Below, piece by piece: positions 1 through 64,000 of a DNA stretch of 64,000 nucleotides. Numbering within the stretch: the first letter of the stretch is position 1; every line of letters starts with the position of its first letter. The position numbers and the translations under genes are program-made. Origin of the DNA: Paucibacter sp. Y2R2-4 (GTDB lineage: Bacteria > Pseudomonadota > Gammaproteobacteria > Burkholderiales > Burkholderiaceae_C); assembly GCF_025717535.1 (NCBI RefSeq), contig NZ_JAJIRO010000004.1, positions 682,001-746,000 on the forward strand, written 5' to 3'. The notes below the pieces were generated by a model. That model had not been told where the DNA came from. It saw only the letters and a program-made list of their open reading frames with translations, and ran no database searches.

Positions 1-1503
1 CAGCTGCTCGGCCGGGATCACCCACGCCTGTGGCAGCAGCTCACGCAGACCCGCTCCGGCAAGCGCCAGATCGGTGACGACAATGCTGCGCAGCGAATCA
101 GCACCCCAAAAGCGAGAGGCAAAAGCCTTCACCGCGCTGGCATCCAGCGCCTGCAGTTGTTGGGGCAGCAAGGCCAGCTCGGCCAGATCCTCGCCACGCT
201 CGATTTGTTCGGCCACGGCCGCGGCCAGGCCTTGCGTGCTCTCCAGCTGCCGGCCGAGTTCGCCAATCAAGACCGCTTGTCGCGCCGCCAGCTCGGAGGG
301 CGTGACCTCGGCCTCACTCAGCTTGCGCAACTCCGCGCGCAAGAGGTCCAGCACCTCGCCGGCCTTGGCAGGCTGCGTCTGCGCGCCCAAGGTCAACATG
401 CCGCCTTCCGGCAGCGATTCGACATTGCTGAAGGCGCCATAGCTGAGCCCGCGCTTGATGCGCACCTCTTGATTGATGCGCGAGGAATAGCCCAGGCCCA
501 GAACCGCGTTGGCCAAGGCCCCGCTGCGCGCCAGGGTCAGGTCTTGCCCAGGTGAACCGAGCGAAGGCTGAGAAGCCCGCGAAGCCAATCCGACAAAGGG
601 TGCCACCACCAGCACCGTACTTTGGCCGCTGCCCGGCAGGTCCAGCACCAAGTTGCGGGGCAGGGCCGATGCGGACTTCTCGGGCGGGGGGTCAGGTCTT
701 GCCTGCGCTTCCGATATCGCCGGCAGCGCGGTCGGCCTCGGCTGCCATTGCCCAAAATGGCGCAGCGCCAGCGCACGGCCTTGAGCCAGATCCAGATCGC
801 CGGCCAGAACCAAGCTCAGGTGTTCGGGCCGCAGGTATTGACGGCAAAAAGCCTGGACATCGGCTCTTTTGATGCGAGAAAGCGTCTTTGCACTACTCTG
901 CCGCCCAGGCTCAGCATCGCCCCAGAAGAGGCGACGCGCCAATTTCTCAGCCAAGGCGGCCGGGTCGCTTTGTTCGAACTGAAGCGTCTCCAGCATTTGG
1001 GCGCGACTGCGCGCCAACTCAGCTTCGGGCAGGGTGGGGGCGCGGCTGACGGCCGCGAGCAAGCCCAATGCCTGATCCAGCTGTGGCGTCATCACCGTCA
1101 AAGACAGTCGGCTGCCCAGCGCCCCCGTGCTGATCTCGAAACCGCCGCCCAGGCTTTCCGCCGCTGCGGCCAGCGCGGCAGCATCCAGGCGCCGCGAGCC
1201 CAGCTGGGCGCCTTTGCTGAGCAAACCCAGGCTCAGCTCGGCCAAGCCGCTTTTGTCCGGGGGGTCCATCAAGCTGCCTGCTTGCACATTCAAAAGCGCC
1301 GTCACCAGCGGCAAACCACGCCGCTCCACCACCACCAGACGCATGCCATTGGGCAGCCGGGCTTGATGAAAGGTCGGCATCGTCAAAGCCAGGGCGGGCG
1401 CCGGCATGGGTGGCCGCTCGAAGCCTTGCTGAGCGAAAGCCGCGCCCAGACCTAGCCCGCATAGGACCCACACCGAAAGACACTTGCGCAGGTCGCGCCT
1501 CAT
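1..1503 (-). CDS. M16-family peptidase-like protein, non-catalytic partner (3' end cut by window edge)
   Basis: An open frame with no stop runs from ATG at 1503 to the window edge (501 codons seen). The N-terminus has a signal-peptide-like segment ending near Ala-Phe-Ala-Gln. The fold is that of M16 (pitrilysin/insulinase-like) peptidases. At residues about 80-95, where active M16 proteins carry HxxEH, this one reads SGLAELSLGLLSKG, so both zinc-ligand histidines are missing. Near residue 345 it keeps the RIKRGLSYG segment, the Arg/Tyr element that the second half of M16 heterodimers contributes to the active site. Its ATG overlaps the TGA of the upstream HxxEH peptidase by four bases (1500-1503), so the two are coupled and probably form a periplasmic heterodimer. 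The family call is strong; the substrate is unknown. Confidence 0.85.
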   Translation of the reverse strand, partial: MRRDLRKCLSVWVLCGLGLGAAFAQQGFERPPMPAPALALTMPTFHQARLPNGMRLVVVERRGLPLVTALLNVQAGSLMDPPDKSGLAELSLGLLSKGAQLGSRRLDAAALAAAAESLGGGFEISTGALGSRLSLTVMTPQLDQALGLLAAVSRAPTLPEAELARSRAQMLETLQFEQSDPAALAEKLARRLFWGDAEPGRQSSAKTLSRIKRADVQAFCRQYLRPEHLSLVLAGDLDLAQGRALALRHFGQWQPRPTALPAISEAQARPDPPPEKSASALPRNLVLDLPGSGQSTVLVVAPFVGLASRASQPSLGSPGQDLTLARSGALANAVLGLGYSSRINQEVRIKRGLSYGAFSNVESLPEGGMLTLGAQTQPAKAGEVLDLLRAELRKLSEAEVTPSELAARQAVLIGELGRQLESTQGLAAAVAEQIERGEDLAELALLPQQLQALDASAVKAFASRFWGADSLRSIVVTDLALAGAGLRELLPQAWVIPAEQL

Positions 1504-2939
1504 GTACGCCCCGCCGCCGGACTCACCGAGTCACCATAAAGCACCGTGACGCGCGCTCCACCCAGCACATCACGCCGCACCACGGCCTGCACAGCGGCCG
1601 CCGTCAAGGCCTGCAGCTCGAGCAACTCACTTTGCGCAGCCCAAGCCTCGCCGCGCAACAAGGCAGCCGAGCCCAGCACTTCGCCAAGGCCTTGCGGCGT
1701 TTGACGCTTGATCAAGGCCGCGGTCAACAGCTGGGTCTTGGCCTTGTTGAGGACTTCGGGCGAAATCGGTTCCTCGGCCAAGCGCTGGATTTCTCGAGCC
1801 AAAGGCTGGACCAAAGACGCCGCACTGCGACCCGGCGCGGCCATCGCATGCGCCACCAAGAGGCCAGCCTCGGCATTCAGCTGCGCCTCGAAACCGACGC
1901 TTTGCGCGATGGCCTTCTTGAACACCAAGGCCTCGGACAGGCGCGAAGACTCGCCCAGGGAAAGCAAGGCCTGCGCCAATTGCCAAGCGCCGGCATCGGC
2001 ACTGCCGGCCTTGGGGCCTTGCCAGATCAACAAGGCGGCCGGCGCGGGTGCATTCGGCGCAGGCAAGTGGTGGGTTTCATCGCGCAGCCGCCGCGGCTCG
2101 GCCACAGTTTCGCGCGGTATCGGCGTGCTCGGGCGGCGAATGCTGCCGAAGTAACGGTCCACGGCGGCGTCCAGGCCCGGTGCCTCGAAGCCACCCACCA
2201 CGATCAGCACCGCGTTATCGGGCCGGTAATAGCTGGCATGAAAATCGTTGACGTCGCGCAAAGTGGCGGCGTCCAGGTCTTCGATGCTGCCGATCACTGG
2301 GCGTCGGTAAGGGTGGCGCTGATAGCCCAAGCCGGGCACGGCATTGAACAGGGGGCCATAGGGGTCGGCCAAACCCGTCTGGCGAAACTCTTCCTTGACC
2401 ACCTCGCGTTCGCTGTCGAAGTTGGCCTGGTCCACGGTCAAGTTGGACATGCGCTCGGCCTCGGCCCACAAAACCGGCTCGAGGTGATTGGCCGGCACCA
2501 CGCAGTGATAAGCCGTCATGTCGTCGGCAGTGAAGGCGTTGTTGCTGCCGCCCACATCCTCGGTCATGCGGTCGAACTGCTCATTCGCCATATAGCGGGT
2601 GCGCTTGAACATCATGTGCTCAAACAGATGGGCAAAGCCGGAGCGCCCAGGCGGGTCGTCTTTGCCGCCGACGCGGTACCAGACCTGCACGCTGACCGTA
2701 CTGCCCTCGGTGGGCAAGCTCAAGCACTCCAAGCCATTGGCCAGCACCCGACGCCGCAAAGCAGCCAAACTGAGCAGCGGGCTCTGCAGGACCTGCGGCG
2801 ACAAAAGAGGCGGCGAAGATGGCACCCCACGCGTCTTGTCAGCGGCCAGCACCGGCCATGCGCCAGCGCCCAGCAGCGCTGCGCCGGCTTGCAGCAAGGC
2901 GCGGCGCCTCGCGGCCGCTGGCAGGGGTCTCATCAACAT
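1500..2939 (-). CDS. M16-family zinc metallopeptidase (catalytic subunit)
   Basis: This pitrilysin-like peptidase carries the inverted zinc motif HxxEH as HLFEH near residue 105 (AHLFEHMMFKRT). About 75 residues on is the third-ligand region with EREVVKEEF. The start at 2939 (or 2933) is preferred over the upstream in-frame ATG at 3008, because it places an RRR-ALLQAGAALLGAGAW twin-arginine-like export signal at the N-terminus. The mature protein therefore acts in the periplasm. The C-terminal half contains the usual second M16 domain. The stop overlaps the start of the HxxEH-less partner (ATGA), the classic two-gene M16 arrangement. Likely role: degradation of exported peptides or processing of a secreted precursor; the substrate cannot be deduced. 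Confidence 0.9.
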   Translation of the reverse strand: MLMRPLPAAARRRALLQAGAALLGAGAWPVLAADKTRGVPSSPPLLSPQVLQSPLLSLAALRRRVLANGLECLSLPTEGSTVSVQVWYRVGGKDDPPGRSGFAHLFEHMMFKRTRYMANEQFDRMTEDVGGSNNAFTADDMTAYHCVVPANHLEPVLWAEAERMSNLTVDQANFDSEREVVKEEFRQTGLADPYGPLFNAVPGLGYQRHPYRRPVIGSIEDLDAATLRDVNDFHASYYRPDNAVLIVVGGFEAPGLDAAVDRYFGSIRRPSTPIPRETVAEPRRLRDETHHLPAPNAPAPAALLIWQGPKAGSADAGAWQLAQALLSLGESSRLSEALVFKKAIAQSVGFEAQLNAEAGLLVAHAMAAPGRSAASLVQPLAREIQRLAEEPISPEVLNKAKTQLLTAALIKRQTPQGLGEVLGSAALLRGEAWAAQSELLELQALTAAAVQAVVRRDVLGGARVTVLYGDSVSPAAGRT

Positions 2940-3085
2940 CGGGTGCTTTGCTCGTTCAAGGCTCTTCAAGGCTTTGCCAATGCGCCTCAGCATAGGCGCT
3001 GCTGCCAAGCACTGTCAGCAGCGGGCAGGCATGATAGGGCCGCGCGTCCATCCTTCTACACACCCAAGCTCAGGGAGTCTTGTCC

Positions 3086-3475
3086 ATGCAGTTCGCCTAC
3101 ACCATTGTTTACGTCGCCGATGTGGCGGCCTCGCTGAAGTTCTTTGAAGCCGCCTTCGGCCTGTCGACCCGCTTTTTGCATGAGTCCGGCAGCTATGGCG
3201 AGCTGGAAACCGGCGCCACCGCCCTGGCTTTTGTGGATCACGCCACGGCGCACGACAGCGTTGGCCAAGACTATGTGGTCGCTGCCGGCAGCGCCGCTCC
3301 CTTGGGCATGGAGATCGGTCTGAGCACCGCCGATGTGGACGCCGCCTATGCGCGCGCGCTGCAGGCCGGCGCCAGCGCGGTCAACCCGCCCAAGACCAAA
3401 CCCTGGGGCCAGACGGTGGCCTATGTGCGCTGCCCGGACGGCACGCTGGTGGAACTCTGCACGCCGATGGGCTGA
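3086..3475 (+). CDS. VOC-superfamily (glyoxalase/bleomycin-resistance-like) protein
   Basis: A 129-aa single-domain protein of the vicinal oxygen chelate fold. It opens with a beta-strand segment MQFAYTIVYVADVAAS followed by LKFFEAAFGL, typical of VOC modules, and ends with the conserved strand GTLVELCTPMG, whose Glu is the usual metal ligand. ATG 3086 is chosen over the in-frame TTG at 3080 because CAGGGAGT (3071-3078) is then at normal ribosome-binding distance. Two such beta-alpha-beta-beta-beta units form the active site, so a dimer is expected. The substrate (glyoxalase-like, dioxygenase-like or a binding protein) is not predictable. It stands 12 bp before a TfoX-C protein with which it is probably cotranscribed. 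Confidence 0.85.
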   Translation: MQFAYTIVYVADVAASLKFFEAAFGLSTRFLHESGSYGELETGATALAFVDHATAHDSVGQDYVVAAGSAAPLGMEIGLSTADVDAAYARALQAGASAVNPPKTKPWGQTVAYVRCPDGTLVELCTPMG

Positions 3476-3487
3476 GGGCTCAGGCCC

Positions 3488-3736
3488 ATGCGCGGCCTCG
3501 GACCGAGCAGCCGCGCCCAGCTGGCTGCTTTAGGCATTCACACACTGGAGCAGCTGCGCCAGCACGAGCCCGTCGCCCTCTATGCCCGGCTCAAGCAGCA
3601 ATGGCCGGCGGCCAATATGAATCTGCTTTACGCCCTGATCGGCGCGCAGGAGGACCTGGACTGGCGCCAGGTCGCGCGCGAGCGCCGCAGCGAATTGCTG
3701 TTGCGCCTGGACGATTTGGGTCTGGCCCCGCGCTGA
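3488..3736 (+). CDS. TfoX/Sxy C-terminal-domain protein
   Basis: An 82-aa protein consisting only of the TfoX C-terminal helical domain. The pattern GLGPSSRAQLAALGIHTLEQL followed by VALYARLKQ, MNLLYALIGA and W...RRSELLLRL is characteristic (helix-hairpin-helix-like fold). Full-length TfoX/Sxy competence regulators also carry an N-terminal domain that is absent here, so this is a stand-alone C-domain protein as seen in many betaproteobacteria, not obviously a truncation. It begins 12 bp after the VOC gene. A role in competence is not established for the short form. Confidence 0.8.
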   Translation: MRGLGPSSRAQLAALGIHTLEQLRQHEPVALYARLKQQWPAANMNLLYALIGAQEDLDWRQVARERRSELLLRLDDLGLAPR

Positions 3737-3768
3737 ACTGACATGCGGCGCCGCTTAATATCGGGGCC

Positions 3769-5766
3769 ATGATTTCTTCTCTGGATTTGGCCCTGCTTTA
3801 CTTGGTGGCTGCCGTGCTCGGCGTGGTGGCCTGCCGCTCGATGAAGCTGCCGCCAATGTTGGGCTATCTGGTGGTGGGGGTGTTGATCGGCCCGCATGCG
3901 CTGGGCTTCTCGGCCGACACCGCAAGCATCCGCTACCTCGCCGAGTTCGGCGTGGTCTTTCTGATGTTTGTGATCGGGCTGGAATTCAATCTGCCCAAGC
4001 TCTACAGCATGCGCCGCCTGGTGTTTGGCCTGGGGGCTTGGCAGGTGGTGATCACCATCGCCGGCGCGGTGCTCTTGCAACTGGGCTTGACCTGGGGCTT
4101 CGCGCGGTTTGGCCTCAGCTGGGGTCTGGATTGGAAAGGGGCGCTGGTGCTGGGCGCAGCCATGGCCATGAGCAGCACCGCCATCGTCGCCCGCCTGATG
4201 GCCGAGCGCCTGGAGTTGGAGAGCGAACATGGCAAGCGCGTCATCGGCGTGCTGCTGTTCCAAGACTTGGCCGTGGTGCCGCTCTTGGTGATGATCCCGG
4301 CGCTGAACAGCGGCGCCACCGAAATGGCCGAGTCGCTGGCCTGGGCGACCGTCAAGGCCGGCATCTTGCTGACGATTTTGCTGGTCGGCGGGCAGCGGGT
4401 GATGCGCTGGTGGTTGACGCTGCTGGCACGCCACAAGAGCGACGAGCTCTTCATGCTCAATCTGCTCTTGGTGACACTCGGTCTGGCCTGGCTGACCGAG
4501 CACTTCGGCCTCTCGCTGGCCCTGGGCGCTTTTGTGGCCGGCATGCTGATTGCCGAAACCGAGTTCAAGCACCAGGTGGAGACCGACATCCGGCCCTTCC
4601 ACGATGTGCTGCTGGGCCTGTTCTTCATCACCATCGGCATGAAGCTGGACTGGCATGTGCTGCTCGACCAGTGGTGGCTGGTGATCGTGCTGAGCGTGCT
4701 GCCCATCTTGGTGAAGTTTGGGCTGATCGCCGGCTTGGCCTGGTGTTTCAAAGCGCCCACGGGCGTGGCCTTGCGCACCGGTTTGTATCTGGCGCAGGCC
4801 GGCGAGTTCGGCTTTGTGATCCTGACCCTGGGCGTGCAACACCAGCTGGTGGCACCGCAATATGTGAGCCCGGTGCTGGCCGGCATGGTGATCTCGATGC
4901 TGGCCTCGCCCTTCTTGATCATGTACAGCAACCGCATCGTGATGAAGCTCTCCAGCAGCGACTGGATGATGCAGTCGCTGCAGCTGACCACCATCGCCAA
5001 AAAAGCCATCAAGGCCGAAGCACACGTCATCATCTGCGGCTACGGTCGCAGCGGCCAGAACCTGGCCCGCTTGCTGGAGGGTGAAGACATCCCCTATATG
5101 GCGCTGGACCTGGACCCGGATCGGGTGCGCCAGGCCGCAGCAGCCGGCCAAAGCGTGGTGTTTGGCGACGCCGCGCGGGCGCAAAGCCTGATGGCCGCCG
5201 GCCTGGCCCGCGCCAGCGCGGTGGTGGTCAGCTTCCCCGGCACCGCCTCAGCGCTGAAGATCTTGCGCCTGGTGCAAGAGCATGCGCCGCAGGTGCCGGT
5301 GATCGTTCGCACCATCGATGACGGCGACTTGGAACGCCTGCGCGAAGCCGGCGCCACTGCCGTGGTGCCCGAGGCCATCGAAGGTTCGCTGATGCTGGCC
5401 AGCCATGCGCTGGCTCTGGTGGGCGTGCCGATGCGGCGGGTGATCCGGCTGACGCGAGACGCGCGCGATGCGCGTTATGGGCTTTTGCGTGGCTACTTCC
5501 ATGGTGCCGATGACGACACCGTGGAAGAACGCCACCATGCCCGTCTGCGCAGCATCACCCTGCCGGCCAATAGCGCTTATGTGCACCAGACCCTGGGCCT
5601 GCTGTCGCTGCATGCGGCGGCGGTCAAGGTGGTGTCGGTGCGCCGCGCCAATGGCCGGGTGCTGGAGGCCGATGATCAGCTGATGCTGGAGGTGGGCGAC
5701 ACCCTGGTGCTGTCAGGGGTGCCCGAGGCCCTGGCCCTGGCCGAGGAAAAGCTGCTCAGGGACTGA
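3769..5766 (+). CDS. KefB/KefC-type cation:proton antiporter with RCK domain
   Basis: A 665-aa inner-membrane antiporter of the CPA2 family. Residues about 5-385 hold the 12-13 transmembrane Na+/H+ exchanger domain, with conserved segments such as LPPMLGYLVVGVLIGP, EFGVVFLMFVIGLEF and LALGAFVAGMLIAET. Residues about 415-530 are a TrkA-N (RCK) nucleotide-binding domain with the GYGRSG Rossmann loop. Residues about 575-660 look like a TrkA-C ligand domain. It probably exports K+ (or Na+) against protons, gated by nucleotide or metabolite binding to RCK. No KefF/KefG ancillary gene is adjacent. It is convergent with, and overlaps by 11 bp, the SulP gene. Confidence 0.93.
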   Translation: MISSLDLALLYLVAAVLGVVACRSMKLPPMLGYLVVGVLIGPHALGFSADTASIRYLAEFGVVFLMFVIGLEFNLPKLYSMRRLVFGLGAWQVVITIAGAVLLQLGLTWGFARFGLSWGLDWKGALVLGAAMAMSSTAIVARLMAERLELESEHGKRVIGVLLFQDLAVVPLLVMIPALNSGATEMAESLAWATVKAGILLTILLVGGQRVMRWWLTLLARHKSDELFMLNLLLVTLGLAWLTEHFGLSLALGAFVAGMLIAETEFKHQVETDIRPFHDVLLGLFFITIGMKLDWHVLLDQWWLVIVLSVLPILVKFGLIAGLAWCFKAPTGVALRTGLYLAQAGEFGFVILTLGVQHQLVAPQYVSPVLAGMVISMLASPFLIMYSNRIVMKLSSSDWMMQSLQLTTIAKKAIKAEAHVIICGYGRSGQNLARLLEGEDIPYMALDLDPDRVRQAAAAGQSVVFGDAARAQSLMAAGLARASAVVVSFPGTASALKILRLVQEHAPQVPVIVRTIDDGDLERLREAGATAVVPEAIEGSLMLASHALALVGVPMRRVIRLTRDARDARYGLLRGYFHGADDDTVEERHHARLRSITLPANSAYVHQTLGLLSLHAAAVKVVSVRRANGRVLEADDQLMLEVGDTLVLSGVPEALALAEEKLLRD

Positions 5767-7420
5767 CCCAGTCCTCGACGCTCATGCCCTGGTGGTGGCT
5801 CAGGAAGAGCTGGCCTTCGAACCAACGCGTCCAGTCGCTGGCCTTGAGCAAGTCCAGCACCGGGCCTTTCACCTCAGAGAGATCCAGGCGCAGGCCTTGG
5901 CGCTTGAGGCTGTCATGCAACTCGCGCAAGGCCTCCAGGCCGCTGAAGTCGATGCTGTTGACCGGCGACATCATGATCACCACGCGCTTGACCCCAGGGT
6001 TCTGAGTCAGATGCACTTGCACCACATCGGCCAAGGTACGGGCATTGGTGAACAAGAGGCTTTCATCGATGCGCAAGCCCATCACATCGGACAAACGCTC
6101 CACCGCATAACGGTCCACATTGCGGTAATGCTCGGTGCCGGGCACTCGGCCGATCAACGCCACATGCGGCTGCGCGGTGCGCTTGAGCAGCAGAGCGATC
6201 GAGCCCAACACGCCCAGGCCCAGGCCGGCCGCCACGCTCCAGCACAAGACGATCAGCGTCACCGCCAGCATCAACAAGGCCTCGGGCCGCGCATAACGCC
6301 AGGCTTCCGCATAGGGCTTGAACTTCAGGCCCGACAAGACCGCCACCAAGATAGTGGCCGCCAACACCGACTTGGGCAACCAGGCCAAGGGCGTGGCTAG
6401 CAAAAGCATGGCCAGCAACATGAAGAGCGCCACGAAGGCGCCACTCCAGCGCGTGCGGCTACCGGCGTCGTGCAGCAACACGCTGCGCGAGAAGCTGCCG
6501 GCCACCGGCATGCCACCACTCAGAGCCGCCACCACATTGGCGGCCGCCAAACCTCGCAACTCAGCGGCCGGGTCCACCCGCGCATCGCCGAGCTTGACGC
6601 GCCGCCGCCCCAGCGACTCGGCCACCACCAGGCTGGACACATAGGCCATCAAGGCGACCAACAAAGCATCCGGCAGCAAGCGCAGCCACAGCGCAGGGTC
6701 GAGCCGGGGCAAGGTCAAACCCAAATCCAAAGGCGGCAACACACCCACCAAGGGCACGCCGCGCGAAGCGGCGTCACTGCCATGGGCCAAGAGCATGGCC
6801 GCCAGCAGCAAGACCAGCGGCATCAAGCGCGCCCAACTCGGGCGCAACCAGCGCCGCGCTCCCAAGAGCAGGGCGCAGCCGAGGAGGCCGTACACCGCCG
6901 TCAGACCTTGCCAGGTTTGCGGCGTGTGCAGCCACTCCTGCGCCAAGGTCGGCAGATCAAAACCGCGGGCGGTGCTGCCCAGCAGCACCGGCAACTGGCT
7001 CATCGCAATCGCCAAGGTGGCGCCGGTTTCAAAGCCATGCAGCACCGGCACGGACAAGAGCGAAGCCAGCGCATCCAGACGCAGGGCGGCGGCCAGCAGC
7101 AAGATCAGGCCAATCTCGGCCGCCAACACCAAGGCACCCTCTGAGGGGCTGACCCCGGTCGGCAGCTGCCCCAAGGCCTGCGCGATCATCAGCGCCAGCA
7201 CCGCCACCGGACCCACCGCCAAGACCGGGCTGGAGCCCAGCGCCGCATAGGCCAACAGCGGCAAAAGGCTGGCATACAAGCCCACCTGCGCCGGCAGACC
7301 GGCCAACATCGCATAGGCCAGGCTCTGAGGAATGAGCAGCACGCTGACCACAAAGCCCGCCATCACATCGGCGCGCAGCAGCTCGCGGCGCGGGAACAGG
7401 GCGGGGCTCGGGTTCGTCAT
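5756..7420 (-). CDS. SulP-family inorganic anion transporter with STAS domain
   Basis: A 554-aa SLC26/SulP permease. The N-terminal membrane domain shows the signature VSVLLIPQSLAYAMLAGLP and QVGLYASLLPLLAYA, followed by about a dozen hydrophobic helices. The C-terminal about 90 residues form a cytosolic STAS domain (VKRVVIMMSPVNSIDFSGLE). Members move sulfate, bicarbonate or dicarboxylates; the substrate here is not defined by sequence. The 3' end overlaps the convergent antiporter gene by 11 bp. Confidence 0.93.
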   Translation of the reverse strand: MTNPSPALFPRRELLRADVMAGFVVSVLLIPQSLAYAMLAGLPAQVGLYASLLPLLAYAALGSSPVLAVGPVAVLALMIAQALGQLPTGVSPSEGALVLAAEIGLILLLAAALRLDALASLLSVPVLHGFETGATLAIAMSQLPVLLGSTARGFDLPTLAQEWLHTPQTWQGLTAVYGLLGCALLLGARRWLRPSWARLMPLVLLLAAMLLAHGSDAASRGVPLVGVLPPLDLGLTLPRLDPALWLRLLPDALLVALMAYVSSLVVAESLGRRRVKLGDARVDPAAELRGLAAANVVAALSGGMPVAGSFSRSVLLHDAGSRTRWSGAFVALFMLLAMLLLATPLAWLPKSVLAATILVAVLSGLKFKPYAEAWRYARPEALLMLAVTLIVLCWSVAAGLGLGVLGSIALLLKRTAQPHVALIGRVPGTEHYRNVDRYAVERLSDVMGLRIDESLLFTNARTLADVVQVHLTQNPGVKRVVIMMSPVNSIDFSGLEALRELHDSLKRQGLRLDLSEVKGPVLDLLKASDWTRWFEGQLFLSHHQGMSVEDWVSP

Positions 7421-7455
7421 GGGCAGATTGTCTCAGCCCGGCCGCGCCGAGGCGC

Positions 7456-9546
7456 TCAGGCCTGAGCGGCCTGAGGCCCCAAAACCTGGGTCAGGCTGAC
7501 GCGCTCGGAGCTGCACGCGGCGTCAAAGTCGGCCTCGATCTGGGTCAGGGCATCGGTATCGCGCGCATCGACGGTGGCGATGCCCATGGCCCGGTTGCGC
7601 CCCTGCGACTTGGCGGTGTAGAGCGCCATATCGGCCCAGTTGACCGCTTGCTCCCAAGGCAGAGTCAGGTTCGAGGGTGGCAAGGGGAAATGCGCAAAGC
7701 CTATCGACACGGTGATGCGCAGAGGGCCGTCTTCGGTGGCAATCGTCGTGGCACCCACGCCCTGCAAAATTCGCTCGGCCAGGGCGCTGAGTTGCTCTTG
7801 GCTGACGTCGGGCGCAAACACCAGAAACTCTTCGCCGCCCCAGCGCACCACCAGGTCTTCGGCCCGCACCGCATGGCTGAGGCGCCGCGCCACTTCGCAG
7901 ATCACCACATCACCAATGCCATGGCCGTGCTGGTCATTGACATGCTTGAAGTGGTCGATGTCAATCATCAGCAGCGCGCCGTTAAAACTCGCTTCCTGCG
8001 GGTTTTGCTGCTGCTCCATCACCGCCAAGAAGTAGCGGCGGTTGGCCAGATCGGTCAGCGGGTCGCGTTCGCTTTGGGCGCGCAACAAGACCTCATTGGC
8101 CTTGAGCTTCTTGTTCGCCTGCCGTACCCGGTTGACCATGACGCCGGCCAAAACCAGGGACAAGCCCAGCAAGACCGCCATGGCCAGGCCGACCTGCTGG
8201 GTCAGCTGCCGGTTCGCCAACTGCCGCTCCACCAGGGACTTGTCGCGCACCAGCAGATCAAATTCGCGTTGCTTGCGGTCGCTGTCATATTTGACTTTCA
8301 GCTGCTCCAGCGAACTCTGGCGGTTGCGCGCCACCAGCTCCGCGTTCAGCTTGCGTTCTTGGTGGAAGTCAGCAATCGCCTCCTTGGGCCGCCCCATCGA
8401 CGCCCAGGCTTCGCCTTGCTCGCGCAACTCTTCCATCAAGGCGGCCTTGCCGGCCTGGTCTTTGTCCATCTGGTTCAGCTGGGCAATCTCGCGATGGGCG
8501 GCGTCGAACTGCCCCAGCAAGATCAAGGACTGCACCAAATTATTCCGGGCGGTGCGCTCGGGCCGCCGGTCACCATATTGAAGCAAAGTCGGCAGCGCCT
8601 GCTCCACCAAAGCCTTGGCACGGGCCGGCTGCTTCAAGCGCAGATTGGCATCGGCCAGGCTCAGCTGCATATAGGCGGCCACATGCGGGGCATCTGCTTT
8701 TTTGGCCAAGTCCAAGGCTTCGTCCAGGGCGCGCACCTGCAGCTCGATCTGTCCCTGGCGTGCGGCCAAGCTCGCCTCTTGCCCCTTCACATAGGCTTGC
8801 GTTAAGGGCTGGCCCTGGGCCAGTTGCAAGGCCTGGGTGATCCAGCGCTTGGCTTGCTCGGGCTGCTCCAGGCGTTGGCTCAAGAGTGCCAGCGCGCCGA
8901 GGCTTTGAGCCCGCATGAAGTCATCCTGCCCCGCTTCGGCCAAGTCCAGGCGGCGCCGGGCGGTGGCCTCGGCCAGCGCCAAGGCGCCGTCATTGCCTTG
9001 CTTTTCTTCCCGCAGGCGCAAGGCCGACCAGGCATTGCGGAAATCACAACCCTGCTGAATCACCTGCTGCGCGGGCCGATCTTCAGCGCACCAAGGAGCC
9101 AGCGCCTCTAGTGCCTTGAGCGCATGCTGTGCGGCCTCTTCGGAGCGGCCGGCGTAATCGGCCTCTTCGGCACGCAAGACATGGGCGCGGGCGGCTTGCT
9201 GCGCATCTTGGGCCAGGCGCTGCGCGATCGCCAGGGTTTGCTCACCCTGGCCCAGGCGCAGTTGAATGCGCGCCTCGGCTTGCAGCAACTGGCCATCAAA
9301 GTCTCGATTGCGAGCTTCGGCCTGCAGGCGCTTCAAGTCTTGCAAGGCCTGCGTCGGCCGGTCGAAGGCCAGGCGCTGCAAGCGGCTCAGCGTTTGATCC
9401 AAAGCGGCGTCCAGCGGCGGCGCGGGCGGCAGCCGCAATGCAGCGCTTCTTTCAATCGCTGCGGTTTGCGCCGCTGCGGGCAAGGGCCCGACCCAGCAGC
9501 AAGCGGCCAGCAGGCAGCAGGCATTCCATCGAAGGCGCAGCCTCAT
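7456..9546 (-). CDS. Diguanylate cyclase (GGDEF) with periplasmic TPR-like sensor
   Basis: A 696-aa membrane-bound GGDEF protein. A signal peptide (to about residue 28) leads into a long alpha-helical TPR-like periplasmic region (about 50-440). Then come a single transmembrane helix near 455-475 and a cytosolic GGDEF domain of about 510-665. The active loop is RWGGEEF (GGEEF), and the inhibitory I-site RxxD is present as RAED exactly five residues upstream, so product inhibition by c-di-GMP is expected. Its ATG (9546) overlaps the stop of the upstream cyclase by four bases, so the pair is cotranscribed and coupled. The sensed ligand is unknown. Confidence 0.92.
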   Translation of the reverse strand: MRLRLRWNACCLLAACCWVGPLPAAAQTAAIERSAALRLPPAPPLDAALDQTLSRLQRLAFDRPTQALQDLKRLQAEARNRDFDGQLLQAEARIQLRLGQGEQTLAIAQRLAQDAQQAARAHVLRAEEADYAGRSEEAAQHALKALEALAPWCAEDRPAQQVIQQGCDFRNAWSALRLREEKQGNDGALALAEATARRRLDLAEAGQDDFMRAQSLGALALLSQRLEQPEQAKRWITQALQLAQGQPLTQAYVKGQEASLAARQGQIELQVRALDEALDLAKKADAPHVAAYMQLSLADANLRLKQPARAKALVEQALPTLLQYGDRRPERTARNNLVQSLILLGQFDAAHREIAQLNQMDKDQAGKAALMEELREQGEAWASMGRPKEAIADFHQERKLNAELVARNRQSSLEQLKVKYDSDRKQREFDLLVRDKSLVERQLANRQLTQQVGLAMAVLLGLSLVLAGVMVNRVRQANKKLKANEVLLRAQSERDPLTDLANRRYFLAVMEQQQNPQEASFNGALLMIDIDHFKHVNDQHGHGIGDVVICEVARRLSHAVRAEDLVVRWGGEEFLVFAPDVSQEQLSALAERILQGVGATTIATEDGPLRITVSIGFAHFPLPPSNLTLPWEQAVNWADMALYTAKSQGRNRAMGIATVDARDTDALTQIEADFDAACSSERVSLTQVLGPQAAQA

Positions 9547-11645
9547 GCGGGCACCGCCGCTTCACAAGCGATGGCCGGGCAGACTGGTCCGCTCAAGGCC
9601 CGCAGCTGCACCGAGCCCTCGTGCCAAGCCGCTTCCATACGACCGGCCAAGGCCAACAAAGTCGCTTCGTCGCTAGCCTCGATGGACTCGATGCCATAAG
9701 CCTTGTTGCGGCCATGGGCCTTGGCCATATACATCACGGTGTCGACCAGATCGATGGCGCGCTCCCAGCTCAGGGCCAGGCCATGCGGCGCCACCGGGAA
9801 GGTGGCAAAGCCGATCGAGGCGGTGATGGCGATATGCAAAGCCCCATGCGTGACCGGCTGCTCGCCGATCTGATCCAGCAGGCGCTGCGCCAGCACATTG
9901 GCGTAGTTGGGATCGGTAGTTTCCACCACGATGAGGAACTCCTCGCCACCCCAGCGCACCACCAGATCGTCTTCGCGCAAGGTGGCGCGCAGACGCTTGG
10001 CGATATCCACCAAGACGGTATCGCCGGCCGCATGGCCATGCACATCGTTGATGCGCTTGAAATGGTCAATATCGATCAAGAACACCGTGCCGCTGAGCTT
10101 GCCCTGATCGGCGAGGCGCTTGATGGCGGCCTGGAAATGGCGCCGATTCGACAAGCCCGTCAGGGGGTCGCGTTCGCTCTGCTTGCGCAAAGCCGCATTG
10201 CTGTGGGCCAGCGACTCATTGGTCTTGCGGATGCGCTGATAAGCCAAGACCATCAACACACCGAACAGCACGACACAGCCGGCCAAGGCCGCCCACAGCT
10301 TGAGTTGCAGATTGCGCGCCAGCAATTGCTCGTTCTTCAAACTCATATCGCGGTTGAGCAGCTGCAACTCCTTGTCGCGGCGCTCATCGTCGTAATTGGC
10401 CTGTGCCTCCAGCACGGCCTTCAAGGTCTCTTCGCGCAAGACCTGGTCGATCAATTTGCGGTGCTGGTGATAGGCCTCGACGGAGCCCGCCAGGTCGCCT
10501 GCCTTTTCTAAATAGGTGCCCAGCTCATGGAAACCGAGAGCAGCGCCGCTCAGCGCGCCACGCTTGAGTTCGATCTCGGTGGAGGCCAGCACATCACGTT
10601 TGCCCTCGGCCGTGCGCTTGAGCGCGATTTTGGCCAAGCCCATATTGGCTAAGGCGACCGACTCGGTGGACAGGTCTTTTTCCTTGCGCGCCAGCGGCAG
10701 GCTCTCTTCGGCATGCTTCAAGGCTTCTGGGTAATTGCCTTGCTTGAGGTGAAAGTCTGCGTAATTGGCCAAGGCCAGGGCGATGCGGTCCGGCAGCTCC
10801 GATTGCCGAGCCACCCGCAGCGCCTCTTGTTTGGCTTGCCCGGCCAGCTGAATTCGGCCCAATTCGGCGTACACAATGCCGCGCATGGTGTGCACCGCAT
10901 AGAGCAAGGTGGGGTCGGGGTCGCGCTCCACATCTTTCAACGCTTCGGCCACGGTTTGCTCGGCTCGCTCGAATTGCATGGCTTGCACATAGGCATCCGC
11001 CAAGTCAATCTGCGTATTCGCCCGGCGCCAGTTGGAGCCGCTGCTCTCGGCGAGCTTCAAGGCCATGTGCAAACTGGCCAAGGCCAGTTCGATCTGCCCG
11101 GTGTCCGATTGCAAGCGACCCAGCAGCTGATAGGCGTTGATCAAAAGCGGCAGCGGCGTGCTCGGTGGGGTGTAAGCGGCCAATCCCGCCATTTCCTTCT
11201 TCGCCGGCTCGAGTTGCCCGAGCATGGCCAAGCGCCGAGCCTTCAGCAAGTGGCTCACCAAATTGGCCTGCGGCTTGCTCGCAGCATCGGGCCAGTCAGC
11301 CAGCTGGGCCAGCAGCGTACTGAGCTGATCTTCTTCGCGCAGGCGGGCCAGCAAACTGCCCTTCAGGCACAGCAAGTGCAACTGCTCTCGGCTGCCGGGT
11401 GCCAGGCGGCTTTGCAGCACGCCCAGTTCCTGCACCGAATCTTGGGCCTGAAAATTGCCACGGCGCTCGATGCGGTCCAGCTGTTCCGACACCGAAGGCT
11501 CGGCCTGCGCAGCGGGCAAGCACAAGGCTTGCAGCACCAGCAGCAAGAACCCACTGAAGATTTGAACGCACAGGGCTGCGCCCACGCGGGAGGGCGACTG
11601 CTTGCCTGCGGAATTGCCTGTGCTCATCGCGACTTCTATCGGCAT
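9543..11645 (-). CDS. Diguanylate cyclase (GGDEF) with periplasmic TPR-like sensor
   Basis: A 700-aa paralogue of the downstream cyclase with the same plan: hydrophobic export signal, TPR-rich periplasmic region, one transmembrane helix near residue 450, and a C-terminal GGDEF domain with RWGGEEF. An I-site RxxD (REDD) lies five residues before the active loop. It should make c-di-GMP in response to a periplasmic signal. The alternative start at 11627 (MSTGNSAG...) has an AGAAG-like ribosome-binding sequence at better distance and is equally likely. It is first gene of a two-gene operon with a 4-bp overlap (9543-9546). The two proteins look like a tandem duplication with diverged sensor halves. 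Confidence 0.92.
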   Translation of the reverse strand: MPIEVAMSTGNSAGKQSPSRVGAALCVQIFSGFLLLVLQALCLPAAQAEPSVSEQLDRIERRGNFQAQDSVQELGVLQSRLAPGSREQLHLLCLKGSLLARLREEDQLSTLLAQLADWPDAASKPQANLVSHLLKARRLAMLGQLEPAKKEMAGLAAYTPPSTPLPLLINAYQLLGRLQSDTGQIELALASLHMALKLAESSGSNWRRANTQIDLADAYVQAMQFERAEQTVAEALKDVERDPDPTLLYAVHTMRGIVYAELGRIQLAGQAKQEALRVARQSELPDRIALALANYADFHLKQGNYPEALKHAEESLPLARKEKDLSTESVALANMGLAKIALKRTAEGKRDVLASTEIELKRGALSGAALGFHELGTYLEKAGDLAGSVEAYHQHRKLIDQVLREETLKAVLEAQANYDDERRDKELQLLNRDMSLKNEQLLARNLQLKLWAALAGCVVLFGVLMVLAYQRIRKTNESLAHSNAALRKQSERDPLTGLSNRRHFQAAIKRLADQGKLSGTVFLIDIDHFKRINDVHGHAAGDTVLVDIAKRLRATLREDDLVVRWGGEEFLIVVETTDPNYANVLAQRLLDQIGEQPVTHGALHIAITASIGFATFPVAPHGLALSWERAIDLVDTVMYMAKAHGRNKAYGIESIEASDEATLLALAGRMEAAWHEGSVQLRALSGPVCPAIACEAAVPA

Positions 11646-11853
11646 CCTTCAACCTGACTTGATTCGAACGGCCCGAAAGCAGTTCGCCTTCTCCCATGCC
11701 CGCGACTTATTTAACGTGCTCAGACCGAGCCCTAAGACCAGCCGGGCTGCAGTGTAGTGAAAGCTCCGCATCTGCGAACCTGCGGTTTGCGAGCAATTCA
11801 CCCCGTCGCCGCACCGATCTCGGCCCCAGATGCGTCAGCACCCCTCGTCTAAT

Positions 11854-11867
11854 GAGTATGCACACTC
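11854..11867. promoter_or_regulatory. Candidate TetR operator (near-palindrome)
   Basis: The 14-mer GAGTATGCACACTC is palindromic at 12 of 14 positions and sits about 50 bp before the tetR start, in the gap shared with the divergent diguanylate cyclase operon. A related half-element GAGTATTCA occurs at 11904-11911, next to the tetR start codon. Autoregulation by the adjacent TetR protein is inferred. Confidence 0.4.
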
Positions 11868-11913
11868 CTTAATTACTGATACATTGCACGTCAAAGAGTA
11901 GCGAGTATTCATT

Positions 11914-12654
11914 ATGCGCACCAGCAAAAGCCAGCAAGAGAAGACCCGACGCCAGATCCTGCGCTGCGCCGTCGAGCTGATGACGGCCCAGGGCTTCGAA
12001 GGCACGACCATGAAGCAGATCGCTCGCGCCGCTGAGCTGGGCGATGCCACGATCTACAAGTACTTCCCCAGCAAAGAGAAGCTGGTGCTGGCCTACTTCG
12101 AACAAGCGGCGGTCGACGCTCTGGTCTTGATGCAAAAGACCAAAGGCCAACAAAGCTTCGCCTTGCAAGAGCGCTTGCAATTGCTGGTGGACAGTCTGCT
12201 GGAGTTGCTGCTGGCCGACCGGGAGTTTGTGGCCATCGCCCACCAGATGGTGCAGGGTGCGCCGATGCTGCTGATCGGCCAGAACATGCCCGGCAAGGAG
12301 CCCTTGCGCCAAGCTTTCATCGAGATGCTGACGCAGGCCGAGGCCGCCGGCGAGATCGCACCCTGCGCCTTCAAACCCAGCCTGGGCGGCCTGCTGGCGG
12401 ACTATGTTTACGGTATCGCCGCCTATTGGCTGAAGGACGACTCCGAACAATTCGGCAACACCACCCAGCTGGTCGACCTGAGTCTGGGCGTGCTGGTGCT
12501 GGCCCTGCAAAGCGGCATCGTCAACAAGCTGCTCGATCTGGGCGGCTTCATGCTGCGCAGCCAGCTGTCTCGCTTGCTGCAAAACCAAGGCGGCGGTTTG
12601 ATGGAGCTCTTGAGCTTGGCCAAGCGCGGCCTGAGCCAGGGAGGCCGGCCATGA
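11914..12654 (+). CDS. TetR-family transcriptional regulator
   Basis: A 246-aa regulator. Residues about 10-60 form the TetR N-terminal helix-turn-helix (TRRQILRCAVELM, TTMKQIARAAELGDATIYKYF, SKEKLVLAYF). The rest is the helical ligand-binding and dimerization domain. No clear Shine-Dalgarno precedes ATG 11914, and a possible -10 (TATTCA, 11906-11911, with TTGCAC 16 bp upstream) ends two bases before the ATG, so a leaderless transcript is possible. It heads a plus-strand run with a DUF2867 protein (ATGA overlap), an ABC1 kinase and further membrane/lipid-type genes, so it probably controls that operon. Confidence 0.9.
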   Translation: MRTSKSQQEKTRRQILRCAVELMTAQGFEGTTMKQIARAAELGDATIYKYFPSKEKLVLAYFEQAAVDALVLMQKTKGQQSFALQERLQLLVDSLLELLLADREFVAIAHQMVQGAPMLLIGQNMPGKEPLRQAFIEMLTQAEAAGEIAPCAFKPSLGGLLADYVYGIAAYWLKDDSEQFGNTTQLVDLSLGVLVLALQSGIVNKLLDLGGFMLRSQLSRLLQNQGGGLMELLSLAKRGLSQGGRP

Positions 12655-13166
12655 GCGCCCGGTCCACCATCAGCGCTTGTGCGCTGCCTGCGGCCAGCCG
12701 CATCGCCCAACGCACGGCCGGCGCCGACTTTGCCGACAGCTACAGCTTCGCCGACCCCCAGCCCGAAACCAGCGCGCTGCAAAGCTATCTGGCCTTGACG
12801 GCGCAAACACCGGCCTGGATGAACGCCTTGATGAGCTTGCGCAACCAAGTGGTGCGCTGGGTCGGACTGAAGCACCTGGGTCAGCTGAAAACGCTTCGCC
12901 CTGGCAAGGCCTGGCAAGACTACCGCCCTGGCGACCGCGTCGGCATCTTCAGTCTGTCGGACCTGCATGCCGATGAAGTGATTCTTTATGACGACGACAA
13001 GCATTTACGCGTGCAGGTCTCGCTCTACAAGGCCGAGGGGCGCATCTGGCTCAGCACCGTGGTGCATGAGCACCAGATCCTCGGCCGCGTCTATATGAGC
13101 GTGGTCGGCCCGGTGCACAAGTTGATCGTGCCGCTGATGCTGGCGCAAGCGAGCGCAAAACTCTGA
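12651..13166 (+). CDS. DUF2867-like protein
   Basis: A 171-aa protein starting at the ATG that overlaps the tetR stop (ATGA, 12651-12654). It resembles the DUF2867 family: a mid-protein RNQVVRWVGL segment followed by GDRVGIFSLSDLHADEVILYDDD, a strand-rich stretch (LRVQVSLYK) and a C-terminal hydrophobic helix. No catalytic motif can be named. Translational coupling to TetR and a 7-bp gap to the ABC1 kinase suggest one functional unit. The family call rests on remembered pattern only. Confidence 0.7.
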   Translation: MSARSTISACALPAASRIAQRTAGADFADSYSFADPQPETSALQSYLALTAQTPAWMNALMSLRNQVVRWVGLKHLGQLKTLRPGKAWQDYRPGDRVGIFSLSDLHADEVILYDDDKHLRVQVSLYKAEGRIWLSTVVHEHQILGRVYMSVVGPVHKLIVPLMLAQASAKL

Positions 13167-13173
13167 GCCCCGC

Positions 13174-14505
13174 ATGAGCAGCAGCAAGCCTCCTCGCACC
13201 GGTCGGCTGGCGCGCAGTGCCATCGCCGGCGCCGCCGTGGCGCGGGCCGGGGTGGCGCATCTGGGGCACAAGCTCGGCCAATTGGGGCAAGACCTGACCC
13301 CGATCGACGAAGCTGCGGCACAGACCGAGCACCAAGCTCAGCTGGGCCGCATCCTGTTTGCTGCGCTGAACCAACTGAAAGGCACTGCGCTGAAGGCCTC
13401 GCAATTGCTCAGCATGGAGCTGGGCCTGCTGCCCCAGGCCCTGCGCGATGAACTGGCGCGGGCGCATTACCAAGTCACGCCGCTGAACCGCGCCCTGGTG
13501 ATCAAGCTGATGCGCCAGGAGTTGGGCGCCGGCCCGGAAGACTTGTTCGCCAGCTTCGAGCCTCAGGCCTTTGCCGCCGCCAGCTTGGGCCAGGTGCATG
13601 CCGCCACCCTTCACAGCGGCGAAGCGGTAGCCGTGAAGCTGCAATACCCCGGCATGGCGGCCTCCATCCACAGCGATCTGGCCCTGCTGCGCGGCTTGCT
13701 GAACAAATTCGGCAGCAGCTCGGCTTTGCCCCAGCCCGAAGTGCTGGATGCGCTGATACAAGAGATCGCCGCCAAGCTGAATGAAGAGCTGGACTATCTG
13801 CATGAAGCCGAGCAACTGCGCTGGTTTGCCGATCGCCTGAAAGACCAGCCCAAGCTGCGCCTGCCGCAGCCGGTGGAGGCCCTATGCAGCAAACGCATGC
13901 TGACCATGCAGCGCCTGGACGGCCTGCACCTGAATGAATGGCTGGCCGCCCAGCCCAGCCAGGCCGAGCGCGACCACTATGGTCAGCTGCTCTTCGACCT
14001 GTTTTTGCGCAGCGTGTTTGAACTTCAGCGCTTGCAAGCCGACCCGCATCCCGGCAACAGCCTCTTCATGCCAGGCGGGCAACTCGGCTTGCTGGACTTT
14101 GGCTGCACCCGCAGCTTGCGGCCGATGTTCTGCCAGCAGCTCAGCGCAGCCTGGTGTGCTTTGCTGCGCCAGCCCGTGGACGCCGAGGCCTTGCAGCAAG
14201 CCTATGTTTCGCTGGGCCTGCTGAGCCCTGAGATGAGCGCAGCCACCTTTGTGGCGGAACTGCTGCCGGCGCTGCAAGAACTGCTGGACTGGCAGGTACG
14301 GCCTTTTCGCCAATCCGTCTTCGACTTTGGCCAACACCCACCCCCGCCGCGCACCGGCGCGGCCCACCAACGCACCGCCGTCGGCCACCTACACGCCGTC
14401 GCCCCGGAACTGCCTTACTTTGACCGCAGCTACTTGGGCCTCTTGCAGACGCTGCGTGCACTCGGCGCGCGGGTGCAGACGCGCAACCGCTGGATTCGAA
14501 GCTGA
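13174..14505 (+). CDS. ABC1/UbiB-family (AarF-like) atypical kinase
   Basis: A 443-aa protein of the ABC1/ADCK/UbiB family, whose best-known members are ATPases needed for ubiquinone biosynthesis or lipid-related regulation. Visible family marks are the helical Q-rich N-region (LKASQLLSMELGLLP, where KxGQ-family motifs lie), the Ala-rich nucleotide loop AAASLGQVHAA near residue 135, the Lys in VAVKLQYPG, NEELDYLHEAEQ, ADPHPGN near residue 288 and LLDFG with the metal-binding Asp. There are no C-terminal transmembrane helices of the UbiB type, and the operon contains no other ubi gene, so this is more likely a paralogue than the housekeeping UbiB. Confidence 0.85.
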   Translation: MSSSKPPRTGRLARSAIAGAAVARAGVAHLGHKLGQLGQDLTPIDEAAAQTEHQAQLGRILFAALNQLKGTALKASQLLSMELGLLPQALRDELARAHYQVTPLNRALVIKLMRQELGAGPEDLFASFEPQAFAAASLGQVHAATLHSGEAVAVKLQYPGMAASIHSDLALLRGLLNKFGSSSALPQPEVLDALIQEIAAKLNEELDYLHEAEQLRWFADRLKDQPKLRLPQPVEALCSKRMLTMQRLDGLHLNEWLAAQPSQAERDHYGQLLFDLFLRSVFELQRLQADPHPGNSLFMPGGQLGLLDFGCTRSLRPMFCQQLSAAWCALLRQPVDAEALQQAYVSLGLLSPEMSAATFVAELLPALQELLDWQVRPFRQSVFDFGQHPPPPRTGAAHQRTAVGHLHAVAPELPYFDRSYLGLLQTLRALGARVQTRNRWIRS

Positions 14506-14533
14506 ATCTTCCTGACTTAGAAAGTCTCTCACC

Positions 14534-14911
14534 ATGATGATGAACCCCTCTCCCCTTGCCTCACGCCCTTGGATCGGCCATTGGCTGATGGCCGTGGCTG
14601 CGCTGCACACCTTGTTCGCCCTGCTGGTGTTTCGCCTACCCCTCTTGAGCATCGTGCAGCGCGGCGTTTTCAACACCGTGGGTCAAGACCCAATGAGCGC
14701 GGCCACGGTCTGGTTCTTCTTATTCGGTGTCGTTCTCGCCTTGCTGGCCATGGCCATCACACCCTTGGAGCGCAGCAATATCGCCGCGCCACTGCGCCGC
14801 CTGGGTTGGGGCGTGCTGGCGCTGAGCGTGCTGGGCGTCGTCTTGATGCCCGCCTCAGGCTTTTGGTTGGCCTTGCCCGCCGGCCTCGCGCTGATCCGTA
14901 AAGCGGGCTGA
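14534..14911 (+). CDS. Small four-helix membrane protein (DUF6463-like)
   Basis: A 125-aa integral membrane protein with about four hydrophobic segments (around residues 13-35, 52-75, 90-105 and 106-120). The N-terminus GHWLMAVAALHTLFALLVF and the WFFLFGVVLALLAMA segment resemble the DUF6463 family. Three consecutive ATGs stand at the start; the first is used here. It lies 28 bp after the ABC1 kinase and 33 bp before the BAAT-type hydrolase, so it is probably part of the same operon. Function is unknown. Confidence 0.65.
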   Translation: MMMNPSPLASRPWIGHWLMAVAALHTLFALLVFRLPLLSIVQRGVFNTVGQDPMSAATVWFFLFGVVLALLAMAITPLERSNIAAPLRRLGWGVLALSVLGVVLMPASGFWLALPAGLALIRKAG

Positions 14912-14944
14912 ACCGTCTGGCCCTGAACCTAAGGCATTCTCCCC

Positions 14945-15799
14945 ATGCACAAGTTTGTTTTCTCTTGGCTTTTCGCTAGCCTGCTTTGCTTCGCCGGCCC
15001 CAGCAAGGCGGCCGGCTATGACTTCGAGGTCAAGACGGTTCAATACAAGAATCTGGCCGCGCGCCTGTATTTGCCCAAGACGCCGGAGAAAGTGCCGGCG
15101 GTGATCGGCTTTGGCGGCTCGGACCCCAGTTGGGGCTTTGCCGATGCCAACGGCGCGATGATGGCCTCCAACGGGATTGCCGTGATCGGCCTGGTCTACT
15201 TCAAGACCGAGCCCGGCTTGCCCGCCACGCTGGACCAGATTCCGATGGAGTACTTCATCAGCGCCGTGGACTATGCGCAAAGCCTGCCTGAGATCGACGG
15301 CCAGCGTATCGGTGTGGTCAGCGGCTCGCGCGGCGCGGAAGCTGGTTTTCTCTTGGCCATCCTCGACCCGCGCATCAAATCGGTGGTCATCACCACCCCC
15401 AGCAAGGTCGCCTGGGGCGGCATGACTTCATCGCGCTCGGCCTGGACTTATCAGGACCAAGATATTCCCGCGCTGCATTTGCCTGATTTACCGAATATTC
15501 CGCAAATTGAGCGATTCAAAATCGCGCTGTCAGAAACCGAGAAGGTCAAGGCCGCCACGTTTGCTTTTGAGAAAATCCAAGGTCCAATTCTGTTGATTTC
15601 GGCTGAGAATGATCAAATCTGGCCGGGCACGGCGATGAGCCAAGACATCATGGACTATTTGAAATCCCACAATTTCAGATACTCCGCGGTGCACAAGTCT
15701 TATCCCACCGGCCACGCTTTCAGCCAAGCCTCGGCACCTGAAATCAAGCAAATGATTATTGATCATTTTGTCGCTACGCTGAAGCAAGGCAATCCCTGA
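14945..15799 (+). CDS. Exported BAAT/acyl-CoA thioester hydrolase C-terminal-like alpha/beta hydrolase
   Basis: A 284-aa alpha/beta hydrolase with an N-terminal signal peptide ending near Ser-Lys-Ala-Ala. The nucleophile elbow is SGSRG near residue 127, in the context GVVSGSRGAEAG that typifies the BAAT_C group (acyl-CoA:amino-acid N-acyltransferase/thioesterase-like). A plausible Asp is in ILLISAENDQIW (about 220) and the His in PTGHAF (about 258). It would hydrolyse an ester or thioester in the envelope. Base composition falls noticeably from about 15,480 onward compared with the first half. It is in line with the preceding small membrane protein (33 bp) and the following lipoprotein (28 bp). 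Confidence 0.75.
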   Translation: MHKFVFSWLFASLLCFAGPSKAAGYDFEVKTVQYKNLAARLYLPKTPEKVPAVIGFGGSDPSWGFADANGAMMASNGIAVIGLVYFKTEPGLPATLDQIPMEYFISAVDYAQSLPEIDGQRIGVVSGSRGAEAGFLLAILDPRIKSVVITTPSKVAWGGMTSSRSAWTYQDQDIPALHLPDLPNIPQIERFKIALSETEKVKAATFAFEKIQGPILLISAENDQIWPGTAMSQDIMDYLKSHNFRYSAVHKSYPTGHAFSQASAPEIKQMIIDHFVATLKQGNP

Positions 15800-15827
15800 G
15801 CTGTTATTCACCAAACTTGCCTGAGCC

Positions 15828-17033
15828 ATGCACCAAACAAAAAACTTCATTGCAGGGGCTGTAGGCCATCTGCTGCGTGCATGTGTCGCTGCGTTGCCAT
15901 TCGGCCTGCTGTTATCGGCTTGCAGCAGTGCGCCCGTCGGCAACTGTCAAAGCATTCCAGGGATTGACGCCATTTGCGGCTTCAAGAACCCGGAAGATAT
16001 CAAGCGCCTGCCCGACCAGAAGACTTTACTCATCAGCCAGGTGGGCAGCTTTGGTAAACCAAAGAGTTCAGGCAGCCTGGTGTATTTCGACTCGCAAACC
16101 CAGAGCATTAGGCCGGCATTTCCTACTGTGGTGACACCAAAGCTTTCAGAGAGTGGCGTCGACATCAACAACAAGAGCACCAGCAGCAATATCTGGGGCG
16201 CCAGCAATTGCCCCGGAATGCCCGGTCCAGAGTTTTCACCGCTAGGTATTTCGCTGCAGCAGCGGCAGGATGGACGCTGGCAGGTGGCGGCGGTCAATCA
16301 GGGTCAGCGCATGAGCGTCGAGATGTTCGAACTTTTAAAAGTTGGCGCCCACTACGGTTTAGAGTGGCGCGGTTGTGTAGCCATGCCGGCCGAGATTGCG
16401 ATGAACAGCGTGGCGCTTTTGCGCAGCGGCGGCTTTGTGGCCACGCATATGTTTGACCGAAGCGCGCCCAGCCTGTTCGGCTTCAACATCAGTTTGTGGA
16501 AATCCCAGCTGGGTTTTGATACCGGCTATGTGTTCGAATGGCAGCCCAGCCATGAAAAGGATTTGCGCATATTGGCGGACAGCCACGGGCCATTTTTGAA
16601 TGGCATCGAGTTGAGCGCCGATGAAGCGACCGTATTCTTCAGTGTCACCTTGGCCAATCAGGTTCGCAAACTCGATCGCGCCAGTGGAAAACTGCTGGGA
16701 AGCGTCAAATTAGAACGTCCGGACAATCTCGCCTGGGATGAACAGGGGTTCTTGCTGGTCGCCTCAATGACTGGCAGTCGGCTTGAGAATTGGGCGTGCA
16801 TCCAGCACGCCGGCGAAAGCTGTGGCATGGCATTCAAAATCATGCGCGTCCATCCGGATAATCTGCGTTCGGAAATTGTGTTCGCACATGAGGGGGCGCC
16901 AATGGGAGCAGCCACGGTGGCGCAACAGATGGGTGATGCACTTTATTTGGGATCATTCACCGGGGACAGAATCTTGAAAATTGCTTACCTCAAGAAAACC
17001 TTTGAGGATAAGGAAACTTTGCTGGGAAAATAA
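15828..17033 (+). CDS. Beta-propeller lipoprotein (SMP-30/arylesterase-like)
   Basis: A 401-aa protein with a lipobox LLLSACSS, predicting lipidation at Cys32 after signal peptidase II cleavage. The body is rich in propeller-blade repeats, for example ILADSHGPFLNGIELSADEATVFF, QVRKLDRASGKLLGSV and RPDNLAWDEQGFLLVAS. These recall SMP-30/gluconolactonase and paraoxonase-like arylesterases, which bind Ca2+ at the pore through the Asn/Asp seen in the FLNGIE and PDNLAWD segments. A lactonase or esterase role is inferred. It is last in the run that starts with tetR and lies in the lower-GC segment of the window. Confidence 0.65.
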   Translation: MHQTKNFIAGAVGHLLRACVAALPFGLLLSACSSAPVGNCQSIPGIDAICGFKNPEDIKRLPDQKTLLISQVGSFGKPKSSGSLVYFDSQTQSIRPAFPTVVTPKLSESGVDINNKSTSSNIWGASNCPGMPGPEFSPLGISLQQRQDGRWQVAAVNQGQRMSVEMFELLKVGAHYGLEWRGCVAMPAEIAMNSVALLRSGGFVATHMFDRSAPSLFGFNISLWKSQLGFDTGYVFEWQPSHEKDLRILADSHGPFLNGIELSADEATVFFSVTLANQVRKLDRASGKLLGSVKLERPDNLAWDEQGFLLVASMTGSRLENWACIQHAGESCGMAFKIMRVHPDNLRSEIVFAHEGAPMGAATVAQQMGDALYLGSFTGDRILKIAYLKKTFEDKETLLGK

Positions 17034-17098
17034 ATGAGCCCGCCCCCAACTACGCGAACCCAACTGCGAAACAGCGCGCCGCGTTCTGTTCATACCCC

Positions 17099-17581
17099 TT
17101 AGCCTGGGGTATTGCCTGACATACTCAAATCACCACCCTCATACCAAACGCCGTATTTGTCCCCGAGCCAAATATGGAGGCGAAAGAGATAGGCATTGGA
17201 CAGCATTATAATTCCCCCCACCAGTGCCGGCTCATTGACAAGGCCAAGAACGCAGAAGGCGAAACCGAAGAGGTGCGATATGAATTCCACCTTGCAGGCA
17301 GATTTGCGTGTTGGGCGGAGGCTGAAAAAATTCACGGCGAAAAGCCATTTGAGGCCGGTAGGTAGTCGCTGCCAGTTATCAGACTGTTTGTCCATTTCGA
17401 AATTCTCCTGGGTTAAGCTTTTGACATCAACTTCAAGCACTGATGCCAAACACTTCAGGGATTCCAAGCTCGGACTATGGCCGCTTTCGATTCGCTGAAT
17501 GGTCCGCACGCTGAGGCCGGACATTTGAGCCAATTGCTCTTGAGATAAAAGACGGCTAATGCGTAATTGCTTAAGAATCAT
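17099..17581 (-). CDS. XRE-type HTH regulator with C-terminal membrane domain
   Basis: A 160-aa protein. Residues about 3-58 form a Cro/CI-type helix-turn-helix (LRISRLLSQEQLAQMSGLS, VRTIQRIESGHSPSLESLKCLA). The C-terminal half has two hydrophobic stretches (about 95-112 and 118-140) typical of small 2TM-type domains attached to XRE regulators. Start 17581 (MILKQLR) is chosen over the in-frame 17614 because it begins directly at helix 1. Surrounding sequence is less GC-rich than most of the window. It is convergent with the lipoprotein gene. Target unknown. Confidence 0.75.
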   Translation of the reverse strand: MILKQLRISRLLSQEQLAQMSGLSVRTIQRIESGHSPSLESLKCLASVLEVDVKSLTQENFEMDKQSDNWQRLPTGLKWLFAVNFFSLRPTRKSACKVEFISHLFGFAFCVLGLVNEPALVGGIIMLSNAYLFRLHIWLGDKYGVWYEGGDLSMSGNTPG

Positions 17582-17697
17582 GGAGTTGCTTGGTGAACAG
17601 TGCACCCAGATCATGTGGCGAGATTAGCAGTGGCGGTTAGGAAAACACCACGACACCCACCCGACAAAAGCCCGACAGACACCCGACAGCTGTAGAG

Positions 17698-17714
17698 AAA
17701 ATGGGGTCAGGTTC
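17698..17714 (+). repeat. REP-like 17-bp element, copy 1
   Basis: The 17-mer AAATGGGGTCAGGTTCA occurs here and, identically, at 18362-18378, with its inverse at 18388-18404. It lies 12 bp beyond the stop side of the small exported-protein gene. This sequence type is known to me as a dispersed repeat next to REP-associated transposases; no transposase is present here. Confidence 0.7.
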
Positions 17715-17725
17715 ATGTTCCGAGT

Positions 17726-18295
17726 TCATTCGATCTGAAGACTCGCAAAAGCGTAATCACGATCGAAATGCCGCAGCAGGCTGTCGAGCAACTTGAGATT
17801 CAGTGCATTGCCAAAATGCTCGTCCTTGCCGGCCGCCACGGCATCACGATGGCTTTGCAGGGCGACTCGGTCTTTCTCTAGAAAGGCAATGGTCGCGCGA
17901 ACATAGTCGTTCCAGCGCAGTGATCCTGGCTTGCGATCGTCTTTGTCACTGAGTACGGTTTTTGAATACCGAACCGCAGCGACCGTGTCTCCTTGGGTCG
18001 CCCGAAGCTGGGCGATATGCCAACGCAGGGAGCTTTGCTTGGCTCCATTGGCGGCGATATAAGCCTCGATCAAATCCGCCGCCTGCTTCTCGCAGCCCGG
18101 CTCTCTCACAAGCGCTCGAAAGCCCTGGCCCTCGGTTTGATCAAAGGCCCGGTAGTCCAAACTCAGATCGGTCTTGAGGCGCTCTTGGTAGAGCCGCTCG
18201 CAATCCAAGGCTTGAACGCCCCCACTGAGCAAAAGCAGGCTGCACAAAGCAAACCAGGGCAAGCATCTTGACTCAGGCATTTTCAAACGACGCAT
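17726..18295 (-). CDS. Small exported helical protein of unknown function
   Basis: A 189-aa protein with a signal peptide (CLPWFALCSLLLLSGGVQA, cleavage before Leu-Asp-Cys) and a mature part that is mostly helical and charged. It contains two Cys (Cys-Glu-Arg near the mature N-terminus and ...EPGCEKQAADL), which could form a disulfide. The pattern of short amphipathic helices (SSLRWHIAQLRATQGDTVAAVRYSKT) is TPR-like. No family is recognised. It is a lone gene bracketed by copies of the same 17-bp REP-like sequence, which suggests it arrived or moves as a cassette. Confidence 0.6.
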   Translation of the reverse strand: MRRLKMPESRCLPWFALCSLLLLSGGVQALDCERLYQERLKTDLSLDYRAFDQTEGQGFRALVREPGCEKQAADLIEAYIAANGAKQSSLRWHIAQLRATQGDTVAAVRYSKTVLSDKDDRKPGSLRWNDYVRATIAFLEKDRVALQSHRDAVAAGKDEHFGNALNLKLLDSLLRHFDRDYAFASLQIE

Positions 18296-18343
18296 GGGCG
18301 TAGGCAGATCAAGTCGAAGAACAGGAGGAGGAAGGGTACGCCC

Positions 18344-18404
18344 AAGAAAATGGGGTCAAGAAAATGGGGTCAGGTTCATTTGATATCTGAACCTGACCCC
18401 ATTT
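18344..18404. repeat. REP-like tandem and inverted repeat
   Basis: A 14-bp unit (AAGAAAATGGGGTC) is repeated in tandem from 18344. The second copy continues into AAATGGGGTCAGGTTCA (18362-18378), and after a 9-nt loop the perfect inverse follows at 18388-18404. The 17-bp-stem hairpin sits between the small exported protein and the ABC ATPase gene, both on the minus strand. It could also terminate or stabilise transcripts, but there is no T-run. Confidence 0.75.
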
Positions 18405-18442
18405 AGAACCATTTAGAAAGCTCGGTACCGAGCCGTTTGTTT

Positions 18443-20140
18443 TTAGGCTGCTGCTGCCGCTGCGACCTCGCCGCCTTGGTAGCCGCGTGGCACCGCGCCC
18501 AAGAGCTTGCGGGTGTATTCCTGCTTCGGCGCATCGAGCAAGGCCTGGGTCTCGTTTTGCTCGACCACATCGCCGTTCTGCATCACCAGCACTTCGTCGG
18601 AGATGAACTTCACCACCGCCAAGTCATGGCTGATGAAGACATAGCTCAGGCCGAACTCGTCCTGCAGGTCTTTCAGCAAATTGAGCACCTGGGCCTGCAC
18701 GGACACGTCCAGCGCCGACACCGCTTCGTCCAGCACCAAGACCTCGGGGTTCAGCGTCAGGCAGCGTGCAATCGCAATGCGCTGACGCTGGCCGCCTGAG
18801 AACTCGTGCGGGTACTTGTTCAAGACCGTGTCGTCCAGGCCCACCTTCTTCAGCAGGGCGCTGGCGCGAGCCAGACGCTCTTCGTGGCTGGCACCGATCT
18901 TGTGGATTTCCATCGGCTCGACCAAGGTTTGGCCAATGGTGAAGCGCGGGTTCAGCGAGGCATAGGGGTTTTGGAACACCACCTGGATGCGGCGGCGCAT
19001 CTTTTGCCAGTCATTGCCGCTCATCTTCAGCAGGTCTTTGCCTTCAAACAAGACCTCGCCGCCGGTCGGCTCATGCAGACGCAAAAGCGTCAGGCCCATG
19101 GTGGTCTTGCCGGAGCCGGACTCGCCCACCACGCCCAGGGTGTAACCCTTGCGCAGCTTGAAGCTGACTTCCTTGACGGCCTTGAACTCCTTCTTGCCGA
19201 ACAGGCCGGCCTTGAAGAAGAAGCTCTTCTTCAGACCGCGCGCTTCCAGGATCACTGGCGCATTCGGGTCCTTGGCCTTGCCCACGCCTTCGCTGATGCT
19301 GCGGCCGGCGATGTGGTCGTCGATCACCATCAGGCGGGCCGGGTTCTCGGTCAGCGAAGGGCGGCAGGCCAGCAAGGCCTTGGTGTAGCTGTCTTGCGGA
19401 TTGCTGAAGATCTGGGCCACCGGGGCCTTCTCGCGGATCTGACCGTGGCGCATCACCACCACCTGATCGGAGATTTCGCCCACCACGCCGAGGTCGTGCG
19501 AGATGAACAACAAGCTCATCTTGTGCGTTTCCTTCAGCTTGGCCATCAGTTCCATCACCTGGCGCTGGATGGTTACGTCCAGGGCGGTGGTCGGCTCGTC
19601 GGCGATCAAAAGCTTGGGCGAGCAAGCCAGGGCCACGGCAATCATCACGCGCTGCTGCTGGCCACCCGACATCTCGTGCGGATAGGCCTTCAGGCGGCGC
19701 TTGGGCTCGGGGATGCCGACCTCATTGAGCAGCTCTTCGGCCCGCACCAGGGCCTGCTTCTTGCTCATTCCCATGTGCTTGATCAGCGGCTCCATGATCT
19801 GGTCGGCCACGGTGAACACCGGGTTCAGCGAAGTCATAGGATCCTGGAACACGCAGGCGATGTCGCGGCCACGGATGGCTTGCAACTCGCGCAGCGAGCA
19901 CTGGCGCAGGTCCTGCCCTTGGAACAGGATCTTGCCCTCGCGCTCGGCGTTGTCGGGCAGCAGGTTCAAGATGGACATGGCCGTCACCGACTTGCCCGAA
20001 CCCGACTCGCCCACCAGGGCCACGGTCGAATTCTCGGGGATGTCAAAGCTGATGCCCTTGACGGCCAATGCGCGCTGCATCTGGCCGTCCACCTTGCCCA
20101 TGCGGAAGGCGACCTTGAGGTCTTGAATGGATAACAACAT
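18443..20140 (-). CDS. Peptide ABC transporter, fused double ATP-binding protein (YejF/DppDF-like)
   Basis: A 565-aa protein with two complete ABC ATPase cassettes. The first has Walker A GESGSGKS (near 45), signature MSGGQQQRV and Walker B LLIADEPTTALD. The second has Walker A GESGSGKTTMG (near 331), signature FSGGQRQRI and Walker B VLVLDEAVSALD. Each is followed by the oligopeptide-type C-terminal extension (for example QDSYTKALLACRPSL). This single-chain layout is that of YejF and related peptide importers, replacing separate DppD and DppF. It energises import through the two permeases upstream. Distal gene of the minus-strand transporter operon. A run of Ala ends the protein. Confidence 0.93.
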   Translation of the reverse strand: MLLSIQDLKVAFRMGKVDGQMQRALAVKGISFDIPENSTVALVGESGSGKSVTAMSILNLLPDNAEREGKILFQGQDLRQCSLRELQAIRGRDIACVFQDPMTSLNPVFTVADQIMEPLIKHMGMSKKQALVRAEELLNEVGIPEPKRRLKAYPHEMSGGQQQRVMIAVALACSPKLLIADEPTTALDVTIQRQVMELMAKLKETHKMSLLFISHDLGVVGEISDQVVVMRHGQIREKAPVAQIFSNPQDSYTKALLACRPSLTENPARLMVIDDHIAGRSISEGVGKAKDPNAPVILEARGLKKSFFFKAGLFGKKEFKAVKEVSFKLRKGYTLGVVGESGSGKTTMGLTLLRLHEPTGGEVLFEGKDLLKMSGNDWQKMRRRIQVVFQNPYASLNPRFTIGQTLVEPMEIHKIGASHEERLARASALLKKVGLDDTVLNKYPHEFSGGQRQRIAIARCLTLNPEVLVLDEAVSALDVSVQAQVLNLLKDLQDEFGLSYVFISHDLAVVKFISDEVLVMQNGDVVEQNETQALLDAPKQEYTRKLLGAVPRGYQGGEVAAAAAA

Positions 20141-20180
20141 ACTAAATCTCTCCGTCTCGCTTTACAGCGCCCGCGTGGCG

Positions 20181-20275
20181 CTGAAGCACTGAAGCCAAGC
20201 GAAGCCCGCAGATCCGGCTTTGCCGGTCTGTCGGGCTTGCCCCCTTGAGGGGGCGCGCGCAGCGCGTAGGGGGTG
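20181..20275. repeat. Hairpin-rich intergenic repeat-like stretch
   Basis: Between the permease and ATPase genes are three short hairpins: GCGCC/GGCGC, CCGGCTTTGCCGG, and CCCCCTTGAGGGGG followed by GCGCGCAGCGCG and a G-run. Such G/C-run elements are common as dispersed intergenic repeats in Burkholderiales. It may lower expression of the distal ATPase gene or stabilise the upstream mRNA. Only one copy is seen in this window. Confidence 0.45.
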
Positions 20276-20280
20276 GGTCA

Positions 20281-21336
20281 TCACTCCAGGCCGCGCAGTT
20301 TGGGGTCCAGCGCATCGCGCAAGGCATCGGTGAACAGCGCGAACGCCGTCACGAAGATGGCCATCAAGCCCGTCACGGCGGCCAGCTGCCACCAGTAGCC
20401 CAGGATCAACTCGCTTTGCGATTCGCTCAGCATCGTGCCCCAGGAGACCTGGTCCACACCGACGCCCAAGCCCAGATAGGACAAGATCACTTCGCTCTTG
20501 ATGAAGCTCACTACATGCAGGCTCAGCTGCACCAGGGCCACGTGCGAGACGTTGGGCAGGATGTGCTTGAACATGCGCGAGTACTTGGAAGCACCAATCG
20601 CCTCGGCCGAACGCACGTATTCACGCACCGAGTGCTTCATGAACTCCGCGCGAATCAGGCGGTAGATGCCGGGCCAGCCGGCCAGGCCCAGAATCATCAC
20701 CACCGACATCACGCCGCGGCCGAAGATCACCGCGAAAGCGAAGATCAGCAAGATGCTGGGGATGGCAGTGAAGACGTTGTAGAGCCACTCCAGGAAGTCG
20801 CCAACGCGGCCCCCGAAGAAGCCCGACAGGGCGCCCAGCACGGTGCCGATGATGGTGGCCACCACAGCCGCCAAGACGCCCACCAAGATCGAAACCTCGG
20901 CGCCCTTGATGGCCTTGGACATCACATCGCGGCCCAGGCGGTCGCCGCCCAGCGGCAGCGTTTCGGCCTTGACCAGGGTCTCGGTCTTGTACTGCTTGGC
21001 GCGCTCTTCCCATTCCTTGTACTTCGGGGCCAAGGGGTCGATATCGCTCAGGTCCACATTCGGGCCCTTGGGCGTGACGATGGCGCCGGTGGCTTCGGCA
21101 GGCGCCGGGCCGATGAAGGTGGGCGGCGCATTCGGCACGCCAACTTCCTTCTGCCAGTTCTTGGCGATCAGGCCGGTGCTGGAGGCGATCACCATCAGCA
21201 AGAAGAAGCCGACGATGACCATGGACACCATGCCCACCTTGTCGGTGCGCAGGCGGCGCCAGGACGCAGCCCAGACGCCCTCTGATTTTTGAGCCGCCTT
21301 CGGTGCGGCTGTGTTGTTCGACATGACCGCACTCAT
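20281..21336 (-). CDS. Peptide ABC transporter permease (YejE/DppC-like)
   Basis: A 351-aa inner-membrane permease of the DppC/OppC/YejE class. It has an N-terminal transmembrane helix (about 32-52), a long periplasmic insert, the diagnostic LGGDRLGRDVMSKAIKGAEVSI segment, then about five helices and the EAA loop (VRSAEAIGASKYSRMFKHILPN) that contacts the ATPase. The insert with WQKEVGVPNAPPTFIGP and a charged stretch to about residue 135 is longer than in DppC and resembles YejE-type permeases. The start overlaps the stop of the YejB-like gene (ATGA, 21333-21336). Confidence 0.92.
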   Translation of the reverse strand: MSAVMSNNTAAPKAAQKSEGVWAASWRRLRTDKVGMVSMVIVGFFLLMVIASSTGLIAKNWQKEVGVPNAPPTFIGPAPAEATGAIVTPKGPNVDLSDIDPLAPKYKEWEERAKQYKTETLVKAETLPLGGDRLGRDVMSKAIKGAEVSILVGVLAAVVATIIGTVLGALSGFFGGRVGDFLEWLYNVFTAIPSILLIFAFAVIFGRGVMSVVMILGLAGWPGIYRLIRAEFMKHSVREYVRSAEAIGASKYSRMFKHILPNVSHVALVQLSLHVVSFIKSEVILSYLGLGVGVDQVSWGTMLSESQSELILGYWWQLAAVTGLMAIFVTAFALFTDALRDALDPKLRGLE

Positions 21337-22271
21337 TTCAAAACCACCCGTGGATCGACCAGCTTGTAGAGCAAGTCGGTGATCAAGTTCACCACCATGG
21401 TCAGGAAGGCGATGTAGATCGCGAAGGCCTGGATGACGGGGTAATCGCTGCGGTTCACTGCCAGCAAGATCTCACGGCCGAGGCCGGGGATAGAGAAGAA
21501 CACTTCCAGCAAGAAGCTGCCGACGAAAACGCCGGGCAAGGCCACGGAGATGTTCGTCATGATGGGAATCATGGCGTTGCGCAGCACATGCTTGAGCAGA
21601 ATCGTGCCCTCGGTCATGCCCTTGGCGCGCGCGGTGCGCACATAGTCGTGGCCGATTTCATCGAGGAAGAAGGTGCGGTACAGACGCGTGTAAGGCGCAA
21701 TCGCCACTGCCACGGCCACCATCACCGGCAGCGGCGCATAGGTGGTCAAGTTGGTCCAGACGCTGTCGGTCCAGCCCTGCACCGGGAACCAGCCCAGGCG
21801 GAAGGCGAACACATACTGGCCCACGATCACATAGACCAGCAGCGAGATCGACACCGCCACCGTGCTGATGATCATCACCGCGCGGTCGGTCAGGCTGCCG
21901 CGCACCGAGGCCACGGCCAGCGCAAACGGAATCGCCAGCAGCACTTCCAGGAAGAGGATGGGCAACATCACCGTCAGCGTGGCCGGCAAGCGGCTGCTGA
22001 ACAGGCTGGCCACCGACTCATTGGTCGCCCAGCTCTTGCCCCAGTCGAAAGTGACGATCTGCTTGATGAAGATCCACAACTGCTCCAGCACCGGCTTGTT
22101 CAGGCCCAGCTGTTCGCGGATCGCGTCGATCTGCTCAGGGCTGGCGTTCAGGCCGCCGAGGATTTCGGCCGGGTCGCCGCCAAAGTACTTGAAGAGAAAG
22201 AACACCAGCAGCACGACACCGAGCAGAGTCGGAATCATTTGCCACAGGCGCCTGAGCAGGTAGGCCAACAT
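21333..22271 (-). CDS. Peptide ABC transporter permease (YejB/DppB-like)
   Basis: A 312-aa permease with the DppB N-terminus (LAYLLRRLWQMIPTLLGVVLLVFFLF), periplasmic helices, the EAA loop (YVRTARAKGMTEGTILLKHVLRN) and the conserved end (IPGLGREILLAVNRSDYPVIQ...LVDPRVVLK). First gene of the transporter operon, coupled to the YejE-like permease. It reads divergently from the six binding-protein genes across a 409-bp gap. Confidence 0.93.
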   Translation of the reverse strand: MLAYLLRRLWQMIPTLLGVVLLVFFLFKYFGGDPAEILGGLNASPEQIDAIREQLGLNKPVLEQLWIFIKQIVTFDWGKSWATNESVASLFSSRLPATLTVMLPILFLEVLLAIPFALAVASVRGSLTDRAVMIISTVAVSISLLVYVIVGQYVFAFRLGWFPVQGWTDSVWTNLTTYAPLPVMVAVAVAIAPYTRLYRTFFLDEIGHDYVRTARAKGMTEGTILLKHVLRNAMIPIMTNISVALPGVFVGSFLLEVFFSIPGLGREILLAVNRSDYPVIQAFAIYIAFLTMVVNLITDLLYKLVDPRVVLK

Positions 22272-22680
22272 TGCTGTCGCGTCTCCAGGGTTTGCAGGTC
22301 GCAGTTCGACAAAAGTGAAACCCCGCAGGCTCGTGGCGAACGGGGTTTGCGCAAAGAAAATCTGGCGCGAGTCTAGTCGAACTGCCGCCCCTCGCTCACC
22401 GGCATTTGCCCAGGGCGCCCCCCCGCGCCTGCGGGGCTAGGCCGCTATTTCAGGGCTCAAGCAACGAATCAAACCTAGCCTGATGCAGTTTGCGCATAAG
22501 GCGCTCAAGCCACAAAGCACTAGACTGCGCGGCTCTGCAAGCGCCCTCATCCTGGGCGAAGGCCCGTTTCCATCGGCATTTCCGGCCTTTGAGCGGGGGC
22601 AAAGCCTCGCTTCCGCGGTGCAGTCGTGACACAAATGCGCTTCGCCATGGCCGAGCAGATGAATAGAAGATGAACCTCGA
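22272..22680. other. Divergent intergenic region between transporter and binding-protein array
   Basis: This 409-bp stretch must hold the promoters for both the minus-strand transporter operon and the plus-strand receptor array. An 8-bp-stem inverted repeat (AAACCCCG 22318-22325 / CGGGGTTT 22341-22348) lies in the leader of the transporter operon. The 10-mer GCACTAGACT at 22517-22526 recurs upstream of the second receptor gene. No convincing sigma70 -35/-10 pair and no ORF worth calling was seen. Confidence 0.5.
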
Positions 22681-24552
22681 ATGAAAAATCTCTTGAAGCA
22701 AAGTCCCCGGTCTTTTGGGGCGCTGGTGCCGCTGCTCTTCGGTCTGTTAAGCGCTGCCGCTGGCCTGGCATCGGCGCAAGCGACGGCTGGGGCGGACAGC
22801 AGCAAAGCCCTCAGCGAGTCCCCCAAGGTCTTGCGTTATGCCTTTCGCGCCGCCGAGACCGGCTTTGACCCGGCGCAGATTTCCGACAGCTACTCAAAAG
22901 CCGTGGCCGCCGGCATCTTCGACGCGCCGCTGGAGTTTGAATATCACACCCGCCCGGCCAAGCTGCGCCCCAACACTTTGGTGGCCATGCCGGAGTTGTC
23001 GGCCGACTTCAAGACCCTGACCTTCGAGCTCAAGCCCGGCATTTACTTTGACGACCACGAAGTCTTCGGCGGCAAAAAGCGTGAGCTGGTCGCGGCCGAC
23101 TATGTCTATTCAATCAAGCGGCATTACGACCCGGTCTGGAAGAGCCCGAATCTCTACCTGCTGGAAAACGTCAAGATCCTCGGCCTCTCCGAGCTTCGCA
23201 AGGAGCTGATGGCCGCCAAAAAGCCGTTTGACTACGACCGCCCGGTCGAGGGCCTGCAGGTGCTGAGCCGCTACAAATTCCAGGTCAAGCTGGGCGTGGG
23301 CGACCCACGCTTCATCTACCAGTTCGCCGATGCCGGCTTCCTGGGCGCGGTGGCCCGCGAGGTGGTAGAGAAGTACGGCGTCAAGGTGATGGAGCACCCG
23401 GTCGGCACCAATGCCTGGCGTCTCGCCGAGTGGCGCCGCAGCTCGCAAATCGTGCTGGAGAAGAACCCCAACTTCCGCGAGCTGCGCTATGCGGAAGTGG
23501 CACCCACCGACAACCCCGCCCTGGCCGCCCATGTCGCGGCGCTGCAAGGCCGCCGCTTGCCGATGGTGGACAAGGTGGTCATCGCCATCATTGAAGAAGC
23601 GCAACCGCGCTGGTTATCCTTCGTCAATGGCGAAAAAGACGTGATCGAAGAAGTGCCGGCCGACTTCGCCACCATCGCCATGCCCGGCAACAAGTTGGCG
23701 CCGAATCTGGCCAAGCGTGGCATTCAAATGACGCGTTACCCGCGTGCCGACGTGGCCTTCACCTACTTCAATATGGAAGACCCGGTGATCGGCGGCTACA
23801 CGCCCGAGAAGATCGCGCTGCGCCGCGCCATTTCGCTGGGCTCGGACGTCGACAAGCAAATCCGCCTGGCCCGCCGCGGTCAAGCCGTGGCCTCGCAAGG
23901 CCCGATCGCTCCCGGCACCTTTGGCTTTGACCCGAACTTCAAGTCCGAGATGGGCGAGTTCAACCTGGCCAAGGCCAAGAGCCTGCTGGACCTGTACGGC
24001 TATGTCGACAAAGACGGTGACGGCTGGCGCGAGCAACCCGATGGTTCGCCGCTGAAGCTGGAATACGCCACGCAGCCCGACAGCACCAACCGCCAACTCA
24101 ACGAGCAATGGCAGCTGACCATGAATGCGCTGAAGATCCGCGTCAAGTTCAAAACCGCCAAATGGCCCGAGAACCTGAAGGCGGCCAATGCCGGCAAGCT
24201 GCAGATGTGGGGCGTGTCCTGGGTGGCCACGGCGCCCGATGGTGACACCTTCCTGGCCCTGGGCGACGGCGGTGCCAAGGGCAAGGCCAACAAGGCGCGC
24301 TTTGACCTGCCGGCCTATAACGCGCTCTACGCCAAGCAAAAGTCCTTGCCCGATGGCCCCGAGCGCCAAGCGGTGATGGCCGAGGCCGCCAAGCTGCTGA
24401 TCGCCTATATGCCTTACAAGACCGAGGTGCACCGCGTCTTCACCGATATGGCGCAACCCTGGGTCGTGGGCTACAACCGCAATGTCTTTGTGCGCGACTT
24501 CTGGAAGTATGTGGACATCGACACCGAGGTCTTGAAGCGCCAAGGCAAGTGA
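22681..24552 (+). CDS. Peptide ABC transporter substrate-binding protein, paralogue 1 of 6
   Basis: A 623-aa periplasmic binding protein of the SBP_bac_5 (OppA/DppA/YejA) family. It has a Sec signal peptide ending near Ala-Ser-Ala-Gln-Ala, then KVLRYAF and ETGFDPAQ at the start of the mature protein and the hallmark HPVGT..WRLAEWRRSSQIVLEKNP near 238-262. Also seen are a Ca2+-loop-like DKDGDGWREQPDG near 443 and a pocket segment WVATAPDGDTFLALG. It delivers peptides to the divergent Yej-like permeases. It is the receptor closest to the transporter genes. Within this array it groups with paralogues 2 and 6 by the PDGD pocket motif. Confidence 0.93.
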   Translation: MKNLLKQSPRSFGALVPLLFGLLSAAAGLASAQATAGADSSKALSESPKVLRYAFRAAETGFDPAQISDSYSKAVAAGIFDAPLEFEYHTRPAKLRPNTLVAMPELSADFKTLTFELKPGIYFDDHEVFGGKKRELVAADYVYSIKRHYDPVWKSPNLYLLENVKILGLSELRKELMAAKKPFDYDRPVEGLQVLSRYKFQVKLGVGDPRFIYQFADAGFLGAVAREVVEKYGVKVMEHPVGTNAWRLAEWRRSSQIVLEKNPNFRELRYAEVAPTDNPALAAHVAALQGRRLPMVDKVVIAIIEEAQPRWLSFVNGEKDVIEEVPADFATIAMPGNKLAPNLAKRGIQMTRYPRADVAFTYFNMEDPVIGGYTPEKIALRRAISLGSDVDKQIRLARRGQAVASQGPIAPGTFGFDPNFKSEMGEFNLAKAKSLLDLYGYVDKDGDGWREQPDGSPLKLEYATQPDSTNRQLNEQWQLTMNALKIRVKFKTAKWPENLKAANAGKLQMWGVSWVATAPDGDTFLALGDGGAKGKANKARFDLPAYNALYAKQKSLPDGPERQAVMAEAAKLLIAYMPYKTEVHRVFTDMAQPWVVGYNRNVFVRDFWKYVDIDTEVLKRQGK

Positions 24553-24728
24553 TCCGCCCCGCAAAGCTCCGCCCCTCAACCCTGGGGTTGGACTGCATGG
24601 CCGGGCCGGCGCACAGGCACTAGACTTCGCCCTGCGTCGCTCTAGCTGAGCGGGCGCGCAAGAGCTCCATCGCGCCGAGGTCAAAAGCCTGCCGGCGCGT
24701 TTGTTTGTCTGTCCGTCCACGAACCAGG

Positions 24729-26594
24729 ATGCATGTGACCGTGCTGCGACCCCGGATTCCGGCCCTGCTGCTGATGACCACCGCGCTTGCGCTCAACTGC
24801 GCGGGCTGGGCGCACGCCCAGGAGGCCGCAAGGCCCGAGGCCAGCGAAGCCCCAGCACCCAAGGTGCTGCGCTACGCTTTTCGCATCGCCGAAACCGGCT
24901 TCGACCCGGCACAAATCTCCGACCTGTACTCGCGCATCATTGCCGGCGGCATCTTTGAGGCACCGCTGCAGTACGAATACCTGGCCCGGCCCATCCGCCT
25001 GCGGCCTGCCACGGCCGAGAGCCTGCCCGAGGTCTCGGCCGACTTCAAAACGCTGACCTTTCGCATCAAGCCCGGCAGCTTCTTCAACGATGACCCGGCT
25101 TTTGAGGGCAAAAAGCGCGAGCTGACCGCGGCCGACTACATCTACTCCATCAAGCGCCACTTTGACCCGCGCTGGAAAAGCCCGAATCTCTATTTGCTGG
25201 AGAACGCTCGCATCCCCGGCATGAACGAGCTGCGGCGCGAGGCCTTGAAGAACAAAACCCCGTTCGACTACCAGCGCGCGGTGCCCGGCCTCACGCTGAT
25301 CGACCGCTACAGCTTCCAGGTCCGCACCGAAACCGGCGACCCGCGCTTCATCAACCAGTTTGCCGATCCCTCCACGCTGGGTGCGGTGGCGCACGAGGTG
25401 GTGGAGCGTTATGGCGACAAGATCATGGACCACCCGGTCGGCACCGGCGCTTGGGCCTTGAGCGAATGGCGGCGCAGCTCGCGCATGGTGCTGACGCCCA
25501 ACCCCAATTACCGCGAAGTGCTGTATGACGAGCGGCCGCCGGGCGACAACGCAAGGCTGGTGGCACAAGCCGCCCGGCTGCAGGGCCGCAAGCTGCCCAT
25601 GATCGACCGGGTCGAGATCGCCATCATCGAAGAGAACCAGCCACGCTGGTTGTCCTTCCTGCGCGGCGAGGCCGATCTGGTCGACGAGGTGCCGAATGAG
25701 TACGCACCGATCGCCATCCCGAACAACAAGCTGGCGCCCAACCTGAGCAAGCAAGGCCTGCAGATGGTGCGTTATCCGCGCGCCGATGTGGCGATCTCCT
25801 ACTTCAATATGGAAGACCCGCTGGTCGGCGGCTATACGCCAGAGAAGATCGCGCTGCGCCGCGCCATCTCGCTGGCCATCGACCTCGACAAAGAAATCCG
25901 CCTGCCCCGGCGCGGCCAGGCCATCGCCTCGCAGGGGCCTATCAGCCCTGGCGTATTTGGCTATGACCCCGGCCTGAAAACCACCATGAGCGAGCATGAT
26001 CTGGCGCGCGCCAAAGCCTTGCTCGATTTGTACGGCTATGTGGACCGCGACGGCGACGGCTGGCGCGATCAGCCCGATGGCAGCCCGCTCACCATCGAGT
26101 ACGCCACCGAGCAAGACGGCGAAAAGCGCGCGCTGGCCGAGCTCTGGCAAAAAGCGATGGACGCCATTCAGCTGCGCATCAAATTCCGCCATGCCAAATG
26201 GCCCGAGAACCTGAAGGCCGCCACCGCCGGCAAGCTGCAAATGTGGGGGGTAGGCTGGAGTGCGGCCTCGCCCGATGGCGACACCTTTTTGGCCCTGGGC
26301 TATGGGCCCAACAAAGGGCAATCGAACAAATCACGCTTTGACCTGCCGGCCTACAACGCCTTGTACGAAGCGCAGAAAAAGCTGGCCAACGGCCCCGAGC
26401 GTCTGGCGCTGATGACGGAAGCGCAAAAGCTGCTGGCCGCCTATATGCCTATCAAGATGCATGTGCACCGCGTCTACACCGACTTGGCCCAGCCCTGGGT
26501 GGTCGGCTATGACCGCAATGTCTTTGTGCGCGCCCCCTGGCAGTACGTCGATATTGACAGCGGCGTGCTGAACTCAGCATCCCGCAAGCCCTGA
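24729..26594 (+). CDS. Peptide ABC transporter substrate-binding protein, paralogue 2 of 6
   Basis: A 621-aa SBP_bac_5 protein closely related to its neighbours throughout (KVLRYAFRIAETGFDPAQ, GTGAWALSEWRRSSRMVL, MIDRVEIAIIEENQPRWLSF, DRDGDGWRDQPDG). ATG 24729 gives an Arg-containing hydrophobic signal peptide (LRPRIPALLLMTTALALNCAGWAHAQ); the in-frame TTG at 24705 is a less likely start. The pocket segment is SAASPDGDTFLALGYGPNKGQSN, close to paralogue 6. The 176-bp gap to paralogue 1, the longest inside the array, may carry its own promoter (shared GCACTAGACT at 24617-24626). Confidence 0.93.
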   Translation: MHVTVLRPRIPALLLMTTALALNCAGWAHAQEAARPEASEAPAPKVLRYAFRIAETGFDPAQISDLYSRIIAGGIFEAPLQYEYLARPIRLRPATAESLPEVSADFKTLTFRIKPGSFFNDDPAFEGKKRELTAADYIYSIKRHFDPRWKSPNLYLLENARIPGMNELRREALKNKTPFDYQRAVPGLTLIDRYSFQVRTETGDPRFINQFADPSTLGAVAHEVVERYGDKIMDHPVGTGAWALSEWRRSSRMVLTPNPNYREVLYDERPPGDNARLVAQAARLQGRKLPMIDRVEIAIIEENQPRWLSFLRGEADLVDEVPNEYAPIAIPNNKLAPNLSKQGLQMVRYPRADVAISYFNMEDPLVGGYTPEKIALRRAISLAIDLDKEIRLPRRGQAIASQGPISPGVFGYDPGLKTTMSEHDLARAKALLDLYGYVDRDGDGWRDQPDGSPLTIEYATEQDGEKRALAELWQKAMDAIQLRIKFRHAKWPENLKAATAGKLQMWGVGWSAASPDGDTFLALGYGPNKGQSNKSRFDLPAYNALYEAQKKLANGPERLALMTEAQKLLAAYMPIKMHVHRVYTDLAQPWVVGYDRNVFVRAPWQYVDIDSGVLNSASRKP

Positions 26595-26641
26595 GCCCCT
26601 TTTTGCCCTTCTTTGAGCCCCAGACCCCAGGTAGCCCTTTC

Positions 26642-28513
26642 ATGATCTTCCGCTCGTTTTCATTCGCCCGCCGACAGGGCCTGGTTCGCAGTGTGCTCGG
26701 CGCTTTGGCCCTGGGCCTCTTGGGCAGCGGCAGCTGGGCCGAATCCAGCCCAGCGCCAAGCAGCCCAAGCCCGACGGCCCAAGCTTCCCCCAAAGTGTTG
26801 CGTTATGCCTTCCGGGTCGCCGAAACCGGTTTCGACCCCGCCAAGGTCACCGACATCTATTCGCGCATCGTCACCCAGCACATCTTCGAAGGCCTCTTCA
26901 CCTACGACCATCTGGCCCGGCCGGCCAAGCTCAAGCCACTGACAGCCGCCGCTCTGCCCGAGGTCAGCGCCGACTTCAAGACCTGGACCATTCGCATCCA
27001 GCCTGGCATCTATTTCGCCGATCACCCCGTCTTCAAGGGCAAGAAGCGCGAGCTGACGGCCGAGGACTATGTCTACAGCTTCAAGCGCTTTGCCGATCCG
27101 CTGACCAACTCGCCCACCTGGGACGGCCTGGAAGAAAACCATCTACTGGGCCTGAATGAATACCGCGCGGAAGTCCAGAAGAGTAAAAAGCCCTTCAATT
27201 ACGACAAGCCGATTGAAGGCTTGAAGGCGCTGGACCGCTACACCTTGCAGATTCGGCTGGGCAAGCCGCGTCCGCGCTTTGACCAAACCCTGGCCGACGG
27301 CAGCCTTTTGGGTGCCGTGGCCCGCGAGGTGATCGAGCTGGACCCCGAGCACAGCAGCGAAAACGCGGTGGGCACCGGCCCCTTCCAACTGGCCAGCTGG
27401 CGGCGCAGCTCGCAAATCGTGCTGGAACGCAACCCCGGCTACCGCGAGCGTTTTTATGACGCCGAGCCGAATGCCGACGATGCCGAGGGTCAGGCCTATT
27501 TGGCTCGTTTCAAAGGTCGCCGCATCCCCATGATCGACCGGGTGGAGATCGCCATCATCGAAGAGAACCAGCCACGCTGGTTGTCCTTCCTGGACGGCCA
27601 GTTCGACCTGCTGGAGCGCACGCCCGAAGACTTCATCAACCAAGCCATGCCAGGCGGCAAGGTGGCGCCCAATTTGGCCAAGCGTGGCATTCAAAGCTAC
27701 CGAGTGGTGACCTCGGACGTGCTGTTCACCGTCTTCAATCTGGAAGACCCAGTGATCGGTGGCTATACGCCCGAGCGCATCGCGCTGCGCCGCGCGATTG
27801 CGCTGGGCACCAACTCCGAACGTGAGATTCAGCTGGTGCGTCGCGGCCAGGCGATCAGCGCGCAGTCCATCATGCTGCCGCACACCACCGGCTACGACCC
27901 GCAATTCAAGAGTGAAAGCGGCGACTACGATCCGGCCCGCGCCAAGGCTCTGCTCGACCTCTACGGCTATCTCGACCGCGACGGCGATGGCTGGCGCGAG
28001 CAGCCCGACGGCAGCCCGCTGGTCTTGGAAAGCCTCACCACGCCCGAGCAGTTCCAGCGCCAGATCGACCAGATCTGGCAAAAGAGCTTGGCCGGCATCG
28101 GCATCAAGGTGCAGTTCAAGACTGCCAAATGGCCGGAGAACCTCAAGTCCATGCGCGCTGGCAAGTTCCAAATCTGGTCGCTGGCCAGCTCGGCCGCCTC
28201 GCCCGATGGGCAAGACGCCTTGGGCTTTTTCTACAGCGACCGCATTGGCGGCCAGAACTATGCGCGCATCAAGCTGAAGGTCTTGGACGATCTCTACGAG
28301 CAGTCCAACGCCTTGCCCGATGGCCCCGAGCGCCTGGCCTTGTTCAATGAGCTGAAGCGCCTGGGTGCGGCCTATGCGCCGTATCGGCCGCGCGGCCACC
28401 GCATCATCACCGATCTGGCGCATCCGCAATTGCTGGGCTATCGGCGCCCGCAGTTCTGGTTGAATTTCTGGGAGTACGTGGACATCGACCCCAGCCAAGC
28501 CCACCGAAAGTAA
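26642..28513 (+). CDS. Peptide ABC transporter substrate-binding protein, paralogue 3 of 6
   Basis: A 623-aa SBP_bac_5 protein with a Sec signal peptide (VRSVLGALALGLLGSGSWA). ATG 26642 is preceded by CAGGTAG at ribosome-binding distance; the in-frame upstream start at 26603 would add a non-signal extension. It shares the array's core motifs (GTGPFQLASWRRSSQIVLERNPGYRERFYDAEP, RRIPMIDRVEIAIIEENQPRWLSF, DRDGDGWREQPDG). In the pocket the PDGD of paralogues 1/2/6 is changed to PDGQD followed by ALGFFYSDRIGGQN, placing it with paralogues 4 and 5. Same strand, 47 bp after paralogue 2. Confidence 0.93.
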   Translation: MIFRSFSFARRQGLVRSVLGALALGLLGSGSWAESSPAPSSPSPTAQASPKVLRYAFRVAETGFDPAKVTDIYSRIVTQHIFEGLFTYDHLARPAKLKPLTAAALPEVSADFKTWTIRIQPGIYFADHPVFKGKKRELTAEDYVYSFKRFADPLTNSPTWDGLEENHLLGLNEYRAEVQKSKKPFNYDKPIEGLKALDRYTLQIRLGKPRPRFDQTLADGSLLGAVAREVIELDPEHSSENAVGTGPFQLASWRRSSQIVLERNPGYRERFYDAEPNADDAEGQAYLARFKGRRIPMIDRVEIAIIEENQPRWLSFLDGQFDLLERTPEDFINQAMPGGKVAPNLAKRGIQSYRVVTSDVLFTVFNLEDPVIGGYTPERIALRRAIALGTNSEREIQLVRRGQAISAQSIMLPHTTGYDPQFKSESGDYDPARAKALLDLYGYLDRDGDGWREQPDGSPLVLESLTTPEQFQRQIDQIWQKSLAGIGIKVQFKTAKWPENLKSMRAGKFQIWSLASSAASPDGQDALGFFYSDRIGGQNYARIKLKVLDDLYEQSNALPDGPERLALFNELKRLGAAYAPYRPRGHRIITDLAHPQLLGYRRPQFWLNFWEYVDIDPSQAHRK

Positions 28514-28540
28514 GCCAGAGAGTCCAAGCACAAGACCGCC

Positions 28541-30391
28541 ATGAAGATGAAGTTGAACTTGCCCCAAATGCTGGCCTGCTCGCTGAGCATTTGGCTTGCT
28601 TTGCAAAGCACGGCCCACGCAGCACCCGAGGCAAGCGATAGCCCCGCGGCGGCGGCCACAGCAGCCCCCAAAGTGCTGCGTTATGCCTTTCAGATTGCTG
28701 AGACCGGTTTCGACCCCTCGCAGCTCAGCGACATCTATTCGCGCACCGTCACCGGCGGCATCTTTGAAGCGCTGTACCGCTACGACCACCTGGCTCGCCC
28801 GGTGCAGATCAAGCCCTTGCTCGCCGCAGGCATGCCCGAGATCTCGGACGATTTCCGCAGCTTCACCATCAAGATCCAGCCTGGCATCTACTTCGCCGAT
28901 GACGAGGCCTTCAAGGGCAAGAAGCGCGAGCTGACCGCGCAAGACTTCGTTTACAGCCTCAAGCGCTTTGCTGACCCGGCGCTCAAAAGCCCCAATTGGA
29001 GCTATGTGGAAGAGGCCGATTTGGTGGGCCTGGGCGCCCTGCGAAAGCAAGCGCTCGACAGCAAGAAGCCCTTTGAGTACGACAAGGACGTGGCGGGCCT
29101 GCGCGCCCTGGATCGCTACACCTTGCAGTTCAAAACCCAGAGCGCACGGCCTCGCCTGATCGAATCCCTGATGGTGGGCAGCGACTTGTTCGGCGCCATG
29201 GCCCGCGAGGTGGTCGAGCATTACGGCGACAAGATCGCCGAGCACCCGGTGGGCACCGGCCCCTTCCGTTTGGCTGAGTGGCGGCGCAGCTCCCGCATCG
29301 TGCTGGAGAAAAACCCAGACTACCGTGAACGTTTTTACGACGCGGAGGCCACGCCCGACGATGCCGAAGGGCTGGCCTTGCAGGCGCGCTTCAAGGGCCG
29401 CCGCATCCCCATGATCGACCGGGTGGAGATCGCCATCATTGAAGAAGTGCAGCCCCGCTGGCTGTCCTTCTTGAACGCTGAAAAAGACCTGCTGGAGCGT
29501 GTGCCCGCCGAGTTCATCAGCCAGGCCATGCCGAATGGCAAGGTGGCGCCCAATCTGGCCAAGCGCGGCGTACAAGCCTTCCGAGTGATCGGACCGGACG
29601 CCACCCTGAGCACCTTCAACATGGACGACCCGGTGGTCGGCGGCTACACGCCGGACAAGATCGCGCTGCGCCGCGCCATCAGCCTGGCCATCGATGTACC
29701 CCGCGAAATCCGCCTGGCGCGGCGCGGCCAAGCGGTGCAAGCGCAGTCGCCCCTCGTGCCGCACACCACCGGCTACTCGGCCGACTACAGGTCAGAAACC
29801 GGCGACTACGATCCGGCCCGCGCCATGGCCTTGCTCGACCTCTACGGCTATGTCGATGCCGATGGCGACGGTTGGCGCGACCTGCCCGACGGCAAGCCCT
29901 TGGTCGTGATCCGCAACACCCAGCCCGACAACGCCTCACGCCAGCTCGATGAGTTGTGGCAAAAGAACCTCAAGGCCGTCGGCATCAAGGCGGAGTTCAA
30001 AACCGCCAAATGGCCTGAGAACCTGAAGAGCGCACGCGGTGGCAAGTTCATGATCTGGGGCGTGGGCTCCTCGGCCTCGCAGCCCGATGGCGTCAGCGCC
30101 TTGCAGCGCCTTTACGGCCCGGCCAAAGGCGGGCAGAACTTGTCGCGCTTCAAGCTGCCGGAGTACGACGCGATTTACGAGCGCCTGCAGGCCCTGCCCG
30201 ATGGGCCGGAACGCGAAGCCCTGTTCCTGCAAGCCAAGCGCATCGCCACCACCTATATGCCTTACAAGCAGCATGTGCACCGCATCCTGACCGATATGGC
30301 CCACCCCTGGGTGATCGGCTACCGCCGCGCCCTGTTCTGGCAGGACTGGTGGCAGTACGTGGACATTGACGAGAGCAAGAAGCCGAAGTGA
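28541..30391 (+). CDS. Peptide ABC transporter substrate-binding protein, paralogue 4 of 6
   Basis: A 616-aa SBP_bac_5 protein with a Sec signal peptide (LPQMLACSLSIWLALQSTAHA). Core motifs match the array (KVLRYAFQIAETGFDPSQ, GTGPFRLAEWRRSSRIVLEKNPDYRERFYDAE, GRRIPMIDRVEIAIIEEVQPRW, DADGDGWRDLPDG). The pocket segment reads PDGVSALQRLYGPAKGGQN, so the acidic residue of PDGD is absent. It starts 27 bp after paralogue 3 and its stop overlaps the GTG form of the paralogue 5 start. Confidence 0.93.
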   Translation: MKMKLNLPQMLACSLSIWLALQSTAHAAPEASDSPAAAATAAPKVLRYAFQIAETGFDPSQLSDIYSRTVTGGIFEALYRYDHLARPVQIKPLLAAGMPEISDDFRSFTIKIQPGIYFADDEAFKGKKRELTAQDFVYSLKRFADPALKSPNWSYVEEADLVGLGALRKQALDSKKPFEYDKDVAGLRALDRYTLQFKTQSARPRLIESLMVGSDLFGAMAREVVEHYGDKIAEHPVGTGPFRLAEWRRSSRIVLEKNPDYRERFYDAEATPDDAEGLALQARFKGRRIPMIDRVEIAIIEEVQPRWLSFLNAEKDLLERVPAEFISQAMPNGKVAPNLAKRGVQAFRVIGPDATLSTFNMDDPVVGGYTPDKIALRRAISLAIDVPREIRLARRGQAVQAQSPLVPHTTGYSADYRSETGDYDPARAMALLDLYGYVDADGDGWRDLPDGKPLVVIRNTQPDNASRQLDELWQKNLKAVGIKAEFKTAKWPENLKSARGGKFMIWGVGSSASQPDGVSALQRLYGPAKGGQNLSRFKLPEYDAIYERLQALPDGPEREALFLQAKRIATTYMPYKQHVHRILTDMAHPWVIGYRRALFWQDWWQYVDIDESKKPK

Positions 30392-30396
30392 ATCTG

Positions 30397-32244
30397 ATGA
30401 ATCCGTCCCGTTTTTTAAGACTGCTGGCCTGCGGCCTTGCCTCAGTGAGCCTGAGCCTGAGCCTGGGCCTCGGCCTGGCTTTGCCTGCAAGCGCCAGCTC
30501 TGCAGAAGCCCCCGCAGCCCCCAAGGTGCTGCGCTACGCCTTCCAGATCGCCGAAACTGGTTTTGACCCGGCGCAGATCAGCGACACCTACTCGCGCATC
30601 ATCACCTCGCATGTGTTCGAGGCGCTGTACAGCTACGACTACCTGGCTCGGCCGATCAAGGTTCGGCCCCTGACGGCGGCCGGCATGCCCGAGGTCTCGG
30701 CCGACTTCAAGACCTGGACGGTGCGCATCCAGCCCGGCATCTTCTTCACCGACGACCCCGCCTTCAAGGGCAAGCGGCGCGAGTTGGTGGCTGAGGACTA
30801 TGTCTACAGCTACAAGCGCTTTGCGGATCCGGCCAGCAAAAGCCCGAGCTGGACCACCGTGGGCGACTTTGGCCTGATCGGCCTGAACGAGTTGCGCGAG
30901 CAGGCACTCAAAACCAAGAAGCCCTTCAACTACGAGCAGCCCATTGAAGGCCTGCGCGCGCTGGACCGCTACACCCTGCAGTTCAAGCTGAAGGAAAGTC
31001 GGCCTCGCTTTATCTACGGCTTGGCGCAAAGCGACCGCTTTGGCGCCGTGGCCCGCGAGGTGATGGAAGCCTACGCCGACCGAACTATGGAGCACCCGGT
31101 CGGCACCGGCCCCTTTGTGCTGAAGGATTGGCGGCGCAGCTCGCGCATGGTGCTGGAGAAGAACCCCGCTTACCGTGAGCGTTATTACGAGGCCGAGCCG
31201 GCCGCCGATGACGCCGAAGGCCAGGCCCTGCTGGCCCGCTTCAAGGGCCGGCGCATCCCGATGATCGACCGGGTCGAAATCGCCATCATCGAAGAATCGC
31301 AGCCGCGTTGGCTCAGCTTTGTGGGCGGCGAACATGATTTGCTCGACCGGGTACCACCCGAGTTCGTCAACGTGGCCCTGCCCAAGGGCAAGCTGGCGCC
31401 CAACTTGGCCAAACGCGGTTTTCAGCTGTTTCGCGTGATGGGGGCGGAAAGCGCCTTCACCTTTTTCAATCTCGAAGACAAGACGCTGGGCGGCTACAGC
31501 GAAGACAAGGTGGCGCTGCGCCGCGCGCTCTCGCTGGCCTTGAACATTGAGCGCGAGATCAACGGCGTGCGGCGCGGCCAAGCGGTGCCGGCACAGTCGA
31601 TGATTCCGCCACACACCTCGGGCTATGACGCCGCCTACAAGAGCACGAACAGCGACTTCGACATCCCGCGTGCCAAGGCCTTGCTGGACCTGTACGGCTA
31701 TGTGGACAAAGACGGTGACGGCTGGCGCGATATGCCCGACGGCTCGCCGCTGGTGATCGAAGTGGCCACCCAGCCCGACGCGCTTTCGCGCCAGTACGAC
31801 GAACTCTGGCAGCGCAATTTCGGCGCAGTGAACATTCGCACCAAGTTCTTCCATGGCAAATGGCCGGAGCAACTCAAGCAGGCCCGCGCCGGCAAGCTGA
31901 TGCTGTGGATGTTGGCCGACAGCGCCAACGCCCCCGATGGCCTGGACCAGATGCTGCGCCTCTACAGCCCGGCCATCGGCGCGCGCAATTACGCCCGCTT
32001 CAAGTCCGCCGAATTCGACAAACTCTACGAACAGTTGCAAGTGATGCCCGACGGCCCCGAGCGCGAGGCCTTGTTCCTGCAAGTCAAGCGCATCCAGGCC
32101 ACTTATGTGCCCGAGAAAACCCATGTGCACCGCATCATCAATGACATGAGCCAGGCCTGGGTGATTGGCTACCGCAGGCCGCTGTTCAGCAATGACTTCT
32201 GGCAGTTCATTGATGTGGACAACTCGCTGAAGCCAGCGCGATGA
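30397..32244 (+). CDS. Peptide ABC transporter substrate-binding protein, paralogue 5 of 6
   Basis: A 615-aa SBP_bac_5 protein with a Leu/Ser-rich signal peptide (CGLASVSLSLSLGLGLALPASA). Either ATG 30397 or the in-frame GTG 30388, which overlaps the paralogue 4 stop, may be used. Core motifs are conserved (GTGPFVLKDWRRSSRMVLEKNPAYRERYYEAEP, DKDGDGWRDMPDG). The pocket segment is NAPDGLDQMLRLYSPAIGARN. Its last codon overlaps the paralogue 6 start by ATGA (32241-32244), showing translational coupling. Confidence 0.93.
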   Translation: MNPSRFLRLLACGLASVSLSLSLGLGLALPASASSAEAPAAPKVLRYAFQIAETGFDPAQISDTYSRIITSHVFEALYSYDYLARPIKVRPLTAAGMPEVSADFKTWTVRIQPGIFFTDDPAFKGKRRELVAEDYVYSYKRFADPASKSPSWTTVGDFGLIGLNELREQALKTKKPFNYEQPIEGLRALDRYTLQFKLKESRPRFIYGLAQSDRFGAVAREVMEAYADRTMEHPVGTGPFVLKDWRRSSRMVLEKNPAYRERYYEAEPAADDAEGQALLARFKGRRIPMIDRVEIAIIEESQPRWLSFVGGEHDLLDRVPPEFVNVALPKGKLAPNLAKRGFQLFRVMGAESAFTFFNLEDKTLGGYSEDKVALRRALSLALNIEREINGVRRGQAVPAQSMIPPHTSGYDAAYKSTNSDFDIPRAKALLDLYGYVDKDGDGWRDMPDGSPLVIEVATQPDALSRQYDELWQRNFGAVNIRTKFFHGKWPEQLKQARAGKLMLWMLADSANAPDGLDQMLRLYSPAIGARNYARFKSAEFDKLYEQLQVMPDGPEREALFLQVKRIQATYVPEKTHVHRIINDMSQAWVIGYRRPLFSNDFWQFIDVDNSLKPAR

Positions 32245-34043
32245 GTTCAAGACGCCGCTTTCTGAGCCAGGGTGCGGCGCTCGCAGGCAGCACTTGCTTG
32301 GCCGCGCCAGCCTTAGCGGCCAGTGCCGCTGAAAACAAGCGTAAGGTTTTACGTACCGCCTTCAACTCGGCCGAGGTCGGCTTTGATTTGCCGCAGGTCT
32401 CGGACCGGACCTCGGTCGAGGTGGCCTCGCACATCTTTGAGCCGCCGCTGACCTTTGACTATCTGGCCCGGCCGGTGCTGCTCAAGCCTTTGACAGCGGC
32501 GAGCCTGCCCGAGGTCTCGGCCGACTTCAAGCACTTTGTCTTCACGATCCGGCCCGGCATCTACTTCGCCGATGACCCGGCCTTCAAGGGCAAGAAGCGC
32601 GAGCTGGTGGCCGAGGACTATGTCTACAGCATCAAGCGCTACTACGACCCGCGCATCAAGACCGAGCATCTCTACCAGTTCGAGACGGCCAGGCTGCTGG
32701 GTCTGACGGAGCTGCGCAATCAAGCGCTGAAGAACAAGACGGCGTTTGACTACGACAAGCCGGTGGCTGGCCTGAGGGCGCTGGACCGCTACCGCTTCGA
32801 GGTGCGCCTGGCCGAACCCGACCCGCGCTTCGTCAATGTCTTTGCCAGCAGCAACTTCACCGCCGCCGTGGCGCGCGAGGTGGTCGAGGCCTACGGCGAC
32901 GACATCATGGCCCACCCGGTGGGCACCGGGCCCTTTCGACTCAAGAGCTGGCGGCGCAGCTCGGAGATCGTGCTGGAGCGCAACCCGAATTTCCGCGAGC
33001 AGTTCTTCGAATCCGACGGGCCTGCCGTCGGCGACGCCGACGCTGCCCGCGCCGCTCAGGAGCTGGCCGGCAAGCGCTTGCCGCTGCTGGACGAAGTTCG
33101 CGTCAGCATCATCAACGAGGCGCAACCACGCTGGCTGGCCTTTCTCGGCGGCGAGTTGGACTTGGTCGAGATGCCGGTCGATGTAGCGCGCCTTGCCCTG
33201 CCCAACGGACGCCTCGCGCCGAATCTGCAAAAGCGCGGTGTGCGAGCGCTGAGCTCGCATGGCGCCGACATCGCCTTCAGCTACTTCAACCTTGAAGACC
33301 CCCAGATCGGCGGCTACACACCCGAAAAAGTAGCGCTGCGCCGCGCCATCGTGCTGGCCTATGACAACGCCGAGGAAACACGGCTGGTGCTGCAGGGTCA
33401 GGCCTTGCCGGCGCAAAGCATGTTGCCCACGCTGATCTATGGCCATGAGCCGGAGTTGCGCAGCGAGGCCGGCTTGACCGACCCGGCCCGCGCCCAGGCA
33501 CTGCTGGACCTGTATGGCTATGACAAGCGCGACCCCGAGGGCTACCGCCTGAATCCCGACGGCAGCCCGCTGACGCTGCGCCGCGCCGGGCGCGAAACCG
33601 CCCGCGAACGCCAGCTGCATGAGCTGTGGAAGAAGAAGATGGATGCGGTGGGTCTGCGCATGCAGTTCGAGACCGCCACCTTCGGCGAGTTGATCAAGAA
33701 AGCCTTGGTCGGCCAGCTGATGATCTGGGGCTACACCTGGGACCTGGGTTCCCCCGACGGCGACTTTTTGCTGGGCATGGGCTACGGGCCCAATGCCGGG
33801 CAATCGAACGATGCGCGCCTGAAACTGGCCGAGTACGACCGCATCTACGAGCGCCAGCGGGTGCTGCCCGACGGCCCCGAGCGCCTGGCGCTGATGCACA
33901 AAGCCACCCATCTGATGTTGGCCTATATGCCCTATCACCCGCACAACTATCCGCTGCGGGTGGACATGCTGCAAAAAGAAGTTCGCGGCTTTGTCCGCCA
34001 CCCGTTCAACCGGGATCGTTGGCGTTTTGTGGACATGGGCTGA
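32241..34043 (+). CDS. Peptide ABC transporter substrate-binding protein, paralogue 6 of 6 (Tat-type signal)
   Basis: A 600-aa SBP_bac_5 protein, the most divergent of the six. Its N-terminus SSRRRFLSQGAALAGSTCLA is a twin-arginine signal, whereas the others carry Sec signals, so it may be exported folded. It keeps GTGPFRLKSWRRSSEIVLERNPNF and the YTWDLGSPDGDFLLGMGYGPNAGQSN pocket, close to paralogue 2. The Ca2+-like DxDGDGW loop of the other five is degenerate here (YDKRDPEGYRLNPDG). The start overlaps the paralogue 5 stop. An 8-bp-stem hairpin follows the stop codon. Confidence 0.92.
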   Translation: MSSRRRFLSQGAALAGSTCLAAPALAASAAENKRKVLRTAFNSAEVGFDLPQVSDRTSVEVASHIFEPPLTFDYLARPVLLKPLTAASLPEVSADFKHFVFTIRPGIYFADDPAFKGKKRELVAEDYVYSIKRYYDPRIKTEHLYQFETARLLGLTELRNQALKNKTAFDYDKPVAGLRALDRYRFEVRLAEPDPRFVNVFASSNFTAAVAREVVEAYGDDIMAHPVGTGPFRLKSWRRSSEIVLERNPNFREQFFESDGPAVGDADAARAAQELAGKRLPLLDEVRVSIINEAQPRWLAFLGGELDLVEMPVDVARLALPNGRLAPNLQKRGVRALSSHGADIAFSYFNLEDPQIGGYTPEKVALRRAIVLAYDNAEETRLVLQGQALPAQSMLPTLIYGHEPELRSEAGLTDPARAQALLDLYGYDKRDPEGYRLNPDGSPLTLRRAGRETARERQLHELWKKKMDAVGLRMQFETATFGELIKKALVGQLMIWGYTWDLGSPDGDFLLGMGYGPNAGQSNDARLKLAEYDRIYERQRVLPDGPERLALMHKATHLMLAYMPYHPHNYPLRVDMLQKEVRGFVRHPFNRDRWRFVDMG

Positions 34044-34047
34044 GAGC

Positions 34048-34072
34048 ATCCCAGGCTTCTGAGTCCTGGGAT
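34048..34072 (+). terminator. Hairpin at the end of the binding-protein array
   Basis: ATCCCAGG (34048-34055) pairs with CCTGGGAT (34065-34072), five bases after the paralogue 6 stop. No T-run follows, so it may be a weak terminator or an mRNA 3'-stabilising stem. Confidence 0.4.
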
Positions 34073-34122
34073 AGCTCGCCCGTGAGCAGTCCGGCGGCGC
34101 GCTTTGCTCCGTGTCATTCCGG

Positions 34123-34139
34123 CGTGACCTAGGGTCACG
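34123..34139. promoter_or_regulatory. Palindrome in the gap before the WS/DGAT gene
   Basis: CGTGACC and GGTCACG face each other across a 3-bp spacer (TAG). This 7+3+7 dyad lies in the 344-bp gap 34,044-34,387, about 250 bp before the acyltransferase gene. It is the right size for a dimeric repressor site, but no regulator gene is adjacent. Nothing else convincing was seen in that gap. Confidence 0.3.
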
Positions 34140-34387
34140 GCCTCCCTTCTTTACCTGCGCAAAACGCGCCACCGGACCGCTCCTTCGCGGCCTTGCGCGT
34201 GTTCCACGACGCGAACGCCCACTGTGTGCACCCCATGTCCGCAGCCCAAAGCTCGGCTGCCATGCCTCATCCAATGAGTTATGTTTCTGATGAGACTTAG
34301 AGGCGGCTCTCGGTGTAAGCCGCTCAAAGGCTTTATCGGGCTTAGAGCCGGGTATGCTCATCGGATCTGCTCGCAGGGCCTGAATCG

Positions 34388-35962
34388 ATGAATCCACTCG
34401 CTGGCATTGACGCCGCTTTTTTGCATCTGGAAACGGCCCAGATGCCCATGCATGTGGGCGCCCTGCATCTGCTGGAGTTGCCGGCCGACTATGCGGGCGA
34501 CTTCCTAGAGCACTTGCGGGCGCATATCGCGGCACGGCTGCCGCTGGCGCCGGTCTTGCGCCGCAAGCTGGCCACCATGCCTTTGAATCTGGCCAACCCC
34601 AGTTGGGTGGAGGCCGAGCCCGATCTGCAAGAACACATCGTCGGCTACGACCTGCCGCCCGGCAGCGATATGGCCGCGCTAGAGCAGCAGGTCGGCCTGC
34701 TGCACACCGAGTTGCTGGACCGTGAGCGGCCGCTGTGGAAGTTCCATGTCTTCTACGGCCTGGAGCCCGGGCCCGAGGGCGAACAGCGTTATGGCCTGTA
34801 CACCCAGCTGCACCATGCGGCCGTGGACGGGCAGGCCGCCGTGGCCCTGGCCGGCATCTTGCTCGATAGCACGGCCAAACCGCGCAAACCCACGACGCGA
34901 GTAGCCGCAGCTGCGGCCGCCGACACAGCGAGCAGCGCCGTCGCAGCGGCCGAGATCGGCACCGTCGGCCTTTTGCGTTCGGCCCTAGCCCAGCAAATGG
35001 CGCAGACTTGGCAACTCGCCCGCGCCTTGCCTGGCGCCGCCGGCACGCTGAGCAGCATGGCCGCTCAAACCGCTGCCGATCTGGCCGGCGCTAAGTTGAA
35101 GGCTTGGTTGAGCAGTGAGCCCCAAGACAAGGAAGCCAGCGCACTGAGCCTGGCCCCGCGCACCCGGCTGAACCAGAGCGTCAGCGCCGAGCGCAGCTTC
35201 TCCACCATCAGCCTGCCCTTGCCGGTTTTGCACGATGTGCGGCGCAGGCATGGCGCCAGCCTGAACGATGCGCTGCTTTTCATCTGTGCCGGTGCGCTGC
35301 GGCGTTACTTCAGCAAGCATGGGCCGCTGCCGCGCAAGTCACTGGTGGCGGCGGTGCCGGTGTCTATGCGCGGCAGCGCGCGCATGAGCAAGGCCAACAC
35401 CCAGGCCACGATGAGCGTGGTCAGCCTGGGCACGCAGGTGGCGGACCCGCGCAAGCGCCTGGCCTATCTGCTCGAAGCTTCACAGACCATGAAGGGCGAA
35501 CTGGAGCGCATCAAATCCTTGATGCCCAGCGACTACCCCTCACTGGGCGTGCCCTGGTTGATGCAGGCCGGCGCACAGCTCTATGGGCGCGCCCATGTGG
35601 CCGAACGCCTACCGACGGTGGCAAATCTGGTGATCTCGAATGTGCCGGGGCCAGCGCAGCCGCTCTACCTGGCCGGCGCGCGGGTGCTGAGCATGTACCC
35701 GGCCTCCATCGTTGTGCATGGCCTGGGCCTGAACATCACCGTGCAAAGCTATGCCGATTCGCTCGACATCGGGCTGATGGCCTGCGCTCACGCACTGCCA
35801 GAAACGAATGAACTGGCCGCGCATCTGGAGGCGGCTTTCTTGGAGTTTCTGGCGCTGCCGGTGGCCAAGCCTGCATCCGGCCCAGCCAGCAAGAAGAACA
35901 CAAGAAAGCCTCTGGCTAAGAAGGCACCGGCTTCTTCTACCCGAGCCCGCAGCAAAGGCTGA
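34388..35962 (+). CDS. Wax ester synthase / diacylglycerol O-acyltransferase (WS/DGAT)
   Basis: A 524-aa bifunctional acyltransferase of the WS/DGAT family. It opens with the typical MNPLAGIDAAFLHLET and MHVGALHLLEL and has the active-site HHxxxDG as HHAAVDG near residue 142. It also shows LNDALLFICAGALRRYF and the C-terminal NVPGP segment (LVISNVPGPAQPLYLAGARV). Members esterify fatty alcohols or diacylglycerol with acyl-CoA to make storage wax esters or triacylglycerol at the inner membrane. The last 25 residues are Lys/Ala/Ser-rich and basic, unusual for the family. Two alpha/beta hydrolases follow on the same strand and may act on the same lipids. Confidence 0.93.
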   Translation: MNPLAGIDAAFLHLETAQMPMHVGALHLLELPADYAGDFLEHLRAHIAARLPLAPVLRRKLATMPLNLANPSWVEAEPDLQEHIVGYDLPPGSDMAALEQQVGLLHTELLDRERPLWKFHVFYGLEPGPEGEQRYGLYTQLHHAAVDGQAAVALAGILLDSTAKPRKPTTRVAAAAAADTASSAVAAAEIGTVGLLRSALAQQMAQTWQLARALPGAAGTLSSMAAQTAADLAGAKLKAWLSSEPQDKEASALSLAPRTRLNQSVSAERSFSTISLPLPVLHDVRRRHGASLNDALLFICAGALRRYFSKHGPLPRKSLVAAVPVSMRGSARMSKANTQATMSVVSLGTQVADPRKRLAYLLEASQTMKGELERIKSLMPSDYPSLGVPWLMQAGAQLYGRAHVAERLPTVANLVISNVPGPAQPLYLAGARVLSMYPASIVVHGLGLNITVQSYADSLDIGLMACAHALPETNELAAHLEAAFLEFLALPVAKPASGPASKKNTRKPLAKKAPASSTRARSKG

Positions 35963-36018
35963 TCGAGGCTCGCGACCACCCATGACGCTTTGATCGTTTC
36001 AACACCCTTTGTTGACTC

Positions 36019-36894
36019 ATGCCCGCTCACTCTCCATCCCCTGCACCTCGCCCCAAAAGGGCCAAGGTCCCACGCAGCCCTAAGGCCGCGCCGACGACCG
36101 AAGAACCCGCATCAAGCCCTTCGCACAATGCTTGGCCGCATCTGGACCTGCGCCCGCCCAATGCCTTGTTGATGATGTTGGAAGGGCGAGCGCCCTGGGA
36201 GTTTGCGGCCCTGCTGGCCGCCTCACCCTGGCTGCGCAAGCTGCCGCCGGGCGATGGCCATCCGGTGGTGGTCTTTCCAGGTCTTGGCGCCAATGACCTG
36301 ACGACGCAGCCGCTGCGACGCTTTTTGGACGACTTGGGCTACGACACCCATCCCTGGCACCAGGGCTTTAACTTCGGGCCTCGGCAAGGCGTGCTGGAGC
36401 AGTGCAACCGCGATGTGCAGGCCTTGTTCAAACGCCATGCGAAGCCGGTCAGCTTGGTGGGCTGGAGCCTGGGCGGCATCTACGCCCGCGAGTTGGCCAA
36501 GGAGCTGCCCGAGCATGTGCGCTGCGTCATCACCCTGGGCACGCCCTTCACCGGCCACCCGCGCGCGACCAATGCCTGGAAGTTCTTCGAACTGATGAAT
36601 GGCCGCCATGTCGGGGACCCGGCCATGCTGGCGCAGATCCGTCAGGCACCGCCGGTGCCCACCACCTCCATCTATTCGCGCAGCGACGGCATCGTGTCCT
36701 GGCGCTGCAGCGTGATGGAACCCGGCCCGCAGCACGAGAACATCGAAGTGCACGCCAGCCATCTGGGTTTGGGCATGAACCCGCTGGCGCTCTATGCAAT
36801 CGCTGACCGCTTGGCACAAGACCCGCAGGACTGGCAGGCCTTCGAGGCACAGGGCGCGCGGCGTTGGTTCTACCGCACCGGGCAGCCGGAATGA
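36019..36894 (+). CDS. Alpha/beta hydrolase (lipase-like)
   Basis: A 291-aa alpha/beta hydrolase. The nucleophile elbow is GWSLGG near residue 150 (SLVGWSLGGIYARELAKELP), followed by VITLGTPFTGHP, an arrangement seen in lipases and esterases. A late His is in VHASHLGLGMNP. The N-terminal about 35 residues are Pro/Lys/Arg-rich and look disordered, echoing the basic tail of the neighbouring WS/DGAT protein. There is no signal peptide, so a cytosolic or storage-granule-associated role is inferred. It begins 56 bp after the WS/DGAT gene. Confidence 0.85.
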   Translation: MPAHSPSPAPRPKRAKVPRSPKAAPTTEEPASSPSHNAWPHLDLRPPNALLMMLEGRAPWEFAALLAASPWLRKLPPGDGHPVVVFPGLGANDLTTQPLRRFLDDLGYDTHPWHQGFNFGPRQGVLEQCNRDVQALFKRHAKPVSLVGWSLGGIYARELAKELPEHVRCVITLGTPFTGHPRATNAWKFFELMNGRHVGDPAMLAQIRQAPPVPTTSIYSRSDGIVSWRCSVMEPGPQHENIEVHASHLGLGMNPLALYAIADRLAQDPQDWQAFEAQGARRWFYRTGQPE

Positions 36895-36910
36895 ACAAGA
36901 AGAAGCGCTG

Positions 36911-37789
36911 ATGCAAATCTCCGCCAATGGCATCGCCATCGAAGTCGACGACCAAGGACCGCCCACGGCCGAGCCGCTGCTGATGATCATGGGTCTGGGC
37001 ATGCAGCTGACCGCCTGGCCCGAGGGCCTGGTGCAGCAGTTGCTGGCACAGGGCTTTCGCGTCATTCGCTTTGACAACCGCGATGCCGGCTTGAGTCAGA
37101 GCTTCGACCAGCTGGGCGTGCCAAACATCGGCCTGGCCTCGGTGCAGCATCTCTTGCACCTGCCGGTGCGCAGCCCCTACAGCTTGGCCGAGATGGCCCG
37201 CGATGCGCTCGGCGTGTTGGATGCGCTGGGTTTGCAAAAAGCCCATGTCTGCGGCGCCTCCATGGGCGGCATGATTGCCCAACATGTGGCCCTGTTGGCG
37301 CCGCAGCGTGTCAAAAGCCTGAGTCTGATCATGACCAACAGCGGCGCTCGCTCGGTGCCCGGTCCCTCGATGCGGGTGCGCAGCGCCTTGCTGAGCCGGC
37401 CGCCAAATCCCAGGGACTTCGCCGCCGTGGTGGAGCGCACCTACCAGTTGTTTCGCCTGATCGGCAGCCCCGCCTACCCCGCGCCTGAAGCCGAGCTGCG
37501 TGAGCGCATCAAGTCCTCCTTGCGGCGCAGCAACCGCCCCCGCGGCGTGCTGCGTCAACTGGCCGCCATCGCCGCCGACACGCACCGCGCCGGCCAACTC
37601 AGCCGCATCAAAGCACCCACGATCATCATCCACGGCGAGGCCGACCCGCTGGTGCCCGTGCCCGCGGCCCACGATTTGGCGCGTCGCATTCCCGGCGCCC
37701 AGCTCGAACTGATCGCCGGCATGGGGCATGACTTGCCGGAAGAGCTGTGGGCGAGGATGGTGGCGGGCATCAGTCGCTTGGCCCGGTGA
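36911..37789 (+). CDS. Alpha/beta hydrolase
   Basis: A 292-aa cytosolic alpha/beta hydrolase. It has the oxyanion segment IMGLGMQLTAWP, the FDNRDAGLS motif, the nucleophile elbow GASMGG near residue 117, the acid in IIHGEADPLVPV and the His in GMGHDLPEELW. This pattern resembles aclacinomycin methylesterase-like and carboxylesterase enzymes. ATG 36911 is chosen because it starts directly at the fold (MQISANGIAIEVDDQG). It lies 16 bp after the preceding hydrolase, so the two are cotranscribed and probably translationally linked with WS/DGAT lipid turnover. Confidence 0.88.
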   Translation: MQISANGIAIEVDDQGPPTAEPLLMIMGLGMQLTAWPEGLVQQLLAQGFRVIRFDNRDAGLSQSFDQLGVPNIGLASVQHLLHLPVRSPYSLAEMARDALGVLDALGLQKAHVCGASMGGMIAQHVALLAPQRVKSLSLIMTNSGARSVPGPSMRVRSALLSRPPNPRDFAAVVERTYQLFRLIGSPAYPAPEAELRERIKSSLRRSNRPRGVLRQLAAIAADTHRAGQLSRIKAPTIIIHGEADPLVPVPAAHDLARRIPGAQLELIAGMGHDLPEELWARMVAGISRLAR

Positions 37790-37817
37790 AGGGGACTACT
37801 AGCGCGCGTGCCTCTGG

Positions 37818-39566
37818 CTAACGCATCTCACGATAGCTGTATTGGCGCCGCGGTGCGTCGCACTGGTAGGGCCTGACCTTGGCATCTGGCGCTATTCGCT
37901 CGCATTCAGCCAACCATTCCCGCGTGCGCGGCAGATTGAACTCGCGCAAGCGCTGCACCACATAACGCGCACGATCAGCGTCACCGCTGACCACCAAGGA
38001 ATTGGCCCAGGCGATCAGGGTCGATTCATCGCTGACATTGTGTGCGCTACGCCGGGCTGCATCCAAAGCCTCAGGACCGGGCAGCAAAAACGTCGACGCC
38101 GCGTAATCAGCCTGGTGCGAGAAAAAGATCGAGCGCTGCTGCGCTTGCGTGATGCGGTCCAACAAGCTCATGCCATTGGGCGGCTGCACCGTGATGGCCA
38201 CCACGCGCAAATAGTCAAAGAACACCAGGACGCTGAGCGCCACCATCAAGAAGCCCAAGAGCGGCAAGGGACGAGTCCGCGCCGGTTTGCGCTCTGCACT
38301 CTCTGGACTTGGCGAGGGCGGCGCCAAGGCCATGCCAAAGGCGAAAGCGGCTGGCAAAAGGAAATAGGCATACCAAAGCTGAAACTCGAGCAAGCCTTGC
38401 AACAAGATCAAACACACCAACATCAGCGCCGCATGCCGAAGCAGGGCCTCACTCGGTGCTGTTTCATTGCGCCCAAGTTGGAATGCTCGCTTCAATGCCG
38501 CTGCCAGCAATCCCAGCACCAGAAGGCCCGCCGGCCAGCCCAACTCCACCAAGATCTGCATGAGCAAGTTGTGGGTGTGATCTACAAAAGAATTGGGCCG
38601 CCCCGGCATGGGTGTCATGGTCAAAGCAAAGTTGAATTCGCCCCAACCCACACCGGTCCAAGGATGCTGCTTGAGCAACTCCCAGGCACAAGCCAGATAT
38701 TGCAGCCGTTTCGGTGAACTGGCGCCCTCGGCCAGACGCGAGGCCGCGCTGAACTGATGTTCACCGAGCTGCGACCACAAAGACATGGCGGCCCAGCCCA
38801 GGCCCAGCATCAAAGGCGTCATCAAGACCGCCAGCCGCGTCGGTCGGCTGATACAACGATCCAACAAGACCCACAGCAGCAAAACGCCCAGCATCGCCAT
38901 GCCTCCGCGCGAGGCACTCAACACCAAGCCAAAAACCAGTACCAGCAACACAGCCGGCAACAACCAGATCGCTGACGAGCGGCGCTGGGTCACCAAGGCC
39001 CTTTGCTCCGCCAGATACACCGCCGCAACGCAGGCCCAGATCAGGCTCGAAGCCAGATGATTGGGTTGACGCAAATTACCGAGGGCCCGGCCCGGAATGT
39101 CGCTCCGTGCAATCCAGACCTCGCCGGCCCAATCCGGCGCAAATACCTGGACCACGCTGACCACGGCGCCCATCAGGCCAGCCCACAACAAGCCCCAGCA
39201 CAGCGCCTTGAACCCAGCTTGTCGAGGCCCACTTCCAAGTCCTTGACCCAACATCAAGAGCAGCAAGGCAGCGCCTAGCAAGCCGCTGTAGGACAGCAGC
39301 AGGGACATCGGCAAGCCGGCCCAGAAGTAAGACACCCAAGCGGCGGCCAGCAGCAAAAGCAAAGCCCAAACAGCCGGGCCAGTACGCCAATTCACCGGCG
39401 TGGCGCCCATCGTCAGCAAGACCAGCCCCCAGCCCGCCAAGGCCGCCAGCTGATTCAAGGTGGCCGAGCTGGACACCAAATTGACAGCCAGATTGGGCGC
39501 AATTACGCAAGCCAGCAGCATGGCCAGCCATTGAGTATTGCGAAGGTGGGAATCCGAGATCTGCAT
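37818..39566 (-). CDS. O-antigen-ligase-superfamily protein, PglL/TfpO-like oligosaccharyltransferase
   Basis: A 582-aa polytopic inner-membrane protein with about ten to twelve hydrophobic helices. The periplasmic loop has FVDHTHNLLMQILVELGWPAG; the H-x-H-N...E-x-G signature is shared by Wzy polymerases, WaaL ligases and PglL-type O-oligosaccharyltransferases. It has a C-terminal soluble extension. Start 39566 (MQISDSHLRN) avoids a non-hydrophobic 41-residue extension. It is the gene directly downstream of the pilin array on the same strand, the place where Pseudomonas and Acinetobacter keep their pilin glycosyltransferases, so pilin glycosylation is the favoured role. The pilin terminator at 39,675-39,700 lies between them. 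Confidence 0.8.
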   Translation of the reverse strand: MQISDSHLRNTQWLAMLLACVIAPNLAVNLVSSSATLNQLAALAGWGLVLLTMGATPVNWRTGPAVWALLLLLAAAWVSYFWAGLPMSLLLSYSGLLGAALLLLMLGQGLGSGPRQAGFKALCWGLLWAGLMGAVVSVVQVFAPDWAGEVWIARSDIPGRALGNLRQPNHLASSLIWACVAAVYLAEQRALVTQRRSSAIWLLPAVLLVLVFGLVLSASRGGMAMLGVLLLWVLLDRCISRPTRLAVLMTPLMLGLGWAAMSLWSQLGEHQFSAASRLAEGASSPKRLQYLACAWELLKQHPWTGVGWGEFNFALTMTPMPGRPNSFVDHTHNLLMQILVELGWPAGLLVLGLLAAALKRAFQLGRNETAPSEALLRHAALMLVCLILLQGLLEFQLWYAYFLLPAAFAFGMALAPPSPSPESAERKPARTRPLPLLGFLMVALSVLVFFDYLRVVAITVQPPNGMSLLDRITQAQQRSIFFSHQADYAASTFLLPGPEALDAARRSAHNVSDESTLIAWANSLVVSGDADRARYVVQRLREFNLPRTREWLAECERIAPDAKVRPYQCDAPRRQYSYREMR

Positions 39567-39674
39567 CGATTGAAGTCTTGGCGGCGGCGACCAAGGTCCG
39601 GCGCCCATGCTGTGGTCCGTGAGCCTTGGTCGCCAGGGCGAGGCAAAGGCAGCGTCAAGGGTAAAGCGCCGGCG

Positions 39675-39700
39675 AAAAAAAAGCGCCACTGGGGCGCTTT
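39675..39700 (-). terminator. Intrinsic terminator of pilin gene 1
   Basis: On the minus strand an AAAGCGCC/GGCGCTTT stem is followed by eight T. It stands about 50 bp after the pilin 1 stop and repeats the design found after pilins 2 and 3. Confidence 0.85.
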
Positions 39701-39750
39701 CTTTTGAAACCGACCCGGCCGCCAGACAAGGCGCCCAGGTCAGCTCATCA

Positions 39751-40188
39751 TCAGATCTTCGGACGGAACTTGGAGTCGACGGTACCGCCGATGGTCCAGA
39801 TCACGCCCTTGTCGGTGCAAGCACCGCCGTAGATGACGGTCTGGCCTGCGTCCACACCACCGTTGGCCGCACCACCGGCGATCGCCTTCATGGTGATGGT
39901 GATGTTCTTGTTGGCCACGGTCACGTCGGACACGTATTCGCTGGTGATGGTGTTGCCAGCAGGCAGACCCAGGGAGGCGTTATTGGCCGTATCGAAAGTG
40001 CCGTCGCTGCAAGCGACGCCCATGCCGGTCAAGGCTGCACCGGCCACGCTGGTGGCGCCAGCCATCTTGGCTTTGGTGGTGTAGTCTTTGTAGGCCGGCA
40101 GAGCCACGGCAGCCAAGATACCGATGATGGCCACGACGATCATCAGTTCGATCAGGGTGAAACCTTGTTGGACGCGCTTCATGTTCAT
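39751..40188 (-). CDS. pilA: Type IV major pilin (copy 1)
   Basis: A 145-aa type IVa prepilin. The leader MNMKRVQQG is cut by the prepilin peptidase before Phe, giving the N-methylated [24 protein letters not shown] helix with Glu5. The globular head contains Cys in GVACSDG and GGACTDKG, which should form the C-terminal disulfide loop. ATG 40188 follows AGGAG (40198-40202). It is about ten residues different from copy 2. It has its own sigma54-like promoter (40,240-40,255) and terminator. It ends in RPKI with no C-terminal Ser, the residue glycosylated in some Pseudomonas pilins. Confidence 0.95.
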
Positions 40189-40239
40189 GACGATTGCTCC
40201 TGGGGAGGGGTGTTGAGAGGTAGAGACACCCCCCCTGAA

Positions 40240-40255
40240 TGCAGGGGTCGTGCCA
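40240..40255 (-). promoter_or_regulatory. Sigma54-type promoter of pilin 1
   Basis: Reading the minus strand, TGGCACGACCCCTGCA matches the -24 TGGCAC / -12 TGC pattern with correct spacing. It would start the transcript about 40 nt before the pilin ATG. Confidence 0.8.
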
Positions 40256-40312
40256 GCTATTTGGGCGCCTTTTTTCGTGAGCTTTGTCACGATAAGGACT
40301 CTGCCAAGTCAA

Positions 40313-40339
40313 TCGAGCTGACAAATTTCGTCAGCTCGA
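40313..40339. promoter_or_regulatory. Upstream activator site of pilin 1 (PilR-type candidate)
   Basis: TCGAGCTGAC and GTCAGCTCGA form a perfect 10-bp inverted repeat around AAATTTC, 58 bp upstream of the sigma54 promoter. A second element, CAAAGTGACCATATTTG (40,366-40,382), is 48 bp further up. Binding by a PilR-like activator is inferred from the sigma54 context. Confidence 0.55.
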
Positions 40340-40471
40340 CTGGCGCAAATGGGTGATACCTCCCGCAAAGTGACCATATTTGTCGGCCGCTTGACCCTCG
40401 TGCACGGCCTTGTCTGCCGAGTTCAAGTGATCGAACCTTGAAAGATCCTGTGGCAGAGGATCGCTGGGCCG

Positions 40472-40497
40472 AAAAAAAAGCGCCCAAGGGGCGCTTT
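40472..40497 (-). terminator. Intrinsic terminator of pilin gene 2
   Basis: On the minus strand an AAAGCGCCC/GGGCGCTTT stem is followed by a run of T, about 50 bp after the pilin 2 stop. Confidence 0.85.
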
Positions 40498-40548
40498 CTT
40501 CTTCAGCACAGAGTCGCCGCCTGATGGCCGCGCGCGCTCAGGCTGAAC

Positions 40549-40986
40549 TTAGAGCTTCGGACGGAACTTCGAGTCCACCGAACCACTGATGGTCCAGATC
40601 ACACCCTTGGCGGTGCAAGCACCGCCGTAGATGATGGTCTGACCGGCATCGACACCGCCGTTGGCGGCGCCACCGGCAATCGCCTTCATGGTGATGGTGA
40701 TGTTCTTATTGGCCACGGTCACGTCAGACACGTACTCGCTGGTGATGGTGTTGCCAGCCGGCAAGCCCAGAGAAGCATTGTTCGCGGTATCGAAGGAGCC
40801 ATCACTGCAGGCGATGCCCATGCCGGTCAAGGCAGCACCGGCCACGCTGGTGGCTCCAGCCATCTTGGCCTTGGTGGTGTAGTCCTTGTAGGCCGGCAGA
40901 GCCACAGCAGCCAAGATGCCAATGATGGCGACGACGATCATCAATTCGATCAGGGTGAAACCTTGTTGAGCACGCTTCAGGGACAT
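40549..40986 (-). CDS. pilA: Type IV major pilin (copy 2)
   Basis: A 145-aa prepilin: leader MSLKRAQQG, then [10 protein letters not shown] with Glu5. Paired cysteines are in GIACSDG and GGACTAKG. It differs from copy 1 in about ten residues (leader, V/I, T/S, D/A, G/S exchanges) and ends in RPKL. It has its own promoter, activator sites and terminator, so it is expressed as an independent unit. It could provide antigenic or functional variation, or be a recombination partner of the other copies. Confidence 0.95.
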
Positions 40987-41027
40987 AGAAACCTTCGCTA
41001 CCGAGTTGTATTGGAAACACTTCTTTA

Positions 41028-41043
41028 CGCAGGGTGCGTGCCA
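41028..41043 (-). promoter_or_regulatory. Sigma54-type promoter of pilin 2
   Basis: The minus strand reads TGGCACGCACCCTGCG, with -24 TGGCAC and -12 TGC at standard spacing, about 30 nt of leader before the ATG at 40986. Confidence 0.75.
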
Positions 41044-41104
41044 GCAAAGCGAGCGTCTTCACTTGTGCGCTTTGTCACGCCTAGGTCCCTGGCAGGCAGA
41101 CGCG

Positions 41105-41123
41105 ACTGACAAATTTGGTCAGT
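41105..41123. promoter_or_regulatory. Upstream activator site of pilin 2
   Basis: ACTGAC and GTCAGT surround AAATTTG, 62 bp upstream of the promoter. A second element CAAAGTGACCAAATTTG (41,153-41,169) lies about 47 bp further up, matching the arrangement at pilin 1. Confidence 0.55.
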
Positions 41124-41214
41124 TTGCTGGACGGAAAACGGCCCAGGGCTTTCAAAGTGACCAAATTTGCCCTGGGCTTGGTGGAGCGATGGCTGGCACA
41201 TGAAAAGTTCTGGC

Positions 41215-41242
41215 AAAGAAAAAGCGCCCTCGCTGGGCGCTT
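41215..41242 (-). terminator. Intrinsic terminator of pilin gene 3
   Basis: On the minus strand AAGCGCCC/GGGCGCTT forms an 8-bp stem followed by TTTTTCTTT, about 50 bp after the pilin 3 stop. Confidence 0.8.
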
Positions 41243-41293
41243 AATTTGCAAGCCAAGCCGAGCGCCGGGTCAAGCGCTCAACTCAGATCAAGA

Positions 41294-41731
41294 TCAGAGC
41301 TTCGGACGGAACTTGGAGTCCACCGTGCCACTGATGGTCCAGACCACACCTTTGTCGGTGCAATCGCCCCCGTAGATGACGGTTTGGCCTGCATCGACGC
41401 CGCCATTGGCTGCGCCACCTGCGATCTGCTTCATGGTGATGGTGATGTTCTTGTTGGCTACGGTCACGTCGGACACGTATTCGCTGGTGATCGTGTTGCC
41501 AGCGGGCAGACCCAGGGAGGCGTTATTGGCCGTGTCAAAGGACCCATCGCTGCAAGCCACGCCCATGCCCGTTAGAGCCGAGCCAGCCACACTGGTGGCG
41601 CCGGCCATCTTGGCCTTGGTGGTGTAGTCCTTGTAGGCCGGCAGAGCAACGGCAGCCAAAATGCCGATGATGGCCACAACAATCATCAGTTCGATCAAGG
41701 TAAAGCCTTGTTGAGCGCGCTTCATATTCAT
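41294..41731 (-). CDS. pilA: Type IV major pilin (copy 3)
   Basis: A 145-aa prepilin: leader [19 protein letters not shown] with Glu5, cysteines in GVACSDG and GGDCTDKG, end RPKL. Differences from copies 1 and 2 include A/S in the head and MKQ for MKA, with D for A before the second Cys. It is the first pilin in the direction of transcription, with its own sigma54-like promoter and terminator. Its upstream region is more diverged than those of copies 1 and 2. Confidence 0.95.
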
Positions 41732-41781
41732 GACGAAAGCTCCTGAAGAGAGGTGTTAAGGGGAAGAGGCAACACCCTTGA

Positions 41782-41797
41782 CGCATCAGCCATGCCA
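41782..41797 (-). promoter_or_regulatory. Sigma54-like promoter of pilin 3
   Basis: The minus strand reads TGGCATGGCTGATGCG. The -24 TGGCA and -12 TGC are present at the right spacing, but the match is weaker than for copies 1 and 2. Leader length is about 40 nt. Confidence 0.6.
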
Positions 41798-41851
41798 AGC
41801 TTTGAAACGTGAAATACCGCACAGTTCCTTGCACTGACCCGCCCGGACGCA

Positions 41852-41864
41852 GACAAATCTTGTC
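41852..41864. promoter_or_regulatory. Upstream activator site of pilin 3
   Basis: GACAA-ATC-TTGTC is a small dyad 55 bp upstream of the promoter. A related GTGACAAGTTTT (41,901-41,912) is about 48 bp further up, keeping the two-site spacing seen at the other pilins. Confidence 0.45.
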
Positions 41865-41943
41865 GCAATGACGAAAAAAATTGGCAATCCTGGCGCCAGG
41901 GTGACAAGTTTTTACCGCGGCGTTCCAGACCAACTCGGCCATG

Positions 41944-41966
41944 AAAAAAGCGCCGCAATGCGGCGC
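41944..41966 (-). terminator. Intrinsic terminator of the phosphodiesterase-like gene
   Basis: On the minus strand GCGCCGC/GCGGCGC forms a 7-bp stem with a 3-nt loop followed by TTTTTT. It lies about 35 bp after the stop at 42000. Confidence 0.8.
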
Positions 41967-41999
41967 CTTAGGCAAGGGCAGACGCGCTAAGAAGTACGC

Positions 42000-42773
42000 T
42001 CAAAACTCCATCAAATCCCCAGCCTGCAAGGCGCGAATGCGGTGCGGAGTTTGCAGCGCGGCTACGGCGCTCATCACCGCCTCGCCTTCGCCAGGTTTGA
42101 TATGGGTGATGTGCACCGCCACGCTGCCGGCCAACTGAGCCAGTTCGGGGCCGAGACTGGCGGGGCAGTGGTGCCGGCTGACGCGGGCGAGCTGGGCTTC
42201 ATCGTCGCCGAAGGCGGTTTCGATGACCAAATGGGCGATCGACAGGCTGGACAGTCGTTGCCACAGCGCCGGATTCGGCCCGGTGTCGCCGGTGAAGACC
42301 CAGCTGCCTTGCGCGCCGTGCACCGCAAAGCCCACGGCCGGCACGGTGTGGGCCGCGCTCAAGACTTCGATCTCGCGGGAGCCCAAGTGCAAGGTTTGGC
42401 CGAGTTCAAAAGCATGCAGGCTCAGCACCGGGCGCTCGGGGCTGGGCAGGCGTGTGAAGTCGGGCCAGATCACGCCATTGAAGATGTGCTTGCGCAAGGC
42501 ATCCAAGGTCTCGGGCAGGGCATGCACCTGAATGGGCGGACGACCGGCGGCCTCGCGCTCGCGCAAGACGGTATCGGCCAGCAAGGGAATGGCGAGGATA
42601 TGGTCCAGATGCGAATGGCTGACCAGAATGTGGTCAATGCGCACCAGTTCTTGCAAAGACAGATCGCCAACGCCGGTGCCGGCGTCGATCAAGACGTCGT
42701 CATCAAGGAGAAAAGCGGTCGTTTTGTAAGCGGCTGCAATGGCGCCGGAACAACCCAGGACGCGTATTTTCAT
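42000..42773 (-). CDS. MBL-fold hydrolase, class II 3',5'-cyclic-nucleotide phosphodiesterase-like
   Basis: A 257-aa metallo-beta-lactamase-fold protein. The metal motif HxHxDH appears as SHSHLDH near residue 55. Further ligands are the His of SAAHTVP, the Asp of VFTGDTGPN and the His of VHITHIKPG; the ITHIKPG end is characteristic of class II cyclic AMP phosphodiesterases. ATG 42773 starts at the MKIRVLGCSG strand, which is where the family begins. It is a cytosolic enzyme that probably hydrolyses cAMP, or a related substrate. It lies next to the pilin array but has a separate terminator. It is divergent from the SNF2 helicase gene. Confidence 0.75.
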   Translation of the reverse strand: MKIRVLGCSGAIAAAYKTTAFLLDDDVLIDAGTGVGDLSLQELVRIDHILVSHSHLDHILAIPLLADTVLREREAAGRPPIQVHALPETLDALRKHIFNGVIWPDFTRLPSPERPVLSLHAFELGQTLHLGSREIEVLSAAHTVPAVGFAVHGAQGSWVFTGDTGPNPALWQRLSSLSIAHLVIETAFGDDEAQLARVSRHHCPASLGPELAQLAGSVAVHITHIKPGEGEAVMSAVAALQTPHRIRALQAGDLMEF

Positions 42774-42991
42774 GAAAAAAGACTTAGCTGCGGGGAGGCT
42801 TGCCTTGGCGCAAGGCCGCAGCGGGGACCTCCACTTTAATGGCAGGCCGCAGCCGCGCAAGGGAGCATTACCGGCTTTGCGGCAGCAATCGCCCAAGCCG
42901 CCCGGAAGCGCCGCAGCGGTGTGATTTGCTTCACGCGCCCCCAAGCCGTGTTTGCGCTTGGCATACTGCCGCCATCCTGCTCTGGCCCACC

Positions 42992-45900
42992 ATGTCCAAA
43001 AAACCCGCTTCCTCTGCCGCCCCTTTCGCCCCCCTCCATTCACCGGGCGGATTGCATGGGCTGAGCAAAGAAGAATTGGTGGAGCGGGCTCGCCAGGTCA
43101 AGGCCGGGCTGATGCAGCGCACAGGCAGCAAGACCGAGGAGGCCGAGCCCGACCCTGCCGATGTCCAGGCGGTGCTGGACGCCTTGCTGCTGACCGATGG
43201 CGCGCGCGGTGCAGGCGGACTATGCCAGTGGCTGCAGGCCATGAGCGTCAAACACCAAGGCAGCGGCGGCGACCAGCCTTTTCAACTGCCGCAGGTGACG
43301 CATTGCTTGCAGACCTTGCAGGCCCAAGGCCTGGCCGAGATCGTCTCCGGCCGCGGCTATGTGGCGGATCTGGAGGCCCATGCCGAGCGCCTGCAAAGCT
43401 TGCTGCTGCGCCCCGAGGCGCCGCAGTATTGGCGCTGCCTGGCCTGGGTTTATGGCGGAGGCTATGGCGATGTGCGGCGCGAGCTGGCCTGGATCAGCTA
43501 TCGCAGCGATCAAGAAAAAGCCTCGCTGCTGCGCCTCTACCTCCACTCCGGCGTGCAGCGCGCCGAGTTCGAGCGCCAAACCACGGCGCAGTTGCAGGAT
43601 CTGATGTCGCCGCTGATTCTGTTGCAGGCGATGACCCAGCCCTGGTTGCCGCAAGCCATTGCCCGCATCGACCCGGCGCTGCGCAGCAAGCTCTTGGCCC
43701 AATGCCTGAGCCTGCTCCCCCCCGCCGACCCGCGCGCGCAGATGCTCTCGCAATGGCTGGAGTCCAACTTCAAAGCCGAGCCGATGTCGGTGGCGCCGGA
43801 GTTGCGCGGGCGATTGGCCGAGGCCCGTGTTCATGCGCTCGATTTCGAGGGCATGCACGCGCTGTTGCATGGCCTGAACGGGCCCCATGTGCCCATGTAC
43901 GCCGCCTGCGAGCAAGCCGCGCGCGGCGAATGGGCCGAAGCCGCAACCACCTTCGAAGCGGTGATGAAAGAGCTGCGCAAGCTCAGCGGCGCTCGCCGTG
44001 GCGCGCTCGACGATGCGATGTCGCGCATTTATGTGCTGTGCCTGCTGGCCCAGGCCGAACCCAAAGCCTGGACGACGGCGCGCAAGTTTTGCATCGCCGA
44101 GTCGGGCTCACGCAACCCCTCGCCGCATGAGCAATGCGGCCGCTGGGCCCATGTGATCGGCACCCGTCTGGGCGAGGACAGCCTGGACCCCGACTGCCTG
44201 GCCTACCAGCCGGCGCTGGAATTGCGCGAGCACAGCCTGGGCGCCGCCGCCGATCGCCTGCTGCTGGCCGCCTGGGCCGGCAAGGCGGCCGAGGGCTGGA
44301 GTGCCGCGACCGTTCAAACCGTGGTGAAGCGCCTGCAAGGCAGCGGTCAGCTGTGGTTGGCCGTTTGGGTGGCGGCTGCGGCCGAGCGGCTGGAGATCGA
44401 GCTGCCACCGCTCGCACTGAACGGCGCCAAGCCCCCCGCCAATTTCTTGGGCTCGCCCCGCGAGCCCTGGCGCGATGCCTTGGCGGCCATCGCCTCGCTG
44501 GGCGAGGAGAAAGCCACCAAGCCGGCGGCCAGCAACACCGAACTGGCCTGGCAAATCACGCTGGACCCGCAAGGCCGCATGCAAGACCTGGAGCCGCTGG
44601 AACGCAGCGTGAGCGCCCGCGGCGTGGCCAAGTTCAAGCCGGTGCCCTTGAGCCGGTTGAAGAAAAACGGTGCCGCCAGCGCGCGCGACAACGCGGTGCT
44701 GCGCCATATCGAGCGCAGCCCTTATGGTGGCGTCAACAGCTTTCAGATCGATGCCTCGCAAGGCGTGGTCGCCCTGATCGGCCATCCGGCAGTGATGTTT
44801 GCCGACGCACCCGGCCAATGGGTGGAACTGGTAGAAGCACAGCCCGAATTGGAAGTGCTGCGCCGCCCGAGCAAAGCGGGCGTGGCGGGCGAGGACCAGT
44901 TTGAGTTCTCGATCCACCCGCCCCTGGTGGGCGTGGAGCCGCCGCGCCTGTTCGGCTTTTTTGGCAACAGCCACGAGACCGAGAGCGCCAAGCGCGACAC
45001 CCTGCGCATCGTGCGCGACGGCCCGCAGCGCGCCCGCCTGATCCGCATCAGCAGCGCCCAGCGCCGGGTGGCGGAACTGGTGGCGCAGGGCTGGTCGGTG
45101 CCCACCAGCGCCAGCGCGGAATTGGGCGCGGCCTTGCAGGTCTTGAGCGGCTTGTTCCAGTTGCACAGCGACGCCGAAGCCGGCCAGCAAGTGCCGGGCG
45201 ACAGCCGCTTGCGCGCACGCCTGCTGCCACTGGGTGAGGGCTTGCAGCTGCAACTGGTGGCCCAGCCTTTCGGCAGCTTTGGCCCCGCCGTCACGCCGGG
45301 CCGGGGCCGCGAGCGCCTGATGTGCATGCATGAAGGCCTGAGCCTAGCCACCGAGCGCGATCTGGCCGCCGAGGCCGCCACACGCAGCGCGGTGCTGGAG
45401 GCCTTGCCCTTTTTGGACCCCGAGCTGGGGCCGGAGTCACCCTGGCAGCTGGCCGATGCCGAGGAGGCGCTGCGCGTGGTCGAAGTGCTGCCCAGCCTGC
45501 CCGGCATTGCCGCGCTCGACTGGCCCAAAGGCAAGCCGCTGCGCGTCAAGCCATTGGACAGCACGCAGATGCGGGTGCAGGTGAGCAGCGGCCGCGACTG
45601 GTTGGCGCTGAATGGCGAGGCGCAAATGGACGAGGGCCGCGTCATCGGCCTGCAAGAGTTGCTGACTCTGGCGCGCGCTTCGCGCAGCCGCTTTGTGCGA
45701 CTGGGTGAGGGCGAGTACCTGGCCTTGAGCGAACAGCTGCGCCAGCAGCTGCGCGATCTGGACGCCCTGGGCCAGGCCAAGAAAGAGCAGCTGCAGCTGC
45801 CACAAGCGGTGGCGTCTTGGTTGGACGAAACGCTGGTCGATATGATGGTGGAGGGCGACTCGCCCTGGCAGGCCCGCATGGATGCCCTGGCCAGCGCCAA

Positions 45901-47320
45901 CGCCTTGCAGCCGACGCTGCCAGCTGGCCTGCGCGCTGAGTTGCGAAGTTATCAGCTGGAAGGTTTCGTCTGGATGAGCCGCCTGGCCCAAGCCGGCCTG
46001 GGCGCTTGCCTGGCCGACGATATGGGCCTGGGCAAGACGGTGCAGACCTTGGCGCTCATGGTCGACCGGGCCGAACTGGGCCCGGCCCTGGTGCTGGCTC
46101 CGACCTCGGTGTGTGGCAATTGGTTGGCCGAGACGCAGCAATTCGCGCCCGGCCTGCGCTGTTCGATCTATGGCGAGGCCATCGACGCCGAAGCCCGCGC
46201 CGCCTTGGTCCAAGAAGCCGGGCCGGGTGACGTGCTGGTGGTCAGTTATGCCCTGGCGCAGATCGATGCCGAAGTCTTCGCCGGCAAAGACTGGGCCACG
46301 CTGGTGATGGACGAGGCGCAAGCGCTGAAGAACGCCGCCACCAAGCGCGCCAAATCAGTGGCCGAGTTCAAGGCGGGCTTCCGCCTGGCCTTGTCGGGCA
46401 CACCGGTGGAAAACCGCCTGGCCGATCTCTGGTCCATCATGAACCTCATCAACCCCGGCCTCTTGGGCAGCAGCGTGCAGTTCAGCGAGCGCTTTGCCAC
46501 GCCGATTGAGAAGCACCAAGATGCGGTCGTGCGGCAGCGCCTGCGCCGCCTGGTCTCTCCCTTCCTGCTGCGGCGAACCAAAACCCAGGTGCTGCAAGAC
46601 CTGCCGCCGCGCACCGAGATCGTCCATCTGGTGCAGCCCAGCACCGAGGAGCGCAACTTTCTGGAGGCACTGCGGCGCTCGGCCCAAGAGACCGTCAGCG
46701 CCGCCGCCAGCAGCGGCCAACCAGCACCCATGCAGGTCTTGGCCGAGCTGATGCGGCTGCGCCGCGCCGCTTGCGACCCGCGCCTTGTGGCGCCCGAGCT
46801 GGGCCTGGTCGGCTCGAAGTTGGCTGAGTTTGAAAACATCGTGCGCGAGCTGGTCGATGGCTCGCACAAGGCCCTGGTCTTCAGTCAGTTCACCGACTAC
46901 TTGAAGCTCTTGGCCGAGCGCCTAGACAGTATGGGCGTCAAGTACCAATACCTGGACGGCAGCACCCCGGCGGCTGAGCGCAGCAAGCGGGTGGCGGCCT
47001 TCCAGCGCGGCGAGGGCGAGGTCTTCTTGATCAGTTTGAAGGCGGGCGGCTTTGGCCTGAACCTGACCATGGCCGACTATGTCTTGATCGTCGACCCCTG
47101 GTGGAACCCGGCCGCCGAAGACCAGGCCACCGGACGCGCCCACCGCATGGGGCAAAAGCGCCCGGTCACCGTCTATAGACTGGTGACGGCCGGCTCGGTG
47201 GAAGAGCGCATCATCGATCTGCACCGCGAAAAACGCGGCCTGGCCGATGGCATTCTGGAAGGGCAGGACGAGGCCACGGTGCTGGATGCACAGGCGCTGG
47301 CCGCCCTGTTGCGAGGCTAG
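42992..47320 (+). CDS. SNF2/SWI-family DEAD-like ATPase (helicase-related)
   Basis: A 1,442-aa SNF2-family ATPase starting at ATG 42992 (MSKKPASSAAPF). About 1,000 residues of N-terminal region, probably containing the bacterial SNF2-associated domain, precede the motor. Walker A is DDMGLGKT near 1010, motif II is MDEAQALKN (DEAQ) near 1106 and motif III is LSGTPVENRLADLWS near 1137. The second RecA lobe has FSQFTDYLKLLAERL, LKAGGFGLNLT, DPWWNPAAEDQATGRAHRMGQ and VYRLVTAGSVEERI. It translocates on duplex DNA; the bacterial role (repair, transcription recycling or defence) is not settled. No methylase, nuclease or other defence gene is adjacent, so a defence role is not supported here. Confidence 0.93.
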   Translation: MSKKPASSAAPFAPLHSPGGLHGLSKEELVERARQVKAGLMQRTGSKTEEAEPDPADVQAVLDALLLTDGARGAGGLCQWLQAMSVKHQGSGGDQPFQLPQVTHCLQTLQAQGLAEIVSGRGYVADLEAHAERLQSLLLRPEAPQYWRCLAWVYGGGYGDVRRELAWISYRSDQEKASLLRLYLHSGVQRAEFERQTTAQLQDLMSPLILLQAMTQPWLPQAIARIDPALRSKLLAQCLSLLPPADPRAQMLSQWLESNFKAEPMSVAPELRGRLAEARVHALDFEGMHALLHGLNGPHVPMYAACEQAARGEWAEAATTFEAVMKELRKLSGARRGALDDAMSRIYVLCLLAQAEPKAWTTARKFCIAESGSRNPSPHEQCGRWAHVIGTRLGEDSLDPDCLAYQPALELREHSLGAAADRLLLAAWAGKAAEGWSAATVQTVVKRLQGSGQLWLAVWVAAAAERLEIELPPLALNGAKPPANFLGSPREPWRDALAAIASLGEEKATKPAASNTELAWQITLDPQGRMQDLEPLERSVSARGVAKFKPVPLSRLKKNGAASARDNAVLRHIERSPYGGVNSFQIDASQGVVALIGHPAVMFADAPGQWVELVEAQPELEVLRRPSKAGVAGEDQFEFSIHPPLVGVEPPRLFGFFGNSHETESAKRDTLRIVRDGPQRARLIRISSAQRRVAELVAQGWSVPTSASAELGAALQVLSGLFQLHSDAEAGQQVPGDSRLRARLLPLGEGLQLQLVAQPFGSFGPAVTPGRGRERLMCMHEGLSLATERDLAAEAATRSAVLEALPFLDPELGPESPWQLADAEEALRVVEVLPSLPGIAALDWPKGKPLRVKPLDSTQMRVQVSSGRDWLALNGEAQMDEGRVIGLQELLTLARASRSRFVRLGEGEYLALSEQLRQQLRDLDALGQAKKEQLQLPQAVASWLDETLVDMMVEGDSPWQARMDALASANALQPTLPAGLRAELRSYQLEGFVWMSRLAQAGLGACLADDMGLGKTVQTLALMVDRAELGPALVLAPTSVCGNWLAETQQFAPGLRCSIYGEAIDAEARAALVQEAGPGDVLVVSYALAQIDAEVFAGKDWATLVMDEAQALKNAATKRAKSVAEFKAGFRLALSGTPVENRLADLWSIMNLINPGLLGSSVQFSERFATPIEKHQDAVVRQRLRRLVSPFLLRRTKTQVLQDLPPRTEIVHLVQPSTEERNFLEALRRSAQETVSAAASSGQPAPMQVLAELMRLRRAACDPRLVAPELGLVGSKLAEFENIVRELVDGSHKALVFSQFTDYLKLLAERLDSMGVKYQYLDGSTPAAERSKRVAAFQRGEGEVFLISLKAGGFGLNLTMADYVLIVDPWWNPAAEDQATGRAHRMGQKRPVTVYRLVTAGSVEERIIDLHREKRGLADGILEGQDEATVLDAQALAALLRG

Positions 47321-47329
47321 GAGACCCCC

Positions 47330-48097
47330 ATGCCCGATACGAGCAAGCGTCGATCATTGCTGAGCCTAAACGGCAAGTCTTGGGTGCTGGCGAGCTTGCT
47401 CAGCCTGGGCTGCGCCTCGGCCAGCGCCGACCCAGGCTACTACCTCGTCACGCCCTACAGCCAGGAGGGTCAGGCCGGCCTGGATCTGCGCTACTGGACC
47501 GTCAAGATGCCCGGTTCCGAGGCGGTTTTGTGGCCCGAGCTGGGCCTACGCTATGGCTTTAGCAAGCGTTGGACCAGCGAACTCTTGCTCAGCTATATCG
47601 GCACCATGGGCAGCCGCCAGAAACTCAGCTCGGTGAACTGGCAGAACGACTTCATGCTCAGCCAAGGCCAGTGGCCCATCGATGTGGCCCTGCACAGCCA
47701 GCTGATCCGCAACCATGGCCGCGACACCAGCAATGCGCTGGAGATAGGCCCCAGCCTGCAAGGCGAGTGGGGACTGACCCAGCTCAACTTCAACCTCTTC
47801 TTCGAACATGAGTGGCACCCCGGCAGCAAAGGCACGCAGCTCAAATACCAATGGCAAGCCTTGCGCCGCTTGAGGCCGGGCCTACGGCTCGGGCTGCAGG
47901 GCTTTGGCGAGTTAGGCCCCTGGGCACACTGGGCCTCGCAAGAGGCGCAATCGCATCGCGCCGGCCCAAGCCTGCGCCTGGGCCTGCCCTTTGCCGAGCC
48001 CGGCCAGGCGCTGGACTTGCAACTGAGCTATTTGAACGGCAAGGTCTATGGCCACCCCGCTGATATGTGGAGTGCTCAGCTGCTGCTGAGCTTTTAG
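47330..48097 (+). CDS. Exported beta-barrel-like outer-membrane protein of unknown function
   Basis: A 255-aa protein with a signal peptide (WVLASLLSLGCASASA, cleavage before Asp-Pro) preceded by AGGAG at ribosome-binding distance. The mature part alternates polar and aromatic/hydrophobic residues in about ten strands (for example LDLRYWTVKMPG, WTSELLLSYIG, LQGEWGLTQLNFNLFFEHEW) and ends in Phe. These are the marks of an outer-membrane beta-barrel. No family name is certain. It starts 9 bp after the helicase stop, but functional linkage is doubtful. A terminator hairpin overlaps its last codons. Confidence 0.7.
   Translation: MPDTSKRRSLLSLNGKSWVLASLLSLGCASASADPGYYLVTPYSQEGQAGLDLRYWTVKMPGSEAVLWPELGLRYGFSKRWTSELLLSYIGTMGSRQKLSSVNWQNDFMLSQGQWPIDVALHSQLIRNHGRDTSNALEIGPSLQGEWGLTQLNFNLFFEHEWHPGSKGTQLKYQWQALRRLRPGLRLGLQGFGELGPWAHWASQEAQSHRAGPSLRLGLPFAEPGQALDLQLSYLNGKVYGHPADMWSAQLLLSF
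48074..48095 (+). terminator. Terminator overlapping the 3' end of the beta-barrel gene
   Basis: GCTCAGC-TGCT-GCTGAGC is followed by TTTT, and the stop codon TAG begins in the last T. The stem is therefore coding sequence, and it separates this gene from the riboswitch leader downstream. Confidence 0.6.
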
Positions 48098-48146
48098 GTC
48101 CTGCGCCTAGAATCGCCCCGCGCCGTCTCGCAAGGACGGTGCAGCG

Positions 48147-48296
48147 TTCTCAGGGCGGGGTGAAATTCCCCACCGGCGGTATTCATGCTTTGGCATGAGA
48201 GCCCGCGAGCGCCTTGATCGGGTTCCGACCCGGCCAAGGGTCAGCAGATCTGGTGCGATGCCAGAGCCGACGGTCACAGTCCGGATGAAAGAGAAA
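48147..48296 (+). ncRNA. FMN riboswitch (RFN element)
   Basis: The aptamer is recognisable from end to end: the P1 closing segment near 48,148-48,156, GGGGTGAAATTCCCCACCGG (48,157-48,176), AGCCCGCGAGCG, GTCAGCAGATCTGGTG, CCAGAGCCGACGGTCACAG and the closing GGATGAAAGAGA. The variable arm CATGCTTTGGCATG is also present. It senses FMN and should reduce expression of the lumazine synthase gene about 118 nt downstream. Confidence 0.96.
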
Positions 48297-48309
48297 CGCG
48301 ATGCTCTCG

Positions 48310-48373
48310 GCAGCGCCGCACCGGCTCGGGTCTTCGAAAGAAAGCCCGGGGCGGGGTGGCGCCGCTGCGTTTT
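48310..48373 (+). terminator. Possible riboswitch expression-platform terminator
   Basis: GCAGCGCCGCACC near 48,310-48,322 can pair imperfectly with GGTGGCGCCGCTGC (48,355-48,368), which is followed by GTTTT. This would end transcription in the FMN-bound state. The stem has mismatches, so control by hiding the ribosome-binding site is an alternative. Confidence 0.4.
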
Positions 48374-48413
48374 CGCGCGCCCTGATTTATGTCCCACACC
48401 TCAAAGGTCAAGC

Positions 48414-48935
48414 ATGAATCAGCGATTCAACAACGATAGCAAGTCCCCATCGCCCATCGGTCTGTTCAAGACCCGGGCTTCTTCCATTCGCCTGGCCATC
48501 ATCTCGGCCGGATGGCATGCCGACATCGTCGGCCAGTCGCGCGAAGCCTGTCTGGCCGAACTGCAAGCCCATGGCCTGCCGCCCGATCAGATCGATTGCT
48601 TCGAGGTGCCCGGCGCCTTCGAGATCCCGCTGCACGCCAAGACCTTGGCGGAGAGCGGCCGCTTTGATGCGGTGATCGCCTGCGGCCTCATCGTGGACGG
48701 CGGGATCTACCGTCACGACTTTGTCGCCACGGCGGTGATCGACGGCCTGATGCGGGTGCAACTCGACAGCGGCGTGCCGGTGTTCTCGGCGGTACTGACG
48801 CCGCATCACTTCCATGAGCATGAAGAGCATCGCCGCTACTTCAGCGAGCACTTCGTCAAGAAGGGCCGCGAGGTCGCTCAGGCCTGCATGCAAACGCTGG
48901 GCGCGCGCTTGGCCTTGGCTGCTTTACAAGCCTAA
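48414..48935 (+). CDS. ribH: 6,7-dimethyl-8-ribityllumazine synthase, type II
   Basis: A 173-aa lumazine synthase. It condenses 5-amino-6-ribitylamino-uracil with 3,4-dihydroxybutanone phosphate, the penultimate step of riboflavin synthesis. ATG 48414 follows AAAGGTC. The motifs VPGAFEIPLHAKTLAESGRFDAVIACGLIVDGGIYRH (residues about 62-98) and VPVFSAVLTPHHFHEHEEH match the RibH2 (type II, decameric) branch known from Brucella and Mesorhizobium rather than the common icosahedral type. It stands alone behind an FMN riboswitch, away from other rib genes, so it is probably a second, flavin-repressed isozyme. The 3' end overlaps the convergent pseudouridine synthase by 4 bp. Confidence 0.93.
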   Translation: MNQRFNNDSKSPSPIGLFKTRASSIRLAIISAGWHADIVGQSREACLAELQAHGLPPDQIDCFEVPGAFEIPLHAKTLAESGRFDAVIACGLIVDGGIYRHDFVATAVIDGLMRVQLDSGVPVFSAVLTPHHFHEHEEHRRYFSEHFVKKGREVAQACMQTLGARLALAALQA

Positions 48936-49855
48936 GCCAAGTCCAGACGCAAACGGCTCGTGAAGCGACGCACTTGGCCGCTGATCGGGTCCACAAAGCT
49001 GAGCTCGCGGGCCAGCAACTGCAAGGGCCGGCTGAAGTCCGGCTCTTGCTCCACCGGCAGCAAGTCGGGATAGATGCGGTCGCCAATAAGGGGCAGGCCC
49101 AGCGCATTCATGTGCGCGCGCAGTTGGTGTTTTTGGCCGGTGCTGGGGTAGAGCGCATAACGCGCGAGTCCCGCAGGGCCAGACAGGCGTTCCAGCAAGG
49201 TCACCCGCGTCTCGGCATTGCAGGCCCCCTCGACCTCTTCCATCTGCATGAAAGCCTCGCTGCGCTCTTGCAGGCGGCTGCGCCGCGTCAAGGGCAGGGC
49301 CAGCTCGGGCTTAAAAGGGGCAATAGCTTCATAAACCTTGTCCACCACGCGGTCGCGAAACATCGCCTGGTAGGCGCCGCGTTGTTCGGGCTGGATGCAA
49401 AACACCACCAGACCGGCGGTCTCACGGTCGATGCGGTGAATCGGGCTGAGATCGGCCAAGCCGCTGCGGCGCTTCAGCCGGGTGAGCAGAGTCTCTTGCA
49501 CATAGCGCCCACTGGGCGTAACCGGCAAAAAGTGCGGCTTGTCAGCCACCAGCAGAGTCTCGTCCTGAAACAGGATGGTTTCCTCGAAGGGGATTTGCGG
49601 CTCTTGCGCCATCTCGCGGTAGTAGTAGAGCCGCTCGCCCGGGCGATAGGCGCTCTCTGATGGCAAGACCTGACCCTGGGCATCCAGCACGGCGCCGTTC
49701 GCCATGCGGTCCAGCCAGATCGCCCGGCCCACTTGTGGCATGCGATGGTCGAGAAAGTCCAAGATCAGGGGCCAAGAGCCCTCGGAGGGCATGGCCACCG
49801 CACTCGCGCTCACGCCGTGGCGCAGCGGCAAGGGCGGCTTGGGCGCACGGCTCAA
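48932..49855 (-). CDS. RluA-family pseudouridine synthase
   Basis: A 307-aa enzyme that isomerises uridine to pseudouridine in rRNA or tRNA. The catalytic motif is HRIDRETAGL (Asp near residue 141), preceded by LLVADKPHFLPVTPSGRYV and followed by the QHQLRAHMNALGLPLIGD-type end. The N-terminal about 80 residues (ILDFLDHRMPQVGRAIWLDRM...) replace an S4 domain and resemble the TruC/RluA-like single-domain group. It is third in a minus-strand operon after the MurA paralogue and a TIGR02285-like protein, with only a 7-bp gap. Confidence 0.9.
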   Translation of the reverse strand: MSRAPKPPLPLRHGVSASAVAMPSEGSWPLILDFLDHRMPQVGRAIWLDRMANGAVLDAQGQVLPSESAYRPGERLYYYREMAQEPQIPFEETILFQDETLLVADKPHFLPVTPSGRYVQETLLTRLKRRSGLADLSPIHRIDRETAGLVVFCIQPEQRGAYQAMFRDRVVDKVYEAIAPFKPELALPLTRRSRLQERSEAFMQMEEVEGACNAETRVTLLERLSGPAGLARYALYPSTGQKHQLRAHMNALGLPLIGDRIYPDLLPVEQEPDFSRPLQLLARELSFVDPISGQVRRFTSRLRLDLA

Positions 49856-49862
49856 GAGAAGC

Positions 49863-50819
49863 TCACTCCACTTGCGAGCCGCCGCGGGCGCGATCGTCCA
49901 TATAGCGCTTCAAGCGCATGCGGTCTTGATCATCGAGCGAGTCGCCACGCCAGGCGCGAATCCAAGCCTCACGCTGGGGGTCTTGGGCCAGCTTGCGCAC
50001 CGCCTGATCAATCGCCTCGATCTGGCGTTTGCCCTCGGGCGTGCGGCTGCAGGCCAGCGTCGCCACCATGGTGCTGCGCGCCTCGGCCAAGGGGATCTTC
50101 AAAAGCTCTGACCCAGGCCCGGCGCTGCGCAAAAACTCATCCACCGTGGCGGGATAGTCCAAGGTGTAGTCCATGCGACCCGCGCGCAGCATGGCCAGCA
50201 AATGCATGCCCTTGGCGGCCACAATCGTTTTGGGCGCTTGCTCACCACGCGCTTGCAGCAGAGCGTCGATCTTGGGCCCATAAGCGCGGCCGCGCGGCAG
50301 CAGGCCTTCCAATTTGGTCTGCGCAAGCACATCGGCCAATTGCACCGTATTGCCCAGGGCCTCGAACTTGGGCCAGCTCTCGCGCCGCACGATCAAATGA
50401 ATCTGGCGCGAAAACAGCGGCGGGTACAAATGGGTGAAGTAGAGCCAGTCCAGCCGCTCCGGCGTGCGCACGTGCAGGGCCGAGCACAAGGTCTGCCCTT
50501 GTTGGCGCACCATGGCCTCAAAACGCGGAAAGCCCGCATCGAAAAACTCATGGCGGTACTGCGGCAAATGCCCGATCAAGAGGCGCAAGAAGCCGTCAAT
50601 CTCGCCGTTCTGAAGGTCGCTGACGCGCTGGGGCGCCTTGCCATCGACATAGCTGAAATACGGCGGCACATCGCGCACCAGCCAGCGCATAGGCTCGGCT
50701 TCCGTGGGCTGCACTTGCGATTGCGCTGGCATAGCCACAAAGGCCAGCGCTAGCGAAGCTTGCAGGAGGCGCAACAGCCGCTTCAGCTTGGACCGCCCAA
50801 CGCCCCCGGTCTTGAACAT
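49863..50819 (-). CDS. Periplasmic solute-binding-like protein (TIGR02285-like)
   Basis: A 318-aa exported protein with a signal peptide (LLQASLALAFVAMPAQS). The fold resembles amino-acid-type SBP_bac_3 proteins (MRWLVRDVPPYFSYVDG near the start, LQNGEIDGFLRLLIGHLP, and the C-terminal MLRAGRMDYTLDYPATVDEF). It matches the TIGR02285 group, which is usually not beside a transporter. No permease or ATPase is adjacent here. Its ATG overlaps the MurA-like stop by one base (TGATG) and it lies 7 bp before the pseudouridine synthase gene. Ligand unknown. Confidence 0.75.
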   Translation of the reverse strand: MFKTGGVGRSKLKRLLRLLQASLALAFVAMPAQSQVQPTEAEPMRWLVRDVPPYFSYVDGKAPQRVSDLQNGEIDGFLRLLIGHLPQYRHEFFDAGFPRFEAMVRQQGQTLCSALHVRTPERLDWLYFTHLYPPLFSRQIHLIVRRESWPKFEALGNTVQLADVLAQTKLEGLLPRGRAYGPKIDALLQARGEQAPKTIVAAKGMHLLAMLRAGRMDYTLDYPATVDEFLRSAGPGSELLKIPLAEARSTMVATLACSRTPEGKRQIEAIDQAVRKLAQDPQREAWIRAWRGDSLDDQDRMRLKRYMDDRARGGSQVE

Positions 50820-52120
50820 CAGTCGCCTTCAACCCATTCGATGCGAGTGCCCAGCGAGCAGATGTTCTCGACAAAGCGCGGGTGGGCGCGGCGGATCGGC
50901 GTGGCATTGCGAATCACCGACTTGCCCGGAATGCTGGCCGCCACCATCAGCAGGGCAATGGCCACGCGGATGATGTAAGGGCTCTCCACCTCAGCCGGAT
51001 GCATGGGCTTGCCGCCGAAGGTGACCATGCGGTGTGGGTCGGACAAGAAGGCATGGCCGCCGAACTTGCTCAGCTCCGAGGTCCAGCCCATGGCGCCGTC
51101 ATAGATCTTGTTCCAGAACATCACGCTGCCTTCGGCCTTGACGCCCAGGGCGACAAAGATCGGCAACAGGTCCACCGGCAAATAGGGCCAAGGCGCCGCC
51201 TCGACCTTTTGCAAAATATTGCGGGTGAAGGGTTCCTTGACCTTCAAAGGGCCATTGGTGACCGAGCGCGACCAGCCGTTCTCATGAATGATCTGCACGC
51301 CGAACTTGGCAAACGTGCGGTCGATCAGCGGGAACTGCTCAGGCGTGGAGTTACGCACCTCGACCCGGCCGCCGGTGATGGCGCCCAAGGCCAAGAAAGT
51401 AACGATCTCGTGGAAGTCTTCGGCGAAAGTGAACTCACCGCCGCCCAGGCGCTCCACGCCGTCAATCGTCAGGCGCGAGGTGCCCAGGCCTTCGATCTTG
51501 GCACCCAGCATCTTCAGAAAAGCGCAGAACTCCTGCACATGCGGCTCGGAGGCGGCATTCATCAGCGTCGAGTGGCCCTGAGCCAGCGCGCCGCACAAGA
51601 CAAAGTTTTCGGTGGTGGTGACCGAGGCGTAGTCGGTCCAGTGGTCATTCGCCTGCAGCTTGCCGGCAACCTTCAACACCAGGCCGTCGCTGTGGCGCTC
51701 GACCTCGGCGCCAAAACGCTGGAACACCTCCACATGCGGGTCGATCTCGCGCACGCCCAGGGTGCAGCCGGTCACATCGTCTTCAATGCGGGCGCTGCCA
51801 AAGCGCGCCATCAGGCCCGGCACCAACATGATGCTGGAGCGCATTTCTTCCGGCAGACGGTCGGTGGCGGCGTCGAAACAGGTGTTGCGGTGGTGCACAT
51901 CCAGCACGCCGCTCGCGTAGTCGATCTCCACCGAGCTGCCCAGATTGCGGAAGACCTCGAGGATCTTCTTCACATCGGTGATCTCGGGGACCCCGCGCAA
52001 GCGCACCGGCTCGGCCGTCAACAAGGTGGCGCACAGAATGGGCAATACGGCGTTCTTGTTGGCGGAAGGGATGATGCGGCCCGCCAAAGGCGTGCCGCCG
52101 TGAACGATCAGATTCGACAT
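50819..52120 (-). CDS. Divergent MurA paralogue (UDP-GlcNAc 1-carboxyvinyltransferase family)
   Basis: A 433-aa EPSP-synthase-fold enzyme. ATG 52120 gives MSNLIVHGGTPLAG. Lys22-Asn23 (SANKNAV) and the catalytic-loop Cys119 (VTGCTLG, the equivalent of Cys115 in GGCTIG) are present, as is the Asp of PYLPVDLLPIF. The C-terminal part departs from housekeeping MurA: the usual ETIYE...R...EL.RMGA segment is replaced by VESPYIIRVAIALLMVAAS and ENICSLGTRIEW. It is not beside hisG or other murA neighbours. It probably transfers enolpyruvate to a UDP-sugar, but may serve an antibiotic-resistant or specialised pathway. It heads a three-gene minus-strand operon. Confidence 0.85.
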   Translation of the reverse strand: MSNLIVHGGTPLAGRIIPSANKNAVLPILCATLLTAEPVRLRGVPEITDVKKILEVFRNLGSSVEIDYASGVLDVHHRNTCFDAATDRLPEEMRSSIMLVPGLMARFGSARIEDDVTGCTLGVREIDPHVEVFQRFGAEVERHSDGLVLKVAGKLQANDHWTDYASVTTTENFVLCGALAQGHSTLMNAASEPHVQEFCAFLKMLGAKIEGLGTSRLTIDGVERLGGGEFTFAEDFHEIVTFLALGAITGGRVEVRNSTPEQFPLIDRTFAKFGVQIIHENGWSRSVTNGPLKVKEPFTRNILQKVEAAPWPYLPVDLLPIFVALGVKAEGSVMFWNKIYDGAMGWTSELSKFGGHAFLSDPHRMVTFGGKPMHPAEVESPYIIRVAIALLMVAASIPGKSVIRNATPIRRAHPRFVENICSLGTRIEWVEGD

Positions 52121-52267
52121 GAAGACAAGAGGGGCGCGAGACTGGATGAAGCGACGATTATCGACGCTGCGCGCCGCCGAGCTTGAGGGCATGGGTTTTC
52201 GGCCGCAGCGGTGCTAATCTGCGCCAGCGCCGCGCCCCATCCCCTCCCGGCTGCTCAAGGCCTCTTC

Positions 52268-53368
52268 ATGGATCTGCAACGTCGTCAGTCGCTTCTGTGG
52301 CCGCCCACGGCCCTGGCCTGGGCGGCAGCGCTGCGCGCGGGCCAGGCCCTGGGGCAGATCGCCCCCGGCATGGAACAGATCGAAGCCGCAGCCCGCAAGG
52401 AAGCCTGGCTGCACAGCGCCGGTATGCCCAATTACTGGGCAAATTGGGAAGCCAGCTGGGCAGACCTGAAGCGGCTCTACGGCCTTCAACACCGCGATTG
52501 GGACCTGACCAGCGCCGAAAGCTTAGACCGCATGGAGGCCGAGGGGCGCAGCGGCAGTCTGGATCTCGCCGATGTGGGCTTTGAATATGGCGCCATGGCG
52601 CGCGGTCGCGGCATCAGCCGGCCCCACAAACCCAGCCACTGGGCGCAAATCCCCGACTGGGCCAAAGACAGCGAGGGCTATTGGGCCCTGGCCTACACAG
52701 GCACGGTGGCTTTTTTGATCAACACCCGACGGCTCGACGATCGTGGTGTGCCACGCAGCTGGGCCGAGCTGTTTGAGCGCGGCCACAAGGTGCTGGTCGG
52801 CGAGGTGGGCTCATCGGCCCTGGCCAGCGCCGGCATATTGGCGGCGGCGATTGCGCTTGGCGGTCATGAACAAGACCTCAAGCCAGCCTTGGAGCGCTTT
52901 GCCCGGCTGGCGGCCAAGGGCCTGCTGTCAACGCAAAGCCCCTCGCAGGGGCGGGTGGAGGCCGGCGTCGCCGATGTCTACATCACCTGGGACTTTCTGG
53001 CCCTGGCCATGCGCGAGCGCCTGAGCCGGCCGCGCGACTTCGAGGTCTTGATCCCCTCCGATGGTTCGGTGACCAGCGGCTACACCACCCTCATCAACAA
53101 GCATGCCCCGCACCCGAATGCCGCCTTGCTGACGCGCGAGTACATCTTCAGCGACGCCGGCCAAACAAATCTGGCGCGTGGCTATGCGCGGCCGATCCGC
53201 ATTGATCAGCTCAAGCTGCCCCCGGCGGTCAGCCAGGCCCTGCTGGACCCCGCGCAGTACCGCAAGGCCCGCGCCGTGAAGGCCTTTGTCTGGGCCTGGG
53301 AGGCGAAGAAGCTGGCGCAGTCCTGGGCCAAGGACGTGCTCAGCCAAGCCGCGCCCGCCCCGCGCTGA
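52268..53368 (+). CDS. Orphan ABC-type extracellular solute-binding protein
   Basis: A 366-aa protein with an N-terminal Arg-Arg export signal (MDLQRRQSLLWPP...). The body resembles Fe3+/polyamine-type binding proteins of the SBP_bac_1/6 kind: WALAYTGTVAFLINTRRLDDRG, PRSWAELFERGHKVLVGEVGSS and the late VTSGYTTLINKHAPHPNAAL. ATG 52268 is used; in-frame codons upstream to 52211 lack a ribosome-binding site. No permease or ATPase is encoded nearby, so it must pair with an unlinked transporter or act in sensing. It is divergent from the MurA operon. Confidence 0.75.
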   Translation: MDLQRRQSLLWPPTALAWAAALRAGQALGQIAPGMEQIEAAARKEAWLHSAGMPNYWANWEASWADLKRLYGLQHRDWDLTSAESLDRMEAEGRSGSLDLADVGFEYGAMARGRGISRPHKPSHWAQIPDWAKDSEGYWALAYTGTVAFLINTRRLDDRGVPRSWAELFERGHKVLVGEVGSSALASAGILAAAIALGGHEQDLKPALERFARLAAKGLLSTQSPSQGRVEAGVADVYITWDFLALAMRERLSRPRDFEVLIPSDGSVTSGYTTLINKHAPHPNAALLTREYIFSDAGQTNLARGYARPIRIDQLKLPPAVSQALLDPAQYRKARAVKAFVWAWEAKKLAQSWAKDVLSQAAPAPR

Positions 53369-53582
53369 GCGGCCACTTCAGACGCACCAAAGCGCCTGAG
53401 TGGAATGGGGTCAAGCGGCCCCCTGCTGGGAAACAGGCAAAATCCCCCCGGCGGCCTTTTTAGAGTCGGCCATCTATTTGATGAAGCTTTGATGTAACGC
53501 GTACTGGCCTGCGGCAACTTCCCGCCTAATGCGCGCTGTTTTTTGACCTTGCCCTGAGCCCTGTGCTCGAAAGTTGAATTCG

Positions 53583-54848
53583 ATGAAACGTCTGGATGAT
53601 TTCCGCCTGCGCCTGGGTCGCCATGAGTTGGTGCCCATCGTGATTGGAGGCATGGGAGTCGACATCTCCTCCTCCGACCTGGCCTTGGAGGCCGCGCGCC
53701 TCGGCGGTATCGGTCATATCTCCGACGCGATGGTGAATACCGTCACCGACCGCCGCTACAAGACCAAATACGTCAAGGCCAAACAGGCGCAGTACCAGTA
53801 CAACGTCGCCTCGGAAGACAAGTCCGAGGTCAAGTTCAATCTGGAACACCTGGCCGAAGCCACACGCGCGCATGTGGAACACACCATGTCGCGCAAGCAG
53901 GGCAAGGGTCTGATCTTCATCAACTGCATGGAAAAGTTGACGATGAACGGCCCGAAGGAAACGCTGGCCGTGCGCATGAACTCGGCGCTGGATGCCGGCA
54001 TTGACGGCATCACCCTGGCGGCCGGCCTGCATCTGGGCTCGTTCGCCTTGATCGCCGAGCACCCGCGCTTTCGCGAAGCCAAGCTGGGCATCATCGTCTC
54101 CTCGCTGCGCGCGCTGCAGCTGTTCCTGAAGAAAAACAGCCGCCTGAACCGCCTGCCCGACTATGTGGTGATCGAAGGCCCGCTGGCCGGCGGCCACCTG
54201 GGCTTTGGCATGGACTGGGCCGAGTACGACCTGGCCACCATCGTCACCGAGATTCACCAATACCTGCTGGCCGAGAAGTTGGAGATTCCGCTGATCGCCG
54301 CCGGCGGCATCTTCACTGGCAGCGATGCGGTGCGCTTCCTTGAGCTGGGCGCCTCGGGCGTGCAGGTCGCCACGCGCTTCACCGTCACCCGCGAATGCGG
54401 CCTGCCGGACGACATCAAGCAGGAATACTTCAAGGCCAGCGAGAGCGACATCGAAGTCAACGAGATCTCGCCCACCGGCTACCCGATGCGCATGATCACT
54501 TCCAGCCCCGGCATTGGTGACGGCATCCGCCCGAACTGCGAGGCCTATGGCTATTTGCTCGATGCCAATGGCAAGTGCGCCTACATCAGCTCCTACAACC
54601 GCGAAGTGGCCGCCCATCCCGGCGAGCGCCGCGTCAAGGTGCAGGACAAGACCTGCTTGTGCACCCATATGCGAAACTTCGACATCTGGACCTGCGGCCA
54701 GCTGACCTGGCGCCTGAAAGACACCACGCATCGCAACCCCGATGGCAGCTACCAGCTGCTGACGGCCGAGCATGTGTTCAAGGACTACCAGTTCAGCACC
54801 GACAACCGCGTCGCCCTGCCTGAGCCGGAGTTGGCGGTCAGCGCCTAA
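53583..54848 (+). CDS. Nitronate monooxygenase-like flavoenzyme (2-nitropropane dioxygenase family)
   Basis: A 421-aa TIM-barrel flavoprotein. FMN-binding marks are PIVIGGMGVDISSSDLALEAARLGGIGHIS at the N-terminus, GITLAAGLHLGS, GPLAGGHLGFG and IAAGGIFTGSDAVRFLELGASGVQVATRF (about 235-270). Family members oxidise nitronates with O2 or, in PfaD-like relatives, serve as enoyl reductases. The C-terminal about 100 residues with a Cys-rich KTCLCTHMRN...WTCGQLTW segment are longer than in simple NMOs. ATG 53583 is preferred to the in-frame TTG at 53574. No obvious partner genes. Confidence 0.85.
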   Translation: MKRLDDFRLRLGRHELVPIVIGGMGVDISSSDLALEAARLGGIGHISDAMVNTVTDRRYKTKYVKAKQAQYQYNVASEDKSEVKFNLEHLAEATRAHVEHTMSRKQGKGLIFINCMEKLTMNGPKETLAVRMNSALDAGIDGITLAAGLHLGSFALIAEHPRFREAKLGIIVSSLRALQLFLKKNSRLNRLPDYVVIEGPLAGGHLGFGMDWAEYDLATIVTEIHQYLLAEKLEIPLIAAGGIFTGSDAVRFLELGASGVQVATRFTVTRECGLPDDIKQEYFKASESDIEVNEISPTGYPMRMITSSPGIGDGIRPNCEAYGYLLDANGKCAYISSYNREVAAHPGERRVKVQDKTCLCTHMRNFDIWTCGQLTWRLKDTTHRNPDGSYQLLTAEHVFKDYQFSTDNRVALPEPELAVSA

Positions 54849-54869
54849 AGGCAAAGGGCGCGGGTCAAC

Positions 54870-55439
54870 TCAGACGCGCGTCCAATCCATCAGCCAGTTT
54901 TCTTCCCAGCTTTTGCCCTGGTCTCGCGATACCGCCTGATACCAGCGGCAGCTGCGGGGCGTGATGCGGTCCCAGACGCCGCGCACGATGATGGGCGTGT
55001 CGCCGTCCTGGTCTTCGGAATCCCAAGTACCAACGCCCTGCACAAAGCTGCCCCAGGCGGGTGGCGGCGTCAGCACGCCGCTCTTGCTATTGACCCAATG
55101 GTCGGCCCAGAGCTTTTTCTCCGCGTCCAATAAGCGCAAGCCCATGCCGCTGAAATTGCGCTGCGGAATGCGCAGCTCTTCAATGCTGGCCCTGCCGGCC
55201 AGAATGCCGAAGACCGTGGCCTCGCCCTCAAAGCTCTCCCAGACGCCGTTCTTACGCTGGCGGTTTTTGATGCGCCATTCGCCGCTCAAGAAATCAAAGT
55301 CGCCGGGCTTGCCGGTGGCGGCGGGAGGCTGACTGGCGGCTTGGGCCGAGCCCAGGCTCAGCGGGCCCGCAGCGGCCAAGGTGGCGGCTGCAGCCTGCAG
55401 CAGGTTTCGGCGTTGAGGGTCGGTGGCGTTGCTTTCCAT
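54870..55439 (-). CDS. Tat-exported DUF1579-like protein
   Basis: A 189-aa protein with a twin-arginine signal (DPQRRNLLQAAAATLAAAGPLSLGSAQA). The mature part is GDFDFLSGEWRIKNRQRKNGVWESFEG..., followed by strands GTWDSEDQDGDTPIIVRGVWD and a closing QAVSRDQGKSWEENWLMDW. These alternating Trp-containing strands resemble the DUF1579-type lipocalin-like family. Function is unknown. It is convergent with the nitronate monooxygenase-like gene. Confidence 0.65.
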   Translation of the reverse strand: MESNATDPQRRNLLQAAAATLAAAGPLSLGSAQAASQPPAATGKPGDFDFLSGEWRIKNRQRKNGVWESFEGEATVFGILAGRASIEELRIPQRNFSGMGLRLLDAEKKLWADHWVNSKSGVLTPPPAWGSFVQGVGTWDSEDQDGDTPIIVRGVWDRITPRSCRWYQAVSRDQGKSWEENWLMDWTRV

Positions 55440-55522
55440 GAGCAGGCACTCCTATGAGGTGAAACGAGTGCTTTCACTTTAGGAGGCCATCAGGACAGAA
55501 GCCGCCCTGTATCGAACCGTGC

Positions 55523-56404
55523 TTAGCGCAAGCTCTCGTTCAAGACCGTGGCCAGGCGCCGAGCCGCGGCCGTCAGCTGCGCCAGCAGAGTCGAGTCATG
55601 GCCTTCGGCATAGCGCTCATCGACCTTGTGCCCATCAGGGTAGAAGCCCGCTGCGCTGGCGATCTGGCAAGAGGCTTGCGCCCACGAAGCGGGCTCGGCC
55701 TCGGCGCGCGCGGCGGCCATCACTTGCGAGCGCTGCAAGGCCGGGTTTTGCGGAGAAGCCGGCTTTTTGGCTTGCGCGCCTGCGGCGTTTGACGCTTCAG
55801 CGGCCAGCTGCGATTGCAGCGCCTGCGCGCCGCCGGGGCGATTCAGAATCAGGCCAGAGTCCCACAGCGAATGCAGATTCGAGCCACGCCCGAAACCCTG
55901 CACCTGATAGCTATTGCCGCCGCGATCATCGGCAAAGCCGGCATGCAGGGGCTGATGCACATCGCCCACCAGATGCACCACGTATTTCAGGGCCTTCAGG
56001 CGCTGCTCATCCGGCGCCGCGCTTTGCAAGACAGCCCGCTGCCGCTGGATGGCCTCGACGACGCAAGCACCGTCTTCGCAATCCCGCTGCGGCTCGTAAG
56101 TGCAAGCGGCATCGCGTGGAAAGTTGACGTAGTGCCAGTGGCCGGTTTGCGGCGAGCGGTGTTCATCCGCCCAGGTAGAAATGGAGGCCAGGCTGCTGCC
56201 CGGCTCCAGCGCCAGCAGGCGCTCCACCTCGGCGCGCGCCGCAGGGCTGAGCTGCTGCTCGGCCACGCGGGCGATCAAACGGTGGCCATCAGCACCCCAG
56301 GCCTGCGCGGACAGAGGCTGCATCAGAGACAAGGGCAGAGCAAAAACCAAGAGGGCGCGCCACTGAACGGGAGGGCGCGCAGACAAATTCAAAGGAGACA
56401 ACAA
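55523..56404 (-). CDS. S1/P1-family zinc nuclease
   Basis: A 293-aa secreted nuclease. A signal peptide ending AlaGlnAla is cut just before Trp, whose new N-terminus is the first zinc ligand in this family (WGADGHRLIARVAEQQL). Further ligands are the Asp in WADEHRS, His in HWHYVNFP, HLVGDVHQPLHAGF and the GGNSYQV-SNLHSLWDSGL segment. It cleaves single-stranded DNA/RNA in the periplasm or medium, possibly for phosphate or nucleotide scavenging. Length is normal for the family. A run of Ala/Gln-rich sequence (about 205-240) separates the later helices. Confidence 0.92.
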   Translation of the reverse strand: MLSPLNLSARPPVQWRALLVFALPLSLMQPLSAQAWGADGHRLIARVAEQQLSPAARAEVERLLALEPGSSLASISTWADEHRSPQTGHWHYVNFPRDAACTYEPQRDCEDGACVVEAIQRQRAVLQSAAPDEQRLKALKYVVHLVGDVHQPLHAGFADDRGGNSYQVQGFGRGSNLHSLWDSGLILNRPGGAQALQSQLAAEASNAAGAQAKKPASPQNPALQRSQVMAAARAEAEPASWAQASCQIASAAGFYPDGHKVDERYAEGHDSTLLAQLTAAARRLATVLNESLR

Positions 56405-56568
56405 GGGCGGCGGACTTCAAGAACACAACAGAGAAAAGGAAAGAGAAACCAAGACCCAAGCCCCCGTCGCACAGCTTGTCGCTTCAGCACGCAGCCCAAA
56501 GAACGGCGGCCGGGCCGGATTGTGCCAAAGCACGTTCGAGCCCAGGCCAAGTGCCCGGCTAGGCCAGG

Positions 56569-56781
56569 CTAGTGCAGCCCTGGTGCCTGTCTGAGTTTGC
56601 TTGCGACCTGCATCAAGATATCGGCCATGGCCGGCCGCAGTTGGCTGGGCACTTGTGCAGCGAAGCCCGAACCCTGGTCGCCCTTGATCACGATGACGAT
56701 GGCGCCCAGCGCATGGGTCAGTTCGCGCACCTCGGTGCACAGCTCTTCATACATTCCTCCGCCTGGCTTTTCTTCACTCAT
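56569..56781 (-). CDS. Small protein of unknown function
   Basis: A 70-aa protein from ATG 56781 (MSEEKPGGGMYEEL). It has a helix-forming start (YEELCTEVRELTHALGAIVIVIKGD) and a second helix (RPAMADILMQVASKLRQ). ATG 56781 is placed there because an upstream in-frame extension reads as Pro/Arg-rich non-coding sequence. It is not recognisable as an antitoxin or regulator. It is divergent from the Lrp/AsnC gene across a 322-bp gap. Confidence 0.4.
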   Translation of the reverse strand: MSEEKPGGGMYEELCTEVRELTHALGAIVIVIKGDQGSGFAAQVPSQLRPAMADILMQVASKLRQAPGLH

Positions 56782-57103
56782 GTGGTTTGACTCCCCTTGC
56801 TCCCGATTGGCCCGCTCATCATGCAAGCCAGCTGGCTCATACGGTGAGCCCTGAAACGCCAAAACCCCAGGCGCTTGTGGCGGCTGGGGTTTCAAAGGCG
56901 GCAGGGCTGGATGACGAGACGGTGAGTGCTCATCCCTGGGCCGGCGGAGGTGTGGCGTCGGCCTGCTGCGCAAAACAGCGGGTTTGTGTAGAACCCATGC
57001 ATTCAGTGTAGGCAGCCGGCCTGAGCAGAAAATTGCGAAGATGGCAAAAGACGCTCTGCATTTAGCAGAAAATTGCTCAAACCATCAAATCCAAGGCATA
57101 CAC
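56782..57103. other. Divergent gap between small ORF and lrp-like gene
   Basis: This 322-bp stretch holds an inverted repeat AAACCCCAG (56,862-56,870) / CTGGGGTTT (56,884-56,892) without a T-run, and the two 13-bp repeats listed separately. No ORF is convincing. Confidence 0.4.
57024..57076. promoter_or_regulatory. Direct 13-bp repeats, candidate Lrp/AsnC sites
   Basis: AGCAGAAAATTGC occurs at 57,024-57,036 and again at 57,064-57,076, exactly 40 bp apart (close to four helical turns). It lies 28 bp before the ATG of the lrp-like gene. The core resembles the CAG-A/T-rich-CTG pattern of Lrp-type sites. Autoregulation is inferred. Confidence 0.5.
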
Positions 57104-57580
57104 ATGGAATTGGACCGCATCGACCGCCAGATTCTGGAGGTTTTGCAGCAAGACGGCCGGATCAACAACCAAGACCTGGCCGACCGCATTGGCCTCTCGC
57201 CCTCGCCCTGCTTGCGGCGGGTGCGCGCACTGGAAGAAAGCGGGCTGATCGCCGGCTACCGCGCCCTGCTGGACGCCAAAAAGCTGGGCCTGAGCCTGAT
57301 GGCCCTGGTGCACATCTCCATGGACCAACACACGCCCGAGCGCTTCGCCAATTTCGAGGCCTCGGTGCAGGTGCTGCCCGAGGTGCTGGAATGCTTGCTC
57401 ATCACCGGCCAGGCAGCCGACTACCAACTCAAGCTGGTGGTGCGCGATATGGACCACTTCCAAGCCCTGCTGCTGGGCAAGCTGACGCGCATCCAAGGCG
57501 TGACCGGGGTGCATTCAAGCTTTGTCATGCAGCAGGTGATCTCTCGCACCAGCCTGCCAGTCCAGTTGGGCACAAGCTGA
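57104..57580 (+). CDS. Lrp/AsnC-family transcriptional regulator
   Basis: A 158-aa feast/famine regulator. It has an N-terminal winged HTH (MELDRIDRQILEVLQQDGRINNQDLADRIGLSPSPCLRRVRALEESGLI) and a C-terminal RAM ligand-binding domain (LMALVHISM, VQVLPEVLECLLITGQAADYQLKLVVRDMDHF, IQGVTGVHSSFVM). ATG 57104 starts exactly at the family start. It is likely to bind an amino acid and act as an octamer. Twin direct repeats sit just upstream. No amino-acid transporter lies beside it. Confidence 0.93.
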   Translation: MELDRIDRQILEVLQQDGRINNQDLADRIGLSPSPCLRRVRALEESGLIAGYRALLDAKKLGLSLMALVHISMDQHTPERFANFEASVQVLPEVLECLLITGQAADYQLKLVVRDMDHFQALLLGKLTRIQGVTGVHSSFVMQQVISRTSLPVQLGTS

Positions 57581-57680
57581 TAAGGCCCACAGCAAAATCC
57601 CCGAACCAGCGCGCCCGCCGGCCGTGCAATCGAGCTATCCTGCAAGCGATTCAGCAGCCGCCCTCCCCAGGCCATCGCCT

Positions 57681-57929
57681 ATGAAACGCCAGCCGGTTCT
57701 TGCCATCGCCCATCTCCCGGCCATCTTGGCGAGCGCAGTGCCGACCATGGTGGCGCTGCTACGAAGGAGAAAGTTCGACAGTCTGCAGATCAGCCCCGAT
57801 TCCTTCATCTCACTCCCTAGCACCGCCCCCAATCGGCATGAAGAGCCTGTGGCTCTGACCATGAACGAGCGGCTGCAAGCTTGGCAGCAACAGAAGGTGT
57901 CCCCTCTCTCGACGGAACTCAGCCGCTGA
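57681..57929 (+). CDS. Small ORF translationally coupled to the TPR protein
   Basis: An 82-aa ORF (MKRQPVLAIAHLPAILASAVPTM...) whose stop overlaps the ATG of the TPR gene as TGATG (57,927-57,931). Such overlap supports translation. It has a basic, hydrophobic N-terminal third and a polar tail. No family recognised; it could instead be only a leader peptide. Confidence 0.35.
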   Translation: MKRQPVLAIAHLPAILASAVPTMVALLRRRKFDSLQISPDSFISLPSTAPNRHEEPVALTMNERLQAWQQQKVSPLSTELSR

Positions 57930-59065
57930 TGAAAACAAGATCCTTGCACCACATTCCGCACAAGCCAGCACCAAGAATTGGCGTGCATCATCACTTCGGC
58001 CAAAGGGTGCCAGACAGCCGCGGCACAGAGGGCGCTCTCGGCCTCCAACAAGCCCAGCAGGCGCTGCATGAACAACAATGGCATCTGGCCACCGAACACT
58101 GTGAGTCGGTGCTGCAAACGGCCACCTCCAACAAAGTCTTGACACAGACGTGGCTGACGCTGGCGCGCGCACTTTGGCATCAAGGCGAACTGGTGGGCAG
58201 CTTTCAGGCGGCCTTGCAATGCCAGGAAGCAGCGCAACGAGGTGCAGATGTCGCCAGCGCCATCAGCGCCGCCACGCTGGCAGCCTTTGCCCTGGCCGAA
58301 CTGGATTGGACCGAGCCAGCGCTGGAGCTGGCGCGTCGCGCGCTCGACCTCGCGCAAAGACCCAGCCAGTTCAAACTGCTGCCGACCGCCCTGTCTTGTG
58401 CGGCTCATGTAAACGCCCGACGCGCCGACTTGGAAGCCTCGGAGCATCTGCATATGCGAGCCCTGTCCTTTGCCCGAGAAAGCGGCGATGTGCAGGCCAT
58501 GCAGCTGGCCTACGACAACCTGATGTTGTCCTTCTCGATGATCATTCGTACCGCGCAAGCCGCGAGTCAGGCCCGCCTGACCGAGGCCGTCAGTGCGCGG
58601 GCCCGCAACTACGCGCCTCAGATCCGAAGCCTGTTGGAACACCCGCAGCTGGACGAGTGGCGCCGCATCAGCCTGATGCATCAGCTGGGCGAAATGCTTT
58701 GCCTCTGCGGCGATTTGGACGAGGCCGAACCCTTGCTGCAGAACAGCCTGAAACAAGCGCTGAACCTCGACGCCAGCTACTCGAGCCTGACCACTCAGAC
58801 GGCATTGGCTGAGCTCTACCACCGCAAAGGGGAACCCGATCAGGCACTGACTTGGCTGCGCGACAGCCTGGCATTGAGCGATGTTGCTGCCTCCGGCTAT
58901 CAAAGGCATCTGCGCGCCCTTTGCCTGGCCGAGACCTGCTATCGCAGCGTGGGGCAAACGTCCTCAGCCGACGCCCTGGCCCTGCGCGCCAGCGCTGCTC
59001 GTGCAGGTCACGAGGCCATGCGCACGCAATTGGCCGCTCGATCCGCCTGGCCCTTGCGGGTTTAA
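57929..59065 (+). CDS. TPR-repeat protein of unknown function
   Basis: A 378-aa cytosolic-looking protein starting at ATG 57929 (MKTRSLHHIPH), coupled to the small upstream ORF. Most of it is helical TPR-like repeats, for example AQQALHEQQWHLATEHCESVL, WLTLARALWHQGELVGSFQAALQCQ, LGEMLCLCGDLDEAEPLLQNSL and ALAELYHRKGEPDQALTWLRDSLAL. The repeats resemble the sensor halves of the two diguanylate cyclases at 7.5-11.6 kb, but no GGDEF domain is present. A protein-interaction role is inferred. Its end overlaps the convergent PPTase gene by 4 bp. Confidence 0.65.
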   Translation: MKTRSLHHIPHKPAPRIGVHHHFGQRVPDSRGTEGALGLQQAQQALHEQQWHLATEHCESVLQTATSNKVLTQTWLTLARALWHQGELVGSFQAALQCQEAAQRGADVASAISAATLAAFALAELDWTEPALELARRALDLAQRPSQFKLLPTALSCAAHVNARRADLEASEHLHMRALSFARESGDVQAMQLAYDNLMLSFSMIIRTAQAASQARLTEAVSARARNYAPQIRSLLEHPQLDEWRRISLMHQLGEMLCLCGDLDEAEPLLQNSLKQALNLDASYSSLTTQTALAELYHRKGEPDQALTWLRDSLALSDVAASGYQRHLRALCLAETCYRSVGQTSSADALALRASAARAGHEAMRTQLAARSAWPLRV

Positions 59066-59664
59066 GCCGAACCGTGATCCGCGTTGAGCGGCAGCGCCAA
59101 GCTAGCCACCCAGCCCGCCGGCAGCGCCAGGGGCTGACATAGGCAGGCAGCGAGGGCAAGCGCCCGTTCAGCTTCGTCTGAGCATTCAGCGAGCGCCAGG
59201 CCCTTCAGCTTGAGCCGCGCCTCATGATCGGCCCAGGCCTGGGCAAAGCCGGCGCCATTTTTCGCCAGCAAGCTGGTGTGAACTTGCAGCCCTAGGTAGT
59301 CGCGCGCCACCGCTGCCCAGTCGGGTGGCGTTTCATCGCGCACGACATCGATGCCAATCGGTCCCTGCAAGTTCACGGCCGCCAGAGAAAGCCCCACTTC
59401 GTGGCTGAAAGAGAGGCCCATCGAATCCCTGAGGCCCGGGCCTTCCAAGCGCGGCGGCTGGCCTGGCACCGAGTTGATGCCAATGGTGCATAACGGTATT
59501 TTCAAGCGCATGGCCAAGGCCTCGCGCAGCGCATTGCGCAGCCGTGCCCGAGCCTGCGGGCGCGGCAGCTGCGGGTCCAGACGCAGCGCCAGCACAAAGA
59601 CACTGATGCACGGGTCTATCGCCTCCCCAGGCCAAAACACGACTGGCAGCGCCGAGGCCTCCAT
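59062..59664 (-). CDS. 4'-phosphopantetheinyl transferase-superfamily protein
   Basis: A 200-aa protein of the Sfp/AcpS type. GLSFSHEVGLSLAAV and IGIDVVRDE provide the metal-binding Asp region, and WADHEARLKLKG takes the place of the catalytic WxxKEAxxKxxG motif. The Lys of KEA is His here, while the Glu and following Lys are kept. It would load phosphopantetheine onto the carrier domain of the NRPS that ends 10 bp upstream on the same strand. The short spacing supports one operon and a dedicated partner. Activity is likely but the KEA change lowers certainty. Confidence 0.75.
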   Translation of the reverse strand: MEASALPVVFWPGEAIDPCISVFVLALRLDPQLPRPQARARLRNALREALAMRLKIPLCTIGINSVPGQPPRLEGPGLRDSMGLSFSHEVGLSLAAVNLQGPIGIDVVRDETPPDWAAVARDYLGLQVHTSLLAKNGAGFAQAWADHEARLKLKGLALAECSDEAERALALAACLCQPLALPAGWVASLALPLNADHGSA

Positions 59665-59674
59665 CCGCCTCTCC

Positions 59675-63712
<4,038 letters not shown>

Positions 63713-63876
63713 GGAGAACAGACTCGGCGGCGCAGCGCTCAAAAGAAGAAGTACATATGAAACTGAGATCCAGGCCTTGGATTCAGAGCCCGGGCCGGCC
63801 TTTGCAGCACGAGAGACTGCGCCCAGGTGCAATGGTACGACCTCATGCAAGCCTGCCAGCAAGGGACAATCCGGCC

Positions 63877-64000
63877 ATGCACCTCTCCGCTCAGCCCCGG
63901 GACGCCCGCTTCAAGGAAGCCACGGCCCAAACCATTTCCACCACCGTGGCGCACCAAGTGCGCACCGCCACCGTGCGCGACGATCTGGTGGGCTGGGTGC
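63877..64000 (+). CDS. Partial CDS at window edge, unknown
   Basis: An ATG at 63877 preceded by AAGGGA opens a frame that stays open to the window end (41 codons: MHLSAQPRDARFKEATAQT...). It is divergent from the NRPS gene with about 165 bp between. The visible part is polar and helical with no signal peptide. Too little is present to name a family. Confidence 0.4.
   Translation, partial: MHLSAQPRDARFKEATAQTISTTVAHQVRTATVRDDLVGWV

Follow-up and report, generated by a model that had tools for sequence, protein, structure and literature searches.

A single Opp/Dpp-type importer, powered by ATP and dependent on binding proteins, in which six periplasmic receptors would share one permease pair and the receptor row would have grown by tandem duplication, is the reading that we favor (probability roughly 0.8) for a gene cluster of Paucibacter sp. 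Y2R2-4. The cluster lies in a stretch of 64,000 nucleotides, hereafter the window, to which all positions refer. Six intact SBP_bac_5 genes, S1 to S6, are arranged head-to-tail at 22681-34043 (+), and a 409-bp gap (22272-22680) separates them from the divergent permease genes.

18443-20140 (-), fused double ABC ATPase, 565 aa; two ABC_tran stretches and oligo_HPY
20281-21336 (-), permease C (OppC/DppC type), 351 aa; BPD_transp_1 (1.1e-28), OppC_N (8.1e-07)
21333-22271 (-), permease B (OppB/DppB type), 312 aa; BPD_transp_1 (2.2e-36)
22370-22376 (-), CTAGACT, promoter-like element on the permease side; TAGACT conserved in gaps
22520-22530 (+), CTAGACTGCGC, promoter-like element upstream of S1; TAGACT conserved in gaps
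22681-24552 (+), S1, SBP_bac_5, 623 aa; class A, first position; AlphaFold2 mean pLDDT 89.5
24620-24630 (+), CTAGACTTCGC, third copy of the element, S1-S2 gap; candidate internal promoter
24705-26594 (+), S2, SBP_bac_5, 629 aa from TTG; class A
26603-28513 (+), S3, SBP_bac_5, 636 aa from TTG; class M
28541-30391 (+), S4, SBP_bac_5, 616 aa; class M; AlphaFold2 mean pLDDT 90.6
30388-32244 (+), S5, SBP_bac_5, 618 aa; class M; 4-bp overlap with S4
32241-34043 (+), S6, SBP_bac_5, 600 aa; class Z, last position; 4-bp overlap with S5

Receptor Row and Transporter Core

All six receptors match SBP_bac_5 (PF00496) and no other Pfam family (E 1e-52 to 3e-63; 179.9-214.6 bits against a curated cut-off of 32.4), and their pairwise identity is 47-65%. 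The sequence-only reading had described six related genes of this family following one another on one strand, the last three overlapping or nearly so, with two permease genes and one fused double ATPase placed divergently across 409 bp, and this layout holds. Its receptor length of 600-623 aa extends to 636 aa with the TTG starts of S2 and S3, and its interval, 22272-34043, starts within the gap rather than with a gene. From S1 to S6 the spacing between successive genes is 152, 8, 27, -4, and -4 bp. For S2 and S3, the ATGs at 24729 and 26642 are likelier starts than the TTGs at 24705 and 26603, respectively. The leader of S6 is twin-arginine-like, and the best Foldseek matches of the S4 model are DppA, OppA, and GbpA structures. 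Purifying selection acts on all six receptors (dN/dS 0.09-0.20 against two relatives; 0.016-0.09 for the permease/ATPase core), and therefore the six-receptor row is not a product of chance.

In the core, the closest solved structure to permease B is E. coli DppB (4.3e-44), and permease B has no Glu-Arg pair where DppB carries one in its scoop loop, as judged by eye from a comparison of this region. The best NCBIfam matches of the fused ATPase, GsiA (570.6 bits, cut-off 1077) and YejF (553.2 bits, cut-off 834), are both below cut-off. The label “Yej-like” given by the sequence-only reading suits only the fusion of the ATPase: together with YejF, the Yej (microcin C) models for permease B (142.3 bits, cut-off 445) and permease C (102.9 bits, cut-off 439) remain under cut-off, and assignment to that transporter was rejected. 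The glutathione transporter GsiABCD was rejected as well (GsiA as above; GsiC 202.1 bits, cut-off 463; GsiD 147.6 bits, cut-off 484; GsiB at most 58.2 bits, cut-off 594), as was the DppA dipeptide receptor (NF043070), on which the six score 55.4-91.1 bits against an equivalog cut-off of 1005.

Row Size, Order, and Linkage in Other Genomes

An ortholog of the permease is found in 53 of 150 family genomes, as a single full-length copy in each, and the permease genes face a receptor row in 22 of 23 loci from named genomes, the exception (L018) being a 4.8-kb contig with receptors only; because of this recurrence, the layout is not attributable to chance. The number of receptors ranges from 0 to 7 per locus among the 52 family loci counted, with two or more in 42, a count including two displaced rows and L063, whose second receptor is distant. 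The receptors belong to three classes in a fixed order, A first, M in the middle, and Z last. Across 62 rows of at least two receptors, A leads all 59 rows that hold it and Z ends 25 out of 25, neither order being reached by any of 10000 shuffles, and in 44 of 50 rows of at least three, adjacent receptors are on average more alike than non-adjacent ones (mean difference reached by 0 of 2000 shuffles), though all these order and neighbor statistics ignore the shared descent of the loci.

In loci fetched from other families, the receptor gene is adjacent to the permease or one gene off in 20 out of 20, with both transcribed the same way in 18 and divergently in the other 2. An M3 peptidase gene lies in or adjoins the operon in eight of these, and an Acinetobacter record has the order SBP-SBP-M3 peptidase-permease-permease-ATPase; neither the window nor the family-level loci yielded an M3 peptidase resembling them. 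In L097 and L098, what looked like a fusion of ATPase and peptidase proved to be an out-of-frame overlap.

Since receptor number varies while the full-length permease stays single, and since neighbors resemble each other and receptor and permease are linked also outside the family, the view that the receptors are products of local duplication belonging with one transporter core is supported by comparison of sequences. On this point the sequence-only reading, which had proposed such duplication around a single core and a search of cluster order across genomes as a check, is well supported; as a whole it is supported in part.

Anchor Residues and Possible Ligands

In DppA, R383 and D436 (mature R355 and D408) pair with the dipeptide ends (PMC12136057). 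The corresponding residues, located by sequence alignment, are Y/V in S1, Y/S in S2, S/S in S3, R/S in S4, V/S in S5, and R/D in S6. One alignment against GbpA places S2 two residues out of this register; the second residue is then Ala in place of Ser, still not Asp. Thus, DppA-like anchoring with both Arg and Asp is retained in S6 only, and ordinary di-/oligopeptide binding therefore lacks anchor-residue support in S1-S5. By class, a basic plus acidic pair is present in 7 of 25 Z receptors, and in none of the 69 A, 130 M, 5 n, and 6 v receptors; an acidic anchor as a mark of all last-position receptors was rejected, being accompanied by the basic residue in just those seven. Among the columns that are conserved in orthologs and differ between paralogs are that of R355 and several next to that of D408.

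The ligands are most likely oligopeptides or peptide-like compounds; titles of the receptors' best solved relatives name peptides, glutathione, or aminoserine as ligand. The strongest competing view, still an unlikely one, is that S6 alone is a peptide receptor and S1-S5 take opines, sugars, metallophores, or other non-peptide ligands. It gains from the replacement of both anchor residues in S1, S2, S3, and S5 and of one in S4, and from fold matches that include family-5 receptors for sialic acid (5z99), nickel (NikA, 4oer), and agropinic acid (6hlx). Furthermore, a comparable anchor change is described in HbpA2, for which the authors thought glutathione and dipeptides highly unlikely (PMC3295651). 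Besides the titles just mentioned, the M3 peptidase genes that adjoin related operons, both in the eight outside loci and in the Acinetobacter record, speak against it.

Sharing of the Permease

A much less probable alternative is that only some receptors (S1/S2 or S6) use this permease, the rest docking elsewhere or acting as periplasmic chaperones or sensors; OppA has been discussed as a chaperone (PMC9967938). SBP_bac_5 genes number 12 in the host genome, where several permease pairs adjoin such receptors and at least one more high-scoring pair (C2, 633-635 kb) has no SBP_bac_5 match nearby; these other permeases might also accept the six receptors. Also in line with partial use, one receptor of this family is far from the permease in G067, and G004 and G007 carry lone extra copies, around which the 20 kb retrieved contain no homolog of the permease gene. 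However, almost every family locus counted has the row next to this permease, eight of the nine family genomes with exactly one receptor have that receptor there too, and in other families this receptor type again accompanies this permease type. The one genome with an empty site has its single receptor about 126 kb away. Close homologs beside permeases of their own, which by the sequence-only reading would contradict a shared core, were not found; a distant homolog in L063 (25% identity) does adjoin its own permease genes, and G140 has two further distant matches. The second receptor-permease set of the host genome (L012) supplied the outgroup of the receptor tree; its receptor was rejected as a YejA, no Yej receptor model matching it and its permease reaching 101.1 bits (cut-off 445).

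Tandem duplication is a common route to higher dosage. That the copies mostly overlap in function and supply more receptor protein instead of widening specificity is nevertheless as improbable as partial use, because the six differ by 35-53% in sequence, sites at or beside the DppA anchors vary among paralogs while being conserved in orthologs, and every copy is retained under selection, even if the substrate profiles of four of the five P. aeruginosa DppA receptors overlap (PMC4206461).

Elements in the Divergent Gap

Of 69 divergent gaps, 56 have TAGACT in the permease direction and 53 in the S1 direction, against 1 and 3, respectively, for a reversed control hexamer. Other, G+C-rich hexamers are also frequent in these gaps, such as GGCGCG (54/69) and GCGCCG (47/69), and CTAGACTNCGC is not enriched genome-wide (13 sites against 19 for the control). 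Counts of internal terminators and sigma-70 consensus promoters stayed at shuffle level, so that the case for the TAGACT elements is their conservation. From paired divergent promoters, the row and the core may be co-regulated. The third element, CTAGACTTCGC, is possibly an internal promoter for S2-S6; CTAGACT is present in the S1-S2 gap of L013 and absent from that of L014, L015, and L016. A decayed receptor was sought in the S1-S2 gap of L014 and L016 and not found. The gap of L014 carries a CHASE4-HAMP-GGDEF gene.

Proposed Mechanism and Significance

In the shared-permease importer that we favor, each receptor would catch its own subset of ligands and close, and the closed receptors would take turns docking on the one permease pair, with the fused double ATPase as its motor. 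Docking of all six on this permease, and ligands that differ among them, are both presumed from sequence comparison. An ancestral single receptor would have given rise to the row via tandem duplication, mainly mid-row, and the permease and ATPase would have remained single copy. More tentatively, at clearly less than even odds, the row may be an ordered, evolving repertoire, with A first, Z last, and M multiplying between through many genera, in which the anchor chemistry and the scoop loop were abandoned together and S6 alone, within a single group of close relatives, returned to the Dpp-type anchor pair.

The number of receptors per ABC importer, and ligand change on one docking surface, have been studied with up to five, partly scattered receptors (PMC4206461, PMC5736914). 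One lineage with rows of one to seven receptors, a fixed order, and a conserved core would make duplication, divergence, and docking directly comparable, and, if the ordered repertoire is real, would offer a natural series for ligand divergence of binding proteins with one docking site kept. Labeling every gene of the row as dipeptide transport also calls for caution, since the DppA pair that holds the dipeptide is absent from all but S6.

Comparison with Known Systems

No title reporting this array was among the matches listed in open-licence literature on Paucibacter/Roseateles and on shared or tandem receptors. In fold and subunit logic the system is like E. coli DppABCDF (PMC12136057) and YejABEF (PMC10924461), which have a single receptor where six are found here; the fused double ATPase is as in the YejF and GsiA models, and the pairs R383/D436 of DppA and E41/R42 of DppB (PMC12136057) are mostly or wholly missing. 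In the pneumococcal Ami permease (AmiA, AliA, AliB, and relatives), several oligopeptide receptors serve one permease (PMC11192437, PMC9789142); two of their genes are away from the ami locus (PMC5736914), whereas the receptors here are contiguous.

The assertion in the sequence-only reading that one or two receptors are the norm for such systems fails on P. aeruginosa Dpp (PMC4206461) and Borrelia Opp (PMC5736914), with five each. The former also combines a single Opp/Dpp-type core, DppBCDF, with several family-5 receptors, DppA1-DppA5, four of them near the core; this was demonstrated by complementing a mutant lacking all five with single receptors, of which DppA5 did not complement (PMC4206461). 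Here, in contrast, the core is faced by a single row of six receptors (as many as seven in relatives), one gene encodes the fused ATPase, and all receptors but S6 lack the DppA anchor pair. In B. burgdorferi, OppA1-OppA5 were also multiplied by duplication, three being in tandem on the chromosome, and each is modeled to bind its own peptide range; unlike the present case, where the permease is single copy and just 7 of 238 leaders show a lipobox pattern, that system has two permease pairs, two plasmid-borne receptors, and lipid modification (PMC5736914). If a multi-receptor importer is taken as at least two paralogous receptors genetically tied to one core, the window has six. Because P. aeruginosa DppA1-A5 and Borrelia OppA1-5 precede it, the row is a longer, ordered example of the known multi-receptor importers.

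Receptor row and transporter core

The receptor genes, numbered S1 to S6 along the row, occupy one region of the window:

22681-34043, + strand: S1-S6, six intact genes with SBP_bac_5 as their sole Pfam match

Genes for permease B, permease C and a fused double ATPase lie opposite the row, 409 bp away. Open reading frames, Pfam matches and this divergent gap bear out the sequence-only reading, in which six consecutive paralogues face one ABC core. The coupling that it saw among the last three genes also holds, with 4-bp overlaps at both S4/S5 and S5/S6; the spacers are 152 bp (S1/S2), 8 bp (S2/S3) and 27 bp (S3/S4). The six receptors share 47-65% identity in pairwise comparison and account for half of the 12 SBP_bac_5 genes in the 5.13-Mb genome. 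Relative to the loci L013 and L014, each receptor has dN/dS values within 0.09-0.20, against 0.016-0.09 in the permeases and ATPase. Elsewhere in this genome, a permease pair (PF00528; G000:C2:633234-634849) has no SBP_bac_5 match nearby and could share receptors with other systems.

Receptor number within the family

Relatives of the locus are found in Paucibacter, Roseateles, Mitsuaria, Rubrivivax, Rhizobacter, Caldimonas, Inhella and other Burkholderiales records. A permease B orthologue (E up to 1e-90) is present in 53 of 150 family genomes, one in each except G107, where the second match is only partial (185 residues). Regions were compared from 52 family genomes besides the window's own and from eight further genus genomes; the family count covers 52 loci, including the window and leaving out L054, which is the same record as L032. 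The number of receptors per locus, a lower bound because some loci stop at contig edges, is zero in 1, one in 9, two in 11, three in 16, four in 8, five in 2, six in 4 and seven in 1. Two loci whose row is displaced or inverted inside the compared stretch (L044, L070) were counted, and the figure for L063 takes in one distant receptor (25% identity) adjoining its own permease genes. Seven receptors are found in four Paucibacter records.

Receptors of the S1-S6 family are present in 18/18 genus genomes searched, and exactly one is present in 9 of 14 genomes searched. This single receptor adjoins the permease in eight of the nine; in G067 it is about 126 kb away. Around the lone extra receptor copies in two genus genomes, no homologous permease gene was found within the surrounding 20 kb. 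Two tandem distant receptor relatives lie away from the permease site in another genome (G140:C3:358549-362034).

Order and probable duplication

A FastTree of 239 sequences, one an outgroup, gave the receptor classes A (69 sequences, with S1 and S2), M (130, with S3-S5), Z (25, with S6), n (5) and v (6), three being unplaced; A collects whatever fell outside the other groups and is thus not established as a clade. In the 62 rows with at least two receptors, A leads in all 59 that hold it and Z ends all 25, and neither number was matched in any of 10000 within-row shuffles. Because the loci are related, the pattern shows that the order is conserved, not that it arose independently many times. 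Pairs within single-genome clades are adjacent in 7/8 cases, and the closest pairs in the window are S1-S2 (65%) and S4-S5 (62-63%). The proposed comparison of cluster order and receptor tree thus shows an order conserved across relatives and an adjacency of closest pairs that fits in-place, local duplication.

Loci outside the family

An order-level search (300 genomes, E up to 1e-110, at most seven candidates scored per genome) gave at least 52 matches, at least 49 of them in other families, and 20 of these 49 loci were examined. In all 20, the receptor family adjoins the permease or lies one peptidase gene off. In 18, receptor and permease run in the same direction, with one to three detected receptors; the other two (L102, L103) have a divergent layout with one receptor. 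In a 113-sequence tree, a quick search with midpoint rooting and several weak inner branches, the family-level receptors minus the distant one of L063 form one group (SH-aLRT 98), whose nearest neighbours are L102/L103 (98), while the first two receptors of L113 are sisters at 100. These groupings suggest that the switch to the divergent layout preceded growth of the receptor row, and that other lineages, e.g., that of L113, enlarged their receptor sets independently.

An M3 peptidase gene stands between receptor and permease in five of the 20 loci and adjoins the ATPase in three more; a ninth, weaker match (L105) was left out of the count.

L096, L097, L098, L101, L106, L108, L113, L114: related operons with an M3 peptidase gene

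One also lies within the operon of a record from the gammaproteobacterium Acinetobacter baumannii (L131:6078-15585, NZ_CP104448.1), where the transporter family is co-directional with two receptors; this record is filed as a plasmid yet measures 4.1 Mb, with just 37 annotated features in the collection. Export-like leaders were read by eye at 8/8 M3 starts (L131 and seven loci, L108 excluded). No such peptidase gene was found in the window or the family-level loci, and the window's own genome has four M3 genes, all with at most 31% identity to the M3 peptidases compared.

Ligands

AlphaFold2 models of S4 (pLDDT 90.6) and S1 (89.5) are confident, and in structure comparison S4 resembles DppA, OppA, GbpA and further family-5 receptors. 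At the two DppA anchor positions (R383 and D436; PMC12136057), the alignment places Y/V in S1, Y/S in S2, S/S in S3, R/S in S4, V/S in S5 and R/D in S6; for S2 the alignment around the second position could be shifted by two residues, and neither register gives Asp. Among 235 classed sequences, a basic and acidic pair is limited to Z (7/25), with no case in A, M, n or v. Its confinement to the window, L013-L016, L019 and L026 suggests that the pair was regained in one group. Judged by eye, Glu-Arg at the DppB scoop position is absent from all permease B sequences compared. On balance, with the altered anchor residues and scoop loop on one side and the M3 peptidase genes on the other, the ligands of S1-S6 are most likely peptides or peptide-like compounds, plain dipeptides being unlikely for S1-S5.

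Possible control elements and leaders

Of 69 divergent gaps, 53 carry the hexamer TAGACT pointing to the receptors, 56 carry it pointing to the permease and 44 have both; as a control, the reversed hexamer was found in 3/69 and 1/69, respectively. Some G+C-rich hexamers are about equally frequent (GGCGCG, 54), so the telling part is an A+T-bearing hexamer at two fixed sides. This arrangement points to putative paired divergent promoters; a sigma-70 consensus scan found nothing at the elements. An extra copy upstream of S2 (24620) is present in the window and L013, and absent between S1 and S2 in L014, L015 and L016. Upstream of the permease-side element, the block GGGCAAATGCCGG (window 22350-22540 and relatives) is also largely conserved and is a possible candidate operator. 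Beyond the ATPase, an HTH_3 regulator gene (17099-17614), adjoined by an ORF with no Pfam match (17726-18295), could regulate the putative divergent promoters. Between S1 and S2 of L014, the row contains a CHASE4-HAMP-GGDEF diguanylate cyclase gene (L014:6324-7886), a hint of a connection between signalling and the transporter, and L016 has a similar long ORF at the same place.

Twin-arginine-like motifs are commoner in leaders of last-position receptors (21/25) than in those of A (15/69) or M (27/130), rough counts since a simple rule set the leader boundaries; S6 (window 32241-32310, and Z-class relatives) may therefore be exported folded.

Comparison with known systems

The principle of several receptors on one core is established by DppBCDF of P. 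aeruginosa (PMC4206461) and likewise by Opp of Borrelia (PMC5736914), each with five receptors. Compared with these, rows of the S1-S6 type add length, contiguity and a fixed order, a series of 0-7 receptors on one core, and receptors without canonical anchors.
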